64,000 bases of DNA from Acidobacteriaceae bacterium (GTDB lineage Bacteria; Acidobacteriota; Terriglobia; Terriglobales; Acidobacteriaceae). Location of the stretch: NCBI GenBank assembly GCA_030049955.1, contig JASIJX010000177.1, positions 10,670 through 74,669 of the forward strand, in the 5' to 3' direction. Of this stretch, positions 1-64,000 are shown piece after piece. Under the pieces are notes generated by a model. That model searched no databases, was not told the origin of the DNA, and saw only the letters and a list, made by a program, of their open reading frames with translations. Within the stretch, counting starts at the first letter, position 1; every line of letters starts with the position of its first letter. Both the position numbers and the translations under genes were made by a program.

Positions 1-64
1 GTTGCCCCTGCTCTTCGGGCCGATTGGGCGCGGTGTCCAAGATTGGTGCGGGTGTCGTGGTCAT
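1..64 (-). CDS. N-terminus of an unidentified protein (partial)
   Basis: Only the first 21 codons lie in the window; the gene runs off the left edge. The ATG at 62-64 is preceded by a strong ribosome binding site (GGAGG, seven bases upstream on the minus strand), which is why I trust it as a start. The visible residues are polar and proline-rich and give no family. It lies 39 bases downstream of the phosphohexomutase stop on the same strand, so it is probably the next gene of the leftward operon. Function unknown. Confidence 0.55.
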   Translation of the reverse strand, partial: MTTTPAPILDTAPNRPEEQGQ

Positions 65-103
65 TTTGGTACCTCCATTTGTGGGAGAAAATGCTGAATA
101 AAT

Positions 104-1513
104 TCAGAGTGCGCCGGTTTCAACAATTGCCCGGCCGAGTTGCATAGCAGCTTCCGGCAACGCGTGCACGCATTGCGCTATCATCCGCTCGTATCCGTTT
201 GAGGAGAAGCCTTCGATGCGTAATGAAAGGACTGGCTCGGTGCCCGACTCGCGCACCAGGACAATTCCATCTCCCGTTGCAAAGCGCATTCCATCAATTC
301 GTGTAATGGTCGCATCTGGCATCAAGCCGGCTAAGACGTCACAGGCCATCGCATAGGGCAGCACAGTGGCGGGAATGCGAATCTCCGGCGTGCTGAAGAT
401 GCGCGGCAATGATCGGCGAAGATCTCGCAACTCACCCCGCTTACGAACCTGATCGAGCAGAAAAAGAGCGGCAAACAATCCATCATCGCCGCCATTCAAT
501 TCACTAAAGAAATAATGTCCGCAGGCATCCAGGCCAAGCAACGCGCCCTCGGCGGCCACCCGGCTGCGCATGAATGCATGCCCCGTGCGTTCCAGCAACG
601 GCATTCCTCCGCGTGTGAGAATCGCCCGGCCAACGGCGTCAGAACACTTGATATCCACCACCATTTTCGTGTTCGCGCCGTCTGTCTGCTCGAGCAGAAG
701 AGCGTGCGCAAGCAGAATCGAAATTTCATCTGCGGAGACGAAGCTGCCCTCCTCGTCGACAAAAGCCACGCGATCGCCGTCACCATCCCACGCGATGCCG
801 ATTGCGCCGGCCAGGGCGCGCACCACTTCACGCAAGCGCGAAAGATTCTCTGCACTATTGCAATCCGGCGAGCGATCAGGGAAATTTCCGTCCGGGAGGC
901 ACGAGATGCAATCCACTGAAAAGCCAAGCGTGCGAAACACCGTGGGTGCTATCTCCGACCACGCGCCGTTCCCCGCATCGAGTACCACGCGCATCGGTCC
1001 GCATCCCTGGAAATGCCGCCAGCGTTCCAATATCCAGTGCACATAAGCAGGCCGCGGGTCCATTTTTTCGACGCGCCCGCTCGCGCTCCCCATATCTGCG
1101 CGGAGAGCGCGTGACTCAGCCAGCGCGCGAATCTCCAGCAGCTTTTCCGGTGTCATCGGCGCCGACTGCAACATAAGCTTGAGTCCGTTATCCGCGGGCG
1201 GATTATGCGATGCCGTGACCATCAGCATCGCATCCGCGCGCAGGTGTTGCGCGGCAAAGTAGGCCACGGGCGTTGGGAGCAGGCCCGCATCCAGTACACG
1301 CGCGCCGGCGCGGGCGAGCCCCTCGATGAGTGCGCTTTTCAAATCGGGAGTACTGAGCCTGAAATCCCCACCAGCAACCACCAGCGCTCCCGGCTCAAGC
1401 AGCGTGCCCACAGCGGAGCCGATATCGCAGAATAAGCCGGGAGAAACCAAGTCAGGATACGAGCCGCGAAGGTCGCATGGTTTCCAGGGATCCACTTGAA
1501 GAGCAGTTGTCAT
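104..1513 (-). CDS. Phosphohexomutase (phosphomannomutase/phosphoglucomutase family)
   Basis: A 469-residue alpha-D-phosphohexomutase that should move phosphate between C1 and C6 (or C1 and C5) of a sugar phosphate in the cytoplasm. The active-site serine loop TASHNPP lies near residue 102, the metal-binding loop DGDGDR near residue 245 and the phosphate-binding loop RESGTEPVL near residue 425; the length is normal for the family. Its ATG overlaps the stop of the DUF1045 gene by four bases (ATGA), so the two are translationally coupled. Sequence alone does not separate mannose, glucose or pentose substrates. Its place in a phosphonate-linked operon suggests, as inference only, that it may act on a ribose phosphate made by the C-P lyase route. 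Confidence 0.9.
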   Translation of the reverse strand: MTTALQVDPWKPCDLRGSYPDLVSPGLFCDIGSAVGTLLEPGALVVAGGDFRLSTPDLKSALIEGLARAGARVLDAGLLPTPVAYFAAQHLRADAMLMVTASHNPPADNGLKLMLQSAPMTPEKLLEIRALAESRALRADMGSASGRVEKMDPRPAYVHWILERWRHFQGCGPMRVVLDAGNGAWSEIAPTVFRTLGFSVDCISCLPDGNFPDRSPDCNSAENLSRLREVVRALAGAIGIAWDGDGDRVAFVDEEGSFVSADEISILLAHALLLEQTDGANTKMVVDIKCSDAVGRAILTRGGMPLLERTGHAFMRSRVAAEGALLGLDACGHYFFSELNGGDDGLFAALFLLDQVRKRGELRDLRRSLPRIFSTPEIRIPATVLPYAMACDVLAGLMPDATITRIDGMRFATGDGIVLVRESGTEPVLSLRIEGFSSNGYERMIAQCVHALPEAAMQLGRAIVETGAL

Positions 1514-2223
1514 CGAGACCTCAGGGAGACGCGGTCAATCTCGCGAAATGGAGCCCCGGGCTGCGACTCGTGAAAGATACAAACCGAATCCACAGCCAAT
1601 GGCTGCGGGTTGATTGAAGCGAAGCGTTCGCGCAGGTGCTGTTCGAGCGGTTGCAACGCCTGTGCAGGCAATGATGCGGTGAGCGACATGTGGAACTTCC
1701 ATGTATCAAATACATATGGATAACCCCAGCGAAGAACGTGTTCCCGCTCGCGCGCCGATAGTCCATTGCTCAAACGCCGGTCCAACTCTTCTGCAGTCGA
1801 GCTAGCCCGAAATCTGTCGAATTGGGCGACGCACTCGGCCGCGAGGCGGGCAAACTGCCCGCTTGGTTCCACGAGCGTGAGTGCAAGAAAGTTCCCGAGT
1901 ATTCCTATTGCGAGCGCAGGCGCTTCGAATCCGTTATGTGCCGTCGCAAAATCGCGCAGTGCGGCTTGCAAATCCTCCAACCGCGCGCCCTCGGCCAGGC
2001 GGAACGGCGGCTTGAGCGTTGCATGAAATCCATAACGCCGCGGGCTCTCGGTAACCTCCAGCCAGTGTTCGCGACTCAGATGAGGAGGTAAACCAGGATC
2101 GAGAAATTTTCCGGAGACGGCATCGCGTCCCAGCCACCTGCTTCCCAATTCATGTAGACGGGCTTCGGGAGCCGGAGAAAAATAGATACTGTACCGGGAT
2201 GTGCTTCCATTTCGTTCTGACAT
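1510..2223 (-). CDS. Phosphonate-operon 2H phosphoesterase-like protein (DUF1045)
   Basis: A 237-residue protein of the DUF1045 / TIGR03223 family found in phn operons of other bacteria. Two histidine motifs typical of the 2H phosphoesterase fold are visible: HATLKPPF near residue 65 and HMSLT near residue 175. 2H enzymes usually open cyclic phosphodiesters. The C-P lyase route makes 5-phosphoribosyl 1,2-cyclic phosphate, which E. coli opens with PhnP; PhnP is not in this window, so this protein is a candidate replacement (inference). The reading frame is open further upstream, but I chose the ATG at 2221-2223 because it clears the preceding ABC gene and has AGGA ten bases before it. It overlaps the phosphohexomutase by four bases. 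Confidence 0.82.
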   Translation of the reverse strand: MSERNGSTSRYSIYFSPAPEARLHELGSRWLGRDAVSGKFLDPGLPPHLSREHWLEVTESPRRYGFHATLKPPFRLAEGARLEDLQAALRDFATAHNGFEAPALAIGILGNFLALTLVEPSGQFARLAAECVAQFDRFRASSTAEELDRRLSNGLSAREREHVLRWGYPYVFDTWKFHMSLTASLPAQALQPLEQHLRERFASINPQPLAVDSVCIFHESQPGAPFREIDRVSLRSR

Positions 2224-2245
2224 CGTTGCCGAGTCCTGACTTAAA

Positions 2246-4189
2246 CTATTGCGCATGCTCGTAAGCATAACCGTTTGACGAGGCGCGGCCTGATTGTACG
2301 GCGCCGTTGGGTTCTGGTATTCCCGCAGTCGCCTGCGTCGCATTTTGAAAGCCGAACTGAATCTGAAACAACCGCCAGTACAGGCCGCGTAGTTCCATAA
2401 GCTGCTCGTGATTGCCCGATTCCGCCACTCTGCCTTTGTGCATTACCAGAATGCGGTCCGCGGTGAGCACAGTGGATAGCCGGTGCGCAATGAGGATGGA
2501 CGTCCTGCCGCGCAACAGCCGGCCCATGGCTGCACGGATGCGTGCTTCGGTCTCGAGATCGATATTTGCGGTCGCTTCATCGAGCAGCAGGAAGAGCGGA
2601 TCGTGTGCCAGTGCGCGGGCAAATGCGATCATCTGCTTCTGACCGGTGGAAAGATTATCACCGCGTTCGTGCACCCAGGTCTCGATACCATCGCGCAGAT
2701 GCTCCAGCATCGCATCCAGTCCAATCTCCTGGGCCGCGCGCCGCGCGTCCTCTTCGCCCAGGGTTTCAGAACCGAAGCGAATGTTGTCGAGGATCGTTCC
2801 CTCGCGCACGTACGTGTCCTGCAGCACAACGCCAAACAGCCGGCGCAAGTCAGAGGAATGCATCTCCTGAACATTCACGCCGCCAATGCGAATGACGCCG
2901 CGTTGCGGCCGGTAAAAGCGCAGCAGCAAATTGCTGAGCGTGGTCTTGCCTGCGCCCGTATGGCCGACGATCGCCAGCATCTCGCCTTCCCGGACATGAA
3001 AGCTGATATCGTTCAGCACCCAGCGGCCAGGCTTATAGGCGAACCATACGTTCTCAAACGTGATGGCTGCACCTTCCGGCTTCGCCAGGGCAGATGCAGG
3101 CAGTTCCTCCAGGGCTTCGGTGTCGAGCAGCGCAAACACCTTCTCGGCTGAAACAATGCTCGTTTGCAGAATGCCATATCGTTCGCTGATTTCCTGAATG
3201 GGGCGCAGAAACCGGCTTCCGTATTGCAGGAATGCCACCAGCGTACCGATGGTCAGATGACCGCCACGAAGTAGATACGCACCCACGATAAGCAAACCCG
3301 CCTGCGAGATTGTGCCCAGCAACTCGACAGAAGGCATGAACCACGCGTTGGCCGTCACCCACTCCTTTGACGCCTCCATGTGTTCGCGATTGATTCCGTC
3401 AAAGGTTTCCAGGCTGGGAAGCTGGCGATTGAACAGATGCACCACATAGATGCCATTCACATGTTCGGCGATGAATGCATTGATACGAGCCAGCAAAATA
3501 CGGACCCGTTGTTGGCTCTTCGTGATGATCTGCCGAAAGACGGTTGAAAGAACCAGAAATACCGGGATGACTGCGGCCAGCACCAGCGTTAGATGCGCAT
3601 TCACCCGCAGCATGGCGGCCAGAAAGAAGATAGTCATCACGGCATTGGCCAACAGCGCCACCACTCCGTTGGCGAAGAGATCATTCAGTGCCTCCACGTC
3701 CGTCGTCAGGCGGGTTACCAGCCGTCCTGCAGGAGTCACGTCGTAATAGCTGATAGGCAGCCGATGCAGGTGCTGGAGCAACTGGCGCCTAAGATCTGCC
3801 ATCGCCTTCTGGCCCGTCCATTGCGCCAGAAAATTCTGCGTGCTGTCGATGAGTAGTATGAGCGCGAGCACGCCCAGATATACGAGTGACAACAGTGCGA
3901 GACCGGGAGTGGAGGCCTGTGGCAGCCAAGCCACAAACGCGCCACTTTCGGCGCGATGGCCCAGGAAGTAGACGTCGATAGCGACAGAAATCACCAGCGG
4001 GTTCAGAATCTGCAAAAGCGTGGAAGTAAGCGAGCAGACAAGCGAAGCTGCAACGGCAATCCAATAAGGAACCAGCAGCCGCAAAAGCCGGAGTAGCAGG
4101 TACCAATCACGCACCTGGCCGATGGCTTCGTCGTGAAAGCCGGCTCGTCCGGCATGCCGGAGCGGCTGGCTGATTGCCGGAGCACTCAC
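2246..4189 (-). CDS. ABC exporter half-transporter, BmrD/YheH-like
   Basis: A 647-residue membrane-ATPase fusion: six predicted membrane segments in about residues 30-340 and an ATPase domain after residue 370. Walker A is GHTGAGKTT, Walker B is LFLLLDEATANID with its catalytic glutamate, and the H-loop histidine is in LIAHRLST. The signature motif reads LSTGQ instead of LSGGQ. Together with the aspartate in the Walker B of its partner this is the pattern of heterodimeric exporters such as BmrC/BmrD and TM287/288, in which one ATP site is degenerate. The start overlaps the stop of the partner gene by four bases. Substrate unknown; drugs, lipids or peptides are typical of the family. Confidence 0.88.
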   Translation of the reverse strand: MSAPAISQPLRHAGRAGFHDEAIGQVRDWYLLLRLLRLLVPYWIAVAASLVCSLTSTLLQILNPLVISVAIDVYFLGHRAESGAFVAWLPQASTPGLALLSLVYLGVLALILLIDSTQNFLAQWTGQKAMADLRRQLLQHLHRLPISYYDVTPAGRLVTRLTTDVEALNDLFANGVVALLANAVMTIFFLAAMLRVNAHLTLVLAAVIPVFLVLSTVFRQIITKSQQRVRILLARINAFIAEHVNGIYVVHLFNRQLPSLETFDGINREHMEASKEWVTANAWFMPSVELLGTISQAGLLIVGAYLLRGGHLTIGTLVAFLQYGSRFLRPIQEISERYGILQTSIVSAEKVFALLDTEALEELPASALAKPEGAAITFENVWFAYKPGRWVLNDISFHVREGEMLAIVGHTGAGKTTLSNLLLRFYRPQRGVIRIGGVNVQEMHSSDLRRLFGVVLQDTYVREGTILDNIRFGSETLGEEDARRAAQEIGLDAMLEHLRDGIETWVHERGDNLSTGQKQMIAFARALAHDPLFLLLDEATANIDLETEARIRAAMGRLLRGRTSILIAHRLSTVLTADRILVMHKGRVAESGNHEQLMELRGLYWRLFQIQFGFQNATQATAGIPEPNGAVQSGRASSNGYAYEHAQ

Positions 4190-6006
4190 ATAACCTCCAG
4201 TTCTTCTTCGAGCACCTGCAAGCGTGCCAGCCGGGCGTAGTGGCCGTCTTTTTCCAGCAGGTCGAAGTGCGTGCCATGCTCCTCGATGCGGCCGTGTTTG
4301 AGAAGAATGATATGGTCGGCCTGCATGGCCGTCGCCACGCGGTGTGTAATCAGGATCGTAGTGCGTTCGGCCATCAGGCTCTTGAGATGGGCAAGAATCC
4401 GCTGCTCCGTCACGGAGTCCACGCTTGAAAGCGCATCGTCAAGCACCAGGATGCGCGGGTTCTTGAGAATCGCTCGGGCGATGGCGATACGCTGCTTTTG
4501 GCCGCCAGAGAGCATGATGCCGCGCTCGCCGACGACGGTGTCAAAGCCCTCCGGCAAAGCTGCCAGGTCAGGATCGAGCCCGGCGATTGTCGCCGCCTGC
4601 CGGATTTCCTCTTCCGACACTTCCTTTACGCCGAGAGCAATGTTTTCCGCAAGCGTCATACTGAACAGGAATGTTTCCTGCGGCACTACGCCCACCAGCG
4701 CGCGCACGGCCGCGACGGGCATCTTGCGGCAATCCATCCCGTCAAAGCACACGCGACCCTCGCCGGGATCGATGGTTCGCGTAATCAACTTCACCAGCGT
4801 GCTCTTGCCGGCTCCGGATTCGCCGAGAATGGCGAGGGTGGAGCCGGCAGCAATCTCCAGATCAATCGTGTTGAGGGCCGCATGCGCACCATAAAAGACG
4901 CTCACGTTGCGCAGCGATATGCCACCCGCAGATCCGGAATCGTGCCTGTGCTTGGCACCCGGCTCGAGCCAGTGGCCCGGGTCGATCTCCGGTGTTTCGT
5001 CGAAGAGCAGCTGCAGCCTGGCTACTGAAGCCATTCCCCGCTGCATCATGTTCACCACACGGCCGAGCGAAGAGATGGGTCGCACCAGCATAGCCATATA
5101 GGTGGTGAACATGACGAAGTTGGGCACGCTTAGCCTATGAGCTAGTACCAGCGCGCCGCCGTACCACAGCACAATAAGCGTCGAAATTCCAGTGATGAAC
5201 GTCAGCAGCGGATCGAGCGTGCTGGAATAGAGACCCAGTATGCAGTTCGACCGCACGTACGACCGGTTCATCCCCTCAAATCGATCCTGCTCGGACTTTT
5301 CCCGGACAAAGGAGCGCACCACGCGCGCGCCGGCGATCGTTTGCTGCACCGCCGCGCTCATTGTGGAAAACAGCGCCTGAATCCTGTCGAACCTTCGGCG
5401 AATTATTGCGCCAAACCACATCAGCAGGAACACCGCGAGAGGAGAAGGCAGCATTGCCGCCAAGGTTAACCGCCAGTTCACCGAGGCCATAACCACAATC
5501 GCGACCGGAAGAGCGATCAGCGATTCCAAAAGAGAAGCCATGCCGGGCCCGAGCATCATCCGAACAGCATTCAGGTCATTCGTGGCCGAGGCCATCACAT
5601 CACCCGAGCGCGTGTGCCCCCAGAACGATGCATCCAGGCGAAACAGATGCGTCAGCAGATCCTTGCGCATAGCGTACTCCACGCTGCGCGAGGTGCCGAT
5701 GAGGTGAAGGCGGGCTAGCGTCTGAAAACCGGACCGGGGAATGGCCACGGCCACTATGCCCAAGCTGATCCACGCAATGTTCGAAATAGCGTGGGGATTG
5801 CTGCTCGCGTGCGTAAGCGCGCGAATGGCCGCACGAATAAGCAAAGGGATGGCGAAAGCAACACCATCCCGGCCTACCATACCCATTACGCCGAGGGCGA
5901 AGGAGCGCGGATGGACCTTGAGGTAATTCCAGACAAAGCCGATGCGGCGGTGGACAGGAACGCGGGCTTCGCTCTGCACAAAGTGGCTGGCGAGGGTAGG
6001 CGGCAC
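4186..6006 (-). CDS. ABC exporter half-transporter, BmrC/YheI-like
   Basis: A 606-residue partner of the next gene: membrane domain in about residues 30-320, ATPase domain after residue 360. Walker A is GESGAGKST, the signature is LSGGQKQR and the H-loop is LITHRVAT. In Walker B (ILVLDDALSSVD) the catalytic glutamate is replaced by aspartate, marking the degenerate ATP site of a heterodimeric exporter. Translation appears to start at a GTG (6004-6006) only a few bases after GGAG; no in-frame ATG lies close by. It is the first gene of the leftward operon and faces the phn operon across a shared promoter region, which links the exporter to phosphonate metabolism by regulation if not by function. 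Confidence 0.87.
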   Translation of the reverse strand: MPPTLASHFVQSEARVPVHRRIGFVWNYLKVHPRSFALGVMGMVGRDGVAFAIPLLIRAAIRALTHASSNPHAISNIAWISLGIVAVAIPRSGFQTLARLHLIGTSRSVEYAMRKDLLTHLFRLDASFWGHTRSGDVMASATNDLNAVRMMLGPGMASLLESLIALPVAIVVMASVNWRLTLAAMLPSPLAVFLLMWFGAIIRRRFDRIQALFSTMSAAVQQTIAGARVVRSFVREKSEQDRFEGMNRSYVRSNCILGLYSSTLDPLLTFITGISTLIVLWYGGALVLAHRLSVPNFVMFTTYMAMLVRPISSLGRVVNMMQRGMASVARLQLLFDETPEIDPGHWLEPGAKHRHDSGSAGGISLRNVSVFYGAHAALNTIDLEIAAGSTLAILGESGAGKSTLVKLITRTIDPGEGRVCFDGMDCRKMPVAAVRALVGVVPQETFLFSMTLAENIALGVKEVSEEEIRQAATIAGLDPDLAALPEGFDTVVGERGIMLSGGQKQRIAIARAILKNPRILVLDDALSSVDSVTEQRILAHLKSLMAERTTILITHRVATAMQADHIILLKHGRIEEHGTHFDLLEKDGHYARLARLQVLEEELEVM

Positions 6007-6019
6007 GTCTCCATATTAG

Positions 6020-6031
6020 TACGTATACGAA
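6020..6031 (+). promoter_or_regulatory. Putative operator half (TACGTATACGAA)
   Basis: The site TACGTATACGAA contains the palindrome CGTATACG and is the exact inverse of the site at 6167-6178. It lies 14 bases before the GTG start of the leftward exporter gene, where a bound repressor would block transcription or initiation. GTATAC-centred palindromes are common targets of GntR/HutC-type regulators, the family of PhnF; this assignment is an inference. Confidence 0.45.
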
Positions 6032-6166
6032 TTATTGTTTATGAAATTTATGTTGCATACCCAAGGCGCGGCCGCCCGGTTCGGTCACATCCGAGAACTC
6101 TGGCTTTTACATGCTTTTCACGCCGTCTTAAAACAATTTCTTCTGCGCCGTGACATGATCATCTCG

Positions 6167-6178
6167 TTCGTATACGTA
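6167..6178 (-). promoter_or_regulatory. Putative operator half (inverse copy)
   Basis: Reads TTCGTATACGTA on the plus strand, the reverse complement of 6020-6031, and sits 100 bases before phnG. A perfect 12-base inverted match within a 270-base spacer is unlikely by chance and fits one regulator acting on both operons. Confidence 0.45.
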
Positions 6179-6277
6179 TCAGTTCAGATTCAAAGCGCCT
6201 TCGTCTTCTGATCTCTTGGCATTTTGGCGCAGCCGGGCCGATTCAAACCAACCGGAAATTGGAGCAACTTTCATTCA

Positions 6278-6760
6278 ATGAGCAGCGAATCCATGAACGG
6301 AAGTTCTGGGAACGGGAGTTCCGCCGCCCACGCTATGAGCGCCGCTGGCCCCGATTACACCTTATGTGAGTGCGAGCTGCAGTCGTTGCAGCGGCTGGTC
6401 TCCAGGCTCGAGCAATCGCACACCGTAACCGTGCGCAAGAGTCCTTCCATCTGCCTCACTATGATTCCCGCCGAAGACTCGCTCGAGGGGCAGAAGTTCT
6501 ATTTGGGCGAAGCGCTCACCACCGAGTGTGAAGTGACGGTGGACGGTCTCGATGGATTCGGACTTTGCCTCGGCGATGAGCCGGTGCGGGCATATTCGCT
6601 CGCGGTAGTTGATGCGCTGCTGCACGGAGGCCGTGCCGTCCCGCAGGAAATCGAATCCTTTCTGCGCGAGCACGGCGAGAGAGTTGCGCGTCGCGATCGG
6701 GATGAGTTCGATCTGATCCTCCAGACGCAGGTCGACTTCAAGCTGATGGAGGAAGCATGA
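6278..6760 (+). CDS. phnG: C-P lyase core subunit PhnG
   Basis: A 160-residue homologue of PhnG, part of the PhnGHIJ core complex that couples methylphosphonate-type substrates to ribose 5-triphosphate. The family pattern is clear in the middle: TECEVTVDGLDG near residue 85, followed by the segment that aligns with the conserved helix (RAYSLAVVDALL). The frame is open to a TTG at 6224, but I chose the ATG at 6278, preceded by GGAG, because this gives the family's usual length plus about ten residues. A serine/glycine-rich N-terminal tail (residues 1-25) is not part of the family fold. First gene of the phn operon; it overlaps phnH by four bases. Confidence 0.88.
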   Translation: MSSESMNGSSGNGSSAAHAMSAAGPDYTLCECELQSLQRLVSRLEQSHTVTVRKSPSICLTMIPAEDSLEGQKFYLGEALTTECEVTVDGLDGFGLCLGDEPVRAYSLAVVDALLHGGRAVPQEIESFLREHGERVARRDRDEFDLILQTQVDFKLMEEA

Positions 6761-7380
6761 GCGCACCCGCTGCTGTGGCGCCTTACGATCCGGTATTTGA
6801 CGCGCAGAAACACTACCGCATTTTGCTCGATTGTACCGCGCGTCCCGGCACCATCGGCCAGCTTGACGATGTCGGCCTCGTAATCCCACGGCAGCTCAAC
6901 CGCGCATCGGCATTTCTGGCCCTCACGCTGCTCAGCGCCGATTCCATGTTTTGTCTTGTTGATGGCGAGCAAGACGCGGTGGAGTTCTTCCGCCGCGAAA
7001 CACTCGCCGCGCCGGCAACAGTCGAGAAAGCCGATTTTGTATTTCTCGCCGATCCCTACCGCATTGAGGCGATTGATTGCGCCCGCACAGGTGCACTCGC
7101 CTTTCCGGAGCAGGGCGCGACGGTGATTATGCAAGTGGCGGGACTTTCTCCCGCGCCCATGCCCAACGCGATTCGACTTACCCTCACGGGGCCGGGAATC
7201 GAGACGCAGACTGCAGTATTCGTCTCCGGCGCGACCGAATCTCTCTTTGAGGCGCTGGGCAAACACAATACCGAGTTTCCTCTGGGCATCGATTCTTACC
7301 TGACCTGCGACAGTCTTTCGGCGGGTCCATGCGTGCTGGCTCTGCCTCGCACAACGCGCATTCGCTGCGAGCGTGTTTAG
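6757..7380 (+). CDS. phnH: C-P lyase core subunit PhnH
   Basis: A 207-residue PhnH. The N-terminal YDPVFDAQKHYRILLDCTA and the following ARPGTI segment are characteristic of the family; total length is close to the 194 residues of the E. coli protein. PhnH forms a dimer-like scaffold within the PhnGHIJ core and is essential for C-P cleavage in E. coli though it has no known catalytic residues. The ATG overlaps the phnG stop (ATGA), so the two are coupled, as expected for subunits of one complex. Confidence 0.9.
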   Translation: MSAPAAVAPYDPVFDAQKHYRILLDCTARPGTIGQLDDVGLVIPRQLNRASAFLALTLLSADSMFCLVDGEQDAVEFFRRETLAAPATVEKADFVFLADPYRIEAIDCARTGALAFPEQGATVIMQVAGLSPAPMPNAIRLTLTGPGIETQTAVFVSGATESLFEALGKHNTEFPLGIDSYLTCDSLSAGPCVLALPRTTRIRCERV

Positions 7381-7416
7381 CGGCAGCCGGAATAAGGCTG
7401 CGGAAATGAGTATGAG

Positions 7417-8577
7417 ATGGGATACGTAGCGGTCAAGGGCGGACAAGACGCCATTGAAAATGCGAACAAGTTGGTCGATTACTTCCGCTGGAAGGGAAGG
7501 ACCGAACCGATCGGGGTGGACCAGGCACGCACGCAGATGCGTCTCGCCGTGGATCGCGCCATGGGTGAGGGCTCGCTCTACGCTCCTGAGCATGCGGCCC
7601 TGGCACTGCTGCAGGTGGAAGGTGACTCATTCGAGGCGGCATTTCATCTCCGCGCCTATCGCGCCACGCTCGAGCGCCGGTATTTCTCTGAAACTCTCAA
7701 CACGCGCGAAATGTTCGTGCATCGCCGCATCTCATCCACCTTCCGCGAGATTCCCGGAGGCCAGATTCTCGGACCCACCAGAGACTACTCCTTCCGGCTT
7801 CTGAATCCAGCACTGCTCAACGCCAGTCTCGGCTCCATCGAAACATTCATCGAGGGGCTGCGCGAGGAAGTTGATCCGGCCAAGCTGCACGGCATGACGA
7901 CCTATAAGAAAGTCATCGACATCTTCCTCAACGAAGGCCTGATGAGCCGGCAGCCGCGCCCCGATGAAGACCGCCGCGTCTTCGACGTGACACGCGAGGC
8001 AATCAAATTCCCCGTACCACGCTCGGCGGTGCTGCAGATGCTTGCCCGCTCCGAGACCGGCGCGCTGATGTGCATGGCCTACAGCACCATGCGCGGCTTC
8101 GGCGACTCGCATGGCACTGTGGGCGAGCTGCGCGTGGGTGAAGTGCCGGTTCGCATTGTAGACAGGCGCGGCCGCAAGCGCTATGTGGGCAAGATCAAAG
8201 TGACAGAAACCGAGATGGTGGGCGGCGGAAGGCGCCGATCGGCACAGGCCGGCAACCGCAGCGGCGGTGAAGAGCCGGTACTTTCCATCGGCTACGGGTT
8301 GTGCTTCGGCCAGAACGAAACCAAGGGCATCTGCATGGGTATGGTCGAAAGCGCGCTACGCAGTCCCAACCCAGACAACCCCGCCAACAATCAGGAGTTC
8401 GTCCTCTATCACACGGAAGTGATCGAAGCCTACGGCTTCACCAATCACCTCAAATTACCCCACTATGTCACGTTCCAGGCCGGCCTTGAAAGCGCGCGCC
8501 GTGTTGCACGGTTGAAAGAGGCGTCGCGAGAGAGCGTTGCTGTGGGCACTGGCGCCGCGGAGGAAGACAATGATTGA
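7417..8577 (+). CDS. phnI: C-P lyase core subunit PhnI
   Basis: A 386-residue PhnI. In E. coli PhnI, with PhnG, PhnH and PhnL, exchanges the adenine of ATP for the phosphonate to give ribose 1-phosphonate 5-triphosphate. The N-terminus MGYVAVKGGQDAI is typical, and the two metal-binding histidines near the C-terminus are kept in NHLKLPHYVTFQ (about residues 345-356). A glycine- and arginine-rich loop around residues 268-288 and an acidic C-terminal tail make it about 30 residues longer than the E. coli protein. A 36-base gap separates it from phnH; its 3' end overlaps phnJ by eight bases. Confidence 0.92.
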   Translation: MGYVAVKGGQDAIENANKLVDYFRWKGRTEPIGVDQARTQMRLAVDRAMGEGSLYAPEHAALALLQVEGDSFEAAFHLRAYRATLERRYFSETLNTREMFVHRRISSTFREIPGGQILGPTRDYSFRLLNPALLNASLGSIETFIEGLREEVDPAKLHGMTTYKKVIDIFLNEGLMSRQPRPDEDRRVFDVTREAIKFPVPRSAVLQMLARSETGALMCMAYSTMRGFGDSHGTVGELRVGEVPVRIVDRRGRKRYVGKIKVTETEMVGGGRRRSAQAGNRSGGEEPVLSIGYGLCFGQNETKGICMGMVESALRSPNPDNPANNQEFVLYHTEVIEAYGFTNHLKLPHYVTFQAGLESARRVARLKEASRESVAVGTGAAEEDND

Positions 8578-9454
8578 AAATCGGAAATTCCGCGAGAACT
8601 TCAATTACGCGTACATCGACGAGTTCACCAAAAAAGAAATTCGCCGCAAGACCTTGAAGGCCGTCTGTATCCCCGGCTACCAGGTGCCCTACGCGTCGCC
8701 GGAGATGCCGATCTCGCGCGGCTGGGGCACCGGCGGCCTGCACCTTACTTTGTCGGTGGTCGGGCCTAACGACGTGGTCAAGGTCATCGACCAGGGCAGC
8801 GACGCCAGCGTCAACGCCTGCAACCTGCGTCTTTTCATCAAGGAGATGGCCCGCTGCGCAGTCACCTTCGACACAGCTCTCGCCACCATTATTCAAAGCC
8901 GTCACCGGGTTCCTGAAGAGATTCTCACCGAAAAACAGATTTTGGTCTTGCAGGTTCCGCAGCCTGAGCCCCTACGCAGCGTTGAGAGACTCGAGGCCAA
9001 AACACGCATGATGCATGCCGAGGCCGACTACGCGAAAATCTGGGTCACGCTCTATGAGGCTTACGTGCGTAGCGGTACGCTGCGCAATGCCGCCGGGCAT
9101 CCCATCATGGTGAATGGCCGCTACGTCGCCACGCCGTCTCCCATTCCCAGCTGGGACGTGCCCAATCTAAGCATGGCGCGCTGTCTTTATTTGTTTGGCG
9201 CAGGTCGCGAGAAGCGCATCCATTGCATTCCGCCGTTCACGCCGGTCAAGCCGCTCGAATTTGAAGATATCCGCTTCAAGGTCGAAGAATTCGTCGGCGC
9301 CCATTGCTCCGCCTCGGGCCAGGACAAGGCGTTCATGGATCAGATCTACGCCGAAGACTTCAGCCGCTCCTGGGTCATCAACGACAGCAATTTTCTCGAT
9401 AAGGTGCGCCAGGGTCCGCGCCCGCCGCAGCGACTTTTCACGAACCCGGAATAG
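8570..9454 (+). CDS. phnJ: PhnJ-family C-P lyase subunit lacking three of four conserved cysteines
   Basis: A 294-residue PhnJ homologue over its full length. Start: the ATG at 8570 follows GGAGGAAG and overlaps the phnI stop; the longer upstream frame is not needed. In E. coli PhnJ, Cys241, Cys244 and Cys266 hold the 4Fe-4S cluster and Cys272 forms the thiyl radical. Here the same C-terminal segment aligns almost without gaps, but only the first cysteine remains (Cys246, in AHCSASG). The other three positions are Ser249, Ile270 and Leu276 (segment WVINDSNFL, matching E. coli FVCSDTDYC). The radical-site glycine is kept (Gly36 in CIPGYQVP). Five other cysteines occur at 33, 84, 96, 205 and 219. 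Known radical-SAM chemistry looks impossible with this ligand set, so activity may be lost, replaced or supported by other ligands. Confidence 0.9.
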   Translation: MIENRKFRENFNYAYIDEFTKKEIRRKTLKAVCIPGYQVPYASPEMPISRGWGTGGLHLTLSVVGPNDVVKVIDQGSDASVNACNLRLFIKEMARCAVTFDTALATIIQSRHRVPEEILTEKQILVLQVPQPEPLRSVERLEAKTRMMHAEADYAKIWVTLYEAYVRSGTLRNAAGHPIMVNGRYVATPSPIPSWDVPNLSMARCLYLFGAGREKRIHCIPPFTPVKPLEFEDIRFKVEEFVGAHCSASGQDKAFMDQIYAEDFSRSWVINDSNFLDKVRQGPRPPQRLFTNPE

Positions 9455-9464
9455 GATACCCGCA

Positions 9465-10307
9465 ATGATGGAAGATAACTGGCTGTTGCGCGTTCGCAAT
9501 CTTACCAAGATCTTCGGCGAGATTACGCCTGATGTTTGCGAGCGCACTGGGCCTAAATTCAGTTCGAATATTTGCCCCAAGACCGGCGCCGTTGTCGCAT
9601 GCAGCAACATCAGCTTTGACCTGTATCCAGGCGAAGTGCTCGGCGTAGTGGGCGAAAGCGGTTCGGGTAAAAGCACGCTGGTGCAGATGCTCTATTTCGA
9701 CCAACCAACAACTTCGGGCGAAGCCTGGTTCCGATCAGTGGAGGACGGCGAGACGAACATCTTCGATCTCTCCAACCAAAGAAAGCGTTACATGCGCAAT
9801 CATCTGATGGGCATGGTTTATCAGAATCCGCGTGACGGGCTCAACTTTCGCTTCTCCTCGGGTGGCAATATCGCCGAAAAACTGCTGATGGCCGGCGTCT
9901 TTCACGTGGGCAACATTCGCGTCCGCGCCACCAATCTGCTTAATCACACCGAAGTGCCGGTCAAGCGCATGGATGAGTCGCCGGCGCGCTTCAGCGGCGG
10001 CATGCAGCAGCGAGTGCAGATTTCGAAGGCCATCGCCAACAACCCGCCTCTGCTGCTGCTCGACGAAGTGACCAGTGGCCTCGACGTCTCGGTGCAAGCC
10101 AAGGTTCTGGATCTGATTCGCAGCCTTCAGGAAGAAATGGGCATTTCGATGATCGTCGTCTCGCACGATCTGGGAGTGATTCGCATGCTGACGGATCGCA
10201 CTATGGTGCTCAAGCATGGCCAGATCGTGGAACAGGGTCTCACCGACCAGATTCTGCAGGATCCGCAGCACGGCTACACACAGCTGCTCGTCAGCTCGCT
10301 GCTTTAA
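9465..10307 (+). CDS. phnK: PhnK, ABC-type ATPase of the C-P lyase complex, with cysteine-bearing insert
   Basis: A 280-residue ATPase. Walker A is GESGSGKST (near residue 63), the signature is FSGGMQQR and Walker B is LLLLDEVTSGLD. PhnK docks on PhnJ in the E. coli complex and probably drives a conformational cycle. I start at the ATG at 9465, ten bases after the phnJ stop; the frame extends upstream inside phnJ only by chance. Compared with E. coli PhnK (about 252 residues) there is an extra stretch of roughly 25-30 residues before the first strand pair (about residues 17-45). It contains three cysteines in VCERTG, ICPKTG and VVACS. Two repeats of C-x-x-TG suggest a decayed or unusual metal knuckle (inference). 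Confidence 0.9.
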   Translation: MMEDNWLLRVRNLTKIFGEITPDVCERTGPKFSSNICPKTGAVVACSNISFDLYPGEVLGVVGESGSGKSTLVQMLYFDQPTTSGEAWFRSVEDGETNIFDLSNQRKRYMRNHLMGMVYQNPRDGLNFRFSSGGNIAEKLLMAGVFHVGNIRVRATNLLNHTEVPVKRMDESPARFSGGMQQRVQISKAIANNPPLLLLDEVTSGLDVSVQAKVLDLIRSLQEEMGISMIVVSHDLGVIRMLTDRTMVLKHGQIVEQGLTDQILQDPQHGYTQLLVSSLL

Positions 10308-10336
10308 AGCGCCGGCGAATAAGAAAAGAGGAACCG

Positions 10337-11050
10337 ATGGGAAAGCTGCTGGAAGTCGTCGATCTCGAGAAGCGCTTCGAGATGCATATTCTCAACGAGA
10401 AACAAATCGAGGCGCTTCGCCAGGTTTCCTTCGAGGTGGACGAAGGAGAAATCGTCGGCCTCACCGGCAAAACCGGCTCCGGCAAGTCTACGCTGATGAA
10501 GTGCCTCTACCGCACCTACCGTGCCAATAGCGGCCGCATCCTATATCACGCCGAGGACGCCCGCGCCATCGATTTGGCGAGCGCTTCGGAACACGAAGTG
10601 CTCCGCCTGCGCAAAACGGAGATCACCTACTGCTCGCAGTTTCTGCAGGTCATCCCCCGCGTCCCGGCAATAGATGTGGTCGCTTCTGCGTTGGTTGCGC
10701 GCGGCGCAAGGCTCGACGAGGCGCGGTTGCTCACCCGCGAATGTTTCGAGCGGCTCAGCCTGCCGAAAGAACTTTGGGACGCGTACCCGGCTACATTCAG
10801 CGGCGGTGAGCAGCAACGCGTAAATATCGCCCGCGCCATCATCTCCCGGCCGCGTTTCCTGCTGGTCGATGAGCCCACAGCGTCGCTCGACCTGAAGACC
10901 AAGGACGGTGTGATCGACATGTTGATCGACTTGAAGAATTCGAGCACATCGATCGTCCTGATTACTCACGACGAGCACACGCTCACGCGCATGGCCGACC
11001 GCTCTCTGCATCTCGAGAACGGCCGTCTGAAAGAAGTTGTCTACGCCTAG
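10337..11050 (+). CDS. phnL: PhnL, ABC-type ATPase of the C-P lyase system
   Basis: A 237-residue ATPase close to the family length. Walker A is GKTGSGKST, the signature is FSGGEQQR, Walker B is FLLVDEPTASLD and the switch histidine is in LITHDEHT. PhnL works with PhnI, PhnG and PhnH in the first step and can dock on PhnK in the assembled complex. All ATPase motifs are intact, in contrast to the altered PhnJ. The gene follows phnK after 29 bases, with AAGAGGAACCG as ribosome binding site, and is followed after ten bases by the first phnD-like gene. Confidence 0.9.
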   Translation: MGKLLEVVDLEKRFEMHILNEKQIEALRQVSFEVDEGEIVGLTGKTGSGKSTLMKCLYRTYRANSGRILYHAEDARAIDLASASEHEVLRLRKTEITYCSQFLQVIPRVPAIDVVASALVARGARLDEARLLTRECFERLSLPKELWDAYPATFSGGEQQRVNIARAIISRPRFLLVDEPTASLDLKTKDGVIDMLIDLKNSSTSIVLITHDEHTLTRMADRSLHLENGRLKEVVYA

Positions 11051-11060
11051 CGAGGAGTTT

Positions 11061-11993
11061 ATGCAGCGCCTCTGGTCTCGTCTCGCTCCGCTTTTCGTCG
11101 CGCTCGCGTGCCTTGCAATATCCGGGTGCACGGCGAGCAACGCGAGCACCGGCTGGCCAAAGGTACTGCACTATGCATACTCGCCGCAGGCCGAGCAACT
11201 TCAGGGCGGCATGCTACACACCAACGAGATGCGCCAGTATCTCCAGAGCCAGCTTCATCTCCCTGTGAATCTGGTGCAGGTGGAGCAGTACGCGGCAACT
11301 ATTGAAGCCATGCGCGCCAATAAGCTCGACATCGCGCACTTTGGCGCGCTTGCCTATATCATCGCCGCGCAAAAAGCCGGCGCACAGGCCATTGTCTCCC
11401 GCGGTTATCCGAATGGCCGGATCAGCGGATATCGGTCGCTCATTGCAGTGCCCAGGGACAGCCCCATTCACTCCATCGAAGAACTTAAGGCCCGCGCAAA
11501 GAGTGTTGTCTTTGCCTTTGCCGATCCGGCGTCCACCTCCGGCAATTTGTATCCGCGTGTCGAGTTGCAGAACATGGGCATCGATCCCGAGAAGGATTTC
11601 AACAAGGTGATCTATGCCAACGGGCATCTGGCTGACCTCTTGGCCATCGAGTCGCACAAAGTGGATGCCGGCGCCTTCGATGAAGCCTACATGACACGGC
11701 TCATAGCGCGAGGAAAGATGAAGCCCGGCGACGTCCGTGTCATCTGGGCGTCCAGCCAGATTCCCAGTGAGCCGATCGCAGTCCGCGGCAATCTTCCCGA
11801 GGACCTCAAAAAACAAATTCAGGCGGCATACCTGAACATGCAAAAGCGGAATCCCGCGCTTTGGAATGAGTTGAGCACGAGCGTCTACACAAATTCGCCC
11901 GGCACCACTTACATCCCCGTCACCGACGCAACGTACAACGGCCTTCGTCACTATGCGTTGCAGCTCAAGCAGTTCAATTTTCTAGAGAACTAG
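11061..11993 (+). CDS. phnD: PhnD-like phosphonate/phosphite-binding lipoprotein, copy 1
   Basis: A 310-residue periplasmic binding protein for the PhnCDE importer. A signal peptide ends in the lipobox AISGC (Cys about residue 23), so it is probably anchored in the outer leaflet of the inner membrane. Family landmarks are YAYSPQ at the start of the mature domain, DIAHFGALAYI and FADPASTSG. I chose the ATG at 11061 because it follows a CGAGGAG ribosome binding site; the frame opens 24 bases earlier. It is a close tandem paralogue of the next gene, with the same order of motifs throughout. Confidence 0.88.
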   Translation: MQRLWSRLAPLFVALACLAISGCTASNASTGWPKVLHYAYSPQAEQLQGGMLHTNEMRQYLQSQLHLPVNLVQVEQYAATIEAMRANKLDIAHFGALAYIIAAQKAGAQAIVSRGYPNGRISGYRSLIAVPRDSPIHSIEELKARAKSVVFAFADPASTSGNLYPRVELQNMGIDPEKDFNKVIYANGHLADLLAIESHKVDAGAFDEAYMTRLIARGKMKPGDVRVIWASSQIPSEPIAVRGNLPEDLKKQIQAAYLNMQKRNPALWNELSTSVYTNSPGTTYIPVTDATYNGLRHYALQLKQFNFLEN

Positions 11994-11995
11994 AT

Positions 11996-12955
11996 ATGCG
12001 CGCATCGCTCACTTCCCGCACAGGACGCAATTGGCAGCTCTACCTGTTTCCCATTCTGCTTTCATTGCTCTGCCTGTCGCTCAACGGCTGCAAGCCGGGC
12101 AACGCAAGCGATAGCTGGCCGAAAGTTCTGCGCTATGCGTACTCGCCGCAGATGGAGGAGTTGCAGGGAGGCACCTTCCGCTACGACGAAATGCGCAAAT
12201 ATCTTCAGAGCCAACTGCATATCCCCGTCGAGCTGATACAGGTGGATACATATGCTTCGACCATCGAGGCAATGCGCGCCCAGAAAGTGGATATCGCGAC
12301 CTATGGCGGCTTGAGTTACATCCTTGCCTCACAAAAAGCCGGAGCAGAAGCCATCGTCGCGCGCGGCTTTCCCAATGGCTCCAGGGGCGGATACCGGTCG
12401 GTAATCGCCGTGCCAAAGAATAGCCCGATCCATTCCATGGCCGACCTGAAGGCTCATGCAAAAGATCTGGTTTTTGATTTCGCCGATCCCGCATCCACTT
12501 CCGGCTACCTCTATCCGCGGGTCGGTCTCCAATCGATGGGCATCAATCCTGATACCGATTTCAAAAAGGTGGTTTTCGCCGGCAATCATCTGGCGGCTGC
12601 AATGACGATCGTATCAGGCAAGGTGGATGCAGGCGCATATATGGAGTCGGTGATGATCCGTCTGATCGCCCTACACAAGATGTCGCCGGACTCCGTGCGC
12701 ATCATCTGGCGATCTGAATTGATTCCGAACTCATGCACCACCGTTCGAAAGAATCTTCCCGAAAAATTGAAGCAGCAGATTCAGGCCGCATTAATCTCTC
12801 TGCCTCAAAAAGATCCGGCCCTCTGGGCGAATTACATGCAGACATTTCATACACCATGGAGCGGATCGGTGAATGTCCCGGTGACGGATGCCGATTATGA
12901 CGGCCTGCGCAAATACGCCGCGCAAGTCAAAAACTTCAACTTCGCGGAGAATTGA
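11996..12955 (+). CDS. phnD: PhnD-like phosphonate/phosphite-binding lipoprotein, copy 2
   Basis: A 319-residue tandem duplicate of the preceding gene, starting two bases after its stop. The signal peptide ends in SLNGC (Cys about residue 32). The ligand-binding segments YAYSPQ, DIATYGGLSYI and FADPASTSG match copy 1 but with changes in likely pocket residues (AHFGALAY against ATYGGLSY; GAFDEAYMTR against GAYMESVMIR). This suggests two substrate ranges served by one membrane permease (inference). phnC follows six bases later. Confidence 0.88.
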   Translation: MRASLTSRTGRNWQLYLFPILLSLLCLSLNGCKPGNASDSWPKVLRYAYSPQMEELQGGTFRYDEMRKYLQSQLHIPVELIQVDTYASTIEAMRAQKVDIATYGGLSYILASQKAGAEAIVARGFPNGSRGGYRSVIAVPKNSPIHSMADLKAHAKDLVFDFADPASTSGYLYPRVGLQSMGINPDTDFKKVVFAGNHLAAAMTIVSGKVDAGAYMESVMIRLIALHKMSPDSVRIIWRSELIPNSCTTVRKNLPEKLKQQIQAALISLPQKDPALWANYMQTFHTPWSGSVNVPVTDADYDGLRKYAAQVKNFNFAEN

Positions 12956-12961
12956 GCTCCC

Positions 12962-13813
12962 ATGCTTGAGATATCCAAACTCGTCGTACAACTTCCCAGC
13001 GGCAATCGTTTGGTCGACAACGTTAGTTTCTCCGTCGGCTGCGGTGAGTTCGTGTCGATACTCGGCTCCAGTGGTGCCGGCAAATCCCTCACCCTGCGCT
13101 GCATCGTCGGACTTACCAAGCCAACCTCCGGCGAGATCACGCTCACCGGCCCCGGCAGCCGAACCTATCGCACCACTGAGGTGGGCGCGAAAGAGTTGCG
13201 CCGCGCGCGGCGACACATCGGCCTAATCTTCCAGGGCTCGAATCTGGTCGAGCGGCTCACAGTTCTTGAAAACGTGATGCTGGGCAGGCTCGGCCACATC
13301 CATCCGCTGCGAAGCTGGGTCGTCGGCTTCACTGACTCCGAAGCCCACGAGGCGATGGATGCTCTGGACCGCGTCAAAATGACCTCGTGCGCCGCGCGAC
13401 TTGCCGGCTCGCTCAGCGGTGGCGAAAAGCAGCGCGTCTCGATTGCGCGCGCCATCTATCAGCGACCGCTTATCTACCTCGCCGACGAGCCGATATCCAG
13501 CCTCGACCCACGCAACGCCGAAGCCATCATGTCGATTTTGCTGCCTCTATCGCGCGAAACCCCAGTCATTGGCGCGTTTCATCAGCCGGCGATCGTCGCG
13601 CGCTACTGCACACGTGTCATCGGCATTCGAGCAGGCCAGGTGGTCTACGATGGCGCTGCGCAGCTCTCCTCACGAAAATTGGAGAGCATCTACGGAGACC
13701 ACAACAGCGAATCCGATGTTGCCGCGGCTGATCTAGCTGGACAGCCACCTCTCTTTGAGCCCGCAATGCAACCCGCTTTGCACCAGAGCTTGCATCAGGG
13801 GGTTCACGTCTAG
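12962..13813 (+). CDS. phnC: PhnC, phosphonate importer ATPase
   Basis: A 283-residue ATP-binding subunit of the phosphonate ABC importer. Walker A is GSSGAGKSL, the Q-loop is LIFQGSNL, the signature is LSGGEKQR and Walker B is LIYLADEPISSLD. The Q-loop context LVERLTVLENVMLGRLG is typical of PhnC. The last 35 or so residues are a glutamine- and histidine-rich tail beyond the family domain. The TAG stop overlaps the GTG start of the first phnE gene by one base. Confidence 0.92.
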   Translation: MLEISKLVVQLPSGNRLVDNVSFSVGCGEFVSILGSSGAGKSLTLRCIVGLTKPTSGEITLTGPGSRTYRTTEVGAKELRRARRHIGLIFQGSNLVERLTVLENVMLGRLGHIHPLRSWVVGFTDSEAHEAMDALDRVKMTSCAARLAGSLSGGEKQRVSIARAIYQRPLIYLADEPISSLDPRNAEAIMSILLPLSRETPVIGAFHQPAIVARYCTRVIGIRAGQVVYDGAAQLSSRKLESIYGDHNSESDVAAADLAGQPPLFEPAMQPALHQSLHQGVHV

Positions 13814-14652
13814 TGAGTGCCTCCGGTTCGGCTTCCATGCATCCTCAACCCACGCTCCTTGAATGGAAGCATGGACGCGCAACCCAGCGTCGCAGGCGAA
13901 CAATTGCCGCCCTGCTGATCCTTGTGCTCACGCTTTTTTCGGCATGGCGCTGCGATGTGGACCTGCACACCTTCACCACCGGCATCTTTAAAGGCATTTC
14001 TCTGCTCGGAATGTTTTTTCCGCCCGAGTGGGACAGCCTGCAGGAGATGTGGCAGCCCCTCGCCGTTACCGCTGTGATGGCGCTCATCGCGACCATTCTC
14101 GGCATGTGCCTTTCGCTGCCCTGCGCGCTCGCTGCGTCCACGAATCTCGCGCCTAAGCCGCTTCGTCTGGCCATGCGTTCCTTTATCGCACTTGAGCGCG
14201 GACTTCCAGAGATTGTTCAAATGCTGCTTCTCGTTGCGGTCTTCGGTCTCGGCGCGATCCCCGGCCTCGTTGCGCTTTCTTTCAGCAGCATCGGAATGCT
14301 GGCCAAGCTCCTGGCAGATGCCATCGAAGAGATTGAGCCGCGCATGCTGGAGGCTGTCGCAGCTACCGGCGCCACGCGCTCGCAGATAATTCGCTACGCA
14401 GTAATTCCGCAGATCTTTCCCGCGCTGCTAGCCAATGGATTGTTCCGCTTTGAATTCAACGTGCGCGCAGGGGTAATACTCGGTGCGGTTGGCGCCGGCG
14501 GCATTGGATTCATCATGATGACCGCAATGAACGCGATGAATTACCAGCGCGCCTGCCTGGCCACACTACTTACCCTCGTGCTGGTTTTCATATCCGAGCG
14601 TATCTCCGATTTCTTCCGCGCTCGCATTCTCGGTGAAGGAGTGCTGCGATGA
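13813..14652 (+). CDS. phnE: PhnE, phosphonate importer permease, copy 1
   Basis: A 279-residue inner-membrane permease. The coupling (EAA) loop EAVAATGATRSQIIRYAVIPQ lies near residue 180, followed by the family segment FEFNVRAG. Five to six hydrophobic segments are visible. The likely start is a GTG that overlaps the phnC stop; an ATG at 13837 is a possible alternative. It ends in a four-base overlap with the second permease gene. The pair probably forms a heterodimeric channel served by PhnC. Confidence 0.9.
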   Translation: MSASGSASMHPQPTLLEWKHGRATQRRRRTIAALLILVLTLFSAWRCDVDLHTFTTGIFKGISLLGMFFPPEWDSLQEMWQPLAVTAVMALIATILGMCLSLPCALAASTNLAPKPLRLAMRSFIALERGLPEIVQMLLLVAVFGLGAIPGLVALSFSSIGMLAKLLADAIEEIEPRMLEAVAATGATRSQIIRYAVIPQIFPALLANGLFRFEFNVRAGVILGAVGAGGIGFIMMTAMNAMNYQRACLATLLTLVLVFISERISDFFRARILGEGVLR

Positions 14653-15470
14653 GCACCGGAGTGCAGGCCGCAGTCTTGCCTTCCCGCAAGCTTCGCCTCA
14701 GAGTTTTGTCGCTGGCCGCCGTCTGCGTCCTTCTCTGGCTCCTGTTCGCCTTTCTCGGTATGACTCCAGCCAGCTTTGAGGTGGACTTCCGTTTTGTCGT
14801 GGACCTGCTACAGCAGATGTTGCCGCCTCATCTCTCGCTGCTCTGGACCCAGAAATCGATCTTACTCTCTCTGGTCGATACGCTGGCCATGGCGTTTCTG
14901 GGCACCGTTGTCGGGGGTGCGCTGGCACTGTTGCTGGCCTTCTTTGCAGCCACCAACACCGCACCCCACCGGTTGGTCCGGCTTCTTGCGCGAACCCTGC
15001 TTGTCGCCAACCGCTCCATACCTCATCTGATGGTCGTCCTGGTTCTGCTCATCGCCGTGGGCATCGGACCCTTTGCTGGAGTGCTAACGCTCATCTTCGG
15101 CTCGGTTGGCATGTACGGAAAATTCTTCGCAGACACCATCGAGCAGGCGGACAAGGGAATGCTCGAGTCCGTAGAGAGCGTAGGCGGAACGCGGTTGCAG
15201 ACCATCCGGTTTGCAGTGCTGCCACAAGTGATTCCTTCATTCGTCGCCAATCTCTTTTACGCCTTCGACTATAACCTCCGCGCTGCGATTCCCCTTGGCG
15301 TCTTCGGCGGCGGCGGCATCGGTTTCGAACTGGCCTTTGCCAACGGATTGTTGCACTACAAAGATGTGATGGCCTACACGATTCTCATCATCGTGATGAT
15401 CAGCGGCATGGAACGTATCTCCGACTGGGTTCGCAACAGTATCCTCACGCAACCCACGGTCACCAGATAA
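14649..15470 (+). CDS. phnE: PhnE, phosphonate importer permease, copy 2
   Basis: A 273-residue permease homologous to the preceding gene. The coupling loop is ESVESVGGTRLQTIRFAVLP, followed by FDYNLRAAIPLGVFGGGGIGF, a segment typical of PhnE. The ATG overlaps the stop of copy 1 by four bases, so the two permease subunits are made together. The stop is followed by 29 bases containing GGAGG, which serves phnM. Confidence 0.9.
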   Translation: MSTGVQAAVLPSRKLRLRVLSLAAVCVLLWLLFAFLGMTPASFEVDFRFVVDLLQQMLPPHLSLLWTQKSILLSLVDTLAMAFLGTVVGGALALLLAFFAATNTAPHRLVRLLARTLLVANRSIPHLMVVLVLLIAVGIGPFAGVLTLIFGSVGMYGKFFADTIEQADKGMLESVESVGGTRLQTIRFAVLPQVIPSFVANLFYAFDYNLRAAIPLGVFGGGGIGFELAFANGLLHYKDVMAYTILIIVMISGMERISDWVRNSILTQPTVTR

Positions 15471-15499
15471 GCCAATTCAAGGAGGTCTCAGCGGAACTT

Positions 15500-16708
15500 A
15501 TGACGGAAACGATCCTGACCAACGCGCACATCGTCTGTCCCGACCGGGTGATTGAAGGATCGCTCGTTATCGAGGACGAATGCATTGCCGACATCCTTCC
15601 CCACAATCTTCCGGAAGGTATCGACCTGAAAGGCGCATTTCTCATCCCTGGCATCATCGATATCCACACCGACTACCTGGAGCGCGAGATCGCGCCACGG
15701 CCTTCGGCCAAAATCCCGCTCGAATTGGCTCTCCACGTCATGGACCTGCGCGCCCTCGGTTGCGGGCTCACGACCATCTGCACAGCCGCGCGCATCTCCG
15801 AGGAGCGCGAAGGTCCGGCCGGAACGTGGCGTGGCGACGGCCTGGCGCTGGCCAAAAGTTTTGAGGAGTTGATTCCGCAACTGCGCGCGCATCACTTAAT
15901 CCACATTCGCTGGAGCCCTAATTTCCTGCCTGTGGATCACATCCTCGATGCGCTTTTATCGCTCAGGAGTATCGCGAATCTTGTCTATAACGACGACACC
16001 CCGGGCCAGCGCCAGTTTCGTGACATCGACGCTCAAATTCGGCAGCGGGCAGCGCGGCAGAACATCTCTTATGAGGAAGTGAAACAGAAGATGGACGAGC
16101 GCACGGAACGCGCGCGGATGATCAACAACCGCATGGAAGTGAAGCGCCGCCTCGAGGGGCGCATCGCCATCGGCAGCCACGACGACACCACCATCGAGCA
16201 CGTGATCGAAGCCTACGAAACCGGCGCCACGCTCTCTGAGATGCCATGCACCATAGAAGCCGCGCGCAAAGCCAAGGCACTTGGCATGATGGTCTGCATG
16301 GGCGCACCCAATTATTACCGCGGTGGTTCGCATTGCGGCAATCTGGCCTGTCATGACGCTATGGCCGAAAACCTAGTCGACATCATCTGCAGCGACTATC
16401 ACTTTCCGTCCATGTTGGCCTGTGCTCTTCGCATGGCTGAGGAGGGCATGCCGCTGCATGATGCCATTCGCCTCTTTACAATCAACCCGGCTCGCCACCT
16501 GGGTATCGATGGCAGCACAGGCAGTATCGTCATCGGAAAGCAGGCCGACCTTGTTGCTTTCCATGCCTACCAGGGATATGGCGACGTTGCCCGGGCCTGG
16601 GTGGCAGGCAGGGAGCGCTTCGCATCGGTCCTCGACAGTCGTGAATACAGGCCGGACTTCACCGAAGACGAACGGCTCGTCAACGCCGATGCAGTCTCCT
16701 CCGATTGA
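15500..16708 (+). CDS. phnM: PhnM, ribose 1-phosphonate 5-triphosphate diphosphatase
   Basis: A 402-residue amidohydrolase-superfamily enzyme that removes diphosphate from alpha-D-ribose 1-methylphosphonate 5-triphosphate before PhnJ acts. Metal-site motifs are intact: HTDYLE near residue 55, GSHDDTTIEHV near residue 225 and CSDYHFPS near residue 295. Length matches the family. The start follows a perfect GGAGG. Its stop (TGA) shares a base with the ATG of the next gene, the ABC exporter, which ties that exporter into the phn transcript. Intact PhnM implies the substrate of PhnJ is still made. Confidence 0.92.
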   Translation: MTETILTNAHIVCPDRVIEGSLVIEDECIADILPHNLPEGIDLKGAFLIPGIIDIHTDYLEREIAPRPSAKIPLELALHVMDLRALGCGLTTICTAARISEEREGPAGTWRGDGLALAKSFEELIPQLRAHHLIHIRWSPNFLPVDHILDALLSLRSIANLVYNDDTPGQRQFRDIDAQIRQRAARQNISYEEVKQKMDERTERARMINNRMEVKRRLEGRIAIGSHDDTTIEHVIEAYETGATLSEMPCTIEAARKAKALGMMVCMGAPNYYRGGSHCGNLACHDAMAENLVDIICSDYHFPSMLACALRMAEEGMPLHDAIRLFTINPARHLGIDGSTGSIVIGKQADLVAFHAYQGYGDVARAWVAGRERFASVLDSREYRPDFTEDERLVNADAVSSD

Positions 16709-18732
16709 TGGGCTTCAACACAGGACAAACTGCGCGTTACGCATGCTGCGGCGCTGGAGAGATCATGGGGCACATGGGATTCGGCGGCGGATTAGGCTGG
16801 GCCGAGCGCGGCGGAACAGGCCAGGGATCGGCTCGCCGCGCCGCCCTTGATAAGCTGCCGAAGCGCAAAACAGACTTTACGCGCGTTTGGCCTTTAATCT
16901 GGAGCATGCTTAAGCCGCGGCTCTGGCTCATGACCGTCGGCATGGCGCTCACCGGTGCCGGTGTCCTTGCCCGCCTTGCCATCCCCCAGGTCACTAAGCG
17001 GCTCATCGATCAGGTGCTCAACACGCGTCCTCCGCATCTGGAGCGGCTGCCGCAAATCGCGTCGATTGTTCTCGGAGCGACGCTGGTACAGGCAATCACT
17101 GCCTACGCTCTCACCCAGCTCCTTTCCAAGGAAGGACAGCGCCTTATCACCGACCTGCGCATTCGCGTGCAGCGGCACGTTGGCCTGTTGCCAGTCTCCT
17201 ACTATGACGCCAACAGCGCCGGCACCCTGGTGGCTCGCATCATGAGCGACGTGGAAGGTGTGCGCAATCTGCTCGGCACGGGTATCGCTGAATTCATTAG
17301 CAGCATTCTTACCGCCTTCCTCGTTTCAAGCTATCTCTTTCGCAAGAGCGCGGCGGTCACGACCACGGTTCTGGTACTCGTCATCTGCTTCGCCTTCTTT
17401 CTCAAGCATGCATTTCGTGCCGTGCGGCCGATCTTTCGCGAGCGCGGCCGCATCAATGCCGAAGTAACGGGGCGTCTTACTGAATCGCTTGGCGGAGTCC
17501 GCGTGATCAAGGGCTACCACGCCGAAGAACGCGAGGCGGCCGTCTTTGCCACAGGCGCTGAACGCCTGCTCAAGAACGTCATTCACTCCATGACCATGAC
17601 CAGCCTGCTCGGGTCGGCTTCCACCACCGTTACTGGTCTGGTCGCAATCATTGTGATCCTTATGGGCGGCCGGCTAGTGGGGTCTCGCTGGACCATGGGA
17701 GATTACGTCCAGTACACCGCTTACCTCAGCTTCATGACCGCACCGGTCTTTCAGATCGTCAATATCTACACTCAGATCACGGAGGCCTTGGCAGGGCTTG
17801 ATCGCACAACAGAGCTGCTCGCCGAACTGGACGAGCATGACTCGCCGGATCGGACGGTCCGAATGCCCGCGATTCAGGGTGGGGTACGATTTGAGAATGT
17901 GAAGTTCTCGTACCAGGAAGGCAAGCCGGTGCTCCACGGCATCAGCTTTCAGGCGCGGCCGGGATCCGTAACTGCGCTTGTCGGCCCATCGGGCTCCGGC
18001 AAATCCACCGTCATCAGCCTGCTCTGCGCATTTCATACTCCGCATTGCGGTAAAGTCCTGGTCGACGCCTTGGATCTCTCGAAAGCCGACCTGGGTTCGT
18101 TTCGCACACAACTGGGAGTTGTCTTCCAGGATTCATTCCTCTTTGACGGAACCATCCGCGAGAATGTGCTCTTCTCGCGTCCCAATGCCGGCGAACAGGA
18201 ATTTCTCTTTGCCTGTCGAACCGCCTGCGTCGACGAGTTTGCCTGCAGGTTTCCCGAAGGCTATGACACCGTCGTAGGCGAACGCGGCGTCAAGCTCTCC
18301 GGCGGCCAGCGCCAGCGGCTCTCGATCGCCCGCGCTCTGCTTTCTTCTCCGCGTATCCTCATTCTCGATGAAGCTACAAGTTCTCTCGACTCTGAGTCCG
18401 AGGCGATGATCCAGTCCGGATTGGATCAGCTAATGCTCGGCCGTACTACATTTGTCATCGCGCACCGTCTTTCCACGATCCGCCGTGCCGATCAGATTCT
18501 AGTAATGGAAGAGGGCCGAATCGTCGAGAGCGGCAATCATCAGCAGCTGTACGCACGGAAGGGCCGCTATTACGATCTCTATACACGCCAGTACGGGCTT
18601 GAATCGAATCTCTTTCTCGCCCCGGGAGAGGGAGATAAATCGTCGGATGGGTCCGCTGGCGGTATCGAACTGCGTAACGGCGATACCGCAGCTCCGACGA
18701 TTTTCAGCGACTCAAGTATGGCCGCTATGTAA
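16708..18732 (+). CDS. ABC exporter (MsbA-like membrane-ATPase fusion) at the end of the phn operon
   Basis: A 674-residue half-transporter that should act as a homodimer. A glycine-rich N-terminal extension (residues 15-50) precedes the membrane domain (about 65-360). ATPase motifs are canonical: Walker A GPSGSGKST, signature LSGGQRQR, Walker B ILILDEATSSLD, H-loop VIAHRLST. The start codon overlaps the phnM stop (TGATG). The last 40 residues are a low-complexity tail, and the DNA encoding it forms a large stem-loop. Two other exporter subunits are encoded by the divergent operon, so the locus pairs phosphonate uptake with export of something unknown. Confidence 0.88.
   Translation: MGFNTGQTARYACCGAGEIMGHMGFGGGLGWAERGGTGQGSARRAALDKLPKRKTDFTRVWPLIWSMLKPRLWLMTVGMALTGAGVLARLAIPQVTKRLIDQVLNTRPPHLERLPQIASIVLGATLVQAITAYALTQLLSKEGQRLITDLRIRVQRHVGLLPVSYYDANSAGTLVARIMSDVEGVRNLLGTGIAEFISSILTAFLVSSYLFRKSAAVTTTVLVLVICFAFFLKHAFRAVRPIFRERGRINAEVTGRLTESLGGVRVIKGYHAEEREAAVFATGAERLLKNVIHSMTMTSLLGSASTTVTGLVAIIVILMGGRLVGSRWTMGDYVQYTAYLSFMTAPVFQIVNIYTQITEALAGLDRTTELLAELDEHDSPDRTVRMPAIQGGVRFENVKFSYQEGKPVLHGISFQARPGSVTALVGPSGSGKSTVISLLCAFHTPHCGKVLVDALDLSKADLGSFRTQLGVVFQDSFLFDGTIRENVLFSRPNAGEQEFLFACRTACVDEFACRFPEGYDTVVGERGVKLSGGQRQRLSIARALLSSPRILILDEATSSLDSESEAMIQSGLDQLMLGRTTFVIAHRLSTIRRADQILVMEEGRIVESGNHQQLYARKGRYYDLYTRQYGLESNLFLAPGEGDKSSDGSAGGIELRNGDTAAPTIFSDSSMAAM
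18637..18703 (+). terminator. Large stem-loop inside the 3' end of the exporter gene
   Basis: An 11-base outer stem (AAATCGTCGGA at 18637-18647 with TCCGACGATTT at 18693-18703) encloses a 9-base inner stem (GCGGTATCG at 18659-18667 with CGATACCGC at 18681-18689), separated by a 13-base loop. The right outer arm ends in TTTT. It lies about 30 bases before the stop codon, within the low-complexity tail. It looks like a transcription terminator or RNA-stabilising structure for the phn operon. Confidence 0.5.
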
Positions 18733-18925
18733 GACTCACTGCTCGTATTCGTCGCGACAAGTATAGTCGTCGTTGGTTCCCCTCTTTATTCCACATAACG
18801 GTAATCTTGTCTCAGCAAGCTCACTGCACATCCTGCCGAAACTCATTGTCGTTTTTTCGCCCGGATCAAGTTGGATTACCCCCTCTTCGTGGACCAAATT
18901 CGTTAGTTTGCTAAGCTGGATTTTC

Positions 18926-19138
18926 CTAGGCCGAAAGTTCCGAATCGACATCCTCTGCGCATAGGAGGTTCGATTCCAGTTCAGGCGTCGCCTCATCCGT
19001 TGTCGCGATCCGGCGCAGAAGGATCTGCTTCAGTTGCACTGCTGATTCTTCGTTCAATCCCAAATGCGAGGATTCTTCGATAACGGATAGTACAAAACGA
19101 GCACCAGATAAACGGTTTGGTCGTAACCAATCACTCAT
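18926..19138 (-). CDS. Small hypothetical protein
   Basis: A 70-residue open frame with an ATG start at 19136-19138, acidic and leucine-rich, with no recognised family and no good ribosome binding site. It lies between the exporter gene and the first repeat cluster. The stretch from 18733 to 19180 holds nothing else I can identify. It may be a real small gene or a chance frame. Confidence 0.25.
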   Translation of the reverse strand: MSDWLRPNRLSGARFVLSVIEESSHLGLNEESAVQLKQILLRRIATTDEATPELESNLLCAEDVDSELSA

Positions 19139-19185
19139 ATCATTAATTCTAAGGGGCTACTGTGACGTCTGATTGTAGATCCCAG

Positions 19186-19343
19186 AATTCCCTGATTTTG
19201 GCCTGAAAATTCCCTGTTATTTTTCGCCAGCCATGGATTGCTTGGTGGGCTTAAAGGCCATAGTTTCATGGAGATCGGGGAATCCACCGGTCAATTCGTC
19301 CGAAAAATGAATGAAATTCCCTGTACTTCTACCTGTTAACGGG
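19186..19343. repeat. Left cluster of AATTCCCTG repeats with palindromic CCTGTTAACGGG
   Basis: AATTCCCTG occurs at 19186-19194, 19208-19216 and 19315-19323, and the imperfect palindrome CCTGTTAACGGG at 19332-19343. The same units in the same final order occur at the right end of the window (63753-63955). Nothing in this stretch looks coding. It marks the left side of the region rich in insertion-sequence debris. Confidence 0.6.
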
Positions 19344-19409
19344 TAGTGTCCAGACTTTTTCGCACTTTCGGTCTTTGCTGTGAAGCAGGAAGGTTGTTGG
19401 GTTGAAGTT

Positions 19410-19443
19410 TTGCGATACGGCCCCCATGGGGGCCGTATCGCAA
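19410..19443. repeat. Perfect 34-base palindrome
   Basis: The sequence is its own reverse complement over all 34 bases, with centre GGCCCCCATGGGGGCC. It follows a 24-base motif (about 19386-19409, CAGGAAGGTTGTTGGGTTGA and on) that recurs with three differences at 47832-47855, again followed by a CCCATGGGG core. It lies just downstream of the IS256 transposase fragment on the minus strand, so it may be an IS-end hairpin or a terminator without a T-run. Confidence 0.55.
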
Positions 19444-19449
19444 GGGCGG

Positions 19450-19640
19450 TCAGGCGATGGCCTTAACCTCAGCCAGCCTGTTCATCTGCATGTAGCGCTT
19501 CGTGCCCCACTTAGTTCGCCGCGATATGGCGCAGTCTGGCAGCGACTAGCATCAGGGCCGAGTGGCCATCAGGGAAGGCGCCTACCACGCGCGTTCGTCG
19601 TCGAATCTCGCGCATCAGCCTCTCCAACGGGTTATTGGTT
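19450..19640 (-). pseudogene. IS256-family transposase, C-terminal fragment
   Basis: Reading the minus strand gives NPLERLMREIRRRTRVVGAF, then PDGHSALMLVAARLRHIA, the conserved C-terminus of IS256-family (mutator-type) transposases. After a stop and one-base shift the expected end TKRYMQMNRLAE follows. Only about 60 codons remain; the catalytic DDE core is gone. The fragment abuts an IS3 fragment directly, showing one element was disrupted by another. Confidence 0.8.
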
Positions 19641-19644
19641 CTGA

Positions 19645-20160
19645 GACATCAGTCAAGGTGATCGAAGCGCTGGCTGACGTCATCGTCGAGCGCGGCGTGC
19701 CGGAACATCTGCGTTCAGACAACGGGCCGGAGTTCGTGGCCAAAGACCTGCGCCAGTGGCTGGTCAACACTGGCGCCAATACGCTTTACATCGAACCCGG
19801 CTCCCCGTGGGAGACCGGCTACTGCGAATCGTTCAACAGCAAGCTGAGGGATGATTTCCTGAAGGGCGAAATCTTTTACTCGATCAAGGAACTGCGCGTG
19901 CTGGCTGGATGCTGGCGCATCTACTACAACACCATCAGGCCACACTCGTCGCTGGGCTACAAACCGCCCGCGCCAGAAGCATGGCAGACCGAAGCATCTC
20001 CAGGGCATGGAAAACTGGAAAGCACCAAACGCTTCCCACTTTTCCACGCCCGCCGACGACGGCTATCTGAACTCAGCGATACCTGCGCTAAACTAACTCT
20101 TCGCTGGCACAAAACATCGGGCAGGCCAGCATTCCAGCTCAAGAAAAGGGGGCTCTCAAG
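19645..20160 (+). pseudogene. IS3-family transposase OrfB, C-terminal fragment
   Basis: The plus strand encodes the end of an IS3-type integrase domain: RSDNGPEFVAKDLRQW carries the second catalytic aspartate and GYCESFNSKLRDDFL the glutamate, followed by YNTIRPHSSLGYKPPAPEAW, the usual C-terminal signature. The N-terminal half with the first aspartate is missing, cut at the junction with the IS256 fragment. The right side runs into a truncated transporter gene, so the element inserted into or deleted through that gene. Confidence 0.85.
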
Positions 20161-20169
20161 AGAGGCGCC

Positions 20170-20301
20170 TAATGCAAACGCGTGGCAGATGAATGGACCT
20201 GCGCCGGTGATAATGGCGATGTCGAATCCAAAAAGGAGGCCTCCCAAGGCTGCGGTGCACGCCAAGAAGATAAGGTAACAAGAGTGGATTTGATTGGTCA
20301 C
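20170..20301 (-). pseudogene. MFS sugar transporter, N-terminal fragment
   Basis: The first 40 or so codons of a sugar-porter MFS protein: a hydrophobic first helix with LGGLLFGFDIAIITGAGPFI, the classic sugar-porter start. After that the frame runs into IS3 sequence. The start is a GTG at 20299-20301. Together with the decayed oxidoreductase just upstream it indicates a lost metabolic cluster. Confidence 0.7.
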
Positions 20302-20394
20302 TTAGGTGGTACCTCTTCCAAGCATCTGGATGGAGCGGAATCGTTCTGCGCGATCGTAAGCTTCAACTCTTCTCCAATCCACTTGCTGCAAGCT

Positions 20395-20622
20395 GAGTCA
20401 TGCGGTGGCCTATCCGGATTGCGGGCAGTTAGATCGAAGACATACTGGTGTTCTCAAACTGCTGCATAGGTTCCGGAATGTCGAACTCGCGAGGGCGAAT
20501 TGTCTCATAGCGGGAATGTCAAGCTGAAGATAGTCGCCCGGCATGAAGGGGAATTTGCCGGCGAGGTCCAAGGATTCGACGATCAGTTCCTTGATAAATG
20601 TGACAAGAGTATCTTTTTGCAT
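20395..20622 (-). pseudogene. Decayed flavin reductase domain, paralogue of the fusion protein at 24.5-26.7 kb
   Basis: The minus strand reads LVTFIKEL, then FPFMPGDYLQLDIPA, nearly the same as VATFIKEL and FAFTPGDYLQLDIPA in the intact desaturase-Rieske-reductase protein. After a one-base shift it continues YETIRPREFDIPEP, matching YSAIRFRDFDIPEP, and after another shift QYVFDLTARNPD, matching QHVFDLVARNPSD. At least two frameshifts within 230 bases make this a pseudogene. Only the FAD-binding part of the reductase domain remains. Confidence 0.8.
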
Positions 20623-20691
20623 CTCTTTTTCCTAACTGACACAGGACAAAGACGAATGAGCCGCTCCGTGCTTCCAGGCATCGCTAGGCGT

Positions 20692-22871
20692 CTACTTGCT
20701 GCATTTCTCGCGTGCGCGCGATCGCTGGCTGCGTCTAACTTCAAGAACGAGAGCATCCGTTCCGGATATGGGAATATTGACACCTTGACGCAGTTGTGCT
20801 CCAGTCCAGGAGAAAGTTTGGCTCGAATTCCACACAGTCGCGGTGACGGCGCTATTCGGAAATCCGGGAATGCTGACGTGTGCCGTCGTGTCGGGAGCAT
20901 CGTTGCGAAATAGGACGATCAGCCCTTCTCCTTCACGAGAGAAGCGCGCGAAGCCGTCCCATTGATTGATTGATTCGAGGTTGACGCCATGCTCCGAGTT
21001 GAAAGAAAGATTGGTTCAGGAGCACCTGCTTCCTCAGGGATCGATAACGCGCAATCCAACTCGCATAATGGGCACGGTCCTGCGGCGATACCTTGCGGAA
21101 ATCCCCAAGCATCACCGGGTAGGAGCCCATCTCTGTGGCGGCTTGCACGCGCCATGAACCGGTTTCCCCTTGGAGATTGCCAATCAACATCGACTCGGCG
21201 GGAATCGCCATACCGCGCTGATAAAGAAGCATCCGAGTTGCTCTGGGGCCGGCATCGGTGATCGTGCGATTCCCAACGTTACTGAGCCAATCGAGGTCAG
21301 CGTCACGTAGCAGGGCGTAATCAATGAGGTGCTTGCCGCCCCAGAGCTCGTAAGTATAGTCAATCAGCAAATCAGGAAAGCTGTAGTGCAGTTTATCCGC
21401 AATGTACTGGAGCGCTTCGTAGCCACGAGGGATTACCTCGTGATCGGCTTGGCTGGCGCCGCCCGTAACAGGCAGGCTGCTCGCCATAGGCATTGAACAC
21501 GGTTGTCAAGTCCAGCTTGAGATAGCGCACGTTATAGCGGCGGACTTGGGAAGCAAGCCGCTCAAGCACATCGTCGCGAAAAGGCGAGGCGAGATTCATC
21601 AGCACCAGGCCCTGCGTCAGGTGGGTGCTGCCATCCTGATTGTGGCAGACCCACTCGGGATGATCTACCACAACTGGCGAATCGCGATCGGCAGTTGCCA
21701 AGGGATACCAAAGGCCAAATTGCATTCCACTTTGCTGCGCCACTTCCAAGACTGGGTTGAGCCCATCCGGGAACCGCGCTGCGTTGACTGCATTATCCCC
21801 GCGCTTTTGTTCCCACCCATCGTCAATGGCAAATATTCCGAAACCCGACTGGGCCACGGCGCGCTCCAAATTCTCGAGTTGAGCCGCGTCGATCTTGCCC
21901 CGAAACGGCTGAAAGTCGTTATAGATCCACTGAGGAGGATCTTCATGGCGCGCGATATTCGCCAGCACATATTGTGGAATGAGCCAGTGAGGGTCCTGGG
22001 CCGTTCCCCTCTAGTAGAGGACAAAAGAGACTGCCGCAGTGGTAAATGTTTCATTGGGAGCGAGCGTGCGCTCGAACGAAAACAGGTCCGTATCGTACAT
22101 AGCAACCACACCGGGCTTCCAGTGACTCCATTTGCCGATTACGCCAACTTCGGTTCGGCGCAGCACGCCTGGCAATTCGCTCAGGACAGCGACGCCGTCT
22201 CCCGTGCGAGCGTTCTCGAGCAGGATTGCAACATCGTCGGCGCGACCAGTAAAAAGAATCTCCCCCGGACTCTCCCCGTATCCTCCAAATGCCAGCAGAT
22301 AAGCGGGCTGGGCCGGTGCAATCGGTTCGCAAGCAATGGAAAGGTCGCTTAATGTGAGCTGCTTTGCTGTTCGGTTACGTATAGCAAGGAATTGGCGAAT
22401 GCCGGTGGCGCCAGCAGGGAGAATATAGTAGAGCATCACGGCAAGTGCCCCATCCCGTGAACTCAGATCCACATCCAGGTGACGTGCGCCTGCCGAATCC
22501 GTGTTCTCCTCAGCCTTCACAAGCGTAAACGCATCAGGCGTCCCAGTATAGGCGCGGCTGTTCGCGACAAAGCGAAATTGGCGACAGTAAGTGTTCATCG
22601 TTTCCTACTCTGGACCGATGAACTCGCGATCATTCGTGAGGTTCTTCCAGCTTTGTGTCACTATGCCATCATGCGCGTCGAAAGCGATAGCGCGACTGAC
22701 AAGTCCGTTGTTCAAAAGCCAACGATTCGCCGTTGGAATGCTGTTCTGGGCGCACAGAGTGCTCCCGGCCACTAGAAGCACCGAAGCTGCGCCGCTAATT
22801 CGAGAGAAGCTCAAAATGCTTGCACTCACTTCGATACCTGTCCTCCTCATGGCGAGCTTAGCAACACACAT
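20692..22871 (-). pseudogene. Alpha-galactosidase-like glycosidase (GH36 type), multiply interrupted
   Basis: A coherent clan-D glycosidase can be read across 2.2 kb on the minus strand if four lesions are repaired: TAG stops at 22605-22607 and 22011-22013 (the frame continues unchanged after both), a frameshift near 21480 and another near 20940. Landmarks in order are a signal peptide, WIYNDFQPF, IDDGWE, YLKLDLTTVFNAYG (likely nucleophile Asp) and LIDYTYELWGGKHLIDYALL. The C-terminal beta domain (TVWNSSQTFSWTG) is recovered after the last shift and ends at 20692. It lies downstream of the sulfatase on the same strand and was probably once part of that operon. Confidence 0.82.
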
Positions 22872-22968
22872 CTACGAGGCGGGTCCCGGCCCTTCTCGGT
22901 ACGGATGAGACGCAGCCGCCCTTCTCCGTATATAGCGTTTAAGATGCTTCTGCCCTACGGAGATGCAT

Positions 22969-24432
22969 TCAGATCGGCCGTGAGTATCCCTGATTTTGTA
23001 CTGTTTCGAGCAGATTTGTAAGCCTGGCCACAATCTCGGGGTGCTCCTGGTATACGTTGTCCATTTCGTATGGATCAATCGCGAGATTGAAAAGCTGCCC
23101 TCTCGGACCACCTGGCATCGGGTCAGCGCGTTCCGGCTTGGAGTACCACCCACCGGACCCTAGTCCCAACACTAGCTTCCAATTTCCTTCTTGAATGCCA
23201 AACATCCCTTCAGAGGAGTGATGCACGAGCGATTTGCGTACAGGTGCATTGCTTTGTCCAAGCAGCACAGGTAATTGGTTGAGGCTGTCTTCCGCAGCAT
23301 CCGGTGGAAGTTTTGTTTCGCCGATTGCTGCCGTCGTGGCCATAAAATCAGACGTACAACCAAGCACATCGGTTACCGAGCTAGCAGGAATGTGTCCTGG
23401 CCAGCGCGCGATGAACGGAATACGGTGGCCGCCGTCCCATATGTCCGCTTTCTGCCCTCGCCAGTATTTGTTGGCGCGGTGTTCATACTGCGCCATATCC
23501 GGGAGCCGCCAGTCGGCCCCATGATCGCTGGTGAAGATGAAAAGTGTGTTGTTTTCCATCCCGCTTTCTGATACCGCAGCCATGACCTTTCCCAACATGA
23601 CATCCACTTCTACGACGTAATCGCCGTATTCGCCGGCCTTGGACTTTCCTTTGTGCTCTGGAAGCGGCACCCATGGTGTATGCGGTGAAGGCAGCGCGAA
23701 ATAAAGAAAGAAAGGCTGCGACGGAGTTTTCGCACGATCCTTAATAATGTCCACTGCTTTATTCGTCACATTTGGTAACACCTGTGCGAAATCAAAACGG
23801 GGCGCCATTGGCCCTTCGCGCCAAAATGCTCCCCGTTCCTTGCAGCCCGGAGTCAAAGACGTTGGCTGCTCGGTCGCGTGATCGTTTTCAAAATACAGAT
23901 ACGGCGGCATGTCTAACGACGCCGGGATGCCAAAGTAATAGTCAAAACCTTGATCCACAGGGCAAGGATGAAAGGGCTTAGAGTAGTCCGTTTTGGGGCT
24001 ATCACCCAGTCCGAGATGCCACTTGCCTACACCCGCGGTGTAATAGCCCTCTGACTTTAGCATAGAGGCGACTGTCATGCGGCCAGGCTCAATCAATGCG
24101 GGCGAATCGCCTTCAAGCACCTGTCTCTTCAGAATCGTACGCCAGCAATAGCGGCCGGTAAGAACACTGTAACGGCTCGGAGTGCAAACCGCGGAAGAAG
24201 AATGCATGTTAGTCCAACGCATTCCTCGGCTGGCAAGGCGATTGGCATTTGGCGTCGGAATCGCCGAGCGCGAGTTATAACAATCCAGATCGCCCCAACC
24301 CAAGTCATCGCAAATAACGAAAACAATATTAGGTTTCTGTGGTCGATCCGTCTTGGCTAACGCAGGCAAGTTGGATACTGCGGACAACGCCGCAAGGCCA
24401 GAACAAAACTCTCGACGGTTTACCTGGTGCAT
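22969..24432 (-). CDS. Arylsulfatase-type sulfatase (S1 family), Tat-exported
   Basis: A 487-residue sulfatase. The start at 24430-24432 follows AGGAG and gives a twin-arginine type leader (NRREFCSGLAAL). The formylglycine motif CTPSRYSVLTGR has its cysteine near residue 83; metal-site segments PNIVFVICDDLGWGD and FIFTSDHGADW are present. It should hydrolyse sulfate esters, probably on a polysaccharide, in the periplasm. The active-site cysteine must be oxidised by a maturase, and none is in this window. It begins 28 bases after the fusion oxidoreductase stop, so the two are probably co-transcribed. Confidence 0.9.
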   Translation of the reverse strand: MHQVNRREFCSGLAALSAVSNLPALAKTDRPQKPNIVFVICDDLGWGDLDCYNSRSAIPTPNANRLASRGMRWTNMHSSSAVCTPSRYSVLTGRYCWRTILKRQVLEGDSPALIEPGRMTVASMLKSEGYYTAGVGKWHLGLGDSPKTDYSKPFHPCPVDQGFDYYFGIPASLDMPPYLYFENDHATEQPTSLTPGCKERGAFWREGPMAPRFDFAQVLPNVTNKAVDIIKDRAKTPSQPFFLYFALPSPHTPWVPLPEHKGKSKAGEYGDYVVEVDVMLGKVMAAVSESGMENNTLFIFTSDHGADWRLPDMAQYEHRANKYWRGQKADIWDGGHRIPFIARWPGHIPASSVTDVLGCTSDFMATTAAIGETKLPPDAAEDSLNQLPVLLGQSNAPVRKSLVHHSSEGMFGIQEGNWKLVLGLGSGGWYSKPERADPMPGGPRGQLFNLAIDPYEMDNVYQEHPEIVARLTNLLETVQNQGYSRPI

Positions 24433-24460
24433 TTCAAAACTCCTAGGGTAATTGTGTGAC

Positions 24461-26734
24461 TCAAAACTCATCGTAAGCAATCTGATGAGAGGAGACACCA
24501 AGGTTCGCCAACATCCTGTTGCACGCCCTGATCATCATGGGCGGGCCGCATAGATAATACTCAGCATTGTTCGGGCTTGGATGCTGTGCAAGATACTTCT
24601 CGAGCACAACCTCATGGACAAAGCCCACATCTCCAGTCCAGGCGTCTTCCAGCAACGGCGCTGAGAGCACGATACGGAACAAGAAGTTTCTGTGCCTTTT
24701 CGCTAGGCTCTGGAAGTAATCGTCATAGAATATCTCCTGCTTCGACCGGGCGCCGTACCAGAACCCGATTTTGCGTGCGGTCTGCTCGGTTTCGAGAAGG
24801 TAAGAGAGATGAGCGCGTAGCGGCGCCATACCGGCACCCCCGCCGATATAGATCATCTCACGCTGCGTGGGCTTGATATGGAAGTCGCCGAATGGACCAA
24901 TAGCAGACACTGTATCACCGGGCTTGAGGTTAAACACATAACTCGAACCAACTCCGGGAGCGCAGTCCTGGCCAGGTGGGGGCGTGGAGATACGCACATT
25001 GAATCGCAGTTGACTTTCACTGTTGGGATTGCTGGCCAGCGAGTAGTTGTTGCGACGACCATCGGAAGGATTGCGAGCGACTAGGTCGAATACATGCTGG
25101 TTTCTCCAGACCGTCGCAAAGGGCTCCGGAATATCAAAGTCGCGGAAACGAATTGCCGAATAGGCCGGGATATCCAACTGAAGATAATCACCCGGAGTAA
25201 ATGCAAATGGCTCCTCCTTTTCAGCGGGTTCGAGTGTAAGTTCCTTGATAAAAGTGGCGACGCTGCGATTGCTGATGACGCGGAACTTATATGTTCTGTG
25301 CAATCGTGCTCCAACACCACCAGGTCTGGCTATATTGATCCAAAGGATTCCTTCTCTTTCCTGAATCGGATAGGTTGCCACCCCGCGGCAGATGGGCGCT
25401 CGAGCCGGCGACCCGTCGGTTAAGTTGTAGCGGCCATTGTGCTTGGGACACTCGATGATACCTTTATTGATGAAGCCGTCCGAAAGATGTGTATTCCCGT
25501 GCGTGCACATCCCATCGATGGCAAACAATCCGCCTTCTTCGTCACGGCATAGCGCATACGTCTTCTTTCCGTAATCGAAGCGAAGGACATCAGCGCGGCG
25601 CAGCCGGCTTGCCTCGCACGCAGTGACCCAACCTTCCGTATCGGGCACTGCCGTTGATGTAACTATGTCACCGTTCATTCTCGGCCTGGGCGGAGGAAGT
25701 TTGCGCTTGACATGAAAAGCAGGGTCCCTTACCTGATGCAAAATCGTGGGTACAATTTCCCGCCACGCCGACAAAAGACTTGGATAGGGCGGAGGGCAAT
25801 CATGTTTCACCGCGACATGCAGCTTCGGCAGAGCATGGTAGGGCACCAAGGGAAACATGTGGTGCTCGAGGTGAAAGTTCATGTTCCAGTAGAAAAAGCG
25901 GTTGAGCGGACTCATATAAACGGTACGGCAATTGAGACGATGATCGAGAACGTTTTCGGCCAGTCCAGCGTGTTGAGTAAGGCCGTAAATGGGCAGTAGC
26001 CATGCGCCGAAGAGGTTGCTTAGGCCGACGAACATCAGAGGCAGAATGCTTCTTTCGTAGAGGCATAGCGCGATGACAGCGGCATAGATTGCTGCGTAGA
26101 TCCGCGCCCGGACATAAACCTTCGGAAACTCCGCAACGGGCATAAAAGTCTTTTCGGCAGCCGACATGCGTCCGAAGGAATGCATCACGATGGCTTTGAA
26201 GTACTGGGGATAGACGTGCAGGTTGAAGAATTTCTTGACAATGGCTATGAAATTGGGTGGGAGCGGCACAGCAATTTCCGGGTCGCGCCCTACAATGATA
26301 GTGTCGCTGTGGTGTCGGGTATGGCTCCAGCGCCAGACGATCGATTCGCGCATGACCATGAAGGAGGCGATCTCATAGAGCACGGTATTCATCCAGTCCG
26401 TGCGGAAGGCAGTGCCATGGCCGCTTTCATGCCAACGGGAGTCTGAGGTTGAGGCATAGAGTACGCTATAGATTGCGTAAGGGAGGATTACCCACCAGGA
26501 TCCCCACAGGACAAACGTGGCATAGCCAGCCGCAAAGATAAGCCCAAACCACAAGGCAGTATCGCGAATGGCTGGCCCATTCCGGCGTTCCAGAAGAGCT
26601 CGCATGAGTTCACGTGGAACCGGGCATTGATACCAATCAGCCTCGGCGAGTCCTTGTTCTACTGCGAGCTTGGAATTCACGCCAGTGAGACTGTAGTCGG
26701 GTTCAATGAATGGAAAGACTGGTGTTTGGCTCAT
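24461..26734 (-). CDS. Single-chain fatty acid desaturase/hydroxylase-Rieske-flavin reductase fusion
   Basis: A 757-residue three-part redox enzyme. Residues about 60-330 are a membrane di-iron desaturase/hydroxylase domain with the three histidine boxes HESGHG, HTRHH and HLEHH. Residues about 365-470 are a Rieske 2Fe-2S domain (CTHGNTHLSDGF and CPKHNGRYN). The remainder is a ferredoxin-reductase type domain with the FAD motif NNYSLAS, the nicotinamide motif GGGAGMAPLRAHL and the C-terminal YLCGPPMM. So one chain could take electrons from NAD(P)H through FAD and the Rieske centre to the di-iron site. I start at the ATG at 26734; a TTG eight codons upstream is possible. Substrate unknown; neighbours point to a sugar-linked or small organic compound rather than bulk lipid (inference). 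Confidence 0.87.
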   Translation of the reverse strand: MSQTPVFPFIEPDYSLTGVNSKLAVEQGLAEADWYQCPVPRELMRALLERRNGPAIRDTALWFGLIFAAGYATFVLWGSWWVILPYAIYSVLYASTSDSRWHESGHGTAFRTDWMNTVLYEIASFMVMRESIVWRWSHTRHHSDTIIVGRDPEIAVPLPPNFIAIVKKFFNLHVYPQYFKAIVMHSFGRMSAAEKTFMPVAEFPKVYVRARIYAAIYAAVIALCLYERSILPLMFVGLSNLFGAWLLPIYGLTQHAGLAENVLDHRLNCRTVYMSPLNRFFYWNMNFHLEHHMFPLVPYHALPKLHVAVKHDCPPPYPSLLSAWREIVPTILHQVRDPAFHVKRKLPPPRPRMNGDIVTSTAVPDTEGWVTACEASRLRRADVLRFDYGKKTYALCRDEEGGLFAIDGMCTHGNTHLSDGFINKGIIECPKHNGRYNLTDGSPARAPICRGVATYPIQEREGILWINIARPGGVGARLHRTYKFRVISNRSVATFIKELTLEPAEKEEPFAFTPGDYLQLDIPAYSAIRFRDFDIPEPFATVWRNQHVFDLVARNPSDGRRNNYSLASNPNSESQLRFNVRISTPPPGQDCAPGVGSSYVFNLKPGDTVSAIGPFGDFHIKPTQREMIYIGGGAGMAPLRAHLSYLLETEQTARKIGFWYGARSKQEIFYDDYFQSLAKRHRNFLFRIVLSAPLLEDAWTGDVGFVHEVVLEKYLAQHPSPNNAEYYLCGPPMMIRACNRMLANLGVSSHQIAYDEF

Positions 26735-26797
26735 ATTCAATTTCTGTGATGTGTTCAAATACCGCTCTCAAAGGTCATCGGTGCGACTGGTACATAG

Positions 26798-27697
26798 CTA
26801 AACCGCTATAGAGGCGCTATTCTGCGCCTCCTTCCAAGCTGTGCGCGCGAGGTCGACCAATTTCGTGGTTTCTGTGGTTCGGCTGAAGGTTTCTGCTCCA
26901 CTCCTATCCAGGTACGCGTAGGGTGGAGGACCCAACTCAGGCTCGAAGACGAACACAGCATCAGCTGGTGCATCAGCCAGCCAGATCCTCATTGCGCGAC
27001 TCCATAGAGACTCGATGCTGGTGGCGCTCGCGAAAGCATCGTCGAGATTCACCTGAACAGATTGCCCATTGGAAATACGACCATGGATGAGCGCAGTGCG
27101 CGTAAGCAACGGGAAGATATGTTTGTGAAAGAGTTCCTCTGAGCCGCCCAGTGTTTCTCCGGCCACAATGTAGTGCGAGACATCCAAGGTGATGACTGTC
27201 TCCGGTACACGCGGAAGCACTTCTGCAGTGCGGAAGAGGTCCTGGGTCAATCGCCCCCGGTGGGTTTCGAGAAGAAGTGGAATGCCGAAGGAGTCCGCCT
27301 CGTTCTGCGCCTGGCTGATGAGGCTGACGGCTTCGTCTGCCGTCATGTAGGCGTGTCCAAGATGAAGGTTAAGGGCCTCAGCGCCAAACTGTCTGGCGCG
27401 ATCCAAAAAGATTGTAACCTCGAGAAGAGATGTTGCCCATCCCTGAGCGATAAGCTTTAACGGAAACCTCTTCAGCAAGGCCTCGGTCATCGCCAACCGC
27501 TCTTCGCTGAGACCTACCTCAAAGTATTTGACGCCAGCGTTACACGCCCTTTCCAAAGACAGGTCGATCGAAATCTCGCGGTGCGTCAACGCCCAGAACG
27601 ACTGCGAAAAAGCGAGAGAAGGTACTCGGGCGCCAGGCGATCTAAAGCAGTACTTCGAGTTCAATAAAGTGGGCAACATGTCTAGAGCGTGCCTCAT
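26798..27697 (-). CDS. Sugar phosphate isomerase/epimerase (xylose isomerase-like barrel)
   Basis: A TIM-barrel protein of about 299 residues. Conserved segments include LNLHLGHAYMT, LLLETHRGRL (metal-binding glutamate), VITLDVSHYIVAGE (metal-binding aspartate and histidine) and FVFEPELGP near the end. The family isomerises or epimerises sugars, inosose or related polyols with a divalent metal. The start is uncertain: a GTG at 27715, an ATG at 27697 or an ATG at 27679 are all in frame; I chose 27697, preceded by GAGG. It lies between the fusion enzyme and the transporter on one strand. Confidence 0.75.
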   Translation of the reverse strand: MRHALDMLPTLLNSKYCFRSPGARVPSLAFSQSFWALTHREISIDLSLERACNAGVKYFEVGLSEERLAMTEALLKRFPLKLIAQGWATSLLEVTIFLDRARQFGAEALNLHLGHAYMTADEAVSLISQAQNEADSFGIPLLLETHRGRLTQDLFRTAEVLPRVPETVITLDVSHYIVAGETLGGSEELFHKHIFPLLTRTALIHGRISNGQSVQVNLDDAFASATSIESLWSRAMRIWLADAPADAVFVFEPELGPPPYAYLDRSGAETFSRTTETTKLVDLARTAWKEAQNSASIAV

Positions 27698-27782
27698 AAA
27701 TGGGTTCGACCTCACGCATCAAAACAACTTTGGGTGTTACTTATCCGGGCAATTCACGCTGGCTCGACGAGGAACTGCAAAG

Positions 27783-29102
27783 CTACAAAGAGTCCGGAAC
27801 GAACTCAGCTTTTCCAAGTCCGGGAACCAACAGGACAATTAGCAGAAATGACAGCAAATAAGCAGACGCGGCAACCACAAAGAGACTTGCGTAACTGCGC
27901 GTAAGCTGCAGAATCAATCCTGCGGCGGTGGCGAAGATCATTCCTCCGACCGATCCCGCCATTCCGCCAATGCCCGTGACTGAGCCCACAGCACAGCGCG
28001 GAAACATGTCTGAAGGCATGGTGAAGATGTTTGCCGACCAGCCGCAGTGAGCGCCGGCAGCCAGGCCAAGCAGCGCAATTGCTGTCCACTCCGATCCCGC
28101 ATAATTTACGAGAAAGATGGGAACTACGAGGCAGGCACAAGAGAGCATGGCAGCCAAACGCGCATTGCCCTGGGACATTCCAAGTTTGCGAAAAGGCGCC
28201 GGAAGCCAGCCACCGCCAATGCTACCGATCGCCGAGCCGCTATAGACGAGAATCAGTGGCAGCCCGAGATGCAAGAGGCTTAGATGAAATCTTGTGCTGA
28301 AGTAAGACGGAAGCCAGAATAGATAGAACCACCAAATCGGATCCGTAAGAAACTTCCCCACGGCAAACGCCCAGGTCTGACGGTATTTAAGAAGCGCGAT
28401 CCACGGCGTAGAGGACGATATGTCTCCTTCAATTGATCCTTCAAGAATGTAGTCCAGCTCAGCATGTCCCAGTTTTCGATGCTCCGTGGGTTCGCGGTAG
28501 TTCAGAAACCACCAAATGATCCAAAGTGAGCTAAAACACCCAGTAATGAGGAAGGCAGAGTGCCATCCCAGGTGAACTGCGATCCAGGGAACCAGTAGCG
28601 GGGCCAGTACGGCACCAACAGTAGCCCCCGAGTTGAAGATGCCCACAGCCAATGATCGCTCGCTTCTTGGGAACCACTCCGTTACCGCTTTAATTGCGGC
28701 GGGAAAGTTTCCTGATTCGCCAACGCCAAGCGAAAATCGCGCAATACCAAATTCAAGGACAGAGTTGGCCAATGCATGACTCATGGCGGAAAGACTCCAT
28801 ATTGCCATGACGGCCATGTATCCGATGCGTGTGCCAACCTTGTCCACAAACCTGCCGGCGGCTAGGAGGCCAAGCGCATAGGCAATTTGAAATGCGTCAA
28901 CCACATAGCTGTAACTTATTTCCGACATGCCTATGCTGTGCTCGAGCGTAGGCTTGAGAATCGCGATCACCTGGCGGTCCATGTAGTTGATCGTAGTGGC
29001 CATGAAGAGGATCGCACACACAGTCCACCGCACATGCCCGCATGGCGCATTCACCGCCTCGACTTGTGAGGCAAATGCTGCGGTCATCTTAACGAGACCC
29101 AT
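27783..29102 (-). CDS. MFS transporter, anion:cation symporter type
   Basis: A protein of about 439 residues with twelve hydrophobic segments. The N-terminal pattern INYMDRQVIAILKPTLE and the loop RFVDKVGTRIGYM, plus ARFSLGVGESGNFPAAIKAV near residue 125, are those of the hexuronate/galactonate/glucarate group of the anion:cation symporter family. It probably brings a sugar acid or similar anion into the cell. I start at the ATG at 29102, preceded by GGGAG; a TTG six codons upstream is possible. It is the first structural gene after the LysR regulator. Confidence 0.85.
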   Translation of the reverse strand: MGLVKMTAAFASQVEAVNAPCGHVRWTVCAILFMATTINYMDRQVIAILKPTLEHSIGMSEISYSYVVDAFQIAYALGLLAAGRFVDKVGTRIGYMAVMAIWSLSAMSHALANSVLEFGIARFSLGVGESGNFPAAIKAVTEWFPRSERSLAVGIFNSGATVGAVLAPLLVPWIAVHLGWHSAFLITGCFSSLWIIWWFLNYREPTEHRKLGHAELDYILEGSIEGDISSSTPWIALLKYRQTWAFAVGKFLTDPIWWFYLFWLPSYFSTRFHLSLLHLGLPLILVYSGSAIGSIGGGWLPAPFRKLGMSQGNARLAAMLSCACLVVPIFLVNYAGSEWTAIALLGLAAGAHCGWSANIFTMPSDMFPRCAVGSVTGIGGMAGSVGGMIFATAAGLILQLTRSYASLFVVAASAYLLSFLLIVLLVPGLGKAEFVPDSL

Positions 29103-29120
29103 TTGAAGGTTATCTCCCAA

Positions 29121-29452
29121 CTTTTAAGTGGTCTAAGAACCTGCTCACGCAGGCATCTCGAAGCGCTTTTTTCTCGCACCAATGGATCAGATTTCGGAAT
29201 CTCGCTGGCAACAACGATGCTAGCCAAGCCGCCGTTACATCGACACAGCTCTGAGGCCTCACCTGCCGCATATACCGCAAAGGCCGATAGGTTATCGTCC
29301 ACTTAGCTTAAAGTCTCGAAAAAATAGATCCGCGGTCTGGCCGCCCGTCGCAGCAAGAACTCACTGCCAACTCTGCCAGAGAGGGCTCGTTCGCTCATGC
29401 ACCAGATGCAAGAAGTGTACGCACAGAGGGGAGAAGAGTAAATTGCATAGTA
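29121..29452. other. Spacer between regulator and transporter
   Basis: A 332-base stretch between two leftward genes. I see no convincing gene in it; the short open frames on both strands overlap each other and have no family. It should hold the promoter of the transporter operon, and a LysR-type box would be expected near 29150-29350, but I could not pick one with confidence. Confidence 0.4.
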
Positions 29453-30394
29453 CTAATGAAGATCATTGAATATATCAATCCTGGCAGCAGCAACCCTGAG
29501 CGCTTCCCGGCCGCCTAGCGTTTGGATGATGGAGCGAGCGAGCCGTATTGTTGCCGGTGGGTGCGACCTCCAGTCTTTTGCCGCGATCAGCAATTGTCGC
29601 GACATCGGAAAGTTAAGGATTCGCTTGGGAACAAGGCCGTGTCCATAGGGTTCGACGGTGGTACAGTTAGGTACCACGGATACGCCCATTCCGGCGCGAA
29701 CTAGGCTCTTGATTGCCTCAATGTTTTCCAATTCCATGATGATCCGCGGTTGCACACCAAGCTTGTTGAAGTAGTTTTGCTGAACGGTGCGTAGTGCGGT
29801 GCCGCGCAAGTGGGAGATGAAGGGAAGATCAGACAAATCCTGCGCTGTTAGGACTGACTTGTTTGCTAGAGGATGCTCAGTAGATAGGATAATGACGAGT
29901 TCTTCCTGAATAAGAGGCAGTGCTTCGACTGATTTCAAAGCTTCGGCGGGGCTCATAATGATGCCGAGATCAACTGTCTGTGCCAGAAGTTGCTGGAGAA
30001 CCACTTCAGTTACTTCAGTGGTCACGAGCACTTCAATCAAGGGGAATCTCAGGCGAAATTTAGCCAGGACTTTTGGAAGCAAGTATATGAGCGGAGTATC
30101 TCCCGTCCCGAGGCGGATCGTGCCCCGCCGCGACAACGAGAACTCCCTAGCCGTCAGCTCCCCATTTTTCAATTCCGCAAAGATGCGATCGACATATGGA
30201 AGCAGGGCACGTCCGGCATCCGAAAGCGAAACATGCTTTCGCGATCGGATGAACAATGCGCATCCGAGTTCATCCTCTAACTGCTTGATGTGAAGGGAGA
30301 CTGTGGACTGGGAAAGGGAAATTTCTTGAGCAGCGACAGTGAAGGATGATGCCCGAGCTGCGGCTCTGAAGACCTTAAGATGATGGATGTCCAT
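29453..30394 (-). CDS. LysR-family transcriptional regulator
   Basis: A 313-residue regulator: N-terminal winged helix (residues 1-62, with FTVAAQEISLSQSTVSLHIK as recognition helix region) and a periplasmic-binding-type effector domain. The start follows a strong AAGGAGG. It lies upstream of the transporter, isomerase and fusion-oxidoreductase genes on the same strand and is the likely activator of that cluster, responding to the imported compound. Of CysB/CbbR-like shape; the effector cannot be read from the sequence. Confidence 0.9.
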   Translation of the reverse strand: MDIHHLKVFRAAARASSFTVAAQEISLSQSTVSLHIKQLEDELGCALFIRSRKHVSLSDAGRALLPYVDRIFAELKNGELTAREFSLSRRGTIRLGTGDTPLIYLLPKVLAKFRLRFPLIEVLVTTEVTEVVLQQLLAQTVDLGIIMSPAEALKSVEALPLIQEELVIILSTEHPLANKSVLTAQDLSDLPFISHLRGTALRTVQQNYFNKLGVQPRIIMELENIEAIKSLVRAGMGVSVVPNCTTVEPYGHGLVPKRILNFPMSRQLLIAAKDWRSHPPATIRLARSIIQTLGGREALRVAAARIDIFNDLH

Positions 30395-30404
30395 AGCCCT
30401 TTAC

Positions 30405-30660
30405 CTCCTTGCGCATTCACGGCGCCCATCCCTATCCAACCAAAGAAGTTTTACAATGTCGCCCCGCCGGCCGCAATTCACATCTTCGTACCTGTACGAA
30501 GCTCGACCAGGGATACAAAGTCTCAAGGATCGTTCGCAACAGGACCGCGTCGGCTCTGCCTTCAACGCTGATCAGGGTGCGCCCTGGAAACTCGATGTGG
30601 ATCGCGCCGAGCGATGATGCGGATGCGGCTCTGGCGCATGGAGTCTGTCCCTCTTCCTGC
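30405..30660 (-). pseudogene. IS66-family accessory gene fragments (tnpA end joined to tnpB piece)
   Basis: The minus strand encodes IHIEFPGRTLISVEGRADAV followed by LLRTILETL, resembling the C-terminus of IS66 OrfA. In another frame RRGDIVKLLWLDRDG resembles the KLLW segment of IS66 OrfB. The pieces are joined by an internal deletion. This fragment sits just before the LysR gene. The stretch from 30661 to 31084 shows nothing recognisable beyond short broken frames. Confidence 0.55.
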
Positions 30661-31084
30661 ACTTGATCTCTTAACGCAGCGCCCTTCCTATCAGCCCCTC
30701 ACAACCGCGGGCAGTAACGCCGTCGATCTAGCGCCAGACTCTCGCAAACCACCTTGGCTACACAACCACCGCGACTGAAGCACCTGAGGCGAGTTCTCGT
30801 CGTCGCCTGTGCCACCAGCGCTACGCTCTGTCCTAGCCGAAGCGTCAACTCCACGAGTGCCGCTTCTTCGCAATCGAACGGCGCACCCTCGGCATGATCA
30901 CTTCCATGCGCCCATCACAGGTGGGATCACCTTACACTTATATATTTGTTCCATCTCATCCGACAAGAGCGTTGGATGAAAGGGGGCCGAAATGCTCAGC
31001 CGGGTGTTGCCGGCGGGACGCCGTCAGCAGATCGGCCTTAACTGTATCGGATGCAGTGCATCAATTGCAAGCCGGCAATCTCCG

Positions 31085-31560
31085 GCGTGAAATCATCACC
31101 CACCCTCAGTCTGAAAAGGGTCGTTGTCTCGACCGTGGCGGCAAGCTTCGCAAGCTCGGTGAAGATGTCCCGGAGCATCTTGAGCGCATTCCCGAGACCT
31201 TCAAGGTCGTCTGCCATGTACGCCTGAAGTTAAGCTGTTAGCGCTGCGACAAGACCGCGCAAGCTCCGGCTTCACAGCGTCCCCTCGAACGTTGCCTGGC
31301 AGGCCCTGCGCTTCTGGCCAATGCTCTTGCCGCCAAGTACCCCAACCAAATCCCCTTGAACCGCCAATCGGAAATTGTGCGGGCTAACGCGTATAGCTGG
31401 AGCGCTCCACTCTGGCCAGCTGGGTTGGCCCGACGCAGCTGCTGCTCCGCTTGTAGAAGCTTTGCGCCGGCACGGTGATGACCGGCGGCAAGATCCATGC
31501 CGATGACACGCCAGTACCGGTGCTTTCACGAGGACGCGGCAGAACGAAGATCTGACGGCT
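31085..31560 (+). pseudogene. IS66-family transposase TnpC, internal fragments
   Basis: Across several frames on the plus strand the IS66 TnpC core can be followed: GEDVPEHLERIPETFKVV, then a cysteine-containing zinc segment, AGPALLANALAAKYPNQ, LNRQSEIV, LERSTLASWVG and DTPVPVLSRGRGRTKI. Stops and frameshifts interrupt it throughout. Orientation is opposite to the tnpA/tnpB fragments at 30.4-30.7 kb, so the remnant has been rearranged. Confidence 0.75.
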
Positions 31561-31604
31561 CTCTGGACGTATGTTCGCGATCGTCGCCGCTTCTACAGCG
31601 TTTT

Positions 31605-31912
31605 GGCCCTCGCACGGACTTCGCAGTAGACCTGCGACCCTGCGTATTTTTGTTGATCGGGACATGGATGCGAGGTGCCGAACCAAACGCTGCAAGTTCT
31701 GGGCGGTTGGGCCATCTGCGCTCCGCTCCAAGAGTATTAACTCGGATCGCCGTATCAACCTAGCTGCTTTCCGTTCATACGATTGGCCCGGCCGGTAGAG
31801 CCGGGGGATCTCCCCACTTCGTATGAGTCTTTTCAATAGAAACTATTGGCACTTTATATTTGCCAAACGCATATACATTCAACTAAACAAGGGTTGCGAT
31901 GGTCTACTCAAC
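31605..31912 (+). repeat. Three-copy repeat, copy A
   Basis: About 300 bases that recur, inverted, at 55606-55885 and, in part, directly at 56155-56330. The right part (31741-31908) matches 56160-56325 almost base for base, including CTATTGGCACTTTATATTTG. It directly follows the IS66 TnpC remnant and may be the right end of that element or a separate small mobile unit. No gene is evident in it. From 31913 to 32091 the sequence is AT-rich and should contain the promoter of the following receptor gene. Confidence 0.7.
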
Positions 31913-32091
31913 CGTTTCGAACGGAAGGCTCCGCAATAGGCGGCTCAGCCGTACGACCGAGATTTTCGATTGACAATTTTCGATTTGCTGCATTATCGTG
32001 CATGTTTAAGTCATCGATTACTGTTACGTATTAAATATGCATTGCGATTCTCCCGTGAGGCCGGTAAATCAGAAGCAAGGAGTGCCACAAA

Positions 32092-35000
32092 ATGCGTAAT
32101 AAGTCCTGTTCGTACCGCCGTCTGCACCGCCACGTCCGCGCAGGCATAGTCGTTCTCTGGATGTCACTGGTATTCTTTTTCACTCCGCTCTGCTGCCGGG
32201 TCGCAACCGCGCAGATGGACCAGGGGACGATTACCGGCCTTGTTGAAGATAGTTTCGGGGCGATCATTCCTAATGCGAGTGTCACGCTCACGAACACTGA
32301 TATAGGCCTGGTGCTTCAAACGAAATCGGACGGCAGCGGTTTCTATAATTTTTCCCCGATCAAGATCGGTCATTATTCTGTGAGTGCCAGCGCGCCTGGA
32401 TTTGCAACTACCACTCAGGAAAAGATTCAATTGAATCTTCAGGAGCGGCTTAATGTGGTCCTTAATCTTCATCCTGGCAACGTTACAGAATCTGTGACTG
32501 TGACCTCCGCTCCCCCACTGTTACAGAGTCAGGAGGGCTCGGTAGCACAGGTTATCAGCACGCAAACCATCAACAATACTCCGTTGAACGGACGGAACTG
32601 GGTCTATATTGCACAATTGACTGCCGGTGCAGACCCGGGAACTGGAGGCCGCGGTGCGGGAACCGGAGACTTCGATGCCAACGGCCAGAGAGTTACCCAG
32701 AACAACTTCATCCTGGACGGCATCGACAACAATACCAACACAGTAGACTTTCTAAATGGAGCAAGTTATGTGGTGCGGCCTCCGCCGGATGCGCTTGCAG
32801 AGTTCAAGATGGAGACGGGCGACTATAGCGCTGAATTTGGTCACTCCGCTGGTGCGGTCGTGAACGCCAGTATTAAATCCGGAACCAATCAGATTCACGG
32901 AGACCTCTGGGAATACAATCGCAACACGGTTCTTGATGCACAGAATTGGAACGCGACGAATAACCCCCCGTATCATGAAAATCAATTCGGAGCCACGCTG
33001 GGTGGTCCGATTCTCAAAAATAAGCTCTTCTTCTTTGGCGATGCCGAGGCGAACAGGATCATTTACGACACACCCACGATCGAGACTGTTCCTACGGCGC
33101 TGATGCGCCAAGGCAATTTTTCCGAACTCCTGAACACTTCCCTGACTGGCGAGGCAAAACCGGTTCAGCTCTATGAGCCAAATTCCGGCGGAACAGCCAC
33201 ACTAGAATGCAATTCAGCAAATAATGTCTTCTGCGCCAGTCAGATCGACACGGTGGCGCAAACAATTTTGAAGATGTACCCGCTGCCGAACACAAATGGA
33301 GGCGATACATACAACAATTACAACGTGAATCTTGCCGATTCGGATAACACTTGGCAGTGGGATACGCGTATGGATTGGAATCTAAGCGCCCGGGACCAGA
33401 TCTTCGGCCGTTTCAGCTATGAGAACGAGGTGAAATACTTTGCTCCGCCGCTGGGTTCCATCCTGGACGGCGGCCCATCCGACGGCTCGGGAAATGTGAG
33501 TAATCTCGGGCAGAACTTTGCACTTAGCGAGACGCATATCTTCAATCCCACGCTGGTTAACGAGTTCCGCATTGGCTATAACTACGCCCACTTTACAGCG
33601 CTCGGCCCAACCCCCCTCGACGATATCGCGTCCACCTATGGGTTTGGGGGCGTTCCATTCAGTCCAGGATATTTCAACGGAGGCTTGCCGTACACGAACA
33701 TCAGTCCGGAGTCCCGCTTCGGCACGGCAAACGCAACCCCGTCTATCGAACATGAAAACGTCTACCAAATCCTCGATAATCTGACCAAGACCTTCGGAAA
33801 ACATTCGCTAAAGTTTGGGCTGGACCTGCAAAGCATTCGGTTTGCCACGGTTCAGGAATCGTATGTGCACGGAGAGTACACCTTCAGCGGTCTGTTTACC
33901 AGCGACTTGAACGCCAGCTTTACCGGCAGCGGCGTCGCGGACTTTCTCGCCGATCAAATGGATTCGGCTGAAATTGCCACCCTGTCGACAATTAATGACG
34001 CGCGATGGTATCGCGCTGCCTATGTTCAGGATGATTGGAGAGCCAATTCGCGGCTCACCCTTAACATGGGCCTTCGCTACGATTACACGCAGCCGCTCCA
34101 GGAGATGGCCGGCCGCCAAGCGAACTTTCTCCCAGAGGGTGGGCTCGGGCCGGGCACCGGATCGGGAGTGTATGAAATACCTACAAAAGGCCAGGGTGTG
34201 GCGATTGCGCCTGCGTTCACCAATGTGTTGGCGCAGGAGAATATTACGCTTGAATACGTGAACAATCCATTCCTGGTTGCAGCGCAAAAGGCGAACTTCG
34301 CGCCCCGGTTCGGAATCTCCTATAGCGTGAACCCGCGTACTGTCATTCGTGGAGGGTTCGGCTTATTCTACGGTGGCCTTGAAAATGTGGGCGCAGCGGA
34401 CAATCTGGGCAGAAATTACCCTTTCCAGTTTACCGACTCGTTCACCGCGCCGACTTGCAAAGCAGGATATGGAAACTGTCAAAACGTCGGCTTGACCTTG
34501 GAAAACGGATTCTCCACAGCCATTGCCGAAGGATTGCAGAATTTCGTCTCGCAGCCCCTCCTCAACACAGTAAGCACTCCGCTGAAAACAGCTTATTCGA
34601 TGGAGGAGAACTTTGCCGTCGAGCGCGATTTCGGCAATAATCTGGCGTTGACCGTGGGGTACGTCGGAACTGTAGGCAGGCATCTGCTTGTGGTGCTCAA
34701 CACAAACGGCGCCGAGGCTCTGATCAATCCCTCCCGAGCGGTCTCAGCGGTCTTTGCTTTTCCCGAATTGGGAACCTGTGACTACCAAACCGGCGCAGGC
34801 ATCTCCAGTTATAACGCCCTTCAGACCAAGCTCGAAAAGCGCTACTCGCACGGGTTGGATTTCCTGGCCACCTACACATGGTCGCACTCGCTCGACGACG
34901 CCGTTGACATACTCTCACAAAATAATACGGCCTACACAGACACCGCCTTGGTACCGATCCGCGACCAGTACAGCAACTCGATCTTCGATACTCGCCAGCG

Positions 35001-35640
35001 CTTTACCATGAACGGCTTTTACGATCTGCCTTTTGGCGAAGGCCGGGCGCATATGAACCGCGGCGGGATCGTCAATCTCCTGGGCGGAGGCTGGTCGACT
35101 AGCCTTACATTTGCAGCTCAAACTGGCGAACCCTTCACAGTGACGCCTAACATTACAGCGGCGGGCGGCATCTCGGCGCGAGCCGTCAAAGTGCGCAATC
35201 CCTTCACGGCCGGAGGACAACCTGACCCGTCGAATTCAGCCATCTCGTGCGCAGCGCATACCAGAACGCGGACGAACTGGTATAATCCTTGCGCTTTCGC
35301 CAACCCCTTGCCCGGGTCGGACATTCCCACAAGCGGAACTGGTTCGGAGGTGACCAATCTTGCCCAGGTTCTCCAGTACGTCGGAGGTAACATGGATACC
35401 GTAGAGGGCCCTGGATACGAGCGCATCAATATGTCGGTCTTTAAGGACTTCCCAACCTTCCGCGAAGAGCGCCTCGAGTTCCGCAGCGACGTCTTCAACC
35501 TGTTCAACACGCCCTCTTACGGCTCCCCAAGTGTAACGACCGATAATACGTCCGGCGGGGAGATCACCACGACGAGGACTTTCCAGAACTTCACACCGGA
35601 TGCACGCTTCTTCCAACTTTCTTTGAAGTACATGTTCTGA
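32092..35640 (+). CDS. TonB-dependent receptor with carboxypeptidase-regulatory domain (Oar-like), 1
   Basis: A 1182-residue outer-membrane protein. After a signal peptide (cleavage near residue 41, VATAQMDQG) comes a Cna-B/carboxypeptidase-regulatory-like domain (about 45-135, GTITGLVEDSFGAIIPNASV). Then follow a plug domain with LNGRNWVYIAQLTAG and FILDGIDNN, and a long beta-barrel ending in an aromatic residue (YMF). This type is abundant in Acidobacteriota and is thought to import oligosaccharides or other large substrates. The ATG follows AAGGAG. It lies alone between IS66 remnants, 5 to 6 kb from the glycosidase genes that probably feed it. Confidence 0.9.
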   Translation: MRNKSCSYRRLHRHVRAGIVVLWMSLVFFFTPLCCRVATAQMDQGTITGLVEDSFGAIIPNASVTLTNTDIGLVLQTKSDGSGFYNFSPIKIGHYSVSASAPGFATTTQEKIQLNLQERLNVVLNLHPGNVTESVTVTSAPPLLQSQEGSVAQVISTQTINNTPLNGRNWVYIAQLTAGADPGTGGRGAGTGDFDANGQRVTQNNFILDGIDNNTNTVDFLNGASYVVRPPPDALAEFKMETGDYSAEFGHSAGAVVNASIKSGTNQIHGDLWEYNRNTVLDAQNWNATNNPPYHENQFGATLGGPILKNKLFFFGDAEANRIIYDTPTIETVPTALMRQGNFSELLNTSLTGEAKPVQLYEPNSGGTATLECNSANNVFCASQIDTVAQTILKMYPLPNTNGGDTYNNYNVNLADSDNTWQWDTRMDWNLSARDQIFGRFSYENEVKYFAPPLGSILDGGPSDGSGNVSNLGQNFALSETHIFNPTLVNEFRIGYNYAHFTALGPTPLDDIASTYGFGGVPFSPGYFNGGLPYTNISPESRFGTANATPSIEHENVYQILDNLTKTFGKHSLKFGLDLQSIRFATVQESYVHGEYTFSGLFTSDLNASFTGSGVADFLADQMDSAEIATLSTINDARWYRAAYVQDDWRANSRLTLNMGLRYDYTQPLQEMAGRQANFLPEGGLGPGTGSGVYEIPTKGQGVAIAPAFTNVLAQENITLEYVNNPFLVAAQKANFAPRFGISYSVNPRTVIRGGFGLFYGGLENVGAADNLGRNYPFQFTDSFTAPTCKAGYGNCQNVGLTLENGFSTAIAEGLQNFVSQPLLNTVSTPLKTAYSMEENFAVERDFGNNLALTVGYVGTVGRHLLVVLNTNGAEALINPSRAVSAVFAFPELGTCDYQTGAGISSYNALQTKLEKRYSHGLDFLATYTWSHSLDDAVDILSQNNTAYTDTALVPIRDQYSNSIFDTRQRFTMNGFYDLPFGEGRAHMNRGGIVNLLGGGWSTSLTFAAQTGEPFTVTPNITAAGGISARAVKVRNPFTAGGQPDPSNSAISCAAHTRTRTNWYNPCAFANPLPGSDIPTSGTGSEVTNLAQVLQYVGGNMDTVEGPGYERINMSVFKDFPTFREERLEFRSDVFNLFNTPSYGSPSVTTDNTSGGEITTTRTFQNFTPDARFFQLSLKYMF

Positions 35641-35759
35641 AAGCAGTGCTGTACCGTTCCGGCGGCTCGTACCCTGCTCGGCGCGCAGTCGCTCGAAGAT
35701 GCGTCTGGCAGTGCGCCGTTGCTTCTTTGGCCCTGCCTGTGCGCTTCCAGAATGGCGTC

Positions 35760-36010
35760 AGTCACGCTCAGCCAGGGATACCAGCTGAGGGCGCCGTTGA
35801 ACCGCCAGTCGGAGATTACGCATGCGAAGGCGTCGCGCTGGAACGATCCACTCTAGCCGGCTGGGTTGGCGCATCGACGCAGCTGCTCGCTCCGCTGATC
35901 GCAGCTGTGCGCTGGCACTTGAGAACCGCCAGCAAGGTTCATGCCGATGGCACGTCGCTACCGGTGCTTTCACTAGGACGCGGAAGAACGAAGATCGGAC
36001 CTGACGATAC
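35760..36010 (+). pseudogene. IS66-family transposase TnpC, second fragment
   Basis: In two frames on the plus strand: PLNRQSEIT, LERSTLAGWVGAST, LLAPLIAAVRWHLRTASKVH and DGTSLPVLSLGRGRTKIG, the same TnpC segment as in the 31.4 kb remnant but a diverged copy. It is a fragment without start or catalytic region. It fills most of the gap between the receptor and the metallohydrolase gene. Confidence 0.78.
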
Positions 36011-36128
36011 ACCACCGCGCGATGCCGCCCAGTGGGTCATTTCCTCGGCCCAAGCCCACTCGGTCGGCGCACCAGATCTTTACCAGCCTTCAGGGTTCAC
36101 ATTCGAATAGGCAAGGAGTACGTCTGGC

Positions 36129-38414
36129 ATGACGCGCAAAGCGAAATATAGGATGCGATTTCTTGCATTTCTGTTCTTGTTGCCGTTCACCGCGCCGGCA
36201 CAGATGCTCAGAACCGGCGTCGGTAATTCTGCAATGTCTTTTCAGCCCTTCGCGGATGAAATACGCCAGTTGGAGGCTGCGCTCACTCTGATTGGCCAGC
36301 CCCTAAGTAAAATAGATCACAACAAGATAGAAGCCGCCCTCTCCATGTCCGACACGGAGTCGGCCATTCGTTCAATTCAAGCGATTCTTGATAAGGAAGT
36401 TCTTGTAGTCGTCACAATCAACTCGGAGGGTCAGCCCAGCGTGAGGCACGGCAAAGCGCAGCCTTCGCTTGTTCAAGATGACAACCGAGCCTTTCTCGTT
36501 CAAGTGATTAACCAGGCTGGTGTATCCGCTCCGCTCACTGTGAAGAGCCCGAATACAGGTGCCGTGTATGTTCCTTCCAGCGGAAGCCCTGAACCTGCGC
36601 AGCATTTGACATTGAGCGACGTGCGCGAGCGCTGGGCCGACATTTCGTTGTTCTCCCAACCCCCAATGGAGGCTGGACTTTCCGGCTTGCCCCTGCAGTA
36701 TGAAATCTTGATTGTGACCAGCCGCGACGCCGGGCAGCGCATGGCGCAATTGCTCTTCGATGTGGGAGGGAGATACCCGGATGCAAACGGACAAAGTGAA
36801 ACCTCGATTCTGTTCAATATAGCCCCAGCACGCACGATTACGCTTCATGTCCAGGACAGCGATGGTCGGCCTACAACAGCTTCTTTTGTCTTTCAGGACA
36901 GCTTCGGACGGATCTATCCCAGCCAGGCAAAACGGCTGGCACCCGACTTCTACTTTCAACCCCAGGTCTACCGAAGTGACGGAGAGTCGATACAACTCCC
37001 CCCTGGCTCCTATACAGTCACGTTCACGGGTGGTCCGGAATACCTCACAGAAACCCGAAGGTTCCACGTCAGTCCGAGCAGTCCGCACGATCTTTCCTTT
37101 CAACTACATCGCTGGATCGATCCTGCCCAGGACGGCTGGTTCTCAGGCGATGACCATATCCATCCAGCGGGCTGCTCTCACTATGAGAATCCAACCGAAG
37201 GGGTGAGCCCCAAGGACATGAGCCGTCAGGTGCTGGGTGAGCACCTCAATGTGGGTGCGGTTTTGGTATGGGGCCCTTGCTTTTATTACCAGAAGCAATT
37301 CTTTCGAGGCCGCACCAACGACCCGTCCTCAACGGCACAATCCTTACTGCACTATGATCTGGAAGTTTCGGGTTTTCCCTCCAGCCATGCTGGCCATCTG
37401 GTTCTTCTGGACTTAAAGAGCATCATGTATCCCGGTGCCACACGCATCGAACAATGGCCAACCTGGGATCTTCCCGTCCTGCGCTGGGCAAAATCCCAGG
37501 GCGCTGTCGTGGGCTTTGCTCATTCTGGCTGGGGGCTCGAGGTCCCAACGAATGCGCTGCCAAACTTTATGATTCCTCCCTTTGACGGCATTGGCGCGAA
37601 TGAATACATCGTGGATGTAACTTATCCTGGCGCCGTAGATTTCATCTCAGCAGGGAATACTCCCTATGTCTGGGAGTTGAATATCTGGTATCAGACGCTT
37701 AACGTCGGCTTTCGCACACGCCTTTCGGGCGAGACAGATTTCCCCTGTATCTATGACAGCAAAGTCGGAGAGGGACGGACCTACGTCAAGCTAAAGCCTC
37801 CGCTATCATTCGGCAGTTATGTTAATGCGCTTCAGGATGGCGCAGCTTACGTTTCAGACGGCAGGAGCCATCTGCTTGACTACAAGGTAAACGGGATTGA
37901 GGTAGGTACTCATAATAGCCAGGTGGATCTCGCTGCGCCCAGCACGGTACACATAACGGTAAGTGCTGCTGCACTTCTTCCGGTTCAGCCCAACCCGGCA
38001 ATTGACGAACTCCCATATGACGTACGGCCTTATTGGAGCCTGGAACGCGCACGCATCGGGAAGACTCGCAACGTGCCGGTGGAAGTAGTTGTGAATGGGA
38101 ACCCAGTAGCTCAAAAAGAGATCACAGCGGACGGTACGCTCCAGCATCTGAGTTTCACTGTTCCAATCCACAAGAGCAGTTGGATTGCCATTCGCATTCT
38201 TCCGTCTTCCCACACCGATCCAATATTCGTGCTGATCAACGGGAGACCGATCCGGGCTTCCCGCCAGAGTGCCGAATGGTGCCTGAGGGCCGTGGATCAG
38301 GCTTGGAATCAAAAGTCCCGTTTGATTTCTGCCCGCGAGCTCCCAGATGCAAGGAGGGCGTATGACCATGCTCGTGAGGTCTATCGCCAGTTGCTAAAGG
38401 AAAGTTACGACTAA
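36129..38414 (+). CDS. Secreted CehA/McbA-type metallohydrolase (PHP-like domain)
   Basis: A 761-residue protein with a signal peptide (residues 1-25, ending TAPAQ). The C-terminal half carries a PHP-like metallohydrolase domain: GWFSGDDHIHPAG (HxH metal motif near residue 345), a histidine in VVGFAHSGWGLEV near 465, and a conserved ANEYIVDV. The CehA/McbA group cleaves ester, phosphoester or carbamate bonds; the natural substrate here is unknown. The N-terminal half (30-330) has no family I recognise, with a beta-sandwich segment around 235-330. The ATG follows AAGGAG. It lies downstream of the receptor on the same strand, separated by IS66 debris. Confidence 0.75.
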   Translation: MTRKAKYRMRFLAFLFLLPFTAPAQMLRTGVGNSAMSFQPFADEIRQLEAALTLIGQPLSKIDHNKIEAALSMSDTESAIRSIQAILDKEVLVVVTINSEGQPSVRHGKAQPSLVQDDNRAFLVQVINQAGVSAPLTVKSPNTGAVYVPSSGSPEPAQHLTLSDVRERWADISLFSQPPMEAGLSGLPLQYEILIVTSRDAGQRMAQLLFDVGGRYPDANGQSETSILFNIAPARTITLHVQDSDGRPTTASFVFQDSFGRIYPSQAKRLAPDFYFQPQVYRSDGESIQLPPGSYTVTFTGGPEYLTETRRFHVSPSSPHDLSFQLHRWIDPAQDGWFSGDDHIHPAGCSHYENPTEGVSPKDMSRQVLGEHLNVGAVLVWGPCFYYQKQFFRGRTNDPSSTAQSLLHYDLEVSGFPSSHAGHLVLLDLKSIMYPGATRIEQWPTWDLPVLRWAKSQGAVVGFAHSGWGLEVPTNALPNFMIPPFDGIGANEYIVDVTYPGAVDFISAGNTPYVWELNIWYQTLNVGFRTRLSGETDFPCIYDSKVGEGRTYVKLKPPLSFGSYVNALQDGAAYVSDGRSHLLDYKVNGIEVGTHNSQVDLAAPSTVHITVSAAALLPVQPNPAIDELPYDVRPYWSLERARIGKTRNVPVEVVVNGNPVAQKEITADGTLQHLSFTVPIHKSSWIAIRILPSSHTDPIFVLINGRPIRASRQSAEWCLRAVDQAWNQKSRLISARELPDARRAYDHAREVYRQLLKESYD

Positions 38415-38595
38415 GGATAACAGCCGATATTGCGCGTTGGTTAGATCATCAACCTCCACAAGCAATACCGGCCTCGTTGAGTAAAAAGCAGAATTGTTCA
38501 CGGGATTATCTGGCTATTTTTCTACATTGTGTAAATTGCAATCCTCTAGGCGCAGAAATGAGCATCGGTTGCGTCTCGCAACACAAGGGGGCAAT

Positions 38596-39756
38596 GTGAA
38601 CCGCCGATACATGCTTACTACAGCAATCACGGTAATCTTGGTCCTATTTTTGTTGATGTACCTCTGCCTACGTAGGGATGCATCGCACCGAAATGTTGCA
38701 GGCGCATTCGCTATGGATCAATTGGGCGCCCTTGTTAGTCCCTCAGGAATTGCAGCAGACAGCGTTGGGAATCTATACGTGAGCGCACGAAAACAGAACA
38801 TAGTTCTGAAGGTCTCACCATCTTGGTGGCGGCGCATCCATGGGGGCGGAGTAAAGATCGAAGCGGGGACTGGCGATCTCGGGTTTGGGGGTGACGGAGG
38901 ACGATCGGAAAACGCAACACTGGCCTCCCCGTTGGGCCTCGCAGTCGATTCCGCGGGAAATCTCTTCATTGCCGATACCGGCAACAATCGTATCCGCCGC
39001 GTAGATGCCGAAACTCATGTCATCACGACAGTAGAGGGAAATGGTGCCCTGAGCGGAGGATTAGGCGAGCCCGTTTCCATAGCTGTCGATAAGGATGAAA
39101 ACTTATACATCGGTGAAAGTATGTCGCTCGGAATCCTGCGTGTCGACGCATTCACGCACATTGTCACCAAAGTAATTGGAGCCGGACTGTCTGGCGTACC
39201 TTTGGCAGCGGAGCCCGCGGCGGGACCTTTTTGGGTTGCGATTAGCGACTCCCGCGGGCTTTTTTTCTCAAACCCAAATCAAAGCACTGTTTTCTGGTTT
39301 GATAGCACTACGAATCAAATCCATCCGATTACAGGTAGTGCGCTATGCGAGCACTCTAAAGATGGAAATTTGGCCACCGGATCTTCGCTATGTTTTCCGG
39401 AAGGGCTTGTTCTTGAAGGCGGCAAGCAGCTTTTTATTGCCGACACCGGCAATAACCGCATCCAGCGCATGGATCTAAACACGGGTGTGATTTCTACTGT
39501 TGCCGGCGCGGGAGAGGCTGGTAATTCGGGCGACGGAGGACCAGCAGTAAATGCAAAACTGGATGGTCCGATGGGGATTGCAATAGACAGTAATGGGAAC
39601 CTTTACATCGCGGATACAGGAAATAACTGTATCCGCAAGCTGAATGCAGAGAATGGGGTGATCAGCACCTGGGCGACTGCCCGGGACCTATCGACGGCTG
39701 TCCGTGCCGGCCGGCAGAAACAGAAACTTCGCGGAACTGCAGAACCAAAGGTTTAA
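38596..39756 (+). CDS. NHL-repeat (beta-propeller) protein, membrane-anchored
   Basis: A protein of about 386 residues with one N-terminal membrane helix (residues 6-24) and six or so NHL repeats. IADTGNNRIRRVD, IADTGNNRIQRMD and IADTGNNCIRKLN recur at regular spacing, with the GFGGDGGRSENATLASP and NSGDGGPAVNAKLDGP segments typical of secreted bacterial NHL proteins. It should form a beta-propeller outside the cytoplasm that binds a ligand. I start at the GTG at 38596, preceded by AAGGGGG; an ATG at 38611 is the alternative. It is followed by a converging gene after 106 bases. Confidence 0.78.
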   Translation: MNRRYMLTTAITVILVLFLLMYLCLRRDASHRNVAGAFAMDQLGALVSPSGIAADSVGNLYVSARKQNIVLKVSPSWWRRIHGGGVKIEAGTGDLGFGGDGGRSENATLASPLGLAVDSAGNLFIADTGNNRIRRVDAETHVITTVEGNGALSGGLGEPVSIAVDKDENLYIGESMSLGILRVDAFTHIVTKVIGAGLSGVPLAAEPAAGPFWVAISDSRGLFFSNPNQSTVFWFDSTTNQIHPITGSALCEHSKDGNLATGSSLCFPEGLVLEGGKQLFIADTGNNRIQRMDLNTGVISTVAGAGEAGNSGDGGPAVNAKLDGPMGIAIDSNGNLYIADTGNNCIRKLNAENGVISTWATARDLSTAVRAGRQKQKLRGTAEPKV

Positions 39757-39862
39757 CGTTCCAGGAAATCACCGAGGCTTTGCACACAAAATTCTCTACG
39801 AGAGTGTGTCAACAAAAATTTTTCTTCGTAAATGACTATAATGGGACTCCTGCAACGTGCAA

Positions 39863-41425
39863 TCAGAGAGTAGGCGCGGAGATTCTTAACAGCACTACCC
39901 CATGAGATGGGACGTTGGCGGTATAGCTGTTTCCACTCACGGAAACGATCTGGTGAGTCCACACATTGCGAACGATCGTGTGTCCAACGGCTATGTGAAT
40001 TCCTAAAGCACTCCAGGAGATCTGAATAGGGTTGGCCTGAGTCCCGCGGTTGAAGAGGCCTATAGCCCAGGCTCCGCCGGAGAGACGCCGCCGGTAGACA
40101 TCCGTGCTCTGCTGATGCATGACATCCTCGACGGGCAATGCGGCGCGATCCTGATCGATAGCGATGAGCTCGCCATTGGTTAGAATGTCTCTGACTTCAG
40201 GGGTCATGATTCGCAGATCGTTCCCTGCAATGAGCGGGGCTCTCAGGAGTGCCCACAAACTCATCTGGGTGCGATCTTCATCCGGCGTCAGGGCGCCGTT
40301 CCCTACTTCCAGGCTATCGGGATCGTTCCAATGTCCTGGAGTGGCATATTTTCCGATTTGCACCTGGTTGAAACCAATCTTTTCAATGGATTCCCACGTG
40401 TCGGTAATATCGCTCGTTGTGCGCCATAGATTCGGACCTGCCTTTGCCGCCCATGTCCAGACACCGGGAGAACCGATGCTCAGGCTGTAGACTATGGGGC
40501 GACCGGTGTGGAGCAACGCCTCTCCCATCTCCTGATAGACAGAGCGAAGATCGGTCGATGGATAAATGAGTCCGGCAGTGCACCAGTCATATTTGAGAAA
40601 GTCATAGCCCCATGCGGCGAAGGTTCGTGCGTCCTGATCCACGTGCCCGTAGCTCGCTGTGTAGCCGCCGCAACTGCGCGGTCCCGGGCTCGAGTAAATG
40701 CCAATCTTCAGTCCCTTGGAGTGAACATAATCGGCGAGAGCCTTCATGTCTGGAAACCTGCCGTTGCCGCGAAGATTTCCTTGGGCATCACGCGTGCCCT
40801 CCCAACCGCCATCGATGTTCACGTATTGATACCCCACCTTGCTCATACCGCTGGAGACCATGGCGTCAGCTATTCCGCGGATGGTTCGATCATCAATTTT
40901 GGTATGAAACAGGTTCCAGCTGCTCCAGCCCATTGGCGGCAGTTTCGCCAGGCCATTGTAAGGAACATTGCGCAGAGCAGGAAGCGGCAGTGCTGTCGGA
41001 TAAATCTCATCGTGCGTCGTGCGTTCCAGCGTGCCGTGAATCACCATCTCTCCGTTGCCGTTGATCGTCACGGGCTTGCGCTCTGTCATCTCCACTACAG
41101 AACCGTGTATCGTTCCATCGTAGGTGACGCCGTAAGTGTGGCCCGCATGGGTAAAGGAACCTTCCATATGCAGAACGCCATCTTCAACGGTGCCGTTAAG
41201 CGCCATTTGCCGGAAGCCGATGTCGGTGCCCCGAATCGAGTTGCCGTTCTGGTTCAGTTTGAAGAATCCAGTGCCCCCATTCGGCACCCGGAATGCCCAG
41301 AGGCCAGTAAGTTCGTCTGAATGGGTTGCGTGAGACCTGCACCCAAAGAGAGGGAAAACCAATACGAGCAGGAATGCGAAGAGACGGAAGCGGATTGCGA
41401 ATTTTCTAGACATCGTTGTTCTCAT
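39863..41425 (-). CDS. Alpha-galactosidase-type glycosidase, family GH27, lipoprotein
   Basis: A 520-residue enzyme. The leader ends in the lipobox FPLFGC (Cys about residue 29). A beta-rich N-terminal domain (35-135) precedes the GH27 barrel, which starts at PPMGWSSWNLF. The nucleophile is Asp280 in FLKYDWC and the acid/base is probably Asp339 in RTTSDITDTW. The C-terminal beta domain ends at the stop. It should remove alpha-linked galactose (or arabinopyranose) residues. The nitrilase-family gene follows upstream on the same strand with a 37-base gap, suggesting one operon of 45.3 to 39.9 kb. Confidence 0.88.
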   Translation of the reverse strand: MRTTMSRKFAIRFRLFAFLLVLVFPLFGCRSHATHSDELTGLWAFRVPNGGTGFFKLNQNGNSIRGTDIGFRQMALNGTVEDGVLHMEGSFTHAGHTYGVTYDGTIHGSVVEMTERKPVTINGNGEMVIHGTLERTTHDEIYPTALPLPALRNVPYNGLAKLPPMGWSSWNLFHTKIDDRTIRGIADAMVSSGMSKVGYQYVNIDGGWEGTRDAQGNLRGNGRFPDMKALADYVHSKGLKIGIYSSPGPRSCGGYTASYGHVDQDARTFAAWGYDFLKYDWCTAGLIYPSTDLRSVYQEMGEALLHTGRPIVYSLSIGSPGVWTWAAKAGPNLWRTTSDITDTWESIEKIGFNQVQIGKYATPGHWNDPDSLEVGNGALTPDEDRTQMSLWALLRAPLIAGNDLRIMTPEVRDILTNGELIAIDQDRAALPVEDVMHQQSTDVYRRRLSGGAWAIGLFNRGTQANPIQISWSALGIHIAVGHTIVRNVWTHQIVSVSGNSYTANVPSHGVVLLRISAPTL

Positions 41426-41462
41426 AGTTTCCCATCGCCAGCCATTCTTCTCGCTGGTTCCT

Positions 41463-42497
41463 TTATGGTTCGCTCAGGGGATTGCGCTGTCGAGGACTAT
41501 CGCTGACCACTCCCCAACTCATGATCTCATCGTCCCGCTTTTTCATCGGATAGAGATTGTAAAAGTGCTCACCTTTCGGCTGACTGTCCGGGAAGTCGTA
41601 AACCAGCATGCCGGGCTCGTTCATTGGTAATTGTTTCGGTATAGTGGCATCTGGCCGGGCGATGAAGGAGCCCCAGTGCGAATAGGGATGGGAAGAGTTA
41701 TTCACTACTGCCCATATGCGATTGTCCGCGCAGCGGGTCGGAACCTCGTGTGTATTGAGAACGTCCAGGCTGGTCGGGCCTCGGTCTTCTGCATTGTACA
41801 TGGAGTGAAGCATCAGCTTTACGCCCAGCTCCCGGTAGGCAATGTAATGCTGGGGCCAGCAGATGTCATAGCAGATTGCCAGCCCAATTTTTGTGCCGCG
41901 GATCTCACGCGTCACGAGCCGGTTGCCGGCCGAGTAGTGATCCTGGTCGCGTTTCGTCAAAAAACACTTGTCGTAACGATCCAGGAGCACGCCTTGCGGC
42001 GAGATAAGATAGAGACAATTCGTTGGCTTAATATTCTCACCCAAGAAATGAGCCGATCCAAGAACCAGGTACATGTTCAGCTCTTTGGCCAACGTCCGTA
42101 GTCCGGCTATTTCCTTGCGCAGCGCATTCCAGTCATAGTTTTCGAAGGTAGGGATATCAAACCCGGCGTATCCAGATAAGCAGCCCTCCGATGTATGCAG
42201 TAGATGGGCGTTCTTGCTAGCAGCTTCGTGCATGAAATTCCGAATATAGTTGCCATTTGCAGCCACATCGGCGCTCACCGGAAACTGGCAGGTCGCAACC
42301 CTCAGTATTTCCGCTGTTGCGATTGAAGTTTCGCGTTCGGGCAAAGGAATCGGCATCTGGGGCGCTGCCTCATCGGCATGAGCAGAGAGCGATGGCAATG
42401 CAGCCAGCCCCGCGGCCCCTGCAATCGCTTTGCTGGCCGCTCGAAGGGCCTGGCGTCGCGTAATGAATCTAGATTCGTCGCTACCTTGTGCGCTCAT
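41463..42497 (-). CDS. Nitrilase-superfamily carbon-nitrogen hydrolase, Tat-exported
   Basis: A 344-residue enzyme whose start (42495-42497) follows AAGG and gives a twin-arginine leader (TRRQALRAASKAIAG). The Glu-Lys-Cys triad is intact: Glu in TSEGCLSGYAGF, Lys in LDRYDKCFLT and Cys in LAICYDICWP. The superfamily hydrolyses nitriles, amides or carbamoyl groups. Export is unusual, since most relatives are cytoplasmic. The position between GH27 and GH3 glycosidases suggests it removes an amide-type group from a glycan or glycoside (inference). Confidence 0.82.
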   Translation of the reverse strand: MSAQGSDESRFITRRQALRAASKAIAGAAGLAALPSLSAHADEAAPQMPIPLPERETSIATAEILRVATCQFPVSADVAANGNYIRNFMHEAASKNAHLLHTSEGCLSGYAGFDIPTFENYDWNALRKEIAGLRTLAKELNMYLVLGSAHFLGENIKPTNCLYLISPQGVLLDRYDKCFLTKRDQDHYSAGNRLVTREIRGTKIGLAICYDICWPQHYIAYRELGVKLMLHSMYNAEDRGPTSLDVLNTHEVPTRCADNRIWAVVNNSSHPYSHWGSFIARPDATIPKQLPMNEPGMLVYDFPDSQPKGEHFYNLYPMKKRDDEIMSWGVVSDSPRQRNPLSEP

Positions 42498-42599
42498 GGT
42501 GAGCCTTTTACCCCCCAATCCTTCGTTCAAACTTGCGCATTTAAGAAACCGATTATCGACTTACTCACCCGGAAGAGTCACTAGGTTTCTGCAATTGTG

Positions 42600-45326
42600 C
42601 TAACTCACCGAGGATTTCACGGCTGTGCTACTGAGCGCGTCAGGTTCAATCTGAGTTTTATCTGAGGCTTCCAATGTCAGTTCTCGAGACAGTGTGGGGT
42701 TGGCCGACGAATTCCCAACGAGGATTTTAGCTGTTCCCGGCTGGAGTACAAATCTCCCAGCGTCCTCCTTCCAATACCACAACGCCTGCTCCGTATAAGG
42801 CAGCTCAAAGACAACCGTCTTCCGTTCGCCAGGCTGCAACTCCACGCGCTGGAACCCGATCAACTGCTTGTGGGGTCTCTTCACCGGTGAGGTTGGCGGC
42901 GTGACGTAAAGCTGCACTACCTCTGTTCCAGCGCATTTTCCAGTATTGGTGACTTTTAGTGAGATATTGATTGTCTTGTCGGGGCCAAGGGTTGTGGCGT
43001 CCATTTGCAGGTGATTCAACTGGAAAGTCGTGTAGCTCAATCCATGGCCGAAGGAATAAAGCGGTTCTCCCTCAAAATAGAGGTAAGTGCGTCCTTTGCT
43101 GAGCTCATAGTCGTGAAAAGGCGGGAGCTGATCGAGGGACCGATACCACGTGCAAGGCAGTTTGCCCCCGGGGTTGTAGTCGCCGAAAAGAACCTCCGCA
43201 ATCGCCTTTCCTTGCGCCTGCCCCGCGCACATCGCACACAAAATGGCGGGCAGATGTTCCTGTGCCCAGTTAATTGCAACCGTGTTGTTGGTGGAAAGTA
43301 CGAGCACCGTCTTGGGATTGGCTCCGTAAACAGCTTGAACCAATTCCGGCTGAGCGCCGGTTAATTCGATCGTTTGGCGATCTCTCGCTTCTCGGTTTAC
43401 TTCGTAGTTGACACCGCAAACGAGAATAACCACGTCCGCGTGACGCGCAGCCTCCACAGCTTCGCCAAATAGTGTTTCATCCTTCTCGCCCACTACCGCG
43501 CACCCTGGTTTGAAGACCACTTGCGGGCAGTCTGGTTGGACTGGGGGTGGTGAGGCGGGGTCGAGTTGCAGTCGTTGAACATTTAGGGGCGCTGTGCCTC
43601 CACCCCGGAAACTTAGGAATATGGTGTGTTCGCCGGCGATCTCCGTCAATGGTGCGGAGACATCGAACCAATTCTTACCGTGCGCAGGATGAGGGACCGT
43701 TAGCGTACAAGCCAGTAACCCGTCCAACTTATCTAAATGAACCTCAAGGCGGCCTGCATCCGCCCTGCCAGAGAGCCGCACCTGGAGCTCTGTCTTGCCG
43801 CTGAAATCGATATTGGAATACTCCGCCCACCCGCCGTTGGAGGTCAAAGCCACATATTGTTCTCCATCCATAAAGTATCCTATGTGGCTGTCCGCACTGG
43901 TCGCGGTTGCTTTATCCGCCAGAATATAGGGAAAATACTCAGCCGCTCCGAGATGTTCTGCAATGCCTTGATAAGGCGAAATGCGCACTCCCGGTGTGCC
44001 GCTATAGCCGCCAAGATGGCAGTTTGCCGCCAGCGGTCCAATCACTGCGACTTGCTTGAGGGCTGTTTTGTCCAGTGGCAGGAATTGTGAGTCATTCTTC
44101 AAAAGCACCAGCGATTGTCGCGCCGCCTCCAGCGCCAGGCTCCGATGCGCGTGGGAATCCACAACCTCAAACGGTATCTGCGTATATGGCACTCTCTCGG
44201 GAGGATCAAACAAACCCAGAAGATAACGCACAGTCAGTACGCCAGCAGCAGCAGCCCCGATGTCATCCTCGCTGATCAACTCCATGTCCACTGCCACCTT
44301 GAGATTTCGTTGCAGAGTGCCTCCGCAATCCAGATTGCATCCGGCCAGCACCGCCATAGCGGCTGCAATCGGCTCACTAGCGGCATAGTGATGCGGATCG
44401 TAGATGTTGTGTACGGCGTCGCAGTCGGAGGTCACATAGCCACGAAACCCCCACCGGCGCCTCAGCAAATCGGTCAGCACGAAGCGATTGGCGCAAGTCG
44501 GGACCCCGTTCAGTGCATTGTAGGATCCCATGACCGTGAATACATCCCCCTCAAGAATCGTGGCGCGATAAGCGCGCGTGTAATATTCCCAAAAACTGCG
44601 CTCATCCACCGGAGCGGAAACCTCCGTGCGGTCGTCATCTGTGTTGTTACAGATGAAGTGCTTTGAACAGGCAGTAGTTTTAAGGTAATTCGGGCTATCT
44701 CCCTGCATGCCCCGAACTATCTCGACCGCGATTGTGGCGGCGAGGCAAGGATCCTCTCCCGGAGCCTCTTCGCAGCGCCCCCACCGCGGGTCCCGGTGCA
44801 AGTTGAGCGTTGTTGGTGAGTAATAACTCAGGCCGACCTTGTGCTGGTTATCATAGGCGCGGGCTTCATCGGAGATTGCGGTGTAAACGCGACGAGCCAG
44901 GCCGGGATTCCAGGCCGCTGCTAACGCCAGCGGCACGGGAAAGGAAGATGCAGGCACCGGCGTCGTACGATGAATGCGAAGGCCATGCAATGCCTCTCCG
45001 GAATAATAGTCGTAGCCGGGAAGGTTCAACCGCTGGACAGCGGTATTTGCCGCTCCGAAGCGAGGTCCGGCTCCGAGTTGGATGATCTTCTCTTCCAGTG
45101 TCATCTGGCCCACCAATTTCTGGGCCCGCTCCGACGCGCTGCGATAAGCCTCGTCCGATATTCCAACGCGCCGTGCAGATTCGCCCTGTTGCGGAAACCG
45201 CGCTTCGACGGCGGCCGCAGCGGGACTCCACCGGAGCGCCAGGAATCCGGCGGTTGCGGTCAGCGTCGAAACAAATTCTCTGCGGCTTAGTTCACCCTTC
45301 GGCGGTTTCCGCGTTTGGTCCGGCAT
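42600..45326 (-). CDS. Glycoside hydrolase family 3 (beta-glucosidase/xylosidase type) with CBM6-like insert, Tat-exported
   Basis: A 908-residue enzyme. Twin-arginine leader SRREFVSTLTATAGFLAL; GH3 N-terminal barrel about 65-340 with the nucleophile Asp301 in GYVTSDCDAVHN; GH3 C-terminal domain from about 385. Inserted between C-terminal segments (about 485-600) is a carbohydrate-binding module of CBM6 type (GGWAEYSNIDFSGKTELQVR). A fibronectin-III-like domain ends the protein. The closest general pattern is beta-xylosidase/arabinosidase-like GH3. Start at 45326 follows GAGAGG. Likely first gene of an operon with the nitrilase and GH27. Confidence 0.88.
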   Translation of the reverse strand: MPDQTRKPPKGELSRREFVSTLTATAGFLALRWSPAAAAVEARFPQQGESARRVGISDEAYRSASERAQKLVGQMTLEEKIIQLGAGPRFGAANTAVQRLNLPGYDYYSGEALHGLRIHRTTPVPASSFPVPLALAAAWNPGLARRVYTAISDEARAYDNQHKVGLSYYSPTTLNLHRDPRWGRCEEAPGEDPCLAATIAVEIVRGMQGDSPNYLKTTACSKHFICNNTDDDRTEVSAPVDERSFWEYYTRAYRATILEGDVFTVMGSYNALNGVPTCANRFVLTDLLRRRWGFRGYVTSDCDAVHNIYDPHHYAASEPIAAAMAVLAGCNLDCGGTLQRNLKVAVDMELISEDDIGAAAAGVLTVRYLLGLFDPPERVPYTQIPFEVVDSHAHRSLALEAARQSLVLLKNDSQFLPLDKTALKQVAVIGPLAANCHLGGYSGTPGVRISPYQGIAEHLGAAEYFPYILADKATATSADSHIGYFMDGEQYVALTSNGGWAEYSNIDFSGKTELQVRLSGRADAGRLEVHLDKLDGLLACTLTVPHPAHGKNWFDVSAPLTEIAGEHTIFLSFRGGGTAPLNVQRLQLDPASPPPVQPDCPQVVFKPGCAVVGEKDETLFGEAVEAARHADVVILVCGVNYEVNREARDRQTIELTGAQPELVQAVYGANPKTVLVLSTNNTVAINWAQEHLPAILCAMCAGQAQGKAIAEVLFGDYNPGGKLPCTWYRSLDQLPPFHDYELSKGRTYLYFEGEPLYSFGHGLSYTTFQLNHLQMDATTLGPDKTINISLKVTNTGKCAGTEVVQLYVTPPTSPVKRPHKQLIGFQRVELQPGERKTVVFELPYTEQALWYWKEDAGRFVLQPGTAKILVGNSSANPTLSRELTLEASDKTQIEPDALSSTAVKSSVS

Positions 45327-45410
45327 TTTCCTCTCTTTCTGCGCGGCCGATCTGCTTGTACCACACTTTACTCTGCCTTGGCTTGCACATGGATCGAACT
45401 AAAGCTTACA

Positions 45411-45443
45411 TGCGGGAGAGCAAGTTTGGCTCGCTCTCCCGCA
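45411..45443 (-). terminator. Hairpin downstream of the clan-A glycosidase gene
   Basis: An 11-base perfect stem (TGCGGGAGAGC with GCTCTCCCGCA) and an 11-base loop, lying 22 bases after the stop of the gene at 45465-47792 on the minus strand. The T-run after it is weak. It probably ends that transcript before the GH3 operon. Confidence 0.5.
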
Positions 45444-45464
45444 CGCAGGGATGCTGACTTCGCT

Positions 45465-47792
45465 TTAGTCCGTTGGTGTAAATGCGGTTTGGATCTGCTG
45501 GTTCTCGATCAGGAGCGGTTTGGCTCCAATATAGATCGAGGTTGCTCCACTGAGCGACGTTGGAGTAGCGCCGGACAGGTACTGCATTTGCGGGTTGTTA
45601 GATCCTGTAATTTGCGACGGTAGCGTATACGAGGTTGTGCCGCATGCATCCTGCTCAGCTGAAGTGGAATAATCACTGCAGGGGAAGCTCACGTTGGTGT
45701 TGTCCCACAGGATTTCCCCGAAATACGAGTTGTTGCCGGAGATCTGCAGCGGGCATATGAACGTCCCGGTAGGCGGAGTTGCGCCGCAACTTCCATCCGC
45801 TGTGTTGCTGCAGGTGCATTGAGCTCCGCTGTTGGCCGGAACAAACTCCTCGCTATTCGATGTCAGCCAGTGCTCCACCATTTCCATGCCCTGCCCCGCC
45901 AGGCAGAGATAGCCGCCCTGCGTTGATGCCGCGGTAGTGCATGTATCCGTATCCTCATTTGCGGTTACTTCCGTAGGGCTCCAGAACTCACCGGTGCCTC
46001 CTCCATTGTCTTTAACAACATATTGATTCGGTGAGCCATTGCCGCTGGAGGTGAGATTAAAAGCAACTTCGGTGGCGTCCTCTCCAAACCAATCCACCCC
46101 CGTGAGCTGCGGATAGAACTGCGCCTGCAGAAGATAGCTCCTTGCCGCCAGCGCCTCGCGCTGGCCTCCGTTTACTACATTGCTGTTCTGCGACCAACTG
46201 AATTCTGTGTCCATTACCGGAGGCGGCACGTAGCCCTCGCCACTGTCGTATGGATTGCAACCCATATAGGCGCCGCCGGCGACCGAGCAGTAACTGCTGC
46301 TGGTGTCCACATTGGTGGTCAGCGTCGTGTAGAGTTCAGTCCACAGAGCTGGGATAGCCTCCGGTACCGGGCAGTTGGTGAGCACCCCGGGAGTTCCGCT
46401 CACTGCTCCTGCTCCAGAGGGGTCGAGTGTGCAATATCCGTCGTTCGCGGAATCCGGATTTAGGCCAGTGTAATACCCGTGGAAGCCGATCACGTCATAG
46501 GGGCCAGCGACGCCGGAGCCTGTATACTCACCACCCAGGAGGGTATATGCGTCATTCAGGATGATTGCCAGATATCCCTTGAAACTGCCCGGAGTGACCT
46601 CCGCTGGAGAGGAGATCAATGGAGTCGTCCCGGTCAGGTTATAACTAATGGTGTTGGTTACAACGGAGCGCACATCCGCCGCCATCCTCGCAAGGTCATT
46701 GCCCGTGCCTGTGCCTGAATTGCACGGATTGGAGCCGCCGCCTGTTGCGATACCGTCGGAGTGGTTCCACTCAGAGCATATGTTGGCCTCATTCCAGATT
46801 TCTATATAGCTCAGGTACTCACCTGTGTCGTACAGATGGGTAAACATGGCCTTCATGAAATTGATCAGGGTCAGGTCGGTTCCCGTTCCATCGCCCAGGT
46901 CTCCGCTTGTAACAGCCGCATCAGCATTATACGGCTGTTCGCAGCCTCCTTCAGCGGGAGAGATCCCGCCGGGATCTATATTTTCCTCGGCCCCGCAACT
47001 GGTGTCTGCAGCGGCATAGCACGTGGTATCTGGGGTATTCAATGAGGTTGAAATACTATTATAGCTGCTGTGGTACCCCGTGCATCGCGATCCCTGTATG
47101 CTCAACCAATCGGGAGTGAGATAAAGCGTGAACATCACGGGAACACTTTGAACACTGTTGGAGTTATATAGACCCACGAAGTCATCAAACAGGTCATTAC
47201 TCGGCGTCTCGCCGGTACCCGGGTCGTACCAATACGCTACGTTCCAGGCATATGCACAGTTCGAGGGGTCATCTGATGGCGCCGAACTCGGAACACAGGG
47301 CGAATAGGTATCGGTTTGTGAATTATAAGTACACCAGATGAAGCTATTACATGGGTTTGAATCGTAGCTAGGGCGCAGGCAGGTTACAGAGGCGCCATTG
47401 GCATTGGTATAGGCATCATCCGTGCCAAAACCACCAGCACCGTTTGGCGGGGAATTAACTGCTGAGGTCGAGTAGCTGGAGGCGCAACCGGAACCCAATA
47501 CCGGACACCAGTTGCCGGTTGGATCGCACCGCTCCAGGGTGTTCCATGTAATTCCATCCGCGCTAAGCGTGCGCGTCCAGCCGAACGGCATGGCCGGAAA
47601 ACCGTACTCGCCTGAGGGATTGTTGGGACATTGCGTGGTATTGTCGGTCATATCGCAATGCTGGAATACCGTCATGCCAAAAAAGCTGCTGGGGATCGTG
47701 CTGCTGCCCCCGCCTTGCTGGGCGTACGCTCTTCCTGCCGTCAAGATCAAGAGGCAGGTAACCATGGTACTGCAAAGAAGCATCCTGCGCAT
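45465..47792 (-). CDS. Secreted cysteine-rich protein with clan-A glycosidase signature (GH39-like)
   Basis: A 775-residue secreted protein. The start at 47790-47792 follows a near-perfect GGAGGTGAT, and a signal peptide ends at AYAQQ (about residue 25). Two motifs point to a clan-A (beta/alpha)8 glycosidase: YIEIWNEANI (acid/base Glu, near residue 335) and PPVMDTEFSW (nucleophile Glu, near 550), separated by the distance expected for strands 4 and 7. FHGYY and GVDWFGED fit other barrel strands. It is rich in cysteine (more than 25), serine and threonine, unlike typical GH39 or GH5 members. Family unassigned; GH39, GH5 or a new relative are possible. Confidence 0.65.
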   Translation of the reverse strand: MRRMLLCSTMVTCLLILTAGRAYAQQGGGSSTIPSSFFGMTVFQHCDMTDNTTQCPNNPSGEYGFPAMPFGWTRTLSADGITWNTLERCDPTGNWCPVLGSGCASSYSTSAVNSPPNGAGGFGTDDAYTNANGASVTCLRPSYDSNPCNSFIWCTYNSQTDTYSPCVPSSAPSDDPSNCAYAWNVAYWYDPGTGETPSNDLFDDFVGLYNSNSVQSVPVMFTLYLTPDWLSIQGSRCTGYHSSYNSISTSLNTPDTTCYAAADTSCGAEENIDPGGISPAEGGCEQPYNADAAVTSGDLGDGTGTDLTLINFMKAMFTHLYDTGEYLSYIEIWNEANICSEWNHSDGIATGGGSNPCNSGTGTGNDLARMAADVRSVVTNTISYNLTGTTPLISSPAEVTPGSFKGYLAIILNDAYTLLGGEYTGSGVAGPYDVIGFHGYYTGLNPDSANDGYCTLDPSGAGAVSGTPGVLTNCPVPEAIPALWTELYTTLTTNVDTSSSYCSVAGGAYMGCNPYDSGEGYVPPPVMDTEFSWSQNSNVVNGGQREALAARSYLLQAQFYPQLTGVDWFGEDATEVAFNLTSSGNGSPNQYVVKDNGGGTGEFWSPTEVTANEDTDTCTTAASTQGGYLCLAGQGMEMVEHWLTSNSEEFVPANSGAQCTCSNTADGSCGATPPTGTFICPLQISGNNSYFGEILWDNTNVSFPCSDYSTSAEQDACGTTSYTLPSQITGSNNPQMQYLSGATPTSLSGATSIYIGAKPLLIENQQIQTAFTPTD

Positions 47793-47811
47793 ATCGATCA
47801 CCTCCGCGGTT

Positions 47812-48045
47812 TTAACCTTCCCTAGAACACAGGAAGATTGTTGGGTTAAGGTTGTTGGTCGAGGTGGTTTTGCCACCGGCCCATGGGGCTAGAGCAAAAC
47901 CGCCGTAAACGTATACACACTTTCCATCGGGCCCATGATCTTTGGCCTCCCAGATGTCGCGCACCTGCACTGCGCCCTGGAAGGCTAACATCGCGAAGTT
48001 CACCGTGGCCGATAGCGGCGCTTCGAGCCAGTCGAAGACGCCCAC
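47812..48045 (-). other. Small open frame in a region shared with 19.4 kb; probably not a gene
   Basis: A 77-codon frame with GTG start, between the receptor and the clan-A glycosidase. Its last codons lie on the CAGGAAGATTGTTGGGTTAA motif that also precedes the 34-base palindrome at 19.4 kb. Nearby bases GGTTTTGC and GCAAAACC form an inverted repeat around a CCCATGGGG core (about 47864-47903). I see no family. It may be a fragment of a mobile element rather than a gene. Confidence 0.35.
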
Positions 48046-48058
48046 GGCGGCCTTGACA

Positions 48059-51000
48059 TCAGAAAGTCAACCTCGCGGTAAGCTGTATTTGACGAGGGGT
48101 GTTGTAAGAGGTAAGGTTAGTCTCCACGCCGCTCAAATACCCCGGGTTCTCCCACCCTTGCACGTTCAATGCATTGAAAACGTCCATGTTGACGCGAAGG
48201 TTCATTCTCTCCGTGATCGGGAATACCTTGAAAATTGAGGTGTCGATCGTCCAGTTGTTTGGACCATTGACCATGGTCTTGCATAAGTAACAGGCGCCCA
48301 GCAGGGAGCCAGGATACGGAACAGTTTGCTTGCTCCCGTTGGCCAGAGTAACGACTACATCGTTGTCCCCGTAGTAGGTTGTCCCGGGCGTATTATCGAT
48401 CGGAGTCTGGTAGGGCACGTAGCTGGTGGGGAGCCCGTTGACGCAGTTAGTCGTACAAGTTCCCAGTGGCGCGGGAAGCACCGTCGGAGCGAGGTATCCG
48501 TTGTACCACATGTATGAGTTCTCGCAAACGCCGCTGCGGCAATCTTGAATTGGGTACTTATGCTTCCAAACCACAAGCGGGCTGGTAGCCCCCCAATTGC
48601 CACCGGTAGGAGGGTTATCCAGCTGCTCTTCCTGAGAGCCGACAGTGCCATCGCCGGCAAGCTGGAAGCCTCCGACCAACTCATTCAGAAAGCGGTTGGC
48701 ATTACCCAGGAACCGCTTCCCCGTCCCAAAGGGAAGATCGACGATTCCGTTGAACAAGACGTGCATCTTTGGCACCGTGTCGTCCAGTTGGTAGCCCTCG
48801 AAACGATCCAGCGCATGGTAATCCTGCCAGAGAGGCGTTCCCGCGGGAGGGGCTGGCGCAGCAGCGCCCGGGTAGATAGGGCCGCTGGAAGCCACGGGGC
48901 TCATGGCGCCCGCTGTGCCCTCGAAGCCTGGATAATTGGCGACAGGGTAGATAACTGCAGAATACCCCGTACCATAAGTGCTGCCACTCGCGGGGCCATC
49001 CTGTTCCGCGTCCCCACCCATACGCATAGCCTTGGAGTACACATAGGCGACCTGGTAAGCGAATCCGTGGTGGAAGAGCCGCTGGTAAGAGACTTGTAGT
49101 GCATTATCGTTGGACCAGCCGCTCCTTTCCACCATCACGGCGGAACCTAATGTCGTATTGTTGTAAGGCCGTGTTGCGGTCGCGGCATACGTGTCCTGCT
49201 GAGGAGTTCCAATCACGGAGGCTCCGCCGGTAGGCGGAATGGTGCCGGTGGCCATTTCCCATTCATAGGTAGAGGGCGCGTTGTTGTAGTCGAGCTGGGT
49301 ATCCAGTCCGGACCCGAAGGTCCCCACCCAGCTTACCGCCAGTGCCGAATTTCCTTTCAACGGCTGTTCGATCGTGACGTTCGCCTCCGTGACCGTCGAG
49401 GGCGGAAAGTTCGGGTTGTCAGAAAAAAAGTTAAGACCCCCCGGAAGAATAGCGGTGGTCGACGAGGTGTTTACCACGTTGGCGGTGTTCACGCCCTCTT
49501 CTCCGAACTCAACCGGATCGTTATACCGCAGCAACTCGTCTGGCAAATTATCTACAGCCTGATTGGCGGCCGTATAGCTTTGCGAATAGGCACCTGCAAA
49601 TGGGGCCTGTGACATATAGTGATTCGCTACTTCGGAAAGGGCTGAATTGAAAGTGTATCTACCATACGCTCCGCGTAGTACCGTGCCGTATTTGCCGCCC
49701 AAGAGGTAGGCAGCACCTGCACGCGGGAGGAAGTTGAGGTAGTAGTTGTCAGCAAGCGAGGCCGGAAACCCCGCCTCTGCTGGAGTCTCAAATTTGAGGC
49801 CGATCTCTTCCATGTTGCTGATAATCGCCGGGGTGGTATAGCCCTCCGCGATCAAGGTGGAAGGAGGAACGGCCGTCACAAAGGCGTCGTTTTTGAGATC
49901 GTAGGTGGTCGCGAGACCGTATTTGATAAAGAGGCCCGGGTGTGCCTCATAGCGCAAGCCGAGGTTGAGGGTAAGCTTGCGGCTCACATGGTAATTGTCC
50001 TGAAAGTAGCCATCTAACTCGTTTTGGTGGTAGTGGATATGACCCGGCTGCAGATGAATAGTATAGGTATCGGCAGAACCGATGAAGAAATCCCCGTCGG
50101 CCTCACCCGTATTCGCAAGCGCGCCGTAACTCGCCGCCGTTCCCGGGTTATAGACACCCGTTGCCAGGCCGTCAAATGCCTGAGTATCCACTACCCCTTC
50201 CGGCACGACACCCATGCGTTCATGATGAAAGCGGCCTCCGAATTGCATTTGGTGCCGTCCCACAGTCTTGGTCAAATTCTCATCGAGATTGACCGTGAGT
50301 TGATCCTCATCGGAATTGCTCTGACTTCCATTTGGGTTCATGATCAGGCCCGTAGTGCTCGGGAATCCAGTCGTACCAAAGTTGTTGGGTAGACCGAGCT
50401 CCGACTCGTAGTCGGCGGGAGGGCCAATTCCATCTACATTCCGAAAATAGTTCCACTGCTCGCTGGCTACAGTTTCCGCAAAAAATGTGGGAGAAAATAC
50501 ATGTGTGTAGCCGATGCCGGCGAGCATGGATCCTTCGGGATAATCGATACGGCCCATCGCGGCGCCAGCCGGAATGCCAGATATGGCCAGATTTTCCGCA
50601 TTGCCATTCCCATTCGCATCCGTATTCGCTAAGTTATTGGTATACCGCACATATGCCCGGTTGTTGTCATTGAACACGTGATCGAGGCGGAAGGTTATGT
50701 TGGGGATGATGTCCAACGTAGGCGAGTTATAGGTTAAATTATCTGAGACAAGAGGGTCCTTGGTGTTGGTTGGTTGTGGAAACATTGCGAGATAAAGTTT
50801 GGCCACCGGAGACTCTCGGCCGATGGGGACGCTGTTCACATTCACCCCGGTTTCGCCGTATTCCTGGGTGAAGGACTCCCGGCAATATGCGTTGGCGGGA
50901 TTAGCCGGAGTGGCAGCGCAGGCCGATGACGAGTTGGTAGTGGCCGGATCATAGAGTGTCTGCAATACGCCTGAACTGTTGACCAATCCACTAAAGTTAC

Positions 51001-52006
51001 CCTGGCGCATGGCCGTCGTCGGTGTCGTCAATAGCAGGGAGGTTTGGCTGGCAAGCGAATAGCGCTCGTATGCGAAGAACCAGAAGGACTTATCTTTTCC
51101 ATGGTAAACGTGGGGCAGAATAATCGGTCCGCCGACGGAAGCGCCGAATTCGTTGCGCACCAGGTGAGGCGCAACATAGTCGGAGGGATTCTGACGGGAC
51201 TTTGCCACCCCAATCGCATTGTTGCGCGCAGTCTCAAAGAACGTGCCGTGCAAGCTGTTCGTCCCCGACTTGGTGGTAAGGACGACCGTGGCCGGCGTGG
51301 CGTACTGCGCGCTGGCGTCGAGCGCGTCGACTTTGACTTCCTGCACCGAGTCCGGGTCCTGCAGGATGGAATTTACCTCGCCTCCAGCTTGACTATTTGT
51401 CGTACTCACACCATCGCTCACGTAGTCGATAGCCTCATACAACATGCCATTGATTCGTTCTCCTCCAGCCGACATTCCCGGCGTGTTCTCTTGAGCTAGC
51501 GTCGTCAGATCGCGGCCATTCATCGGCAGCTGGTTGATTCTCTGGTTCTCGAGCGTCGTTCCAAGGGTGCCGCTGTCAGTAGTGGTAAGCTCTACGGCGT
51601 TCCCGGATACTGTGACCTCCTGGGTCACCGTTCCTGCAGTCATGACGGGATTGATGACCGCATTTTGTGCCACAAGGAGGTCTATCCTGGTCGCGTAGGT
51701 CTTGAATCCCAGAGCTGTGATCGTTACATCATAGGCGCCGGTGAAGAGTTCCGGCACTTGGTAAAATCCAACGCCATTGGACTTTGAATCGGTCACCACG
51801 CCCGTTGCAGGGTTGACAACGTGGATCGAGGCACCCGGTATCACGGCACCGGAAGAATCGGTCACTGTGCCCTGAATGGAGCCGGCACCGCTCTGTGCCG
51901 GCGCCATTTGGCAGCACGCCACCATGGCGAGCACCGCAGTTACTGCGAGAATGGGCGCATTGATCTTGTTGAAATTGTGCGTCAGATACCTGGCTAAGGT
52001 CTTCAT
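48059..52006 (-). CDS. TonB-dependent receptor with carboxypeptidase-regulatory domain (Oar-like), 2
   Basis: A 1315-residue outer-membrane receptor. The start at 52004-52006 follows AAGGAG; a signal peptide ends near PAQSGAG (residue 38). The regulatory-like domain is at about 40-130 (GSIQGTVTDSSGAVIPGASI), the plug contains LPMNGRDLTTLAQ and YVSDGVSTTNSQ, and the barrel ends in TARLTF with a terminal phenylalanine. Same family as the 32.1 kb receptor but clearly diverged, so it probably takes a different oligosaccharide. It lies between a sulfatase (128 bases upstream) and the clan-A glycosidase on the same strand, forming a natural utilisation operon of 55.4 to 45.5 kb. Confidence 0.9.
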   Translation of the reverse strand: MKTLARYLTHNFNKINAPILAVTAVLAMVACCQMAPAQSGAGSIQGTVTDSSGAVIPGASIHVVNPATGVVTDSKSNGVGFYQVPELFTGAYDVTITALGFKTYATRIDLLVAQNAVINPVMTAGTVTQEVTVSGNAVELTTTDSGTLGTTLENQRINQLPMNGRDLTTLAQENTPGMSAGGERINGMLYEAIDYVSDGVSTTNSQAGGEVNSILQDPDSVQEVKVDALDASAQYATPATVVLTTKSGTNSLHGTFFETARNNAIGVAKSRQNPSDYVAPHLVRNEFGASVGGPIILPHVYHGKDKSFWFFAYERYSLASQTSLLLTTPTTAMRQGNFSGLVNSSGVLQTLYDPATTNSSSACAATPANPANAYCRESFTQEYGETGVNVNSVPIGRESPVAKLYLAMFPQPTNTKDPLVSDNLTYNSPTLDIIPNITFRLDHVFNDNNRAYVRYTNNLANTDANGNGNAENLAISGIPAGAAMGRIDYPEGSMLAGIGYTHVFSPTFFAETVASEQWNYFRNVDGIGPPADYESELGLPNNFGTTGFPSTTGLIMNPNGSQSNSDEDQLTVNLDENLTKTVGRHQMQFGGRFHHERMGVVPEGVVDTQAFDGLATGVYNPGTAASYGALANTGEADGDFFIGSADTYTIHLQPGHIHYHQNELDGYFQDNYHVSRKLTLNLGLRYEAHPGLFIKYGLATTYDLKNDAFVTAVPPSTLIAEGYTTPAIISNMEEIGLKFETPAEAGFPASLADNYYLNFLPRAGAAYLLGGKYGTVLRGAYGRYTFNSALSEVANHYMSQAPFAGAYSQSYTAANQAVDNLPDELLRYNDPVEFGEEGVNTANVVNTSSTTAILPGGLNFFSDNPNFPPSTVTEANVTIEQPLKGNSALAVSWVGTFGSGLDTQLDYNNAPSTYEWEMATGTIPPTGGASVIGTPQQDTYAATATRPYNNTTLGSAVMVERSGWSNDNALQVSYQRLFHHGFAYQVAYVYSKAMRMGGDAEQDGPASGSTYGTGYSAVIYPVANYPGFEGTAGAMSPVASSGPIYPGAAAPAPPAGTPLWQDYHALDRFEGYQLDDTVPKMHVLFNGIVDLPFGTGKRFLGNANRFLNELVGGFQLAGDGTVGSQEEQLDNPPTGGNWGATSPLVVWKHKYPIQDCRSGVCENSYMWYNGYLAPTVLPAPLGTCTTNCVNGLPTSYVPYQTPIDNTPGTTYYGDNDVVVTLANGSKQTVPYPGSLLGACYLCKTMVNGPNNWTIDTSIFKVFPITERMNLRVNMDVFNALNVQGWENPGYLSGVETNLTSYNTPRQIQLTARLTF

Positions 52007-52134
52007 TTGATTTACTCCTTCTGAAAGCGTCGGTTGAAACCTGTTTTCATAACCACAGATCGATATTGCATGCAACCTGGCCTATTACGGTGTGAACATT
52101 TTCCGGCTGCAGACGCAAAAGTGCTGCACCCATT

Positions 52135-53592
52135 TCACGGGTATAGCTTGGCGAGGACGATGTCGGGCTGAGGCTCCTCGGCGGCGACCATCATTTTCTG
52201 GAGCTGTTCGCGCATCTGATCGGAGATATCGCGGTACTCCTTGCGTCCAGCCAGGTTCACCACCTCATGCGGATCGTTGCGCTGATCATAGAGCTGATAC
52301 TCGTGATAGTTGTCGCTGGCAGGTTTGTCTTTCATGCCGGTGGGATCGGCGATGCAGTAGGTCCAGTCGCGAGTGCGCACAGCGCGGCCGGTCATGGATT
52401 CGCTGATCTGGATGAACTCGGCATTCGGCCAGTTGGCGCGGGCCTGCGCGTCGTGCACAAGAGGTAGAAAGCTCCGTCCCTGCATCGAGGAGGGAATCGC
52501 GACCCCGGCGGCGTCGAGCAGCGTGGGCGCGATTTCCACGATGCCGACGACTCCCTGGATCTGGCGTGCGGAGTCGAAGCCCGGGCCGTCGATGAGCAGC
52601 GGCACGCGCAGCGAGCTGTTATGCGTGCTGCGCTTGCCCTCCTGGTTGCGCGTCAGGAAGTGGCAACCGTGATCGCTCATGAACACAAAGATGGTGTTAT
52701 CGGCGAGACCTTCCTCTTCGAGAATCTTGCGCACCCTGCCGACGGACGCGTCGATGGCTTCGCAGCAACCGTAGTAATCCGGCAATTGCTTGTGCCAGTT
52801 GCCGGGAAAGATGCGCAGGTCCGCCGGCACGAAGGCATCGATGAAGCGCTCGGCGGAGCCGTTAGGGCCGACCACACGGTGCAGGTCATTCTGCTCGTGC
52901 GGCTCAAGCTGTGAGATCATGAGCAGGAATGGCTTGTCCTGTTTCTGCCGCAGGAATTTCTCGGCGCGATCCGTAAGGAAGTCGACGCGATACTCGTCCT
53001 TGTAGGTGATGGGATTTCCATCGCGGTCCCAAATGGTTCCCTCATAGGGATGGGTGGTCCACTCGAGCTCGTTTGATGCTTCCCAGAAATCGAGAAAGCC
53101 GCCGCGATGTTCGGGCGCAACGGCTCCGTGCGTACCGCCGGGCAAAGCCGTACCGGGAGCAAGGTGCCATTTACCGATGTAATTGGCCGTGTAGCCAGCC
53201 TTACGCAGCTCCGTCGCCAGCGTGGGCAAGTCTTCGCGTAGCCCTAGGCCGTTGTGCCACACCCCGGTTCCGGTGGCGTAACGGCCGGTGACCAGGACCG
53301 AGCGCGATGGAGCGCAGACCGGCTGATTGGTGACCGCGTGGTTAAAGTTGGTTCCGTGAGCGGCCAGCGCGTCGAGATTGGGCGTATGCGTGGAACTGTT
53401 CAGCCCGTTGGCGCCAACAAAATCCCAGCGAAACTGGTCGGAATGGTAGATGACGATGTTGGGTTTTCGACCGGCCGCGGCCCGATTCTGCTCCGCACTC
53501 GACTGCGTGGCGGCATGAGCCGTGGCTGCCACTCCGGCTTGTGCCGCAGCGGCAGCCGTCCCGACCAAGAAATCCCTACGATTGAGTGCCAT
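52135..53592 (-). CDS. Sulfatase (S1 family), Tat-exported
   Basis: A 485-residue sulfatase. The start at 53590-53592 gives a twin-arginine leader (NRRDFLVGTAAAAAQAG). The formylglycine cysteine is about residue 93 in CAPSRSVLVTGRYATG; the N-terminal metal segment is PNIVIYHSDQFRWD and the later one FVFMSDHGCHF. The pattern is closer to choline-sulfatase/iduronate-type enzymes than to the sulfatase at 23-24.4 kb. It lies between a GH28 enzyme and a large receptor on the same strand, consistent with removing sulfate esters from a glycan before or after uptake. Confidence 0.9.
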   Translation of the reverse strand: MALNRRDFLVGTAAAAAQAGVAATAHAATQSSAEQNRAAAGRKPNIVIYHSDQFRWDFVGANGLNSSTHTPNLDALAAHGTNFNHAVTNQPVCAPSRSVLVTGRYATGTGVWHNGLGLREDLPTLATELRKAGYTANYIGKWHLAPGTALPGGTHGAVAPEHRGGFLDFWEASNELEWTTHPYEGTIWDRDGNPITYKDEYRVDFLTDRAEKFLRQKQDKPFLLMISQLEPHEQNDLHRVVGPNGSAERFIDAFVPADLRIFPGNWHKQLPDYYGCCEAIDASVGRVRKILEEEGLADNTIFVFMSDHGCHFLTRNQEGKRSTHNSSLRVPLLIDGPGFDSARQIQGVVGIVEIAPTLLDAAGVAIPSSMQGRSFLPLVHDAQARANWPNAEFIQISESMTGRAVRTRDWTYCIADPTGMKDKPASDNYHEYQLYDQRNDPHEVVNLAGRKEYRDISDQMREQLQKMMVAAEEPQPDIVLAKLYP

Positions 53593-53698
53593 AGCCCTTT
53601 TTCCATTGCTACTCTGCGACAGCAGATCGCCACTCACCTAGCGCGGTCTCTGCCTCGTTGTCCTTGCTGCCTACGGGGCTACTTATAACGCAGTAGTA

Positions 53699-55378
53699 CT
53701 AGAGCAGCTTGTCGTCAGTGGCCGATAGAACAGTGTCGGGGGCGGCGCGGCTCCAGCCGATGCGCAGGTCTTTGACATTGTGGAGGGCGAAGGCGCCTTC
53801 TGCGATGCGCGGCGCGGTGATCGACAAGAAATCAGCGCGCTCGACGTCGTGGAGATAGAAGGCAGGGCGCGCGTCGGGCGTCGCGTTCGCGATCTCGACG
53901 TGGCTCATCTCTAGGTTGCGCACGTGGCGCAAAAAGAATCCCGAAGCGGGAGTGGGGCCGAATTTGACGGGTTCGGGATAGGCGTCCTCCTGCTCGGTGG
54001 GGACAGTTTGGATCATTTCCGCACCGCCGCCACCCGCGGTCTCGATACAGATATTGGAGAGCTTGACGTCCTCGATCGCGTAGCCGGGGATGCCGCTGAG
54101 GATGGAGCCCTGCGACATGGGCGCGTTGTGGCAGACGAGGTTGCTGATGAGGATGCGCCGGAGCGTGCCGACTTTGGTGGTGTCTTTGGGGCCGCGCAGG
54201 CGGCGGCCGAGACGAAGGAAGATTGGCGGGTTGGAGAGATCGCGCATGGTGGTGTTGGTGATGGCGACATCCTCGAGCAGTGCGCCGTCGGCGGATTCGA
54301 GCGCGTAGCCCTGGCAACCCTCGAAGATGCAGCCGGTGACGGTGATGTTGATGAAGCCGCCATTAGACTCAGTCCCGCACTTGATGCGGCCGGTGCGCGG
54401 GACGCGGAAGTCAGAGGGGAATTTCTTGAAGGTGCCGTCGAGGACGCTGCCGAGCTCGTAGGTGCCGGTGACGAAGCAGTTGGCGATGGTGATGTTGCGC
54501 GTGGGGCGGGCGTAGCCGAGCGCAAAGCTGGATTTGAGGCAGAGGCCGTCGTCCCAGGGAGCATTAATGGTGCAATTGGAGACGCGCACGTTCTGGCAAC
54601 AATCGATTTCCATGCCGCCGCGTTCCGAGTCGATCAAGAGATTGTCGATCGTCAGGTTATCGACGCCGGTGAGGAGCATATTAGTCCAGCCACCTTTGAG
54701 AATCGAAAAATCGCGCAAGTTCACGTTGTGGCAATTCTTGAGCGCAATCGCCTTGTGGCCCACTCCCGGTTGTTCGGAGTGGTAAACCTTGTAGCCGTAT
54801 CGAGCCGCGGTCTCAAGCCAGTATTTCCGTACGGCAGGGGTAGCTTGAGCATTGAGCCAGCCCAACCCTTTCCCGTATATCAAGCCTGGACCCGTGATAC
54901 TGAAGTCGTGGATGTCTTCGCCCCAGATGAGCGAGTTACGCCAATGATTATGGTCGTAGTCCTGGTAGGCTTCCCATGGAGTGTTCGGCTCGGCAGCATC
55001 GTAGACGCCCCCGTTATAACCGGTTTGCTGTCCCGGTGATGGAGAATCGGCCGCAACGATGGTGCTCCCTTGCAGCAAATGGAGATTCACGAAGCTCTTG
55101 AGATGAATAGAAAAGCAAAGATAAGTACCTGGTGGGAAGACAACACCCCCCCCACCAGCAATCGCCGCAGCTTCTATCGCACGATTGACAGCATTCGTAT
55201 CGAGCGTCTTGCCGTCGCCTGTTGCGCCGTACTGCCGCACATTGAAGAGTGCGTCTACAGCAAGTCCGGTATTCTTCTTTTCAGCAGTTGCGTAGGAGAT
55301 TCTGGGGATTGCGGCAACCGCAGCACCCAACCCGGCAGTCCGCAAGAAACCGCGCCGGAGCAAATCGAATTCTTTCAT
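53699..55378 (-). CDS. Glycoside hydrolase family 28 (polygalacturonase-like), exported
   Basis: A 559-residue right-handed beta-helix enzyme. The N-terminus LLRRGFLRTAGLGAAVAAIP is a twin-arginine type leader; FNVRQYGATGDGKTLDT marks the start of the GH28 fold. Catalytic region: NAPWDDGLCLKS with adjacent aspartates (about residues 277-278) and IKCGTESNGGF. Such bacterial GH28 enzymes act on galacturonans or other uronic-acid or rhamnose-linked chains; the exact linkage cannot be read. First gene of the leftward group that continues with sulfatase and receptor. The ribosome binding site is weak (GGGG). Confidence 0.85.
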   Translation of the reverse strand: MKEFDLLRRGFLRTAGLGAAVAAIPRISYATAEKKNTGLAVDALFNVRQYGATGDGKTLDTNAVNRAIEAAAIAGGGGVVFPPGTYLCFSIHLKSFVNLHLLQGSTIVAADSPSPGQQTGYNGGVYDAAEPNTPWEAYQDYDHNHWRNSLIWGEDIHDFSITGPGLIYGKGLGWLNAQATPAVRKYWLETAARYGYKVYHSEQPGVGHKAIALKNCHNVNLRDFSILKGGWTNMLLTGVDNLTIDNLLIDSERGGMEIDCCQNVRVSNCTINAPWDDGLCLKSSFALGYARPTRNITIANCFVTGTYELGSVLDGTFKKFPSDFRVPRTGRIKCGTESNGGFINITVTGCIFEGCQGYALESADGALLEDVAITNTTMRDLSNPPIFLRLGRRLRGPKDTTKVGTLRRILISNLVCHNAPMSQGSILSGIPGYAIEDVKLSNICIETAGGGGAEMIQTVPTEQEDAYPEPVKFGPTPASGFFLRHVRNLEMSHVEIANATPDARPAFYLHDVERADFLSITAPRIAEGAFALHNVKDLRIGWSRAAPDTVLSATDDKLL

Positions 55379-55605
55379 TTTGAATACCCCATGTTTGAAG
55401 AACCTTGAACCGGAATCAGGTTATTGTGCACATCTTGATTCCGATTGATCCAAAGATCTGGATTATATTCGCCCGTAGTGCGCGCTTGTTGGTACCCGCG
55501 AGCATTGCGATCTTAAAACGATCGTTGCTCGCCGAAGGGCTTCTTGATGTATTCAGGCTTCATTCCCTTAGGCCACGTCTGAAAAGGGTTGCAATCCTGT
55601 TTAAT

Positions 55606-55885
55606 TGACGCGTGTACATTTGGCAAATATAAAGTGCCAATAGTTTCTATTGAAAAGACTCATGCGAATTAGGGAGATCCCCGGCTCTGCCGGGCAGGCC
55701 ACTTGCATGAACGAAGAGTCGCTAAGTTGATGCGGCACTCCGAGTTAATACTCTTGGAGCGGAGCGCGGATAGCCCAACCGCCCAGAACTTGCAGCGTTT
55801 GGTTCGGCACCTCGCATCCATGTCCCGATCAACAGAAATACGCACGGTCGCAGGTCTATTGCGAAGTCCGTGCGGAAAACAATCC
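55606..55885 (-). repeat. Three-copy repeat, copy B (inverted)
   Basis: The reverse complement matches copy A (31605-31880) over nearly its full length with scattered changes. Its first 140 bases are also inverted with respect to copy C, so copies B and C form a long inverted repeat around about 270 bases (55886-56155) in which I see no intact gene. The stretch 55379-55605 upstream should contain the GH28 promoter and shows nothing else. Confidence 0.72.
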
Positions 55886-56154
55886 GGACTGTAAGCACAG
55901 AACGACGCTGTTTATCATGCTGATTTTTGGCGCGACGAGGACAATGATCCTGGCGCGGATGGCTTTCAGAATCATCGAACCGGAAACCCCTCAGCGCAGA
56001 CTACGTGGCTGATGACGCTCGGCCCCGCCATTCGCTAGAACGCGATTGTGGAACGCTCCATTAAATCGATCGACGTTGCCGCTGCAGTTTCTGAGGTGCT
56101 TCGCTTCCTTGCGCGGTTGGGGCTATCCGCGCTCGTCCCACTGCGTGCGTATCA

Positions 56155-56330
56155 ACTCTTCGGATCGCCGTATCAACCTAGCTGCTTTCCGTTCATACGA
56201 TTGGACCGGCCGGCAGAGACGGGGGATCTCCCCACTTCGTATGAGTCTTTTCAATAGAAACTATTGGCACTTTATATTTGCCAAACGCATATACATTCAA
56301 CTAAACAAGGGTTGCGATGATCTACTCAAG
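56155..56330 (+). repeat. Three-copy repeat, copy C
   Basis: Nearly identical to 31735-31912, with single-base changes only (for example ATTGGACCGGCCGG for ATTGGCCCGGCCGG), and inverted relative to copy B. After it, 56331-56607 holds no gene I can support and should contain the promoter of fucU. Confidence 0.72.
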
Positions 56331-56607
56331 CTTTTTTCAGACGTCTCCACTCAAGACAGCCGAGAGCGGAACTATAGGTTCGACTCTGGAAAACAGCGGA
56401 ATCGGAGGCCACTTCACCGGGATATCGGTAGTTTAACTCTCTTTGAGTTTGTGGCGTGAGTCGAAAGCGCGTGCGGGCTGCGAGCTGATTCTGCCACACC
56501 GCTGTAATGGCGTCCAAATCTGCGAGACTCTCTCTCTTCCAGCCAGCGATGGGATCAGACCCATTTGTTTTGTTCCTGCACCTGTTCGAAACGAGCGGAA
56601 TCTTGTT

Positions 56608-57042
56608 ATGTTAAAGGGAATTTCCAGGTACATCAGTCCAGAATTATTGGCGGCCCTTCACGAGATGGGCCACGGGAATGAGATCGTGCTGGCCGATGCA
56701 CATTTTCCGGGACATGCCCTCGGCCCGGAAATCGTGCGCGCTGACGGCATAACGGTAGCGCAGTTGCTTGGCGGCATTCTGCCGCTCTTCGAGCTGGATT
56801 CTTACGCACCGCCACTGGTAATGATGCAAGTTCTGCCTGGCGATACGGCGGATCCCAGCGTCGAGTGCGATTACATGCAGGTCATTCGCAAGCATGCGCC
56901 ATTTGCGCCCGATCCGGTGCGTATCGAGCGCAACGCTTTCTATGATCGAGCAAAAGGCGCATTTGCGATCATCATGACCGGCGAGATCCGGAAATATGGA
57001 AATCTGCTCCTAAAGAAGGGCGTGACACCTGTTTCAGAATGA
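56608..57042 (+). CDS. fucU: L-fucose mutarotase (FucU/RbsD family)
   Basis: A 144-residue protein. The start [20 protein letters not shown] and then [16 protein letters not shown], with the catalytic-site histidine and aspartate, are the signature of FucU; the end NLLLKKGV is also typical. FucU interconverts the alpha and beta anomers of L-fucose so that released sugar can enter catabolism. I start at the ATG at 56608 because this gives the exact family length; upstream codons in frame are unrelated. It heads a rightward fucose group that continues with aldo/keto reductase, dehydrogenase, sulfatase and fucosidase. The 225 bases to the next gene hold nothing recognisable. Confidence 0.88.
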
Positions 57043-57267
57043 GCCTTTCGGAGCGATACGGCTCAACCTGATACTCCCGCACGGTTTCATAACCAAACTG
57101 GTCGAAAGATGCCAACAGGTCATTTGCGCAAGGTAATCGCGCACTTGTGGCTCATGCAATCGGCGACATCAATACCGACGTACACGAAGGAGAAGGATGG
57201 TCAGTGGAACTTCCTATACTTCGATTTCGTTACCGAAAACGCTTAAGAAAAGAGGTCTTTTTAGAGC

Positions 57268-58329
57268 ATGAGCTCCAAGTTATCATCCTGCGACCCTCCC
57301 CCAGCTCCTGTCATTTCCGCTGCGGCTATTGACCCACGCGTCGTGCCGCAGCGGCGTTTATCTACCGGAGCCCTAATGCCTGCCATAGGACTGGGCACTT
57401 TCGGTTCTGATCACGTCTCCCACGATGAGATAGCGAGAGCGGTCAAGTTTGCCGCAGCTGCCGGCTACCGGCACTTCGATTGCGCTGCTGTTTACGGCAA
57501 CGAAGCGCACATCGGCCGCTCTCTGGAATGTCTCTTTCAGGAGGGAATACGACGCGAGGAATTTTGGATTACCTCGAAGCTCTGGAATGACAAGCATGCC
57601 GAACAGGATGTGATCGCCGCCTGCGAGCAGTCCATTGCCGATCTCCGCGTTGGCTACCTCGATCTTTTCCTGATCCACTGGCCGTTCCCCAATCATCATC
57701 CGCCGCACTGCGATGTAACCGCGCGCAGCTCTGAAGCGGTCCCGTACATTCACGAGAATTACATGCGGACCTGGCGGAAGTTGGAAGAGCTTGTCGATCG
57801 CGGGCTTGTGCGCCACATCGGCACTTCGAACATGACCATCCCCAAGATGAAGCTCCTGCTCCGGGATGCGCGCATTGCTCCAGTGGCGAACGAGATGGAG
57901 TTGCATCCCTATTTCCAGCAGACGGACTTCGTTCGATTTCTGCGTGGGAAGAATATCGAGCCGATCGGCTACTCTCCTGTCGGCTCGCCCGCGCGCCCTG
58001 AGCGTGATCGAACGCCGGAGGATGCAGCTCCGATCGAAGACCCTGTCATCCTCGAGATCGCGGGACGCTTGGGCGTCCATCCCGCCGTGATCTGTATCAA
58101 GTGGGGATTCCAGCGCGGCCATACGCCCATTCCCTTCTCAACGAACCCTGCACACCTTCTTTCCAATCTGCAGGCGCTGGTCGGCGAGCCATTGACTGCG
58201 GATGAAATGAACGCAATTGAGCAAATCGTTCGCAATTGCCGCCTGATCAAGGGCCAGGTGTTCTTGTGGAAGGAAAAACAGTCCTGGGAAGATCTGTGGG
58301 ACGTGAACGGAGAGATTACGCCGCCGTGA
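57268..58329 (+). CDS. Aldo/keto reductase
   Basis: A 353-residue NAD(P)H-dependent oxidoreductase. The catalytic tetrad is present: Asp and Tyr in RHFDCAAVYGNE, Lys in ITSKLWND and His in LIHWPF. Family segments LSTGALMPAIGLGTFGSD and IGTSNMTIPKM fit the AKR barrel. A 30-residue N-terminal extension precedes the family start. In fucose oxidation such an enzyme could act on L-fucose or a lactaldehyde-type product; that role is an inference from the fucU neighbour upstream and the dehydrogenase 39 bases downstream. Confidence 0.88.
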   Translation: MSSKLSSCDPPPAPVISAAAIDPRVVPQRRLSTGALMPAIGLGTFGSDHVSHDEIARAVKFAAAAGYRHFDCAAVYGNEAHIGRSLECLFQEGIRREEFWITSKLWNDKHAEQDVIAACEQSIADLRVGYLDLFLIHWPFPNHHPPHCDVTARSSEAVPYIHENYMRTWRKLEELVDRGLVRHIGTSNMTIPKMKLLLRDARIAPVANEMELHPYFQQTDFVRFLRGKNIEPIGYSPVGSPARPERDRTPEDAAPIEDPVILEIAGRLGVHPAVICIKWGFQRGHTPIPFSTNPAHLLSNLQALVGEPLTADEMNAIEQIVRNCRLIKGQVFLWKEKQSWEDLWDVNGEITPP

Positions 58330-58368
58330 CCCGGCGCGATTCTGCATGACCAACCACGAGGCGCGAGC

Positions 58369-59433
58369 ATGAGCATGATGACGGCAGCCTACCTGCCGGG
58401 TAACAGCACGGTGGAATTGCGTAATGTGCCGGTGCCTGCACCTGCACATGGCGAAGTTCTTCTCCGCGTGAAAGCATCCACCATTTGCGGATCTGATATC
58501 CGCTGCATTTATCGCGAGCATTTGGGTAAAGGGCCAGAAGGTTATCAGGGAGTGATCGCCGGTCACGAGCCAGCAGGAGAGATCGTTGAAGCGGGCCCAG
58601 GTTGCCGGCGATTCAACGTCGGTGATCGCGTTATTGTCTATCACATCTCCGGGTGCGGAGTGTGCAACGATTGCCGCCGTGGTTACATGATCTCCTGCAC
58701 CAACACCCGCTGGCGCCGCGCCTATGGGTGGCAGCGTGATGGCGGCATGGCCGAATACATGCTTGCCGAAGAGAAGGATCTGATTGCCCTTCCCGAACTC
58801 TTGACCTTTGCGGACGGCGCGCAGGTGGCCTGTGGATTCGGCACAGTTTACGAGGCGCTGGAGAAGATTGGAATCAGCGGCGACGACGCTGTGCTTATCA
58901 CTGGCCTTGGTCCGGTCGGATTGGCTGCCGGCGCTCTGTGCCGCAAGCTGGGCGCGCAGACGATCATCGGCGTCGATATTTCACCAGCGCGGATGGAGCT
59001 TGCCCGGGCTCTCAATCTATGCGATGTGGTCCTGCCGTCCGGCGCGGACAACGTCGCGCAAATTCTCGACGTGACCTCAGGCAATGGTGTGGAGCGGGCG
59101 ATCGATTGTTCGGCGAATGCCGACGCTCGCGCGATGGCTATCCGGGCGACTCGCAAGTGGGGCAAGATCGCAATGGTAGGTGAAGGCAGCACTGTCACCT
59201 TTCAGCCTTCGCCCGACATCATCCACGATCAGAAGGTAATCTACGGCTCCTGGGTTACAACCACATGGTTGATGGAGGAATTAGTCGAGCGTCTGGTTCG
59301 CTGGCAACTGCATCCTGAGGGCATCATCACTCACCGATTCAAATTAGAAGAAACCGGCGAAGCCTACGCACTCATGGCGTCTGGACGCTGCGGCAAAGTA
59401 GCGATCGAACCGGCGGCTCCGCCAGTACCCTGA
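58369..59433 (+). CDS. Zinc-dependent alcohol dehydrogenase (MDR family)
   Basis: A 354-residue medium-chain dehydrogenase. Catalytic zinc ligands: Cys in STICGSDIRC and His in GHEPAGEIV. Structural zinc: four cysteines in GCGVCNDCRRGYMISC. The NAD site is GLGPVGLAAGALCRKLGA, followed by an acidic residue (VDISPARM), which favours NAD over NADP. Similar to sorbitol and threonine dehydrogenases. In this context it may oxidise a fucose-derived polyol or aldonate (inference). ATG preceded by ACGAGG. Confidence 0.9.
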   Translation: MSMMTAAYLPGNSTVELRNVPVPAPAHGEVLLRVKASTICGSDIRCIYREHLGKGPEGYQGVIAGHEPAGEIVEAGPGCRRFNVGDRVIVYHISGCGVCNDCRRGYMISCTNTRWRRAYGWQRDGGMAEYMLAEEKDLIALPELLTFADGAQVACGFGTVYEALEKIGISGDDAVLITGLGPVGLAAGALCRKLGAQTIIGVDISPARMELARALNLCDVVLPSGADNVAQILDVTSGNGVERAIDCSANADARAMAIRATRKWGKIAMVGEGSTVTFQPSPDIIHDQKVIYGSWVTTTWLMEELVERLVRWQLHPEGIITHRFKLEETGEAYALMASGRCGKVAIEPAAPPVP

Positions 59434-59549
59434 AACGCAAGCTTCATGCAGTACGAAAGATGAGGGAAGGCCCCTCGACCTTCGGGCTAACCATGGCGAC
59501 CTCACAAACATTTCCAAATGCTTCTGGGATACAAATTGGGAGAACATTC

Positions 59550-61073
59550 ATGAGCAATTCGGGCGAAGCGGCCATACCCGGCGATATATCCAGGCGAGAG
59601 TTTCTACGGACAACTTCGGCGGCGGCAGGAGTGGCAATCGCGTCTTCAGTGCTTCCTCGGGCCGCGGCACAAGGAACGAACATGAGGCGGCCCAATATCG
59701 TGTTTTTTTACACCGAAGGACAAAGAGCGGATGCATTGAGCCTTGCGGGAAACCCTATCCTCAGTACACCAAATCAAGATCGCATCGGGCGCGAAGGGGT
59801 ATACTTCAACAATTCATTCTGCACCAATGCGCTCTGCGCCCCAGCTCGCGCCGTAGCGCTCACCGGGCTGTATTCGCACACCTCCGGCGCGCTTGACAAT
59901 GTAACCAGGGAGCCGCTGCCACCAGATGTTCCTATCTTTACCGATTTGTTGCATGAGGCCGGCTATGACGTCGCAATGGTAGGAAAGGCTCATGTCGGCA
60001 ATGGAGTAAGGGAGCGTTACTGGGACTATTACTTTGCATTCAACGGCGCTTCCACGGATTATTACAATCCGCACGCATTTGAAGGGCGCAAAGGGGTGAT
60101 GGGCGGAGAGGAGATATACAAAGGCGAATTCCGAAATCAGTTTCCCGATAATGGGGCGCTAGACTGGACCGGAATTTACGCCGACGACCTCTTTACTGAT
60201 AGAGCATTGGATTGGCTAAAGCAGGAGCGTGAACGCCCATTTTGTCTGCTTCTATGGCTTCAGGCTCCGCACTCCCCGTTCTATAGACCGCGGCGGCATT
60301 TGGATAAGTACAACGGTATACCGATCCCTAAACCCGCAACGTTCGATGACGATCTCAAAGGCTATCCTGGCAAACCACGTTGCTTCGCCAATGCTCTCAA
60401 TAAAATTGGCACGATGCAGACGGGAGATAGTACCCGCTCATTAGAGGAATTAGTTAAGGATTACTATGCCGGCCTGAGCGCCGTCGACGATAACATTGGA
60501 AGAGTGATTGGCTTCCTCGAATCGTCTGGTCAGCTCGATGATACAGTCATTTTGCACAGCTCTGACCACGGATATTTTCTCGGTGAGTGGCGCTGCTTTG
60601 ACAAGCGCTTCATGCACGAACCTTCCATCCGCACGCCGGCAATGATTCGCTATCCCAAGGCGTTTCGTCCGGGAACGAAGGTTGATCAAATGGTTCTGAA
60701 CCTTGATTTCGCGCCAACTCTGCTTGAACTGGCAGGAGTCCAGGTTCCAGAAGCGATGCAGGGTAAAAGCCTGGTCAAGCTGGCTCAAGGCAAAGAGGGT
60801 GATTGGCGCCAGGATTGGCTCTATGAGTACTACGATTACCCGGGTGCAGAGCAAGTACGCCCTCACCGAGGAGTGCGGACTACACGCTACAAGTACATTC
60901 ACTACTTTCTTGCGCCCGAAGAATTCGAGCTCTATGACCTACAGGAAGACCCCGCGGAAACGAAGAACTTGTTTGGGAGTCCGCAATACGCGGAAGTTCA
61001 ATCGCACCTAGCAACCAGACTTGAACAGCTGCGGAAAGAAACTGGCGACGAGACCCGGGATGCTGTTGCTTAG
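59550..61073 (+). CDS. Sulfatase with CAPAR active-site motif, Tat-exported
   Basis: A 507-residue sulfatase. The ATG at 59550 follows GGGAG and gives a twin-arginine leader (SRREFLRTTSAAAGVAIASS); the frame is open 90 bases upstream but those codons add nothing. The formylglycine cysteine is about residue 96 in LCAPARAVALTGLYSH, with alanine where CxPSR enzymes have serine; this still fits the broader C-x-A/P-x-R rule. Metal segments RRPNIVFFYTEGQRAD and ILHSSDHGYFLGE are present. It precedes the fucosidase by 57 bases, so desulfation and defucosylation are probably co-expressed. Confidence 0.9.
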   Translation: MSNSGEAAIPGDISRREFLRTTSAAAGVAIASSVLPRAAAQGTNMRRPNIVFFYTEGQRADALSLAGNPILSTPNQDRIGREGVYFNNSFCTNALCAPARAVALTGLYSHTSGALDNVTREPLPPDVPIFTDLLHEAGYDVAMVGKAHVGNGVRERYWDYYFAFNGASTDYYNPHAFEGRKGVMGGEEIYKGEFRNQFPDNGALDWTGIYADDLFTDRALDWLKQERERPFCLLLWLQAPHSPFYRPRRHLDKYNGIPIPKPATFDDDLKGYPGKPRCFANALNKIGTMQTGDSTRSLEELVKDYYAGLSAVDDNIGRVIGFLESSGQLDDTVILHSSDHGYFLGEWRCFDKRFMHEPSIRTPAMIRYPKAFRPGTKVDQMVLNLDFAPTLLELAGVQVPEAMQGKSLVKLAQGKEGDWRQDWLYEYYDYPGAEQVRPHRGVRTTRYKYIHYFLAPEEFELYDLQEDPAETKNLFGSPQYAEVQSHLATRLEQLRKETGDETRDAVA

Positions 61074-61130
61074 ATCCAGACCGGCATGCGCGATAGCCAT
61101 GAGCTGCATAGACCCAATCAATGGAGACGG

Positions 61131-62963
61131 ATGATGGAGCGAAGAGAGTTTTGCAAACTGGCTGGAATATCTGCGGCCGCGGCTCTGGTTTCTGAGACCC
61201 ACCTGCTTGCTGAAGCCGCATCAACGCAGGAAAGCGCCTCGGAAACGGCCTCGCCTGACGCCTACGACTACGCCCGGTTTTGCGCGTTACCCGAAGACCA
61301 ACGCGTGTTCTCCGTTCTTCGAAATGGCCGCATCGAGACCATTGGGCTGAATGAAGCTGATTGGAAACCAACCGCGTGGGGCACGCCTCCTGAGCTTCCT
61401 GGCGGCTCCTGGGATGGCGTCCCAATGACTTCTCCGCTGCTCGGGCTCAATGGCAATGGTCCCTATCAGCCTACCTGGGAGTCGCTCGTTGATTACGAAG
61501 CGCCCGACTGGTATCGCGATGCAAAGTTCGGTATCTGGGCCCACTGGAGCCCGCAATGCGTGCCGGAAGCCGGCGACTGGTATGCGCGCAACATGTACAT
61601 CGAGCACATGGAGCGACCCAAGCTCAAGGGCTCAAGCCAGTACCTTTATCACCAAGAACACTACGGCCCGCAATCCCGTTTCGGCTATAAGGACCTTTGC
61701 CCGCAGTGGACGCTGCTGAACTGGGAGCCCGATGCGCTCACCGAACGCTACAAGAAGGCCGGCGCAAAGTTCCTTTTCGCCCTCGCTAACCACCATGACG
61801 GTTTGGACACCTGGAACTCGCGCCATCAACCTTGGAACGCCACGTCCATTGGCCCACACCGCGATGTCATCGGAGAATGGGCCCGGGCCGCTCGCAATCA
61901 GGGCATGCGTTTTGGGGTCACGGTTCACCAGGCGCGCAACTGGTGGTGGTTTCAGACCGCGCACGGCACCGACACATCTGGTCCCTACGACGGCATTCCG
62001 TACGAGGGACGCTTGCGCATTGCAGAAGGGAAGAACCAGTGGTGGGAGGGCCTCGACCCGCAGCGACTTTACGCTCCCAAGCACCCCTTTGATGCGCTAC
62101 CCGACGTTTCCTACGTCAAGAACTTCTACGATCGTACCCGCGACCTCATCGACCAGCACGATCCCGACCTGCTTTATTTCGACAATTCACTTCTGCCGCT
62201 CGGCTGGGGCGGCATGAACATTGGCGCATATTACTACAATCACAACCTGAAGACGCGCGGCGGCCGCATGGAGGCCGTCCTCAACGTCAAGCAGGTTCCC
62301 GATCGCCTGCTCAAGGCGGTCGTAGCCGATTGCGAACGCGGCATCAACGCATCCATCACATCGTATCCCTGGCAATCGGAGACCTGTATCGGGGACTGGC
62401 ACTACAAGCGCGAACTCTTCGATCAGCCCGGGGAGTTCGGAGGCTATCTGGCGCCGCGCGACGTAATCCATTGGCTCATCGATACAGTCAGCAAGAACGG
62501 AACCTTTGTCTTGAACATTCCCGGCCGGCCCGACGGCACGATCGACAGCAAAGAGATTGCGATCCTGGATCAGATCACCGCATGGACTCAGGTCAACGGC
62601 GAGGCCATCTTCGCGACACGGCCGTGGAAGGTCTTCGGTGAAGGGCCCGACACGATCAAAAGCGGCTCCTTCCAAGGCAACAGCATCCAGGCCCTCGGTG
62701 CCCGGGACGTCCGCTTCACGGCCAGCAAAGACGGCCGCACCGTGTACGCGTTGGTGCTCGGCTGGCCAGCGGGTCAGATTGCCATCCAAGCGCTGGGTTA
62801 TTCGGCCTCCACCAGTCCGCGCAAGATCGATCATGTTGAGCTGGTCGGTTCCGATCGCAAGCTTCGGTGGCGTCAAACCGCCTCCAGCCTACGGATCGAT
62901 CTCCCGGCAGAGCACGATCCTACCGCAGAGATCGCCGCTGCATTCCGGATTCGCCTCGCATGA
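61131..62963 (+). CDS. Alpha-L-fucosidase, family GH29, exported
   Basis: A 610-residue GH29 enzyme. The ATG at 61131 (or 61134) follows GGAGACGG and gives a twin-arginine type leader (ERREFCKLAGISAAAALV). GH29 landmarks: KFGIWAHWSPQ, YYN-type and FALANHHDGLDTWNSRHQPW (substrate-binding histidines and tryptophan), and DPDLLYFDNSLLPLG with the nucleophile aspartate. A C-terminal beta domain follows residue 500. It releases L-fucose from glycan ends in the periplasm. Unusually, about 80 residues precede the barrel (PTWESL). Together with fucU, sulfatases and a FucP remnant it identifies the locus as fucose-directed. Confidence 0.9.
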   Translation: MMERREFCKLAGISAAAALVSETHLLAEAASTQESASETASPDAYDYARFCALPEDQRVFSVLRNGRIETIGLNEADWKPTAWGTPPELPGGSWDGVPMTSPLLGLNGNGPYQPTWESLVDYEAPDWYRDAKFGIWAHWSPQCVPEAGDWYARNMYIEHMERPKLKGSSQYLYHQEHYGPQSRFGYKDLCPQWTLLNWEPDALTERYKKAGAKFLFALANHHDGLDTWNSRHQPWNATSIGPHRDVIGEWARAARNQGMRFGVTVHQARNWWWFQTAHGTDTSGPYDGIPYEGRLRIAEGKNQWWEGLDPQRLYAPKHPFDALPDVSYVKNFYDRTRDLIDQHDPDLLYFDNSLLPLGWGGMNIGAYYYNHNLKTRGGRMEAVLNVKQVPDRLLKAVVADCERGINASITSYPWQSETCIGDWHYKRELFDQPGEFGGYLAPRDVIHWLIDTVSKNGTFVLNIPGRPDGTIDSKEIAILDQITAWTQVNGEAIFATRPWKVFGEGPDTIKSGSFQGNSIQALGARDVRFTASKDGRTVYALVLGWPAGQIAIQALGYSASTSPRKIDHVELVGSDRKLRWRQTASSLRIDLPAEHDPTAEIAAAFRIRLA

Positions 62964-63141
62964 GAGCTGCCCTGCGCCCCACGCGCTTAAAACTCGATTC
63001 CCACGATCCGGATTCACCGTTAAGATTTGTATTCACTCGGGACCTCGTTTACCAGCCGCCCCGAGCGGATTGATTCGAGCGTTGTACGCGCCCCCCAGGA
63101 GGCAAAACTCGCGACAACGGCATATCGGAACAACGGAACCG

Positions 63142-63402
63142 TCATGCTGATCGCCATGCGTTTTGCGGGCCTGATAGGCTATGCCCCATTAGCGGAGAAG
63201 ACACCGCACCACCGACGATGGCCAGGACCAGTAGCGGCGAGTCTCCCTTGGTGCGATCGCCGAGATCTCGTATGCCGAGTGCGAATATTGTGGGATACAT
63301 CAACGACATGAAGAAGCTCGTAAGCAGCAATGCGAACAGCCCGTCCCAATCGGGACCAGAATTGCGATCAGCACAAGTGCGATTTTGATGCCTGTTCGGC
63401 AT
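63142..63402 (-). pseudogene. L-fucose permease FucP, C-terminal fragment
   Basis: The minus strand encodes LLTSFFMSLMYPTIFALGI followed by RDLGDRTKGDSPLLVLAIVG and GAVSSPLMG, the tenth to eleventh helix region of FucP-type MFS permeases. The frame upstream belongs to a different reading (GIKIALVLIAILVPIGT fits the preceding helix, shifted by a frame), and downstream the last helices are missing. It is therefore a truncated, frameshifted remnant. The stretch 62964-63141 before it shows no gene. Confidence 0.72.
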
Positions 63403-63752
63403 TTATCGAGGGTTGCCGCGAGCTGATCTATATTATATTGACCTGGAATGAAATTCACTTGCGGACTCAGCTCATAGAACGAGCGCTCGATGAAAGACGA
63501 GAAGTTGTTGCGCAAGACGACACAATAATCAGCGGCCGAAAGCGATGGCATCCACTCATCTTTCTACCTCCTGGTTCGGGTTTTCTGTAAGGAGCCTGGC
63601 CATCCTGCGTCGAATACTGTCGAGAAGGGCTGATCGAGAGACTCCGGTCGAAGTGACTTCCTCTGAGAGCTGAGCCAGGCCGAGGATTTCACGTGATGCG
63701 CGGAGACCCACGCCGGAAGCATTGCTCTGAACGGAATGTCTGGTTAGCGAGG

Positions 63753-63955
63753 CTTCCCTGTTATGGAACCTCAACTGCCATTGAAATTCCCTGTTCCGCA
63801 CGAATAATTCCCTGTTCCATAATCCTTGTTGCTTGCAATCCGAAGTCCCGCAGCTCTCCTGAATTCAGCAAATACGAGCCGCCGCTCACAAGATGGACAA
63901 CCCTGAAAAGGCGCTGAAACCACAATTTCCCTGTATTTTTCCCTGTTAACGGGAA
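63753..63955. repeat. Right cluster of AATTCCCTG repeats with TTTCCCTGTTAACGGGAA
   Basis: CTTCCCTG at 63753-63760, AATTCCCTG at 63785-63793 and 63806-63814, ATTTCCCTG at 63925-63933 and the near-palindrome TTTCCCTGTTAACGGGAA at 63938-63955. The left cluster at 19186-19343 has the same units, and its final segment (TTCCCTGTACTTCTACCTGT and on) matches 63927-63955 closely. The open frames translated from it on the minus strand contain repeated EQGI and are artefacts of the repeat. Confidence 0.62.
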
Positions 63956-64000
63956 TTTGTTCGGTAGAGATGGGTTCGCTCCGGACTCCATACACCGCCA

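Follow-up and report, generated by a model that had tools for sequence, protein, structure and literature searches.

What does a C-P lyase do once its PhnJ subunit has dropped the cysteines that hold its iron-sulfur cluster? The enzyme breaks a very stable bond, releasing methane in oxic waters, and how it does so is unsettled. Kamat et al., in 2011 and 2013, reportedly assigned direct roles to the PhnJ cluster, to Cys272, and to Gly32. PMC9947105 describes the E. coli reaction as a SAM-dependent glycine-radical mechanism and also places the cluster cysteines ∼30 Å from Gly32 in the E. coli complex. The question arises from a phn operon in a 64,000-nucleotide stretch of Acidobacteriaceae DNA (the window) and from its relatives. 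This lineage is a natural experiment, having retained the pocket and dropped the cluster cysteines: either that cluster is dispensable for C-P cleavage, or the name PhnJ conceals a new reaction.

PhnJ without Cluster Cysteines

Two features define the problem, with E. coli PhnJ (PDB 4xb6 chain D; alignment span, residues 10–276) as the reference for residue numbering.

8570–9454, + strand: phnJ lacking cluster cysteines (hereafter Cys-less); Gly36 (=Gly32) and Cys246 (=Cys241) kept, Ser249, Ile270, and Leu276 in place of Cys244, Cys266, and Cys272
9302–9451, + strand: C-terminal part of PhnJ, residues 245–294; the former four-Cys metal knuckle, now poor in ligands

The frame is open throughout and encodes 294 residues, and the Pfam PhnJ family PF06007 matches residues 10–280 at 388.3 bits (cut-off 25); the protein has the PhnJ fold. 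NCBIfam assigns no family to the window PhnJ, the window PhnI, or the Chloroflexota PhnJ L004, a result that neither supports nor opposes this identity. Gly36 lies within the motif IPGYQVP and corresponds to the E. coli Gly32. Of the set formed by Cys241, Cys244, Cys266, and Cys272 in the radical-SAM C-P lyase, only Cys241 is present (Cys246; codon TGC at window position 9305); the other three positions read Ser249 (TCG, 9314), Ile270 (ATC, 9377), and Leu276 (CTC, 9395), and the translation has no cysteine downstream of Cys246. A reading of the window from its sequence alone had described an intact frame in which these three cysteines are replaced and Gly32 and Cys241 retained, and both the alignment to 4xb6 chain D and the codons bear it out. 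Five extra cysteines are found elsewhere in the protein: C33, C84, C96, C205, and C219. Conserved stretches remain in the C-terminal part (NDSNFLDK, RPPQ, and NP by column conservation), for which a structure model predicts strands at 256–260 and 266–270 and a helix at 275–280. The 40 canonical rows in the column conservation were selected on the presence of all four cysteines, which makes their 100% a product of the selection.

Sequencing error or frameshift is ruled out by the agreement of three acidobacterial metagenome-assembled genomes (MAGs) and of the best 120 listed homologs (119/120 at residue 244). Decay is likewise ruled out by clade-wide conservation and by selection. Among four acidobacterial phnJ genes, dN/dS is 0.02–0.04 for the body of the gene and 0.05–0.13 for the C-terminal part in five of six pairs, dS being saturated in the sixth. 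Acidobacterial phnJ is thus under strong purifying selection.

The Surrounding Operon

The window carries a complete phn operon with uptake genes, together with genes that diverge from it.

104–1513, − strand: phosphomannomutase-like enzyme (PF02878–PF02880 and PF00408); similar ORFs in 3 other loci
1510–2343, − strand: DUF1045/TIGR03223 phosphonate-operon protein of the 2H phosphoesterase type (PF06299, 182 bits; TIGR03223, 254 bits, cut-off 249)
6224–6760, + strand: phnG (PF06754, 74.6 bits)
6757–7380, + strand: phnH (PF05845, 131 bits)
7417–8577, + strand: phnI (PF05861, 401.6 bits)
9465–10307, + strand: phnK, ABC ATPase with intact Walker A and signature; start codon chosen by inspection
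9528–9605, + strand: PhnK insert ahead of Walker A, with a decayed ribbon motif CxxT...CxxT...C
10337–11050, + strand: phnL, ABC ATPase; motifs intact
11037–11993, + strand: phnD-type phosphonate-binding protein 1 (PF12974, 204.6 bits)
11996–12955, + strand: phnD-type phosphonate-binding protein 2 (PF12974, 199 bits)
12962–13813, + strand: phnC, importer ATPase (phmmer to E. coli PhnC, 155 bits)
13813–14652, + strand: putative phnE-like permease 1, named from its place after phnC and its resemblance to ORFs of 15 other loci
14649–15470, + strand: putative phnE-like permease 2, named on the same basis (position and ORFs of other loci)
15500–16708, + strand: phnM, amidohydrolase; HTD and SHDD motifs retained

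The order is phnGHIJKL, followed by the two phnD-type genes, phnC, the two phnE-like permeases, and phnM. Diverging from the operon are the DUF1045/TIGR03223 gene, the phosphomannomutase-like gene, which is a conserved neighbor of the phn locus in close relatives, and two ABC exporters. That the neighbors keep their key residues, as first proposed, holds for the motifs inspected: the ABC motifs of PhnK and PhnL, HTD and SHDD of PhnM, and the HLKLPHY histidines of PhnI. The histidines equivalent to the E. coli zinc ligands His328 and His333 lie in NHLKLPHY (codons at 8446 and 8461), and the equivalent of His219 is also there.

All 33 loci compared (16 Cys-less) have matches to each of phnG, H, I, J, K, and L, with two partial cases: phnK of L080 spans only 146 amino acids and phnI of the canonical locus L048 only 181. 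phnM was matched in 31 of the 33 loci, the exceptions being L002, where the contig ends, and the canonical L083.

Comparison with E. coli gave no gene of the Cys-less loci a phnN or phnP label, and neither is annotated in the Thermus and Nitratireductor stretches, whose gene tables are incomplete. Some match to PhnP was obtained in 12 of 13 Cys-less genomes, with 0 of 13 passing the curated cut-off; matches also came from 11 of 14 control genomes, so such weak matches are uninformative. The DUF1045/TIGR03223 protein is a candidate for the PhnP step.

Distribution of the Cysteine Loss

Three homolog sets were compared, each consisting of the best 120 listed from several thousand scored proteins (7999 for the window protein) and centered on the window PhnJ (Acidobacteriota), L004 (Chloroflexota), and a Nitratireductor protein (Devosia-type alphaproteobacteria). 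Cys266 and Cys272 are absent from 361/361 proteins of these best-listed sets, and Cys244 is present in one. In the window set (query plus best 120 listed), 121/121 proteins lack Cys266 and Cys272, 120/121 lack Cys244, and all 121 have Cys241; the sole partial case encountered, P0059, has cysteines at 241 and 244 only. All of the best 120 listed around L004 lack Cys244, Cys266, and Cys272, and in 19 of them Cys241 is also replaced. The same three cysteines are missing from 120/120 of the best listed around the Nitratireductor protein (most of its named relatives are Devosia); the Cys272 column of this set is off by one residue between two alignments, and the printed representatives have no cysteine in the stretch.

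The closest named relatives of the window are the Acidobacteriaceae MAGs L001–L003, whose PhnJ proteins are 88–92% identical and show the same losses. Cultured strains with a Cys-less PhnJ include Thermus thermophilus HB8, where the gene lies on plasmid pVV8, Haematobacter, Microvirga, and Nitratireductor. A 2012 paper by Ohtani et al. on pVV8 may include a phosphonate growth test. The plasmid is described as enriched in phosphonate genes in PMC5529391, which cites Ohtani et al. 2012. Several Cys-less copies are plasmid-borne: 5 of 16 plasmid PhnJ proteins fetched are of this type (two from Thermus thermophilus and one each from Haematobacter, Microvirga, and Nitratireductor), a count that gives no estimate of frequency because the 16 were hand-picked from 227 places for spread and similarity. 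Surveys of genomes, each including the genome at the center of the search, found PhnJ in 37/400 Chloroflexota, 12 Cys-less and 25 canonical, and in 15/396 Actinomycetota, all canonical. In Acidobacteriota the one carrier among 396 genomes is the search center G001 itself, and the trait is accordingly rare within the phylum. Short false hits to PhnK, brought in by a fused Actinoplanes PhnJ-PhnK in the search profile, were dropped from the genome counts beforehand. Overall, the Cys-less trait is widespread, occurring in four phyla and in cultured strains.

Is a canonical copy kept in reserve? The search covered G001–G004 and 12 Chloroflexota genomes, with G004 in both groups, and none of the resulting 15 genomes, all drafts (3 acidobacterial and 12 Chloroflexota), has a second phnJ; each has one PhnJ. 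A canonical backup copy is thus rejected for these drafts, although Microvirga sp. VF16 does carry both PhnJ types, on two plasmids, a pairing that allows division of labor. The sequence-only reading had argued against simple decay and had called for a search for a clade sharing the loss and for a second canonical phnJ. The homolog sets and the trees described below reveal such a clade, no second copy is present in the drafts of the three close relatives, and, with a complete operon and dN/dS of about 0.02–0.13, the argument against decay stands.

No earlier description of Cys-less PhnJ was found in the open-licence literature. In PMC11978286, the four cysteines are checked in that study's own PhnJ and called conserved.

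One or Two Origins

In an 85-row PhnJ tree built from the columns before E. coli position 236, with repeats and near-copies excluded (L007–L010, L041, L043, L044, and L049–L060), the 45 Cys-less rows fall into two clades. Clade A comprises Acidobacteriota, including the window (16 rows, SH-aLRT 100), and clade B, for which the open-licence literature offered no name, comprises Chloroflexota, Thermus, and alphaproteobacteria (29 rows, SH-aLRT 98). A six-subunit tree of 33 loci recovers both clades with support of 100 each. Two separate losses are nevertheless not required. The unconstrained trees need two changes, yet trees constrained to unite all of these rows are not rejected (p-AU 0.52 for PhnJ and 0.53 for the subunit set, the latter run with PhnK N-terminal columns masked too). 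These trees are consistent with one or two origins of Cys-less PhnJ, possibly old enough to have reached four phyla or possibly spread by transfer.

The PhnI-PhnJ Pocket

A second putative active site of the E. coli complex lies at the PhnI-PhnJ interface, where PMC9947105 describes a zinc site on PhnI His328 and His333, joined by His219 in the open state. According to the same paper, growth on phosphonate requires both zinc-ligand histidines, His108 on the PhnJ side contacts the ligand, and loop 37–49 lines the pocket. All of the 16 Cys-less loci, window included, have PhnI His219, His328, and His333, and all 16 have PhnJ Gly32, Arg107, His108, and Arg109. The loop is largely retained, with small differences between groups such as Tyr for Phe37 in 15/16. 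Every sequence of the three best-listed homolog sets that spans the position has Gly32; 2/121 of the first set do not span it. With the histidines, Gly32, and most of the loop retained, the loss is confined to the metal knuckle and leaves the pocket intact.

Other Cysteines

Could other residues replace the lost ligands? In clade A (window plus best 120 listed), C84 is found in 121/121 sequences, C96 in 119, C205 in 118, and C246 in 121. The near-invariant new cysteines C84, C96, and C205 are confined to the acidobacterial clade: clade B has mostly Ala, Ala, and His at these positions, and canonical PhnJ has mostly Val or Ala at the C84 and C96 columns. In the structure model, C84 is the fourth residue of a helix spanning 81–94 and C96 lies two residues beyond its end, so helix geometry predicts that they should be some 15–18 Å apart. 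Sitting toward the two ends of a single predicted helix, these residues are unlikely to bind a common cluster. The suggestion in the sequence-only reading that five additional cysteines might serve as substitute ligands is not supported as a general solution, given this predicted geometry and their absence from clade B. No new PhnJ cysteine column reaches at least 80% in all three homolog sets.

A Cys directly follows Gly32 in 120/120 of the best listed alphaproteobacterial set; Microvirga lacks it (PGYQVP). Clade-B PhnI has a Cys at E. coli position 326, two residues before the zinc ligand His328, in 11/12 loci; among the other Cys-less loci this residue is Thr in clade A and Ala in Thermus.

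PhnK also varies. Of 14 canonical loci from non-proteobacterial genomes, 12 have an insert with CxxC...CxxC before Walker A. In the four clade-A loci the insert persists but reads CxxT...CxxT or has even fewer cysteines; it is missing from the 11 readable of 12 clade-B loci. The parallel loss of ribbon-like motifs from clade-A PhnJ and PhnK fits a shift to metal-free knuckles. Overall, the PhnK insert cysteines do not follow those of PhnJ: the insert is absent from E. coli, Sinorhizobium, and Acidovorax, and in two Actinomycetota with canonical PhnJ it is present but has no CxxC.

A radical-SAM gene adjoining the Cys-less operons was also looked for, and none was recognized: among called genes >120 amino acids in 12 Cys-less loci, the crude pattern CX3CX2C has no match, the window being covered over 24 kb only. 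Unfiltered frames of four more Cys-less loci gave a single match, an uncharacterized frame in L082.

Proposed Mechanism and Alternatives

The E. coli radical mechanism as written cannot operate with a Cys-less PhnJ. The reading that we favor, at somewhat less than even confidence, is a working C-P lyase whose histidine/glycine site would act on ribosyl-phosphonate, and still cleave its C-P bond, with no cluster bound to PhnJ. As in the E. coli pathway, PhnI with PhnG, PhnH, and PhnL would form a ribose triphosphate phosphonate, which PhnM would trim. The resulting ribosyl-phosphonate would be processed in the PhnI-PhnJ pocket formed by PhnI His328, His333, and His219 and by PhnJ Gly32, His108, and most of the loop, while PhnK and PhnL, judging from their retained residues and motifs, would open and close this pocket. 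The four-Cys knuckle of PhnJ has given way to a version poor in metal ligands and presumably metal-free. With such a knuckle, release of phosphate as cyclic ribose phosphate would need neither a 4Fe-4S cluster at this PhnJ site nor a Cys272 thiyl radical. That the Cys-less complex itself cleaves C-P bonds is suggested by the complete operon, the adjoining uptake genes, and DUF1045; the open-licence literature yielded no published biochemistry on it, and the retained pocket and operon are equally compatible with a changed reaction. The sequence-only reading had likewise raised different chemistry, or processing of a ribose phosphonate that leaves the C-P bond intact, and either may apply.

A bolder extension, which we consider unlikely, is that the C-P bond is cut without the PhnJ cluster and that the four cysteines of E. 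coli form a structural knuckle or auxiliary site, the true center of all C-P lyases being the histidine/glycine pocket. If true, a center in this pocket would dissolve the puzzle of the 30 Å distance.

The strongest alternative, possible though well short of even probability, is changed chemistry without radical C-P cleavage: the ribosyl adduct would be made, and the histidine site would then use metal or acid-base catalysis to cleave a special class of substrate (a P-O or P-N compound, or a phosphonate that is activated). This is the simplest account if the E. coli radical-SAM model holds, since the pocket persists without the cluster ligands and the thiyl cysteine, and the extra conserved genes of clade A (the phosphomannomutase-like gene and two MsbA-like exporters) could fit another substrate. 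However, the surrounding genes are ordinary phosphonate ones (phnCDE, phnM, and TIGR03223, with TIGR03308 in relatives), and a non-radical enzyme would not need the glycine that is kept at position 32 in all covering sequences.

It is improbable that the radical comes from elsewhere, either from a separate Gly32 activase or from a cluster on another subunit with a different thiyl residue such as Cys326 of clade-B PhnI. The retained Gly32 and the presence of that Cys in 11/12 loci speak for such a source, but residue 326 is not a cysteine in clade A or Thermus, no new PhnJ cysteine column is shared at the 80% level by the three sets, and CX3CX2C was matched by none of the called genes >120 amino acids in 12 loci and by only the L082 frame in four more; an activase encoded at a distance is conceivable.

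Still less credible is a non-catalytic PhnJ in a complex that serves as relic, scaffold, or regulator: loss of catalytic cysteines is a usual sign of a pseudo-enzyme, but purifying selection on the four acidobacterial sequences is strong, the pocket residues are invariant, the operon is maintained in four phyla, and the 15 draft genomes hold no second phnJ to regulate. Equally remote is a clade-A cluster held elsewhere in PhnJ by C84, C96, C205, and C246, which their near-invariance favors but the C84–C96 distance and the residues of canonical and clade-B proteins at these columns oppose; a site may be formed by at most three of them.

Returning to the favored reading, a working lyase without the PhnJ cluster, its mechanism and that of the whole Cys-less lineage are testable in T. 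thermophilus HB8 and in Devosia isolates. Surveys that count phnJ to locate methane sources should treat this lineage apart.

Relation to Known Systems

The nearest characterized system is the E. coli C-P lyase (PDB 4xb6 and 7z15–7z19), whose PhnJ is a four-Cys radical-SAM protein; the window protein differs in having Ser, Ile, and Leu for Cys244, Cys266, and Cys272. Clade-B PhnJ from Chloroflexota, Thermus, and alphaproteobacteria resembles the window protein in losing the same three cysteines and in retaining Gly32 and the operon core, but differs in its ∼50% PhnJ identity, the missing PhnK insert (11 readable of 12), PhnI Cys326 (11/12), and a different C-terminal tail.

Glycyl radical enzymes of the pyruvate formate-lyase type have separate activases and a fold unlike that of PhnJ. 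Like PhnJ, they have a conserved glycine that has been proposed as the seat of a stable radical, but a crude motif search recognized no activase gene beside the Cys-less operons. A parallel to the change of knuckle is offered by zinc-ribbon ribosomal proteins, which occur as Cys+/Cys− pairs in which a ribbon-type metal knuckle is swapped for a metal-free version within a working complex. The metal is structural in those ribbons, whereas the cysteines of PhnJ have been assigned to catalysis.

Candidate residues in Cys-less PhnJ and PhnI

The two groups of PhnJ proteins that lack Cys244, Cys266 and Cys272 each favor a particular residue at E. coli position 201. By column count, this residue is Cys in 118 of 121 proteins of clade A (Acidobacteriota, including the window) and His in clade B (226/240; Chloroflexota, Thermus and alphaproteobacteria), and Thr or Ala in 29 of the 40 canonical proteins. 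Judged from these alignment columns, residue 201 of the Cys-less clades may have acquired a role in ligation or catalysis. In PhnI, E. coli position 326, two residues ahead of the zinc ligand His328, is Cys in 11/12 clade B loci; among the loci compared, no Cys was found there in Thermus, four clade A loci or 17 canonical loci.

Variation in PhnK

The window PhnK carries a decayed zinc ribbon-like insert (9528-9605; CxxT...CxxT...C). Locus comparison places CxxC...CxxC at this position in canonical Chloroflexota and haloarchaeal PhnK, and all cysteines of the insert are gone in L002, one of three loci (L001-L003) from Acidobacteriaceae metagenome-assembled genomes with closely related PhnJ. 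In Nitratireductor sp. OM-1 (L080, 9877-10702), the gene table, itself incomplete, goes from phnJ to phnL with no entry for PhnK; the sole phnK match found at this locus is 146 aa, and the gene may be broken. An Actinoplanes locus (L005, 9482-11764) has a single 760-aa frame that is a PhnJ-PhnK fusion.

Genes within and around the operon

The neighboring features of the window are:

104-6006, divergent from the phn operon: phosphomannomutase-like gene, DUF1045 and two MsbA-like ABC exporters
11037-12955: two phnD-type binding proteins in tandem
16705-18732, directly 3' of phnM: third MsbA-like ABC exporter
19562-20278: ORF judged by eye to be a putative IS3-type transposase fragment (C-terminal half)

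The order of the divergent genes is the same in L001-L003; Pfam coverage of these genes is confined to the window and L001. Locus comparison finds one phnD-type binding protein in L001 and L003 where the window has two, and shows no MsbA-like exporter at the corresponding place after phnM in either locus.

Genomes with two C-P lyase loci

Genome G687 (C2:183351-196995; L041 and L042) contains two divergent, canonical C-P lyase operons, with ∼12 kb between their phnJ genes. Microvirga sp. VF16 encodes both a Cys-less and a canonical PhnJ on separate plasmids (L067 and L079), providing a natural pair of the two forms in one strain.
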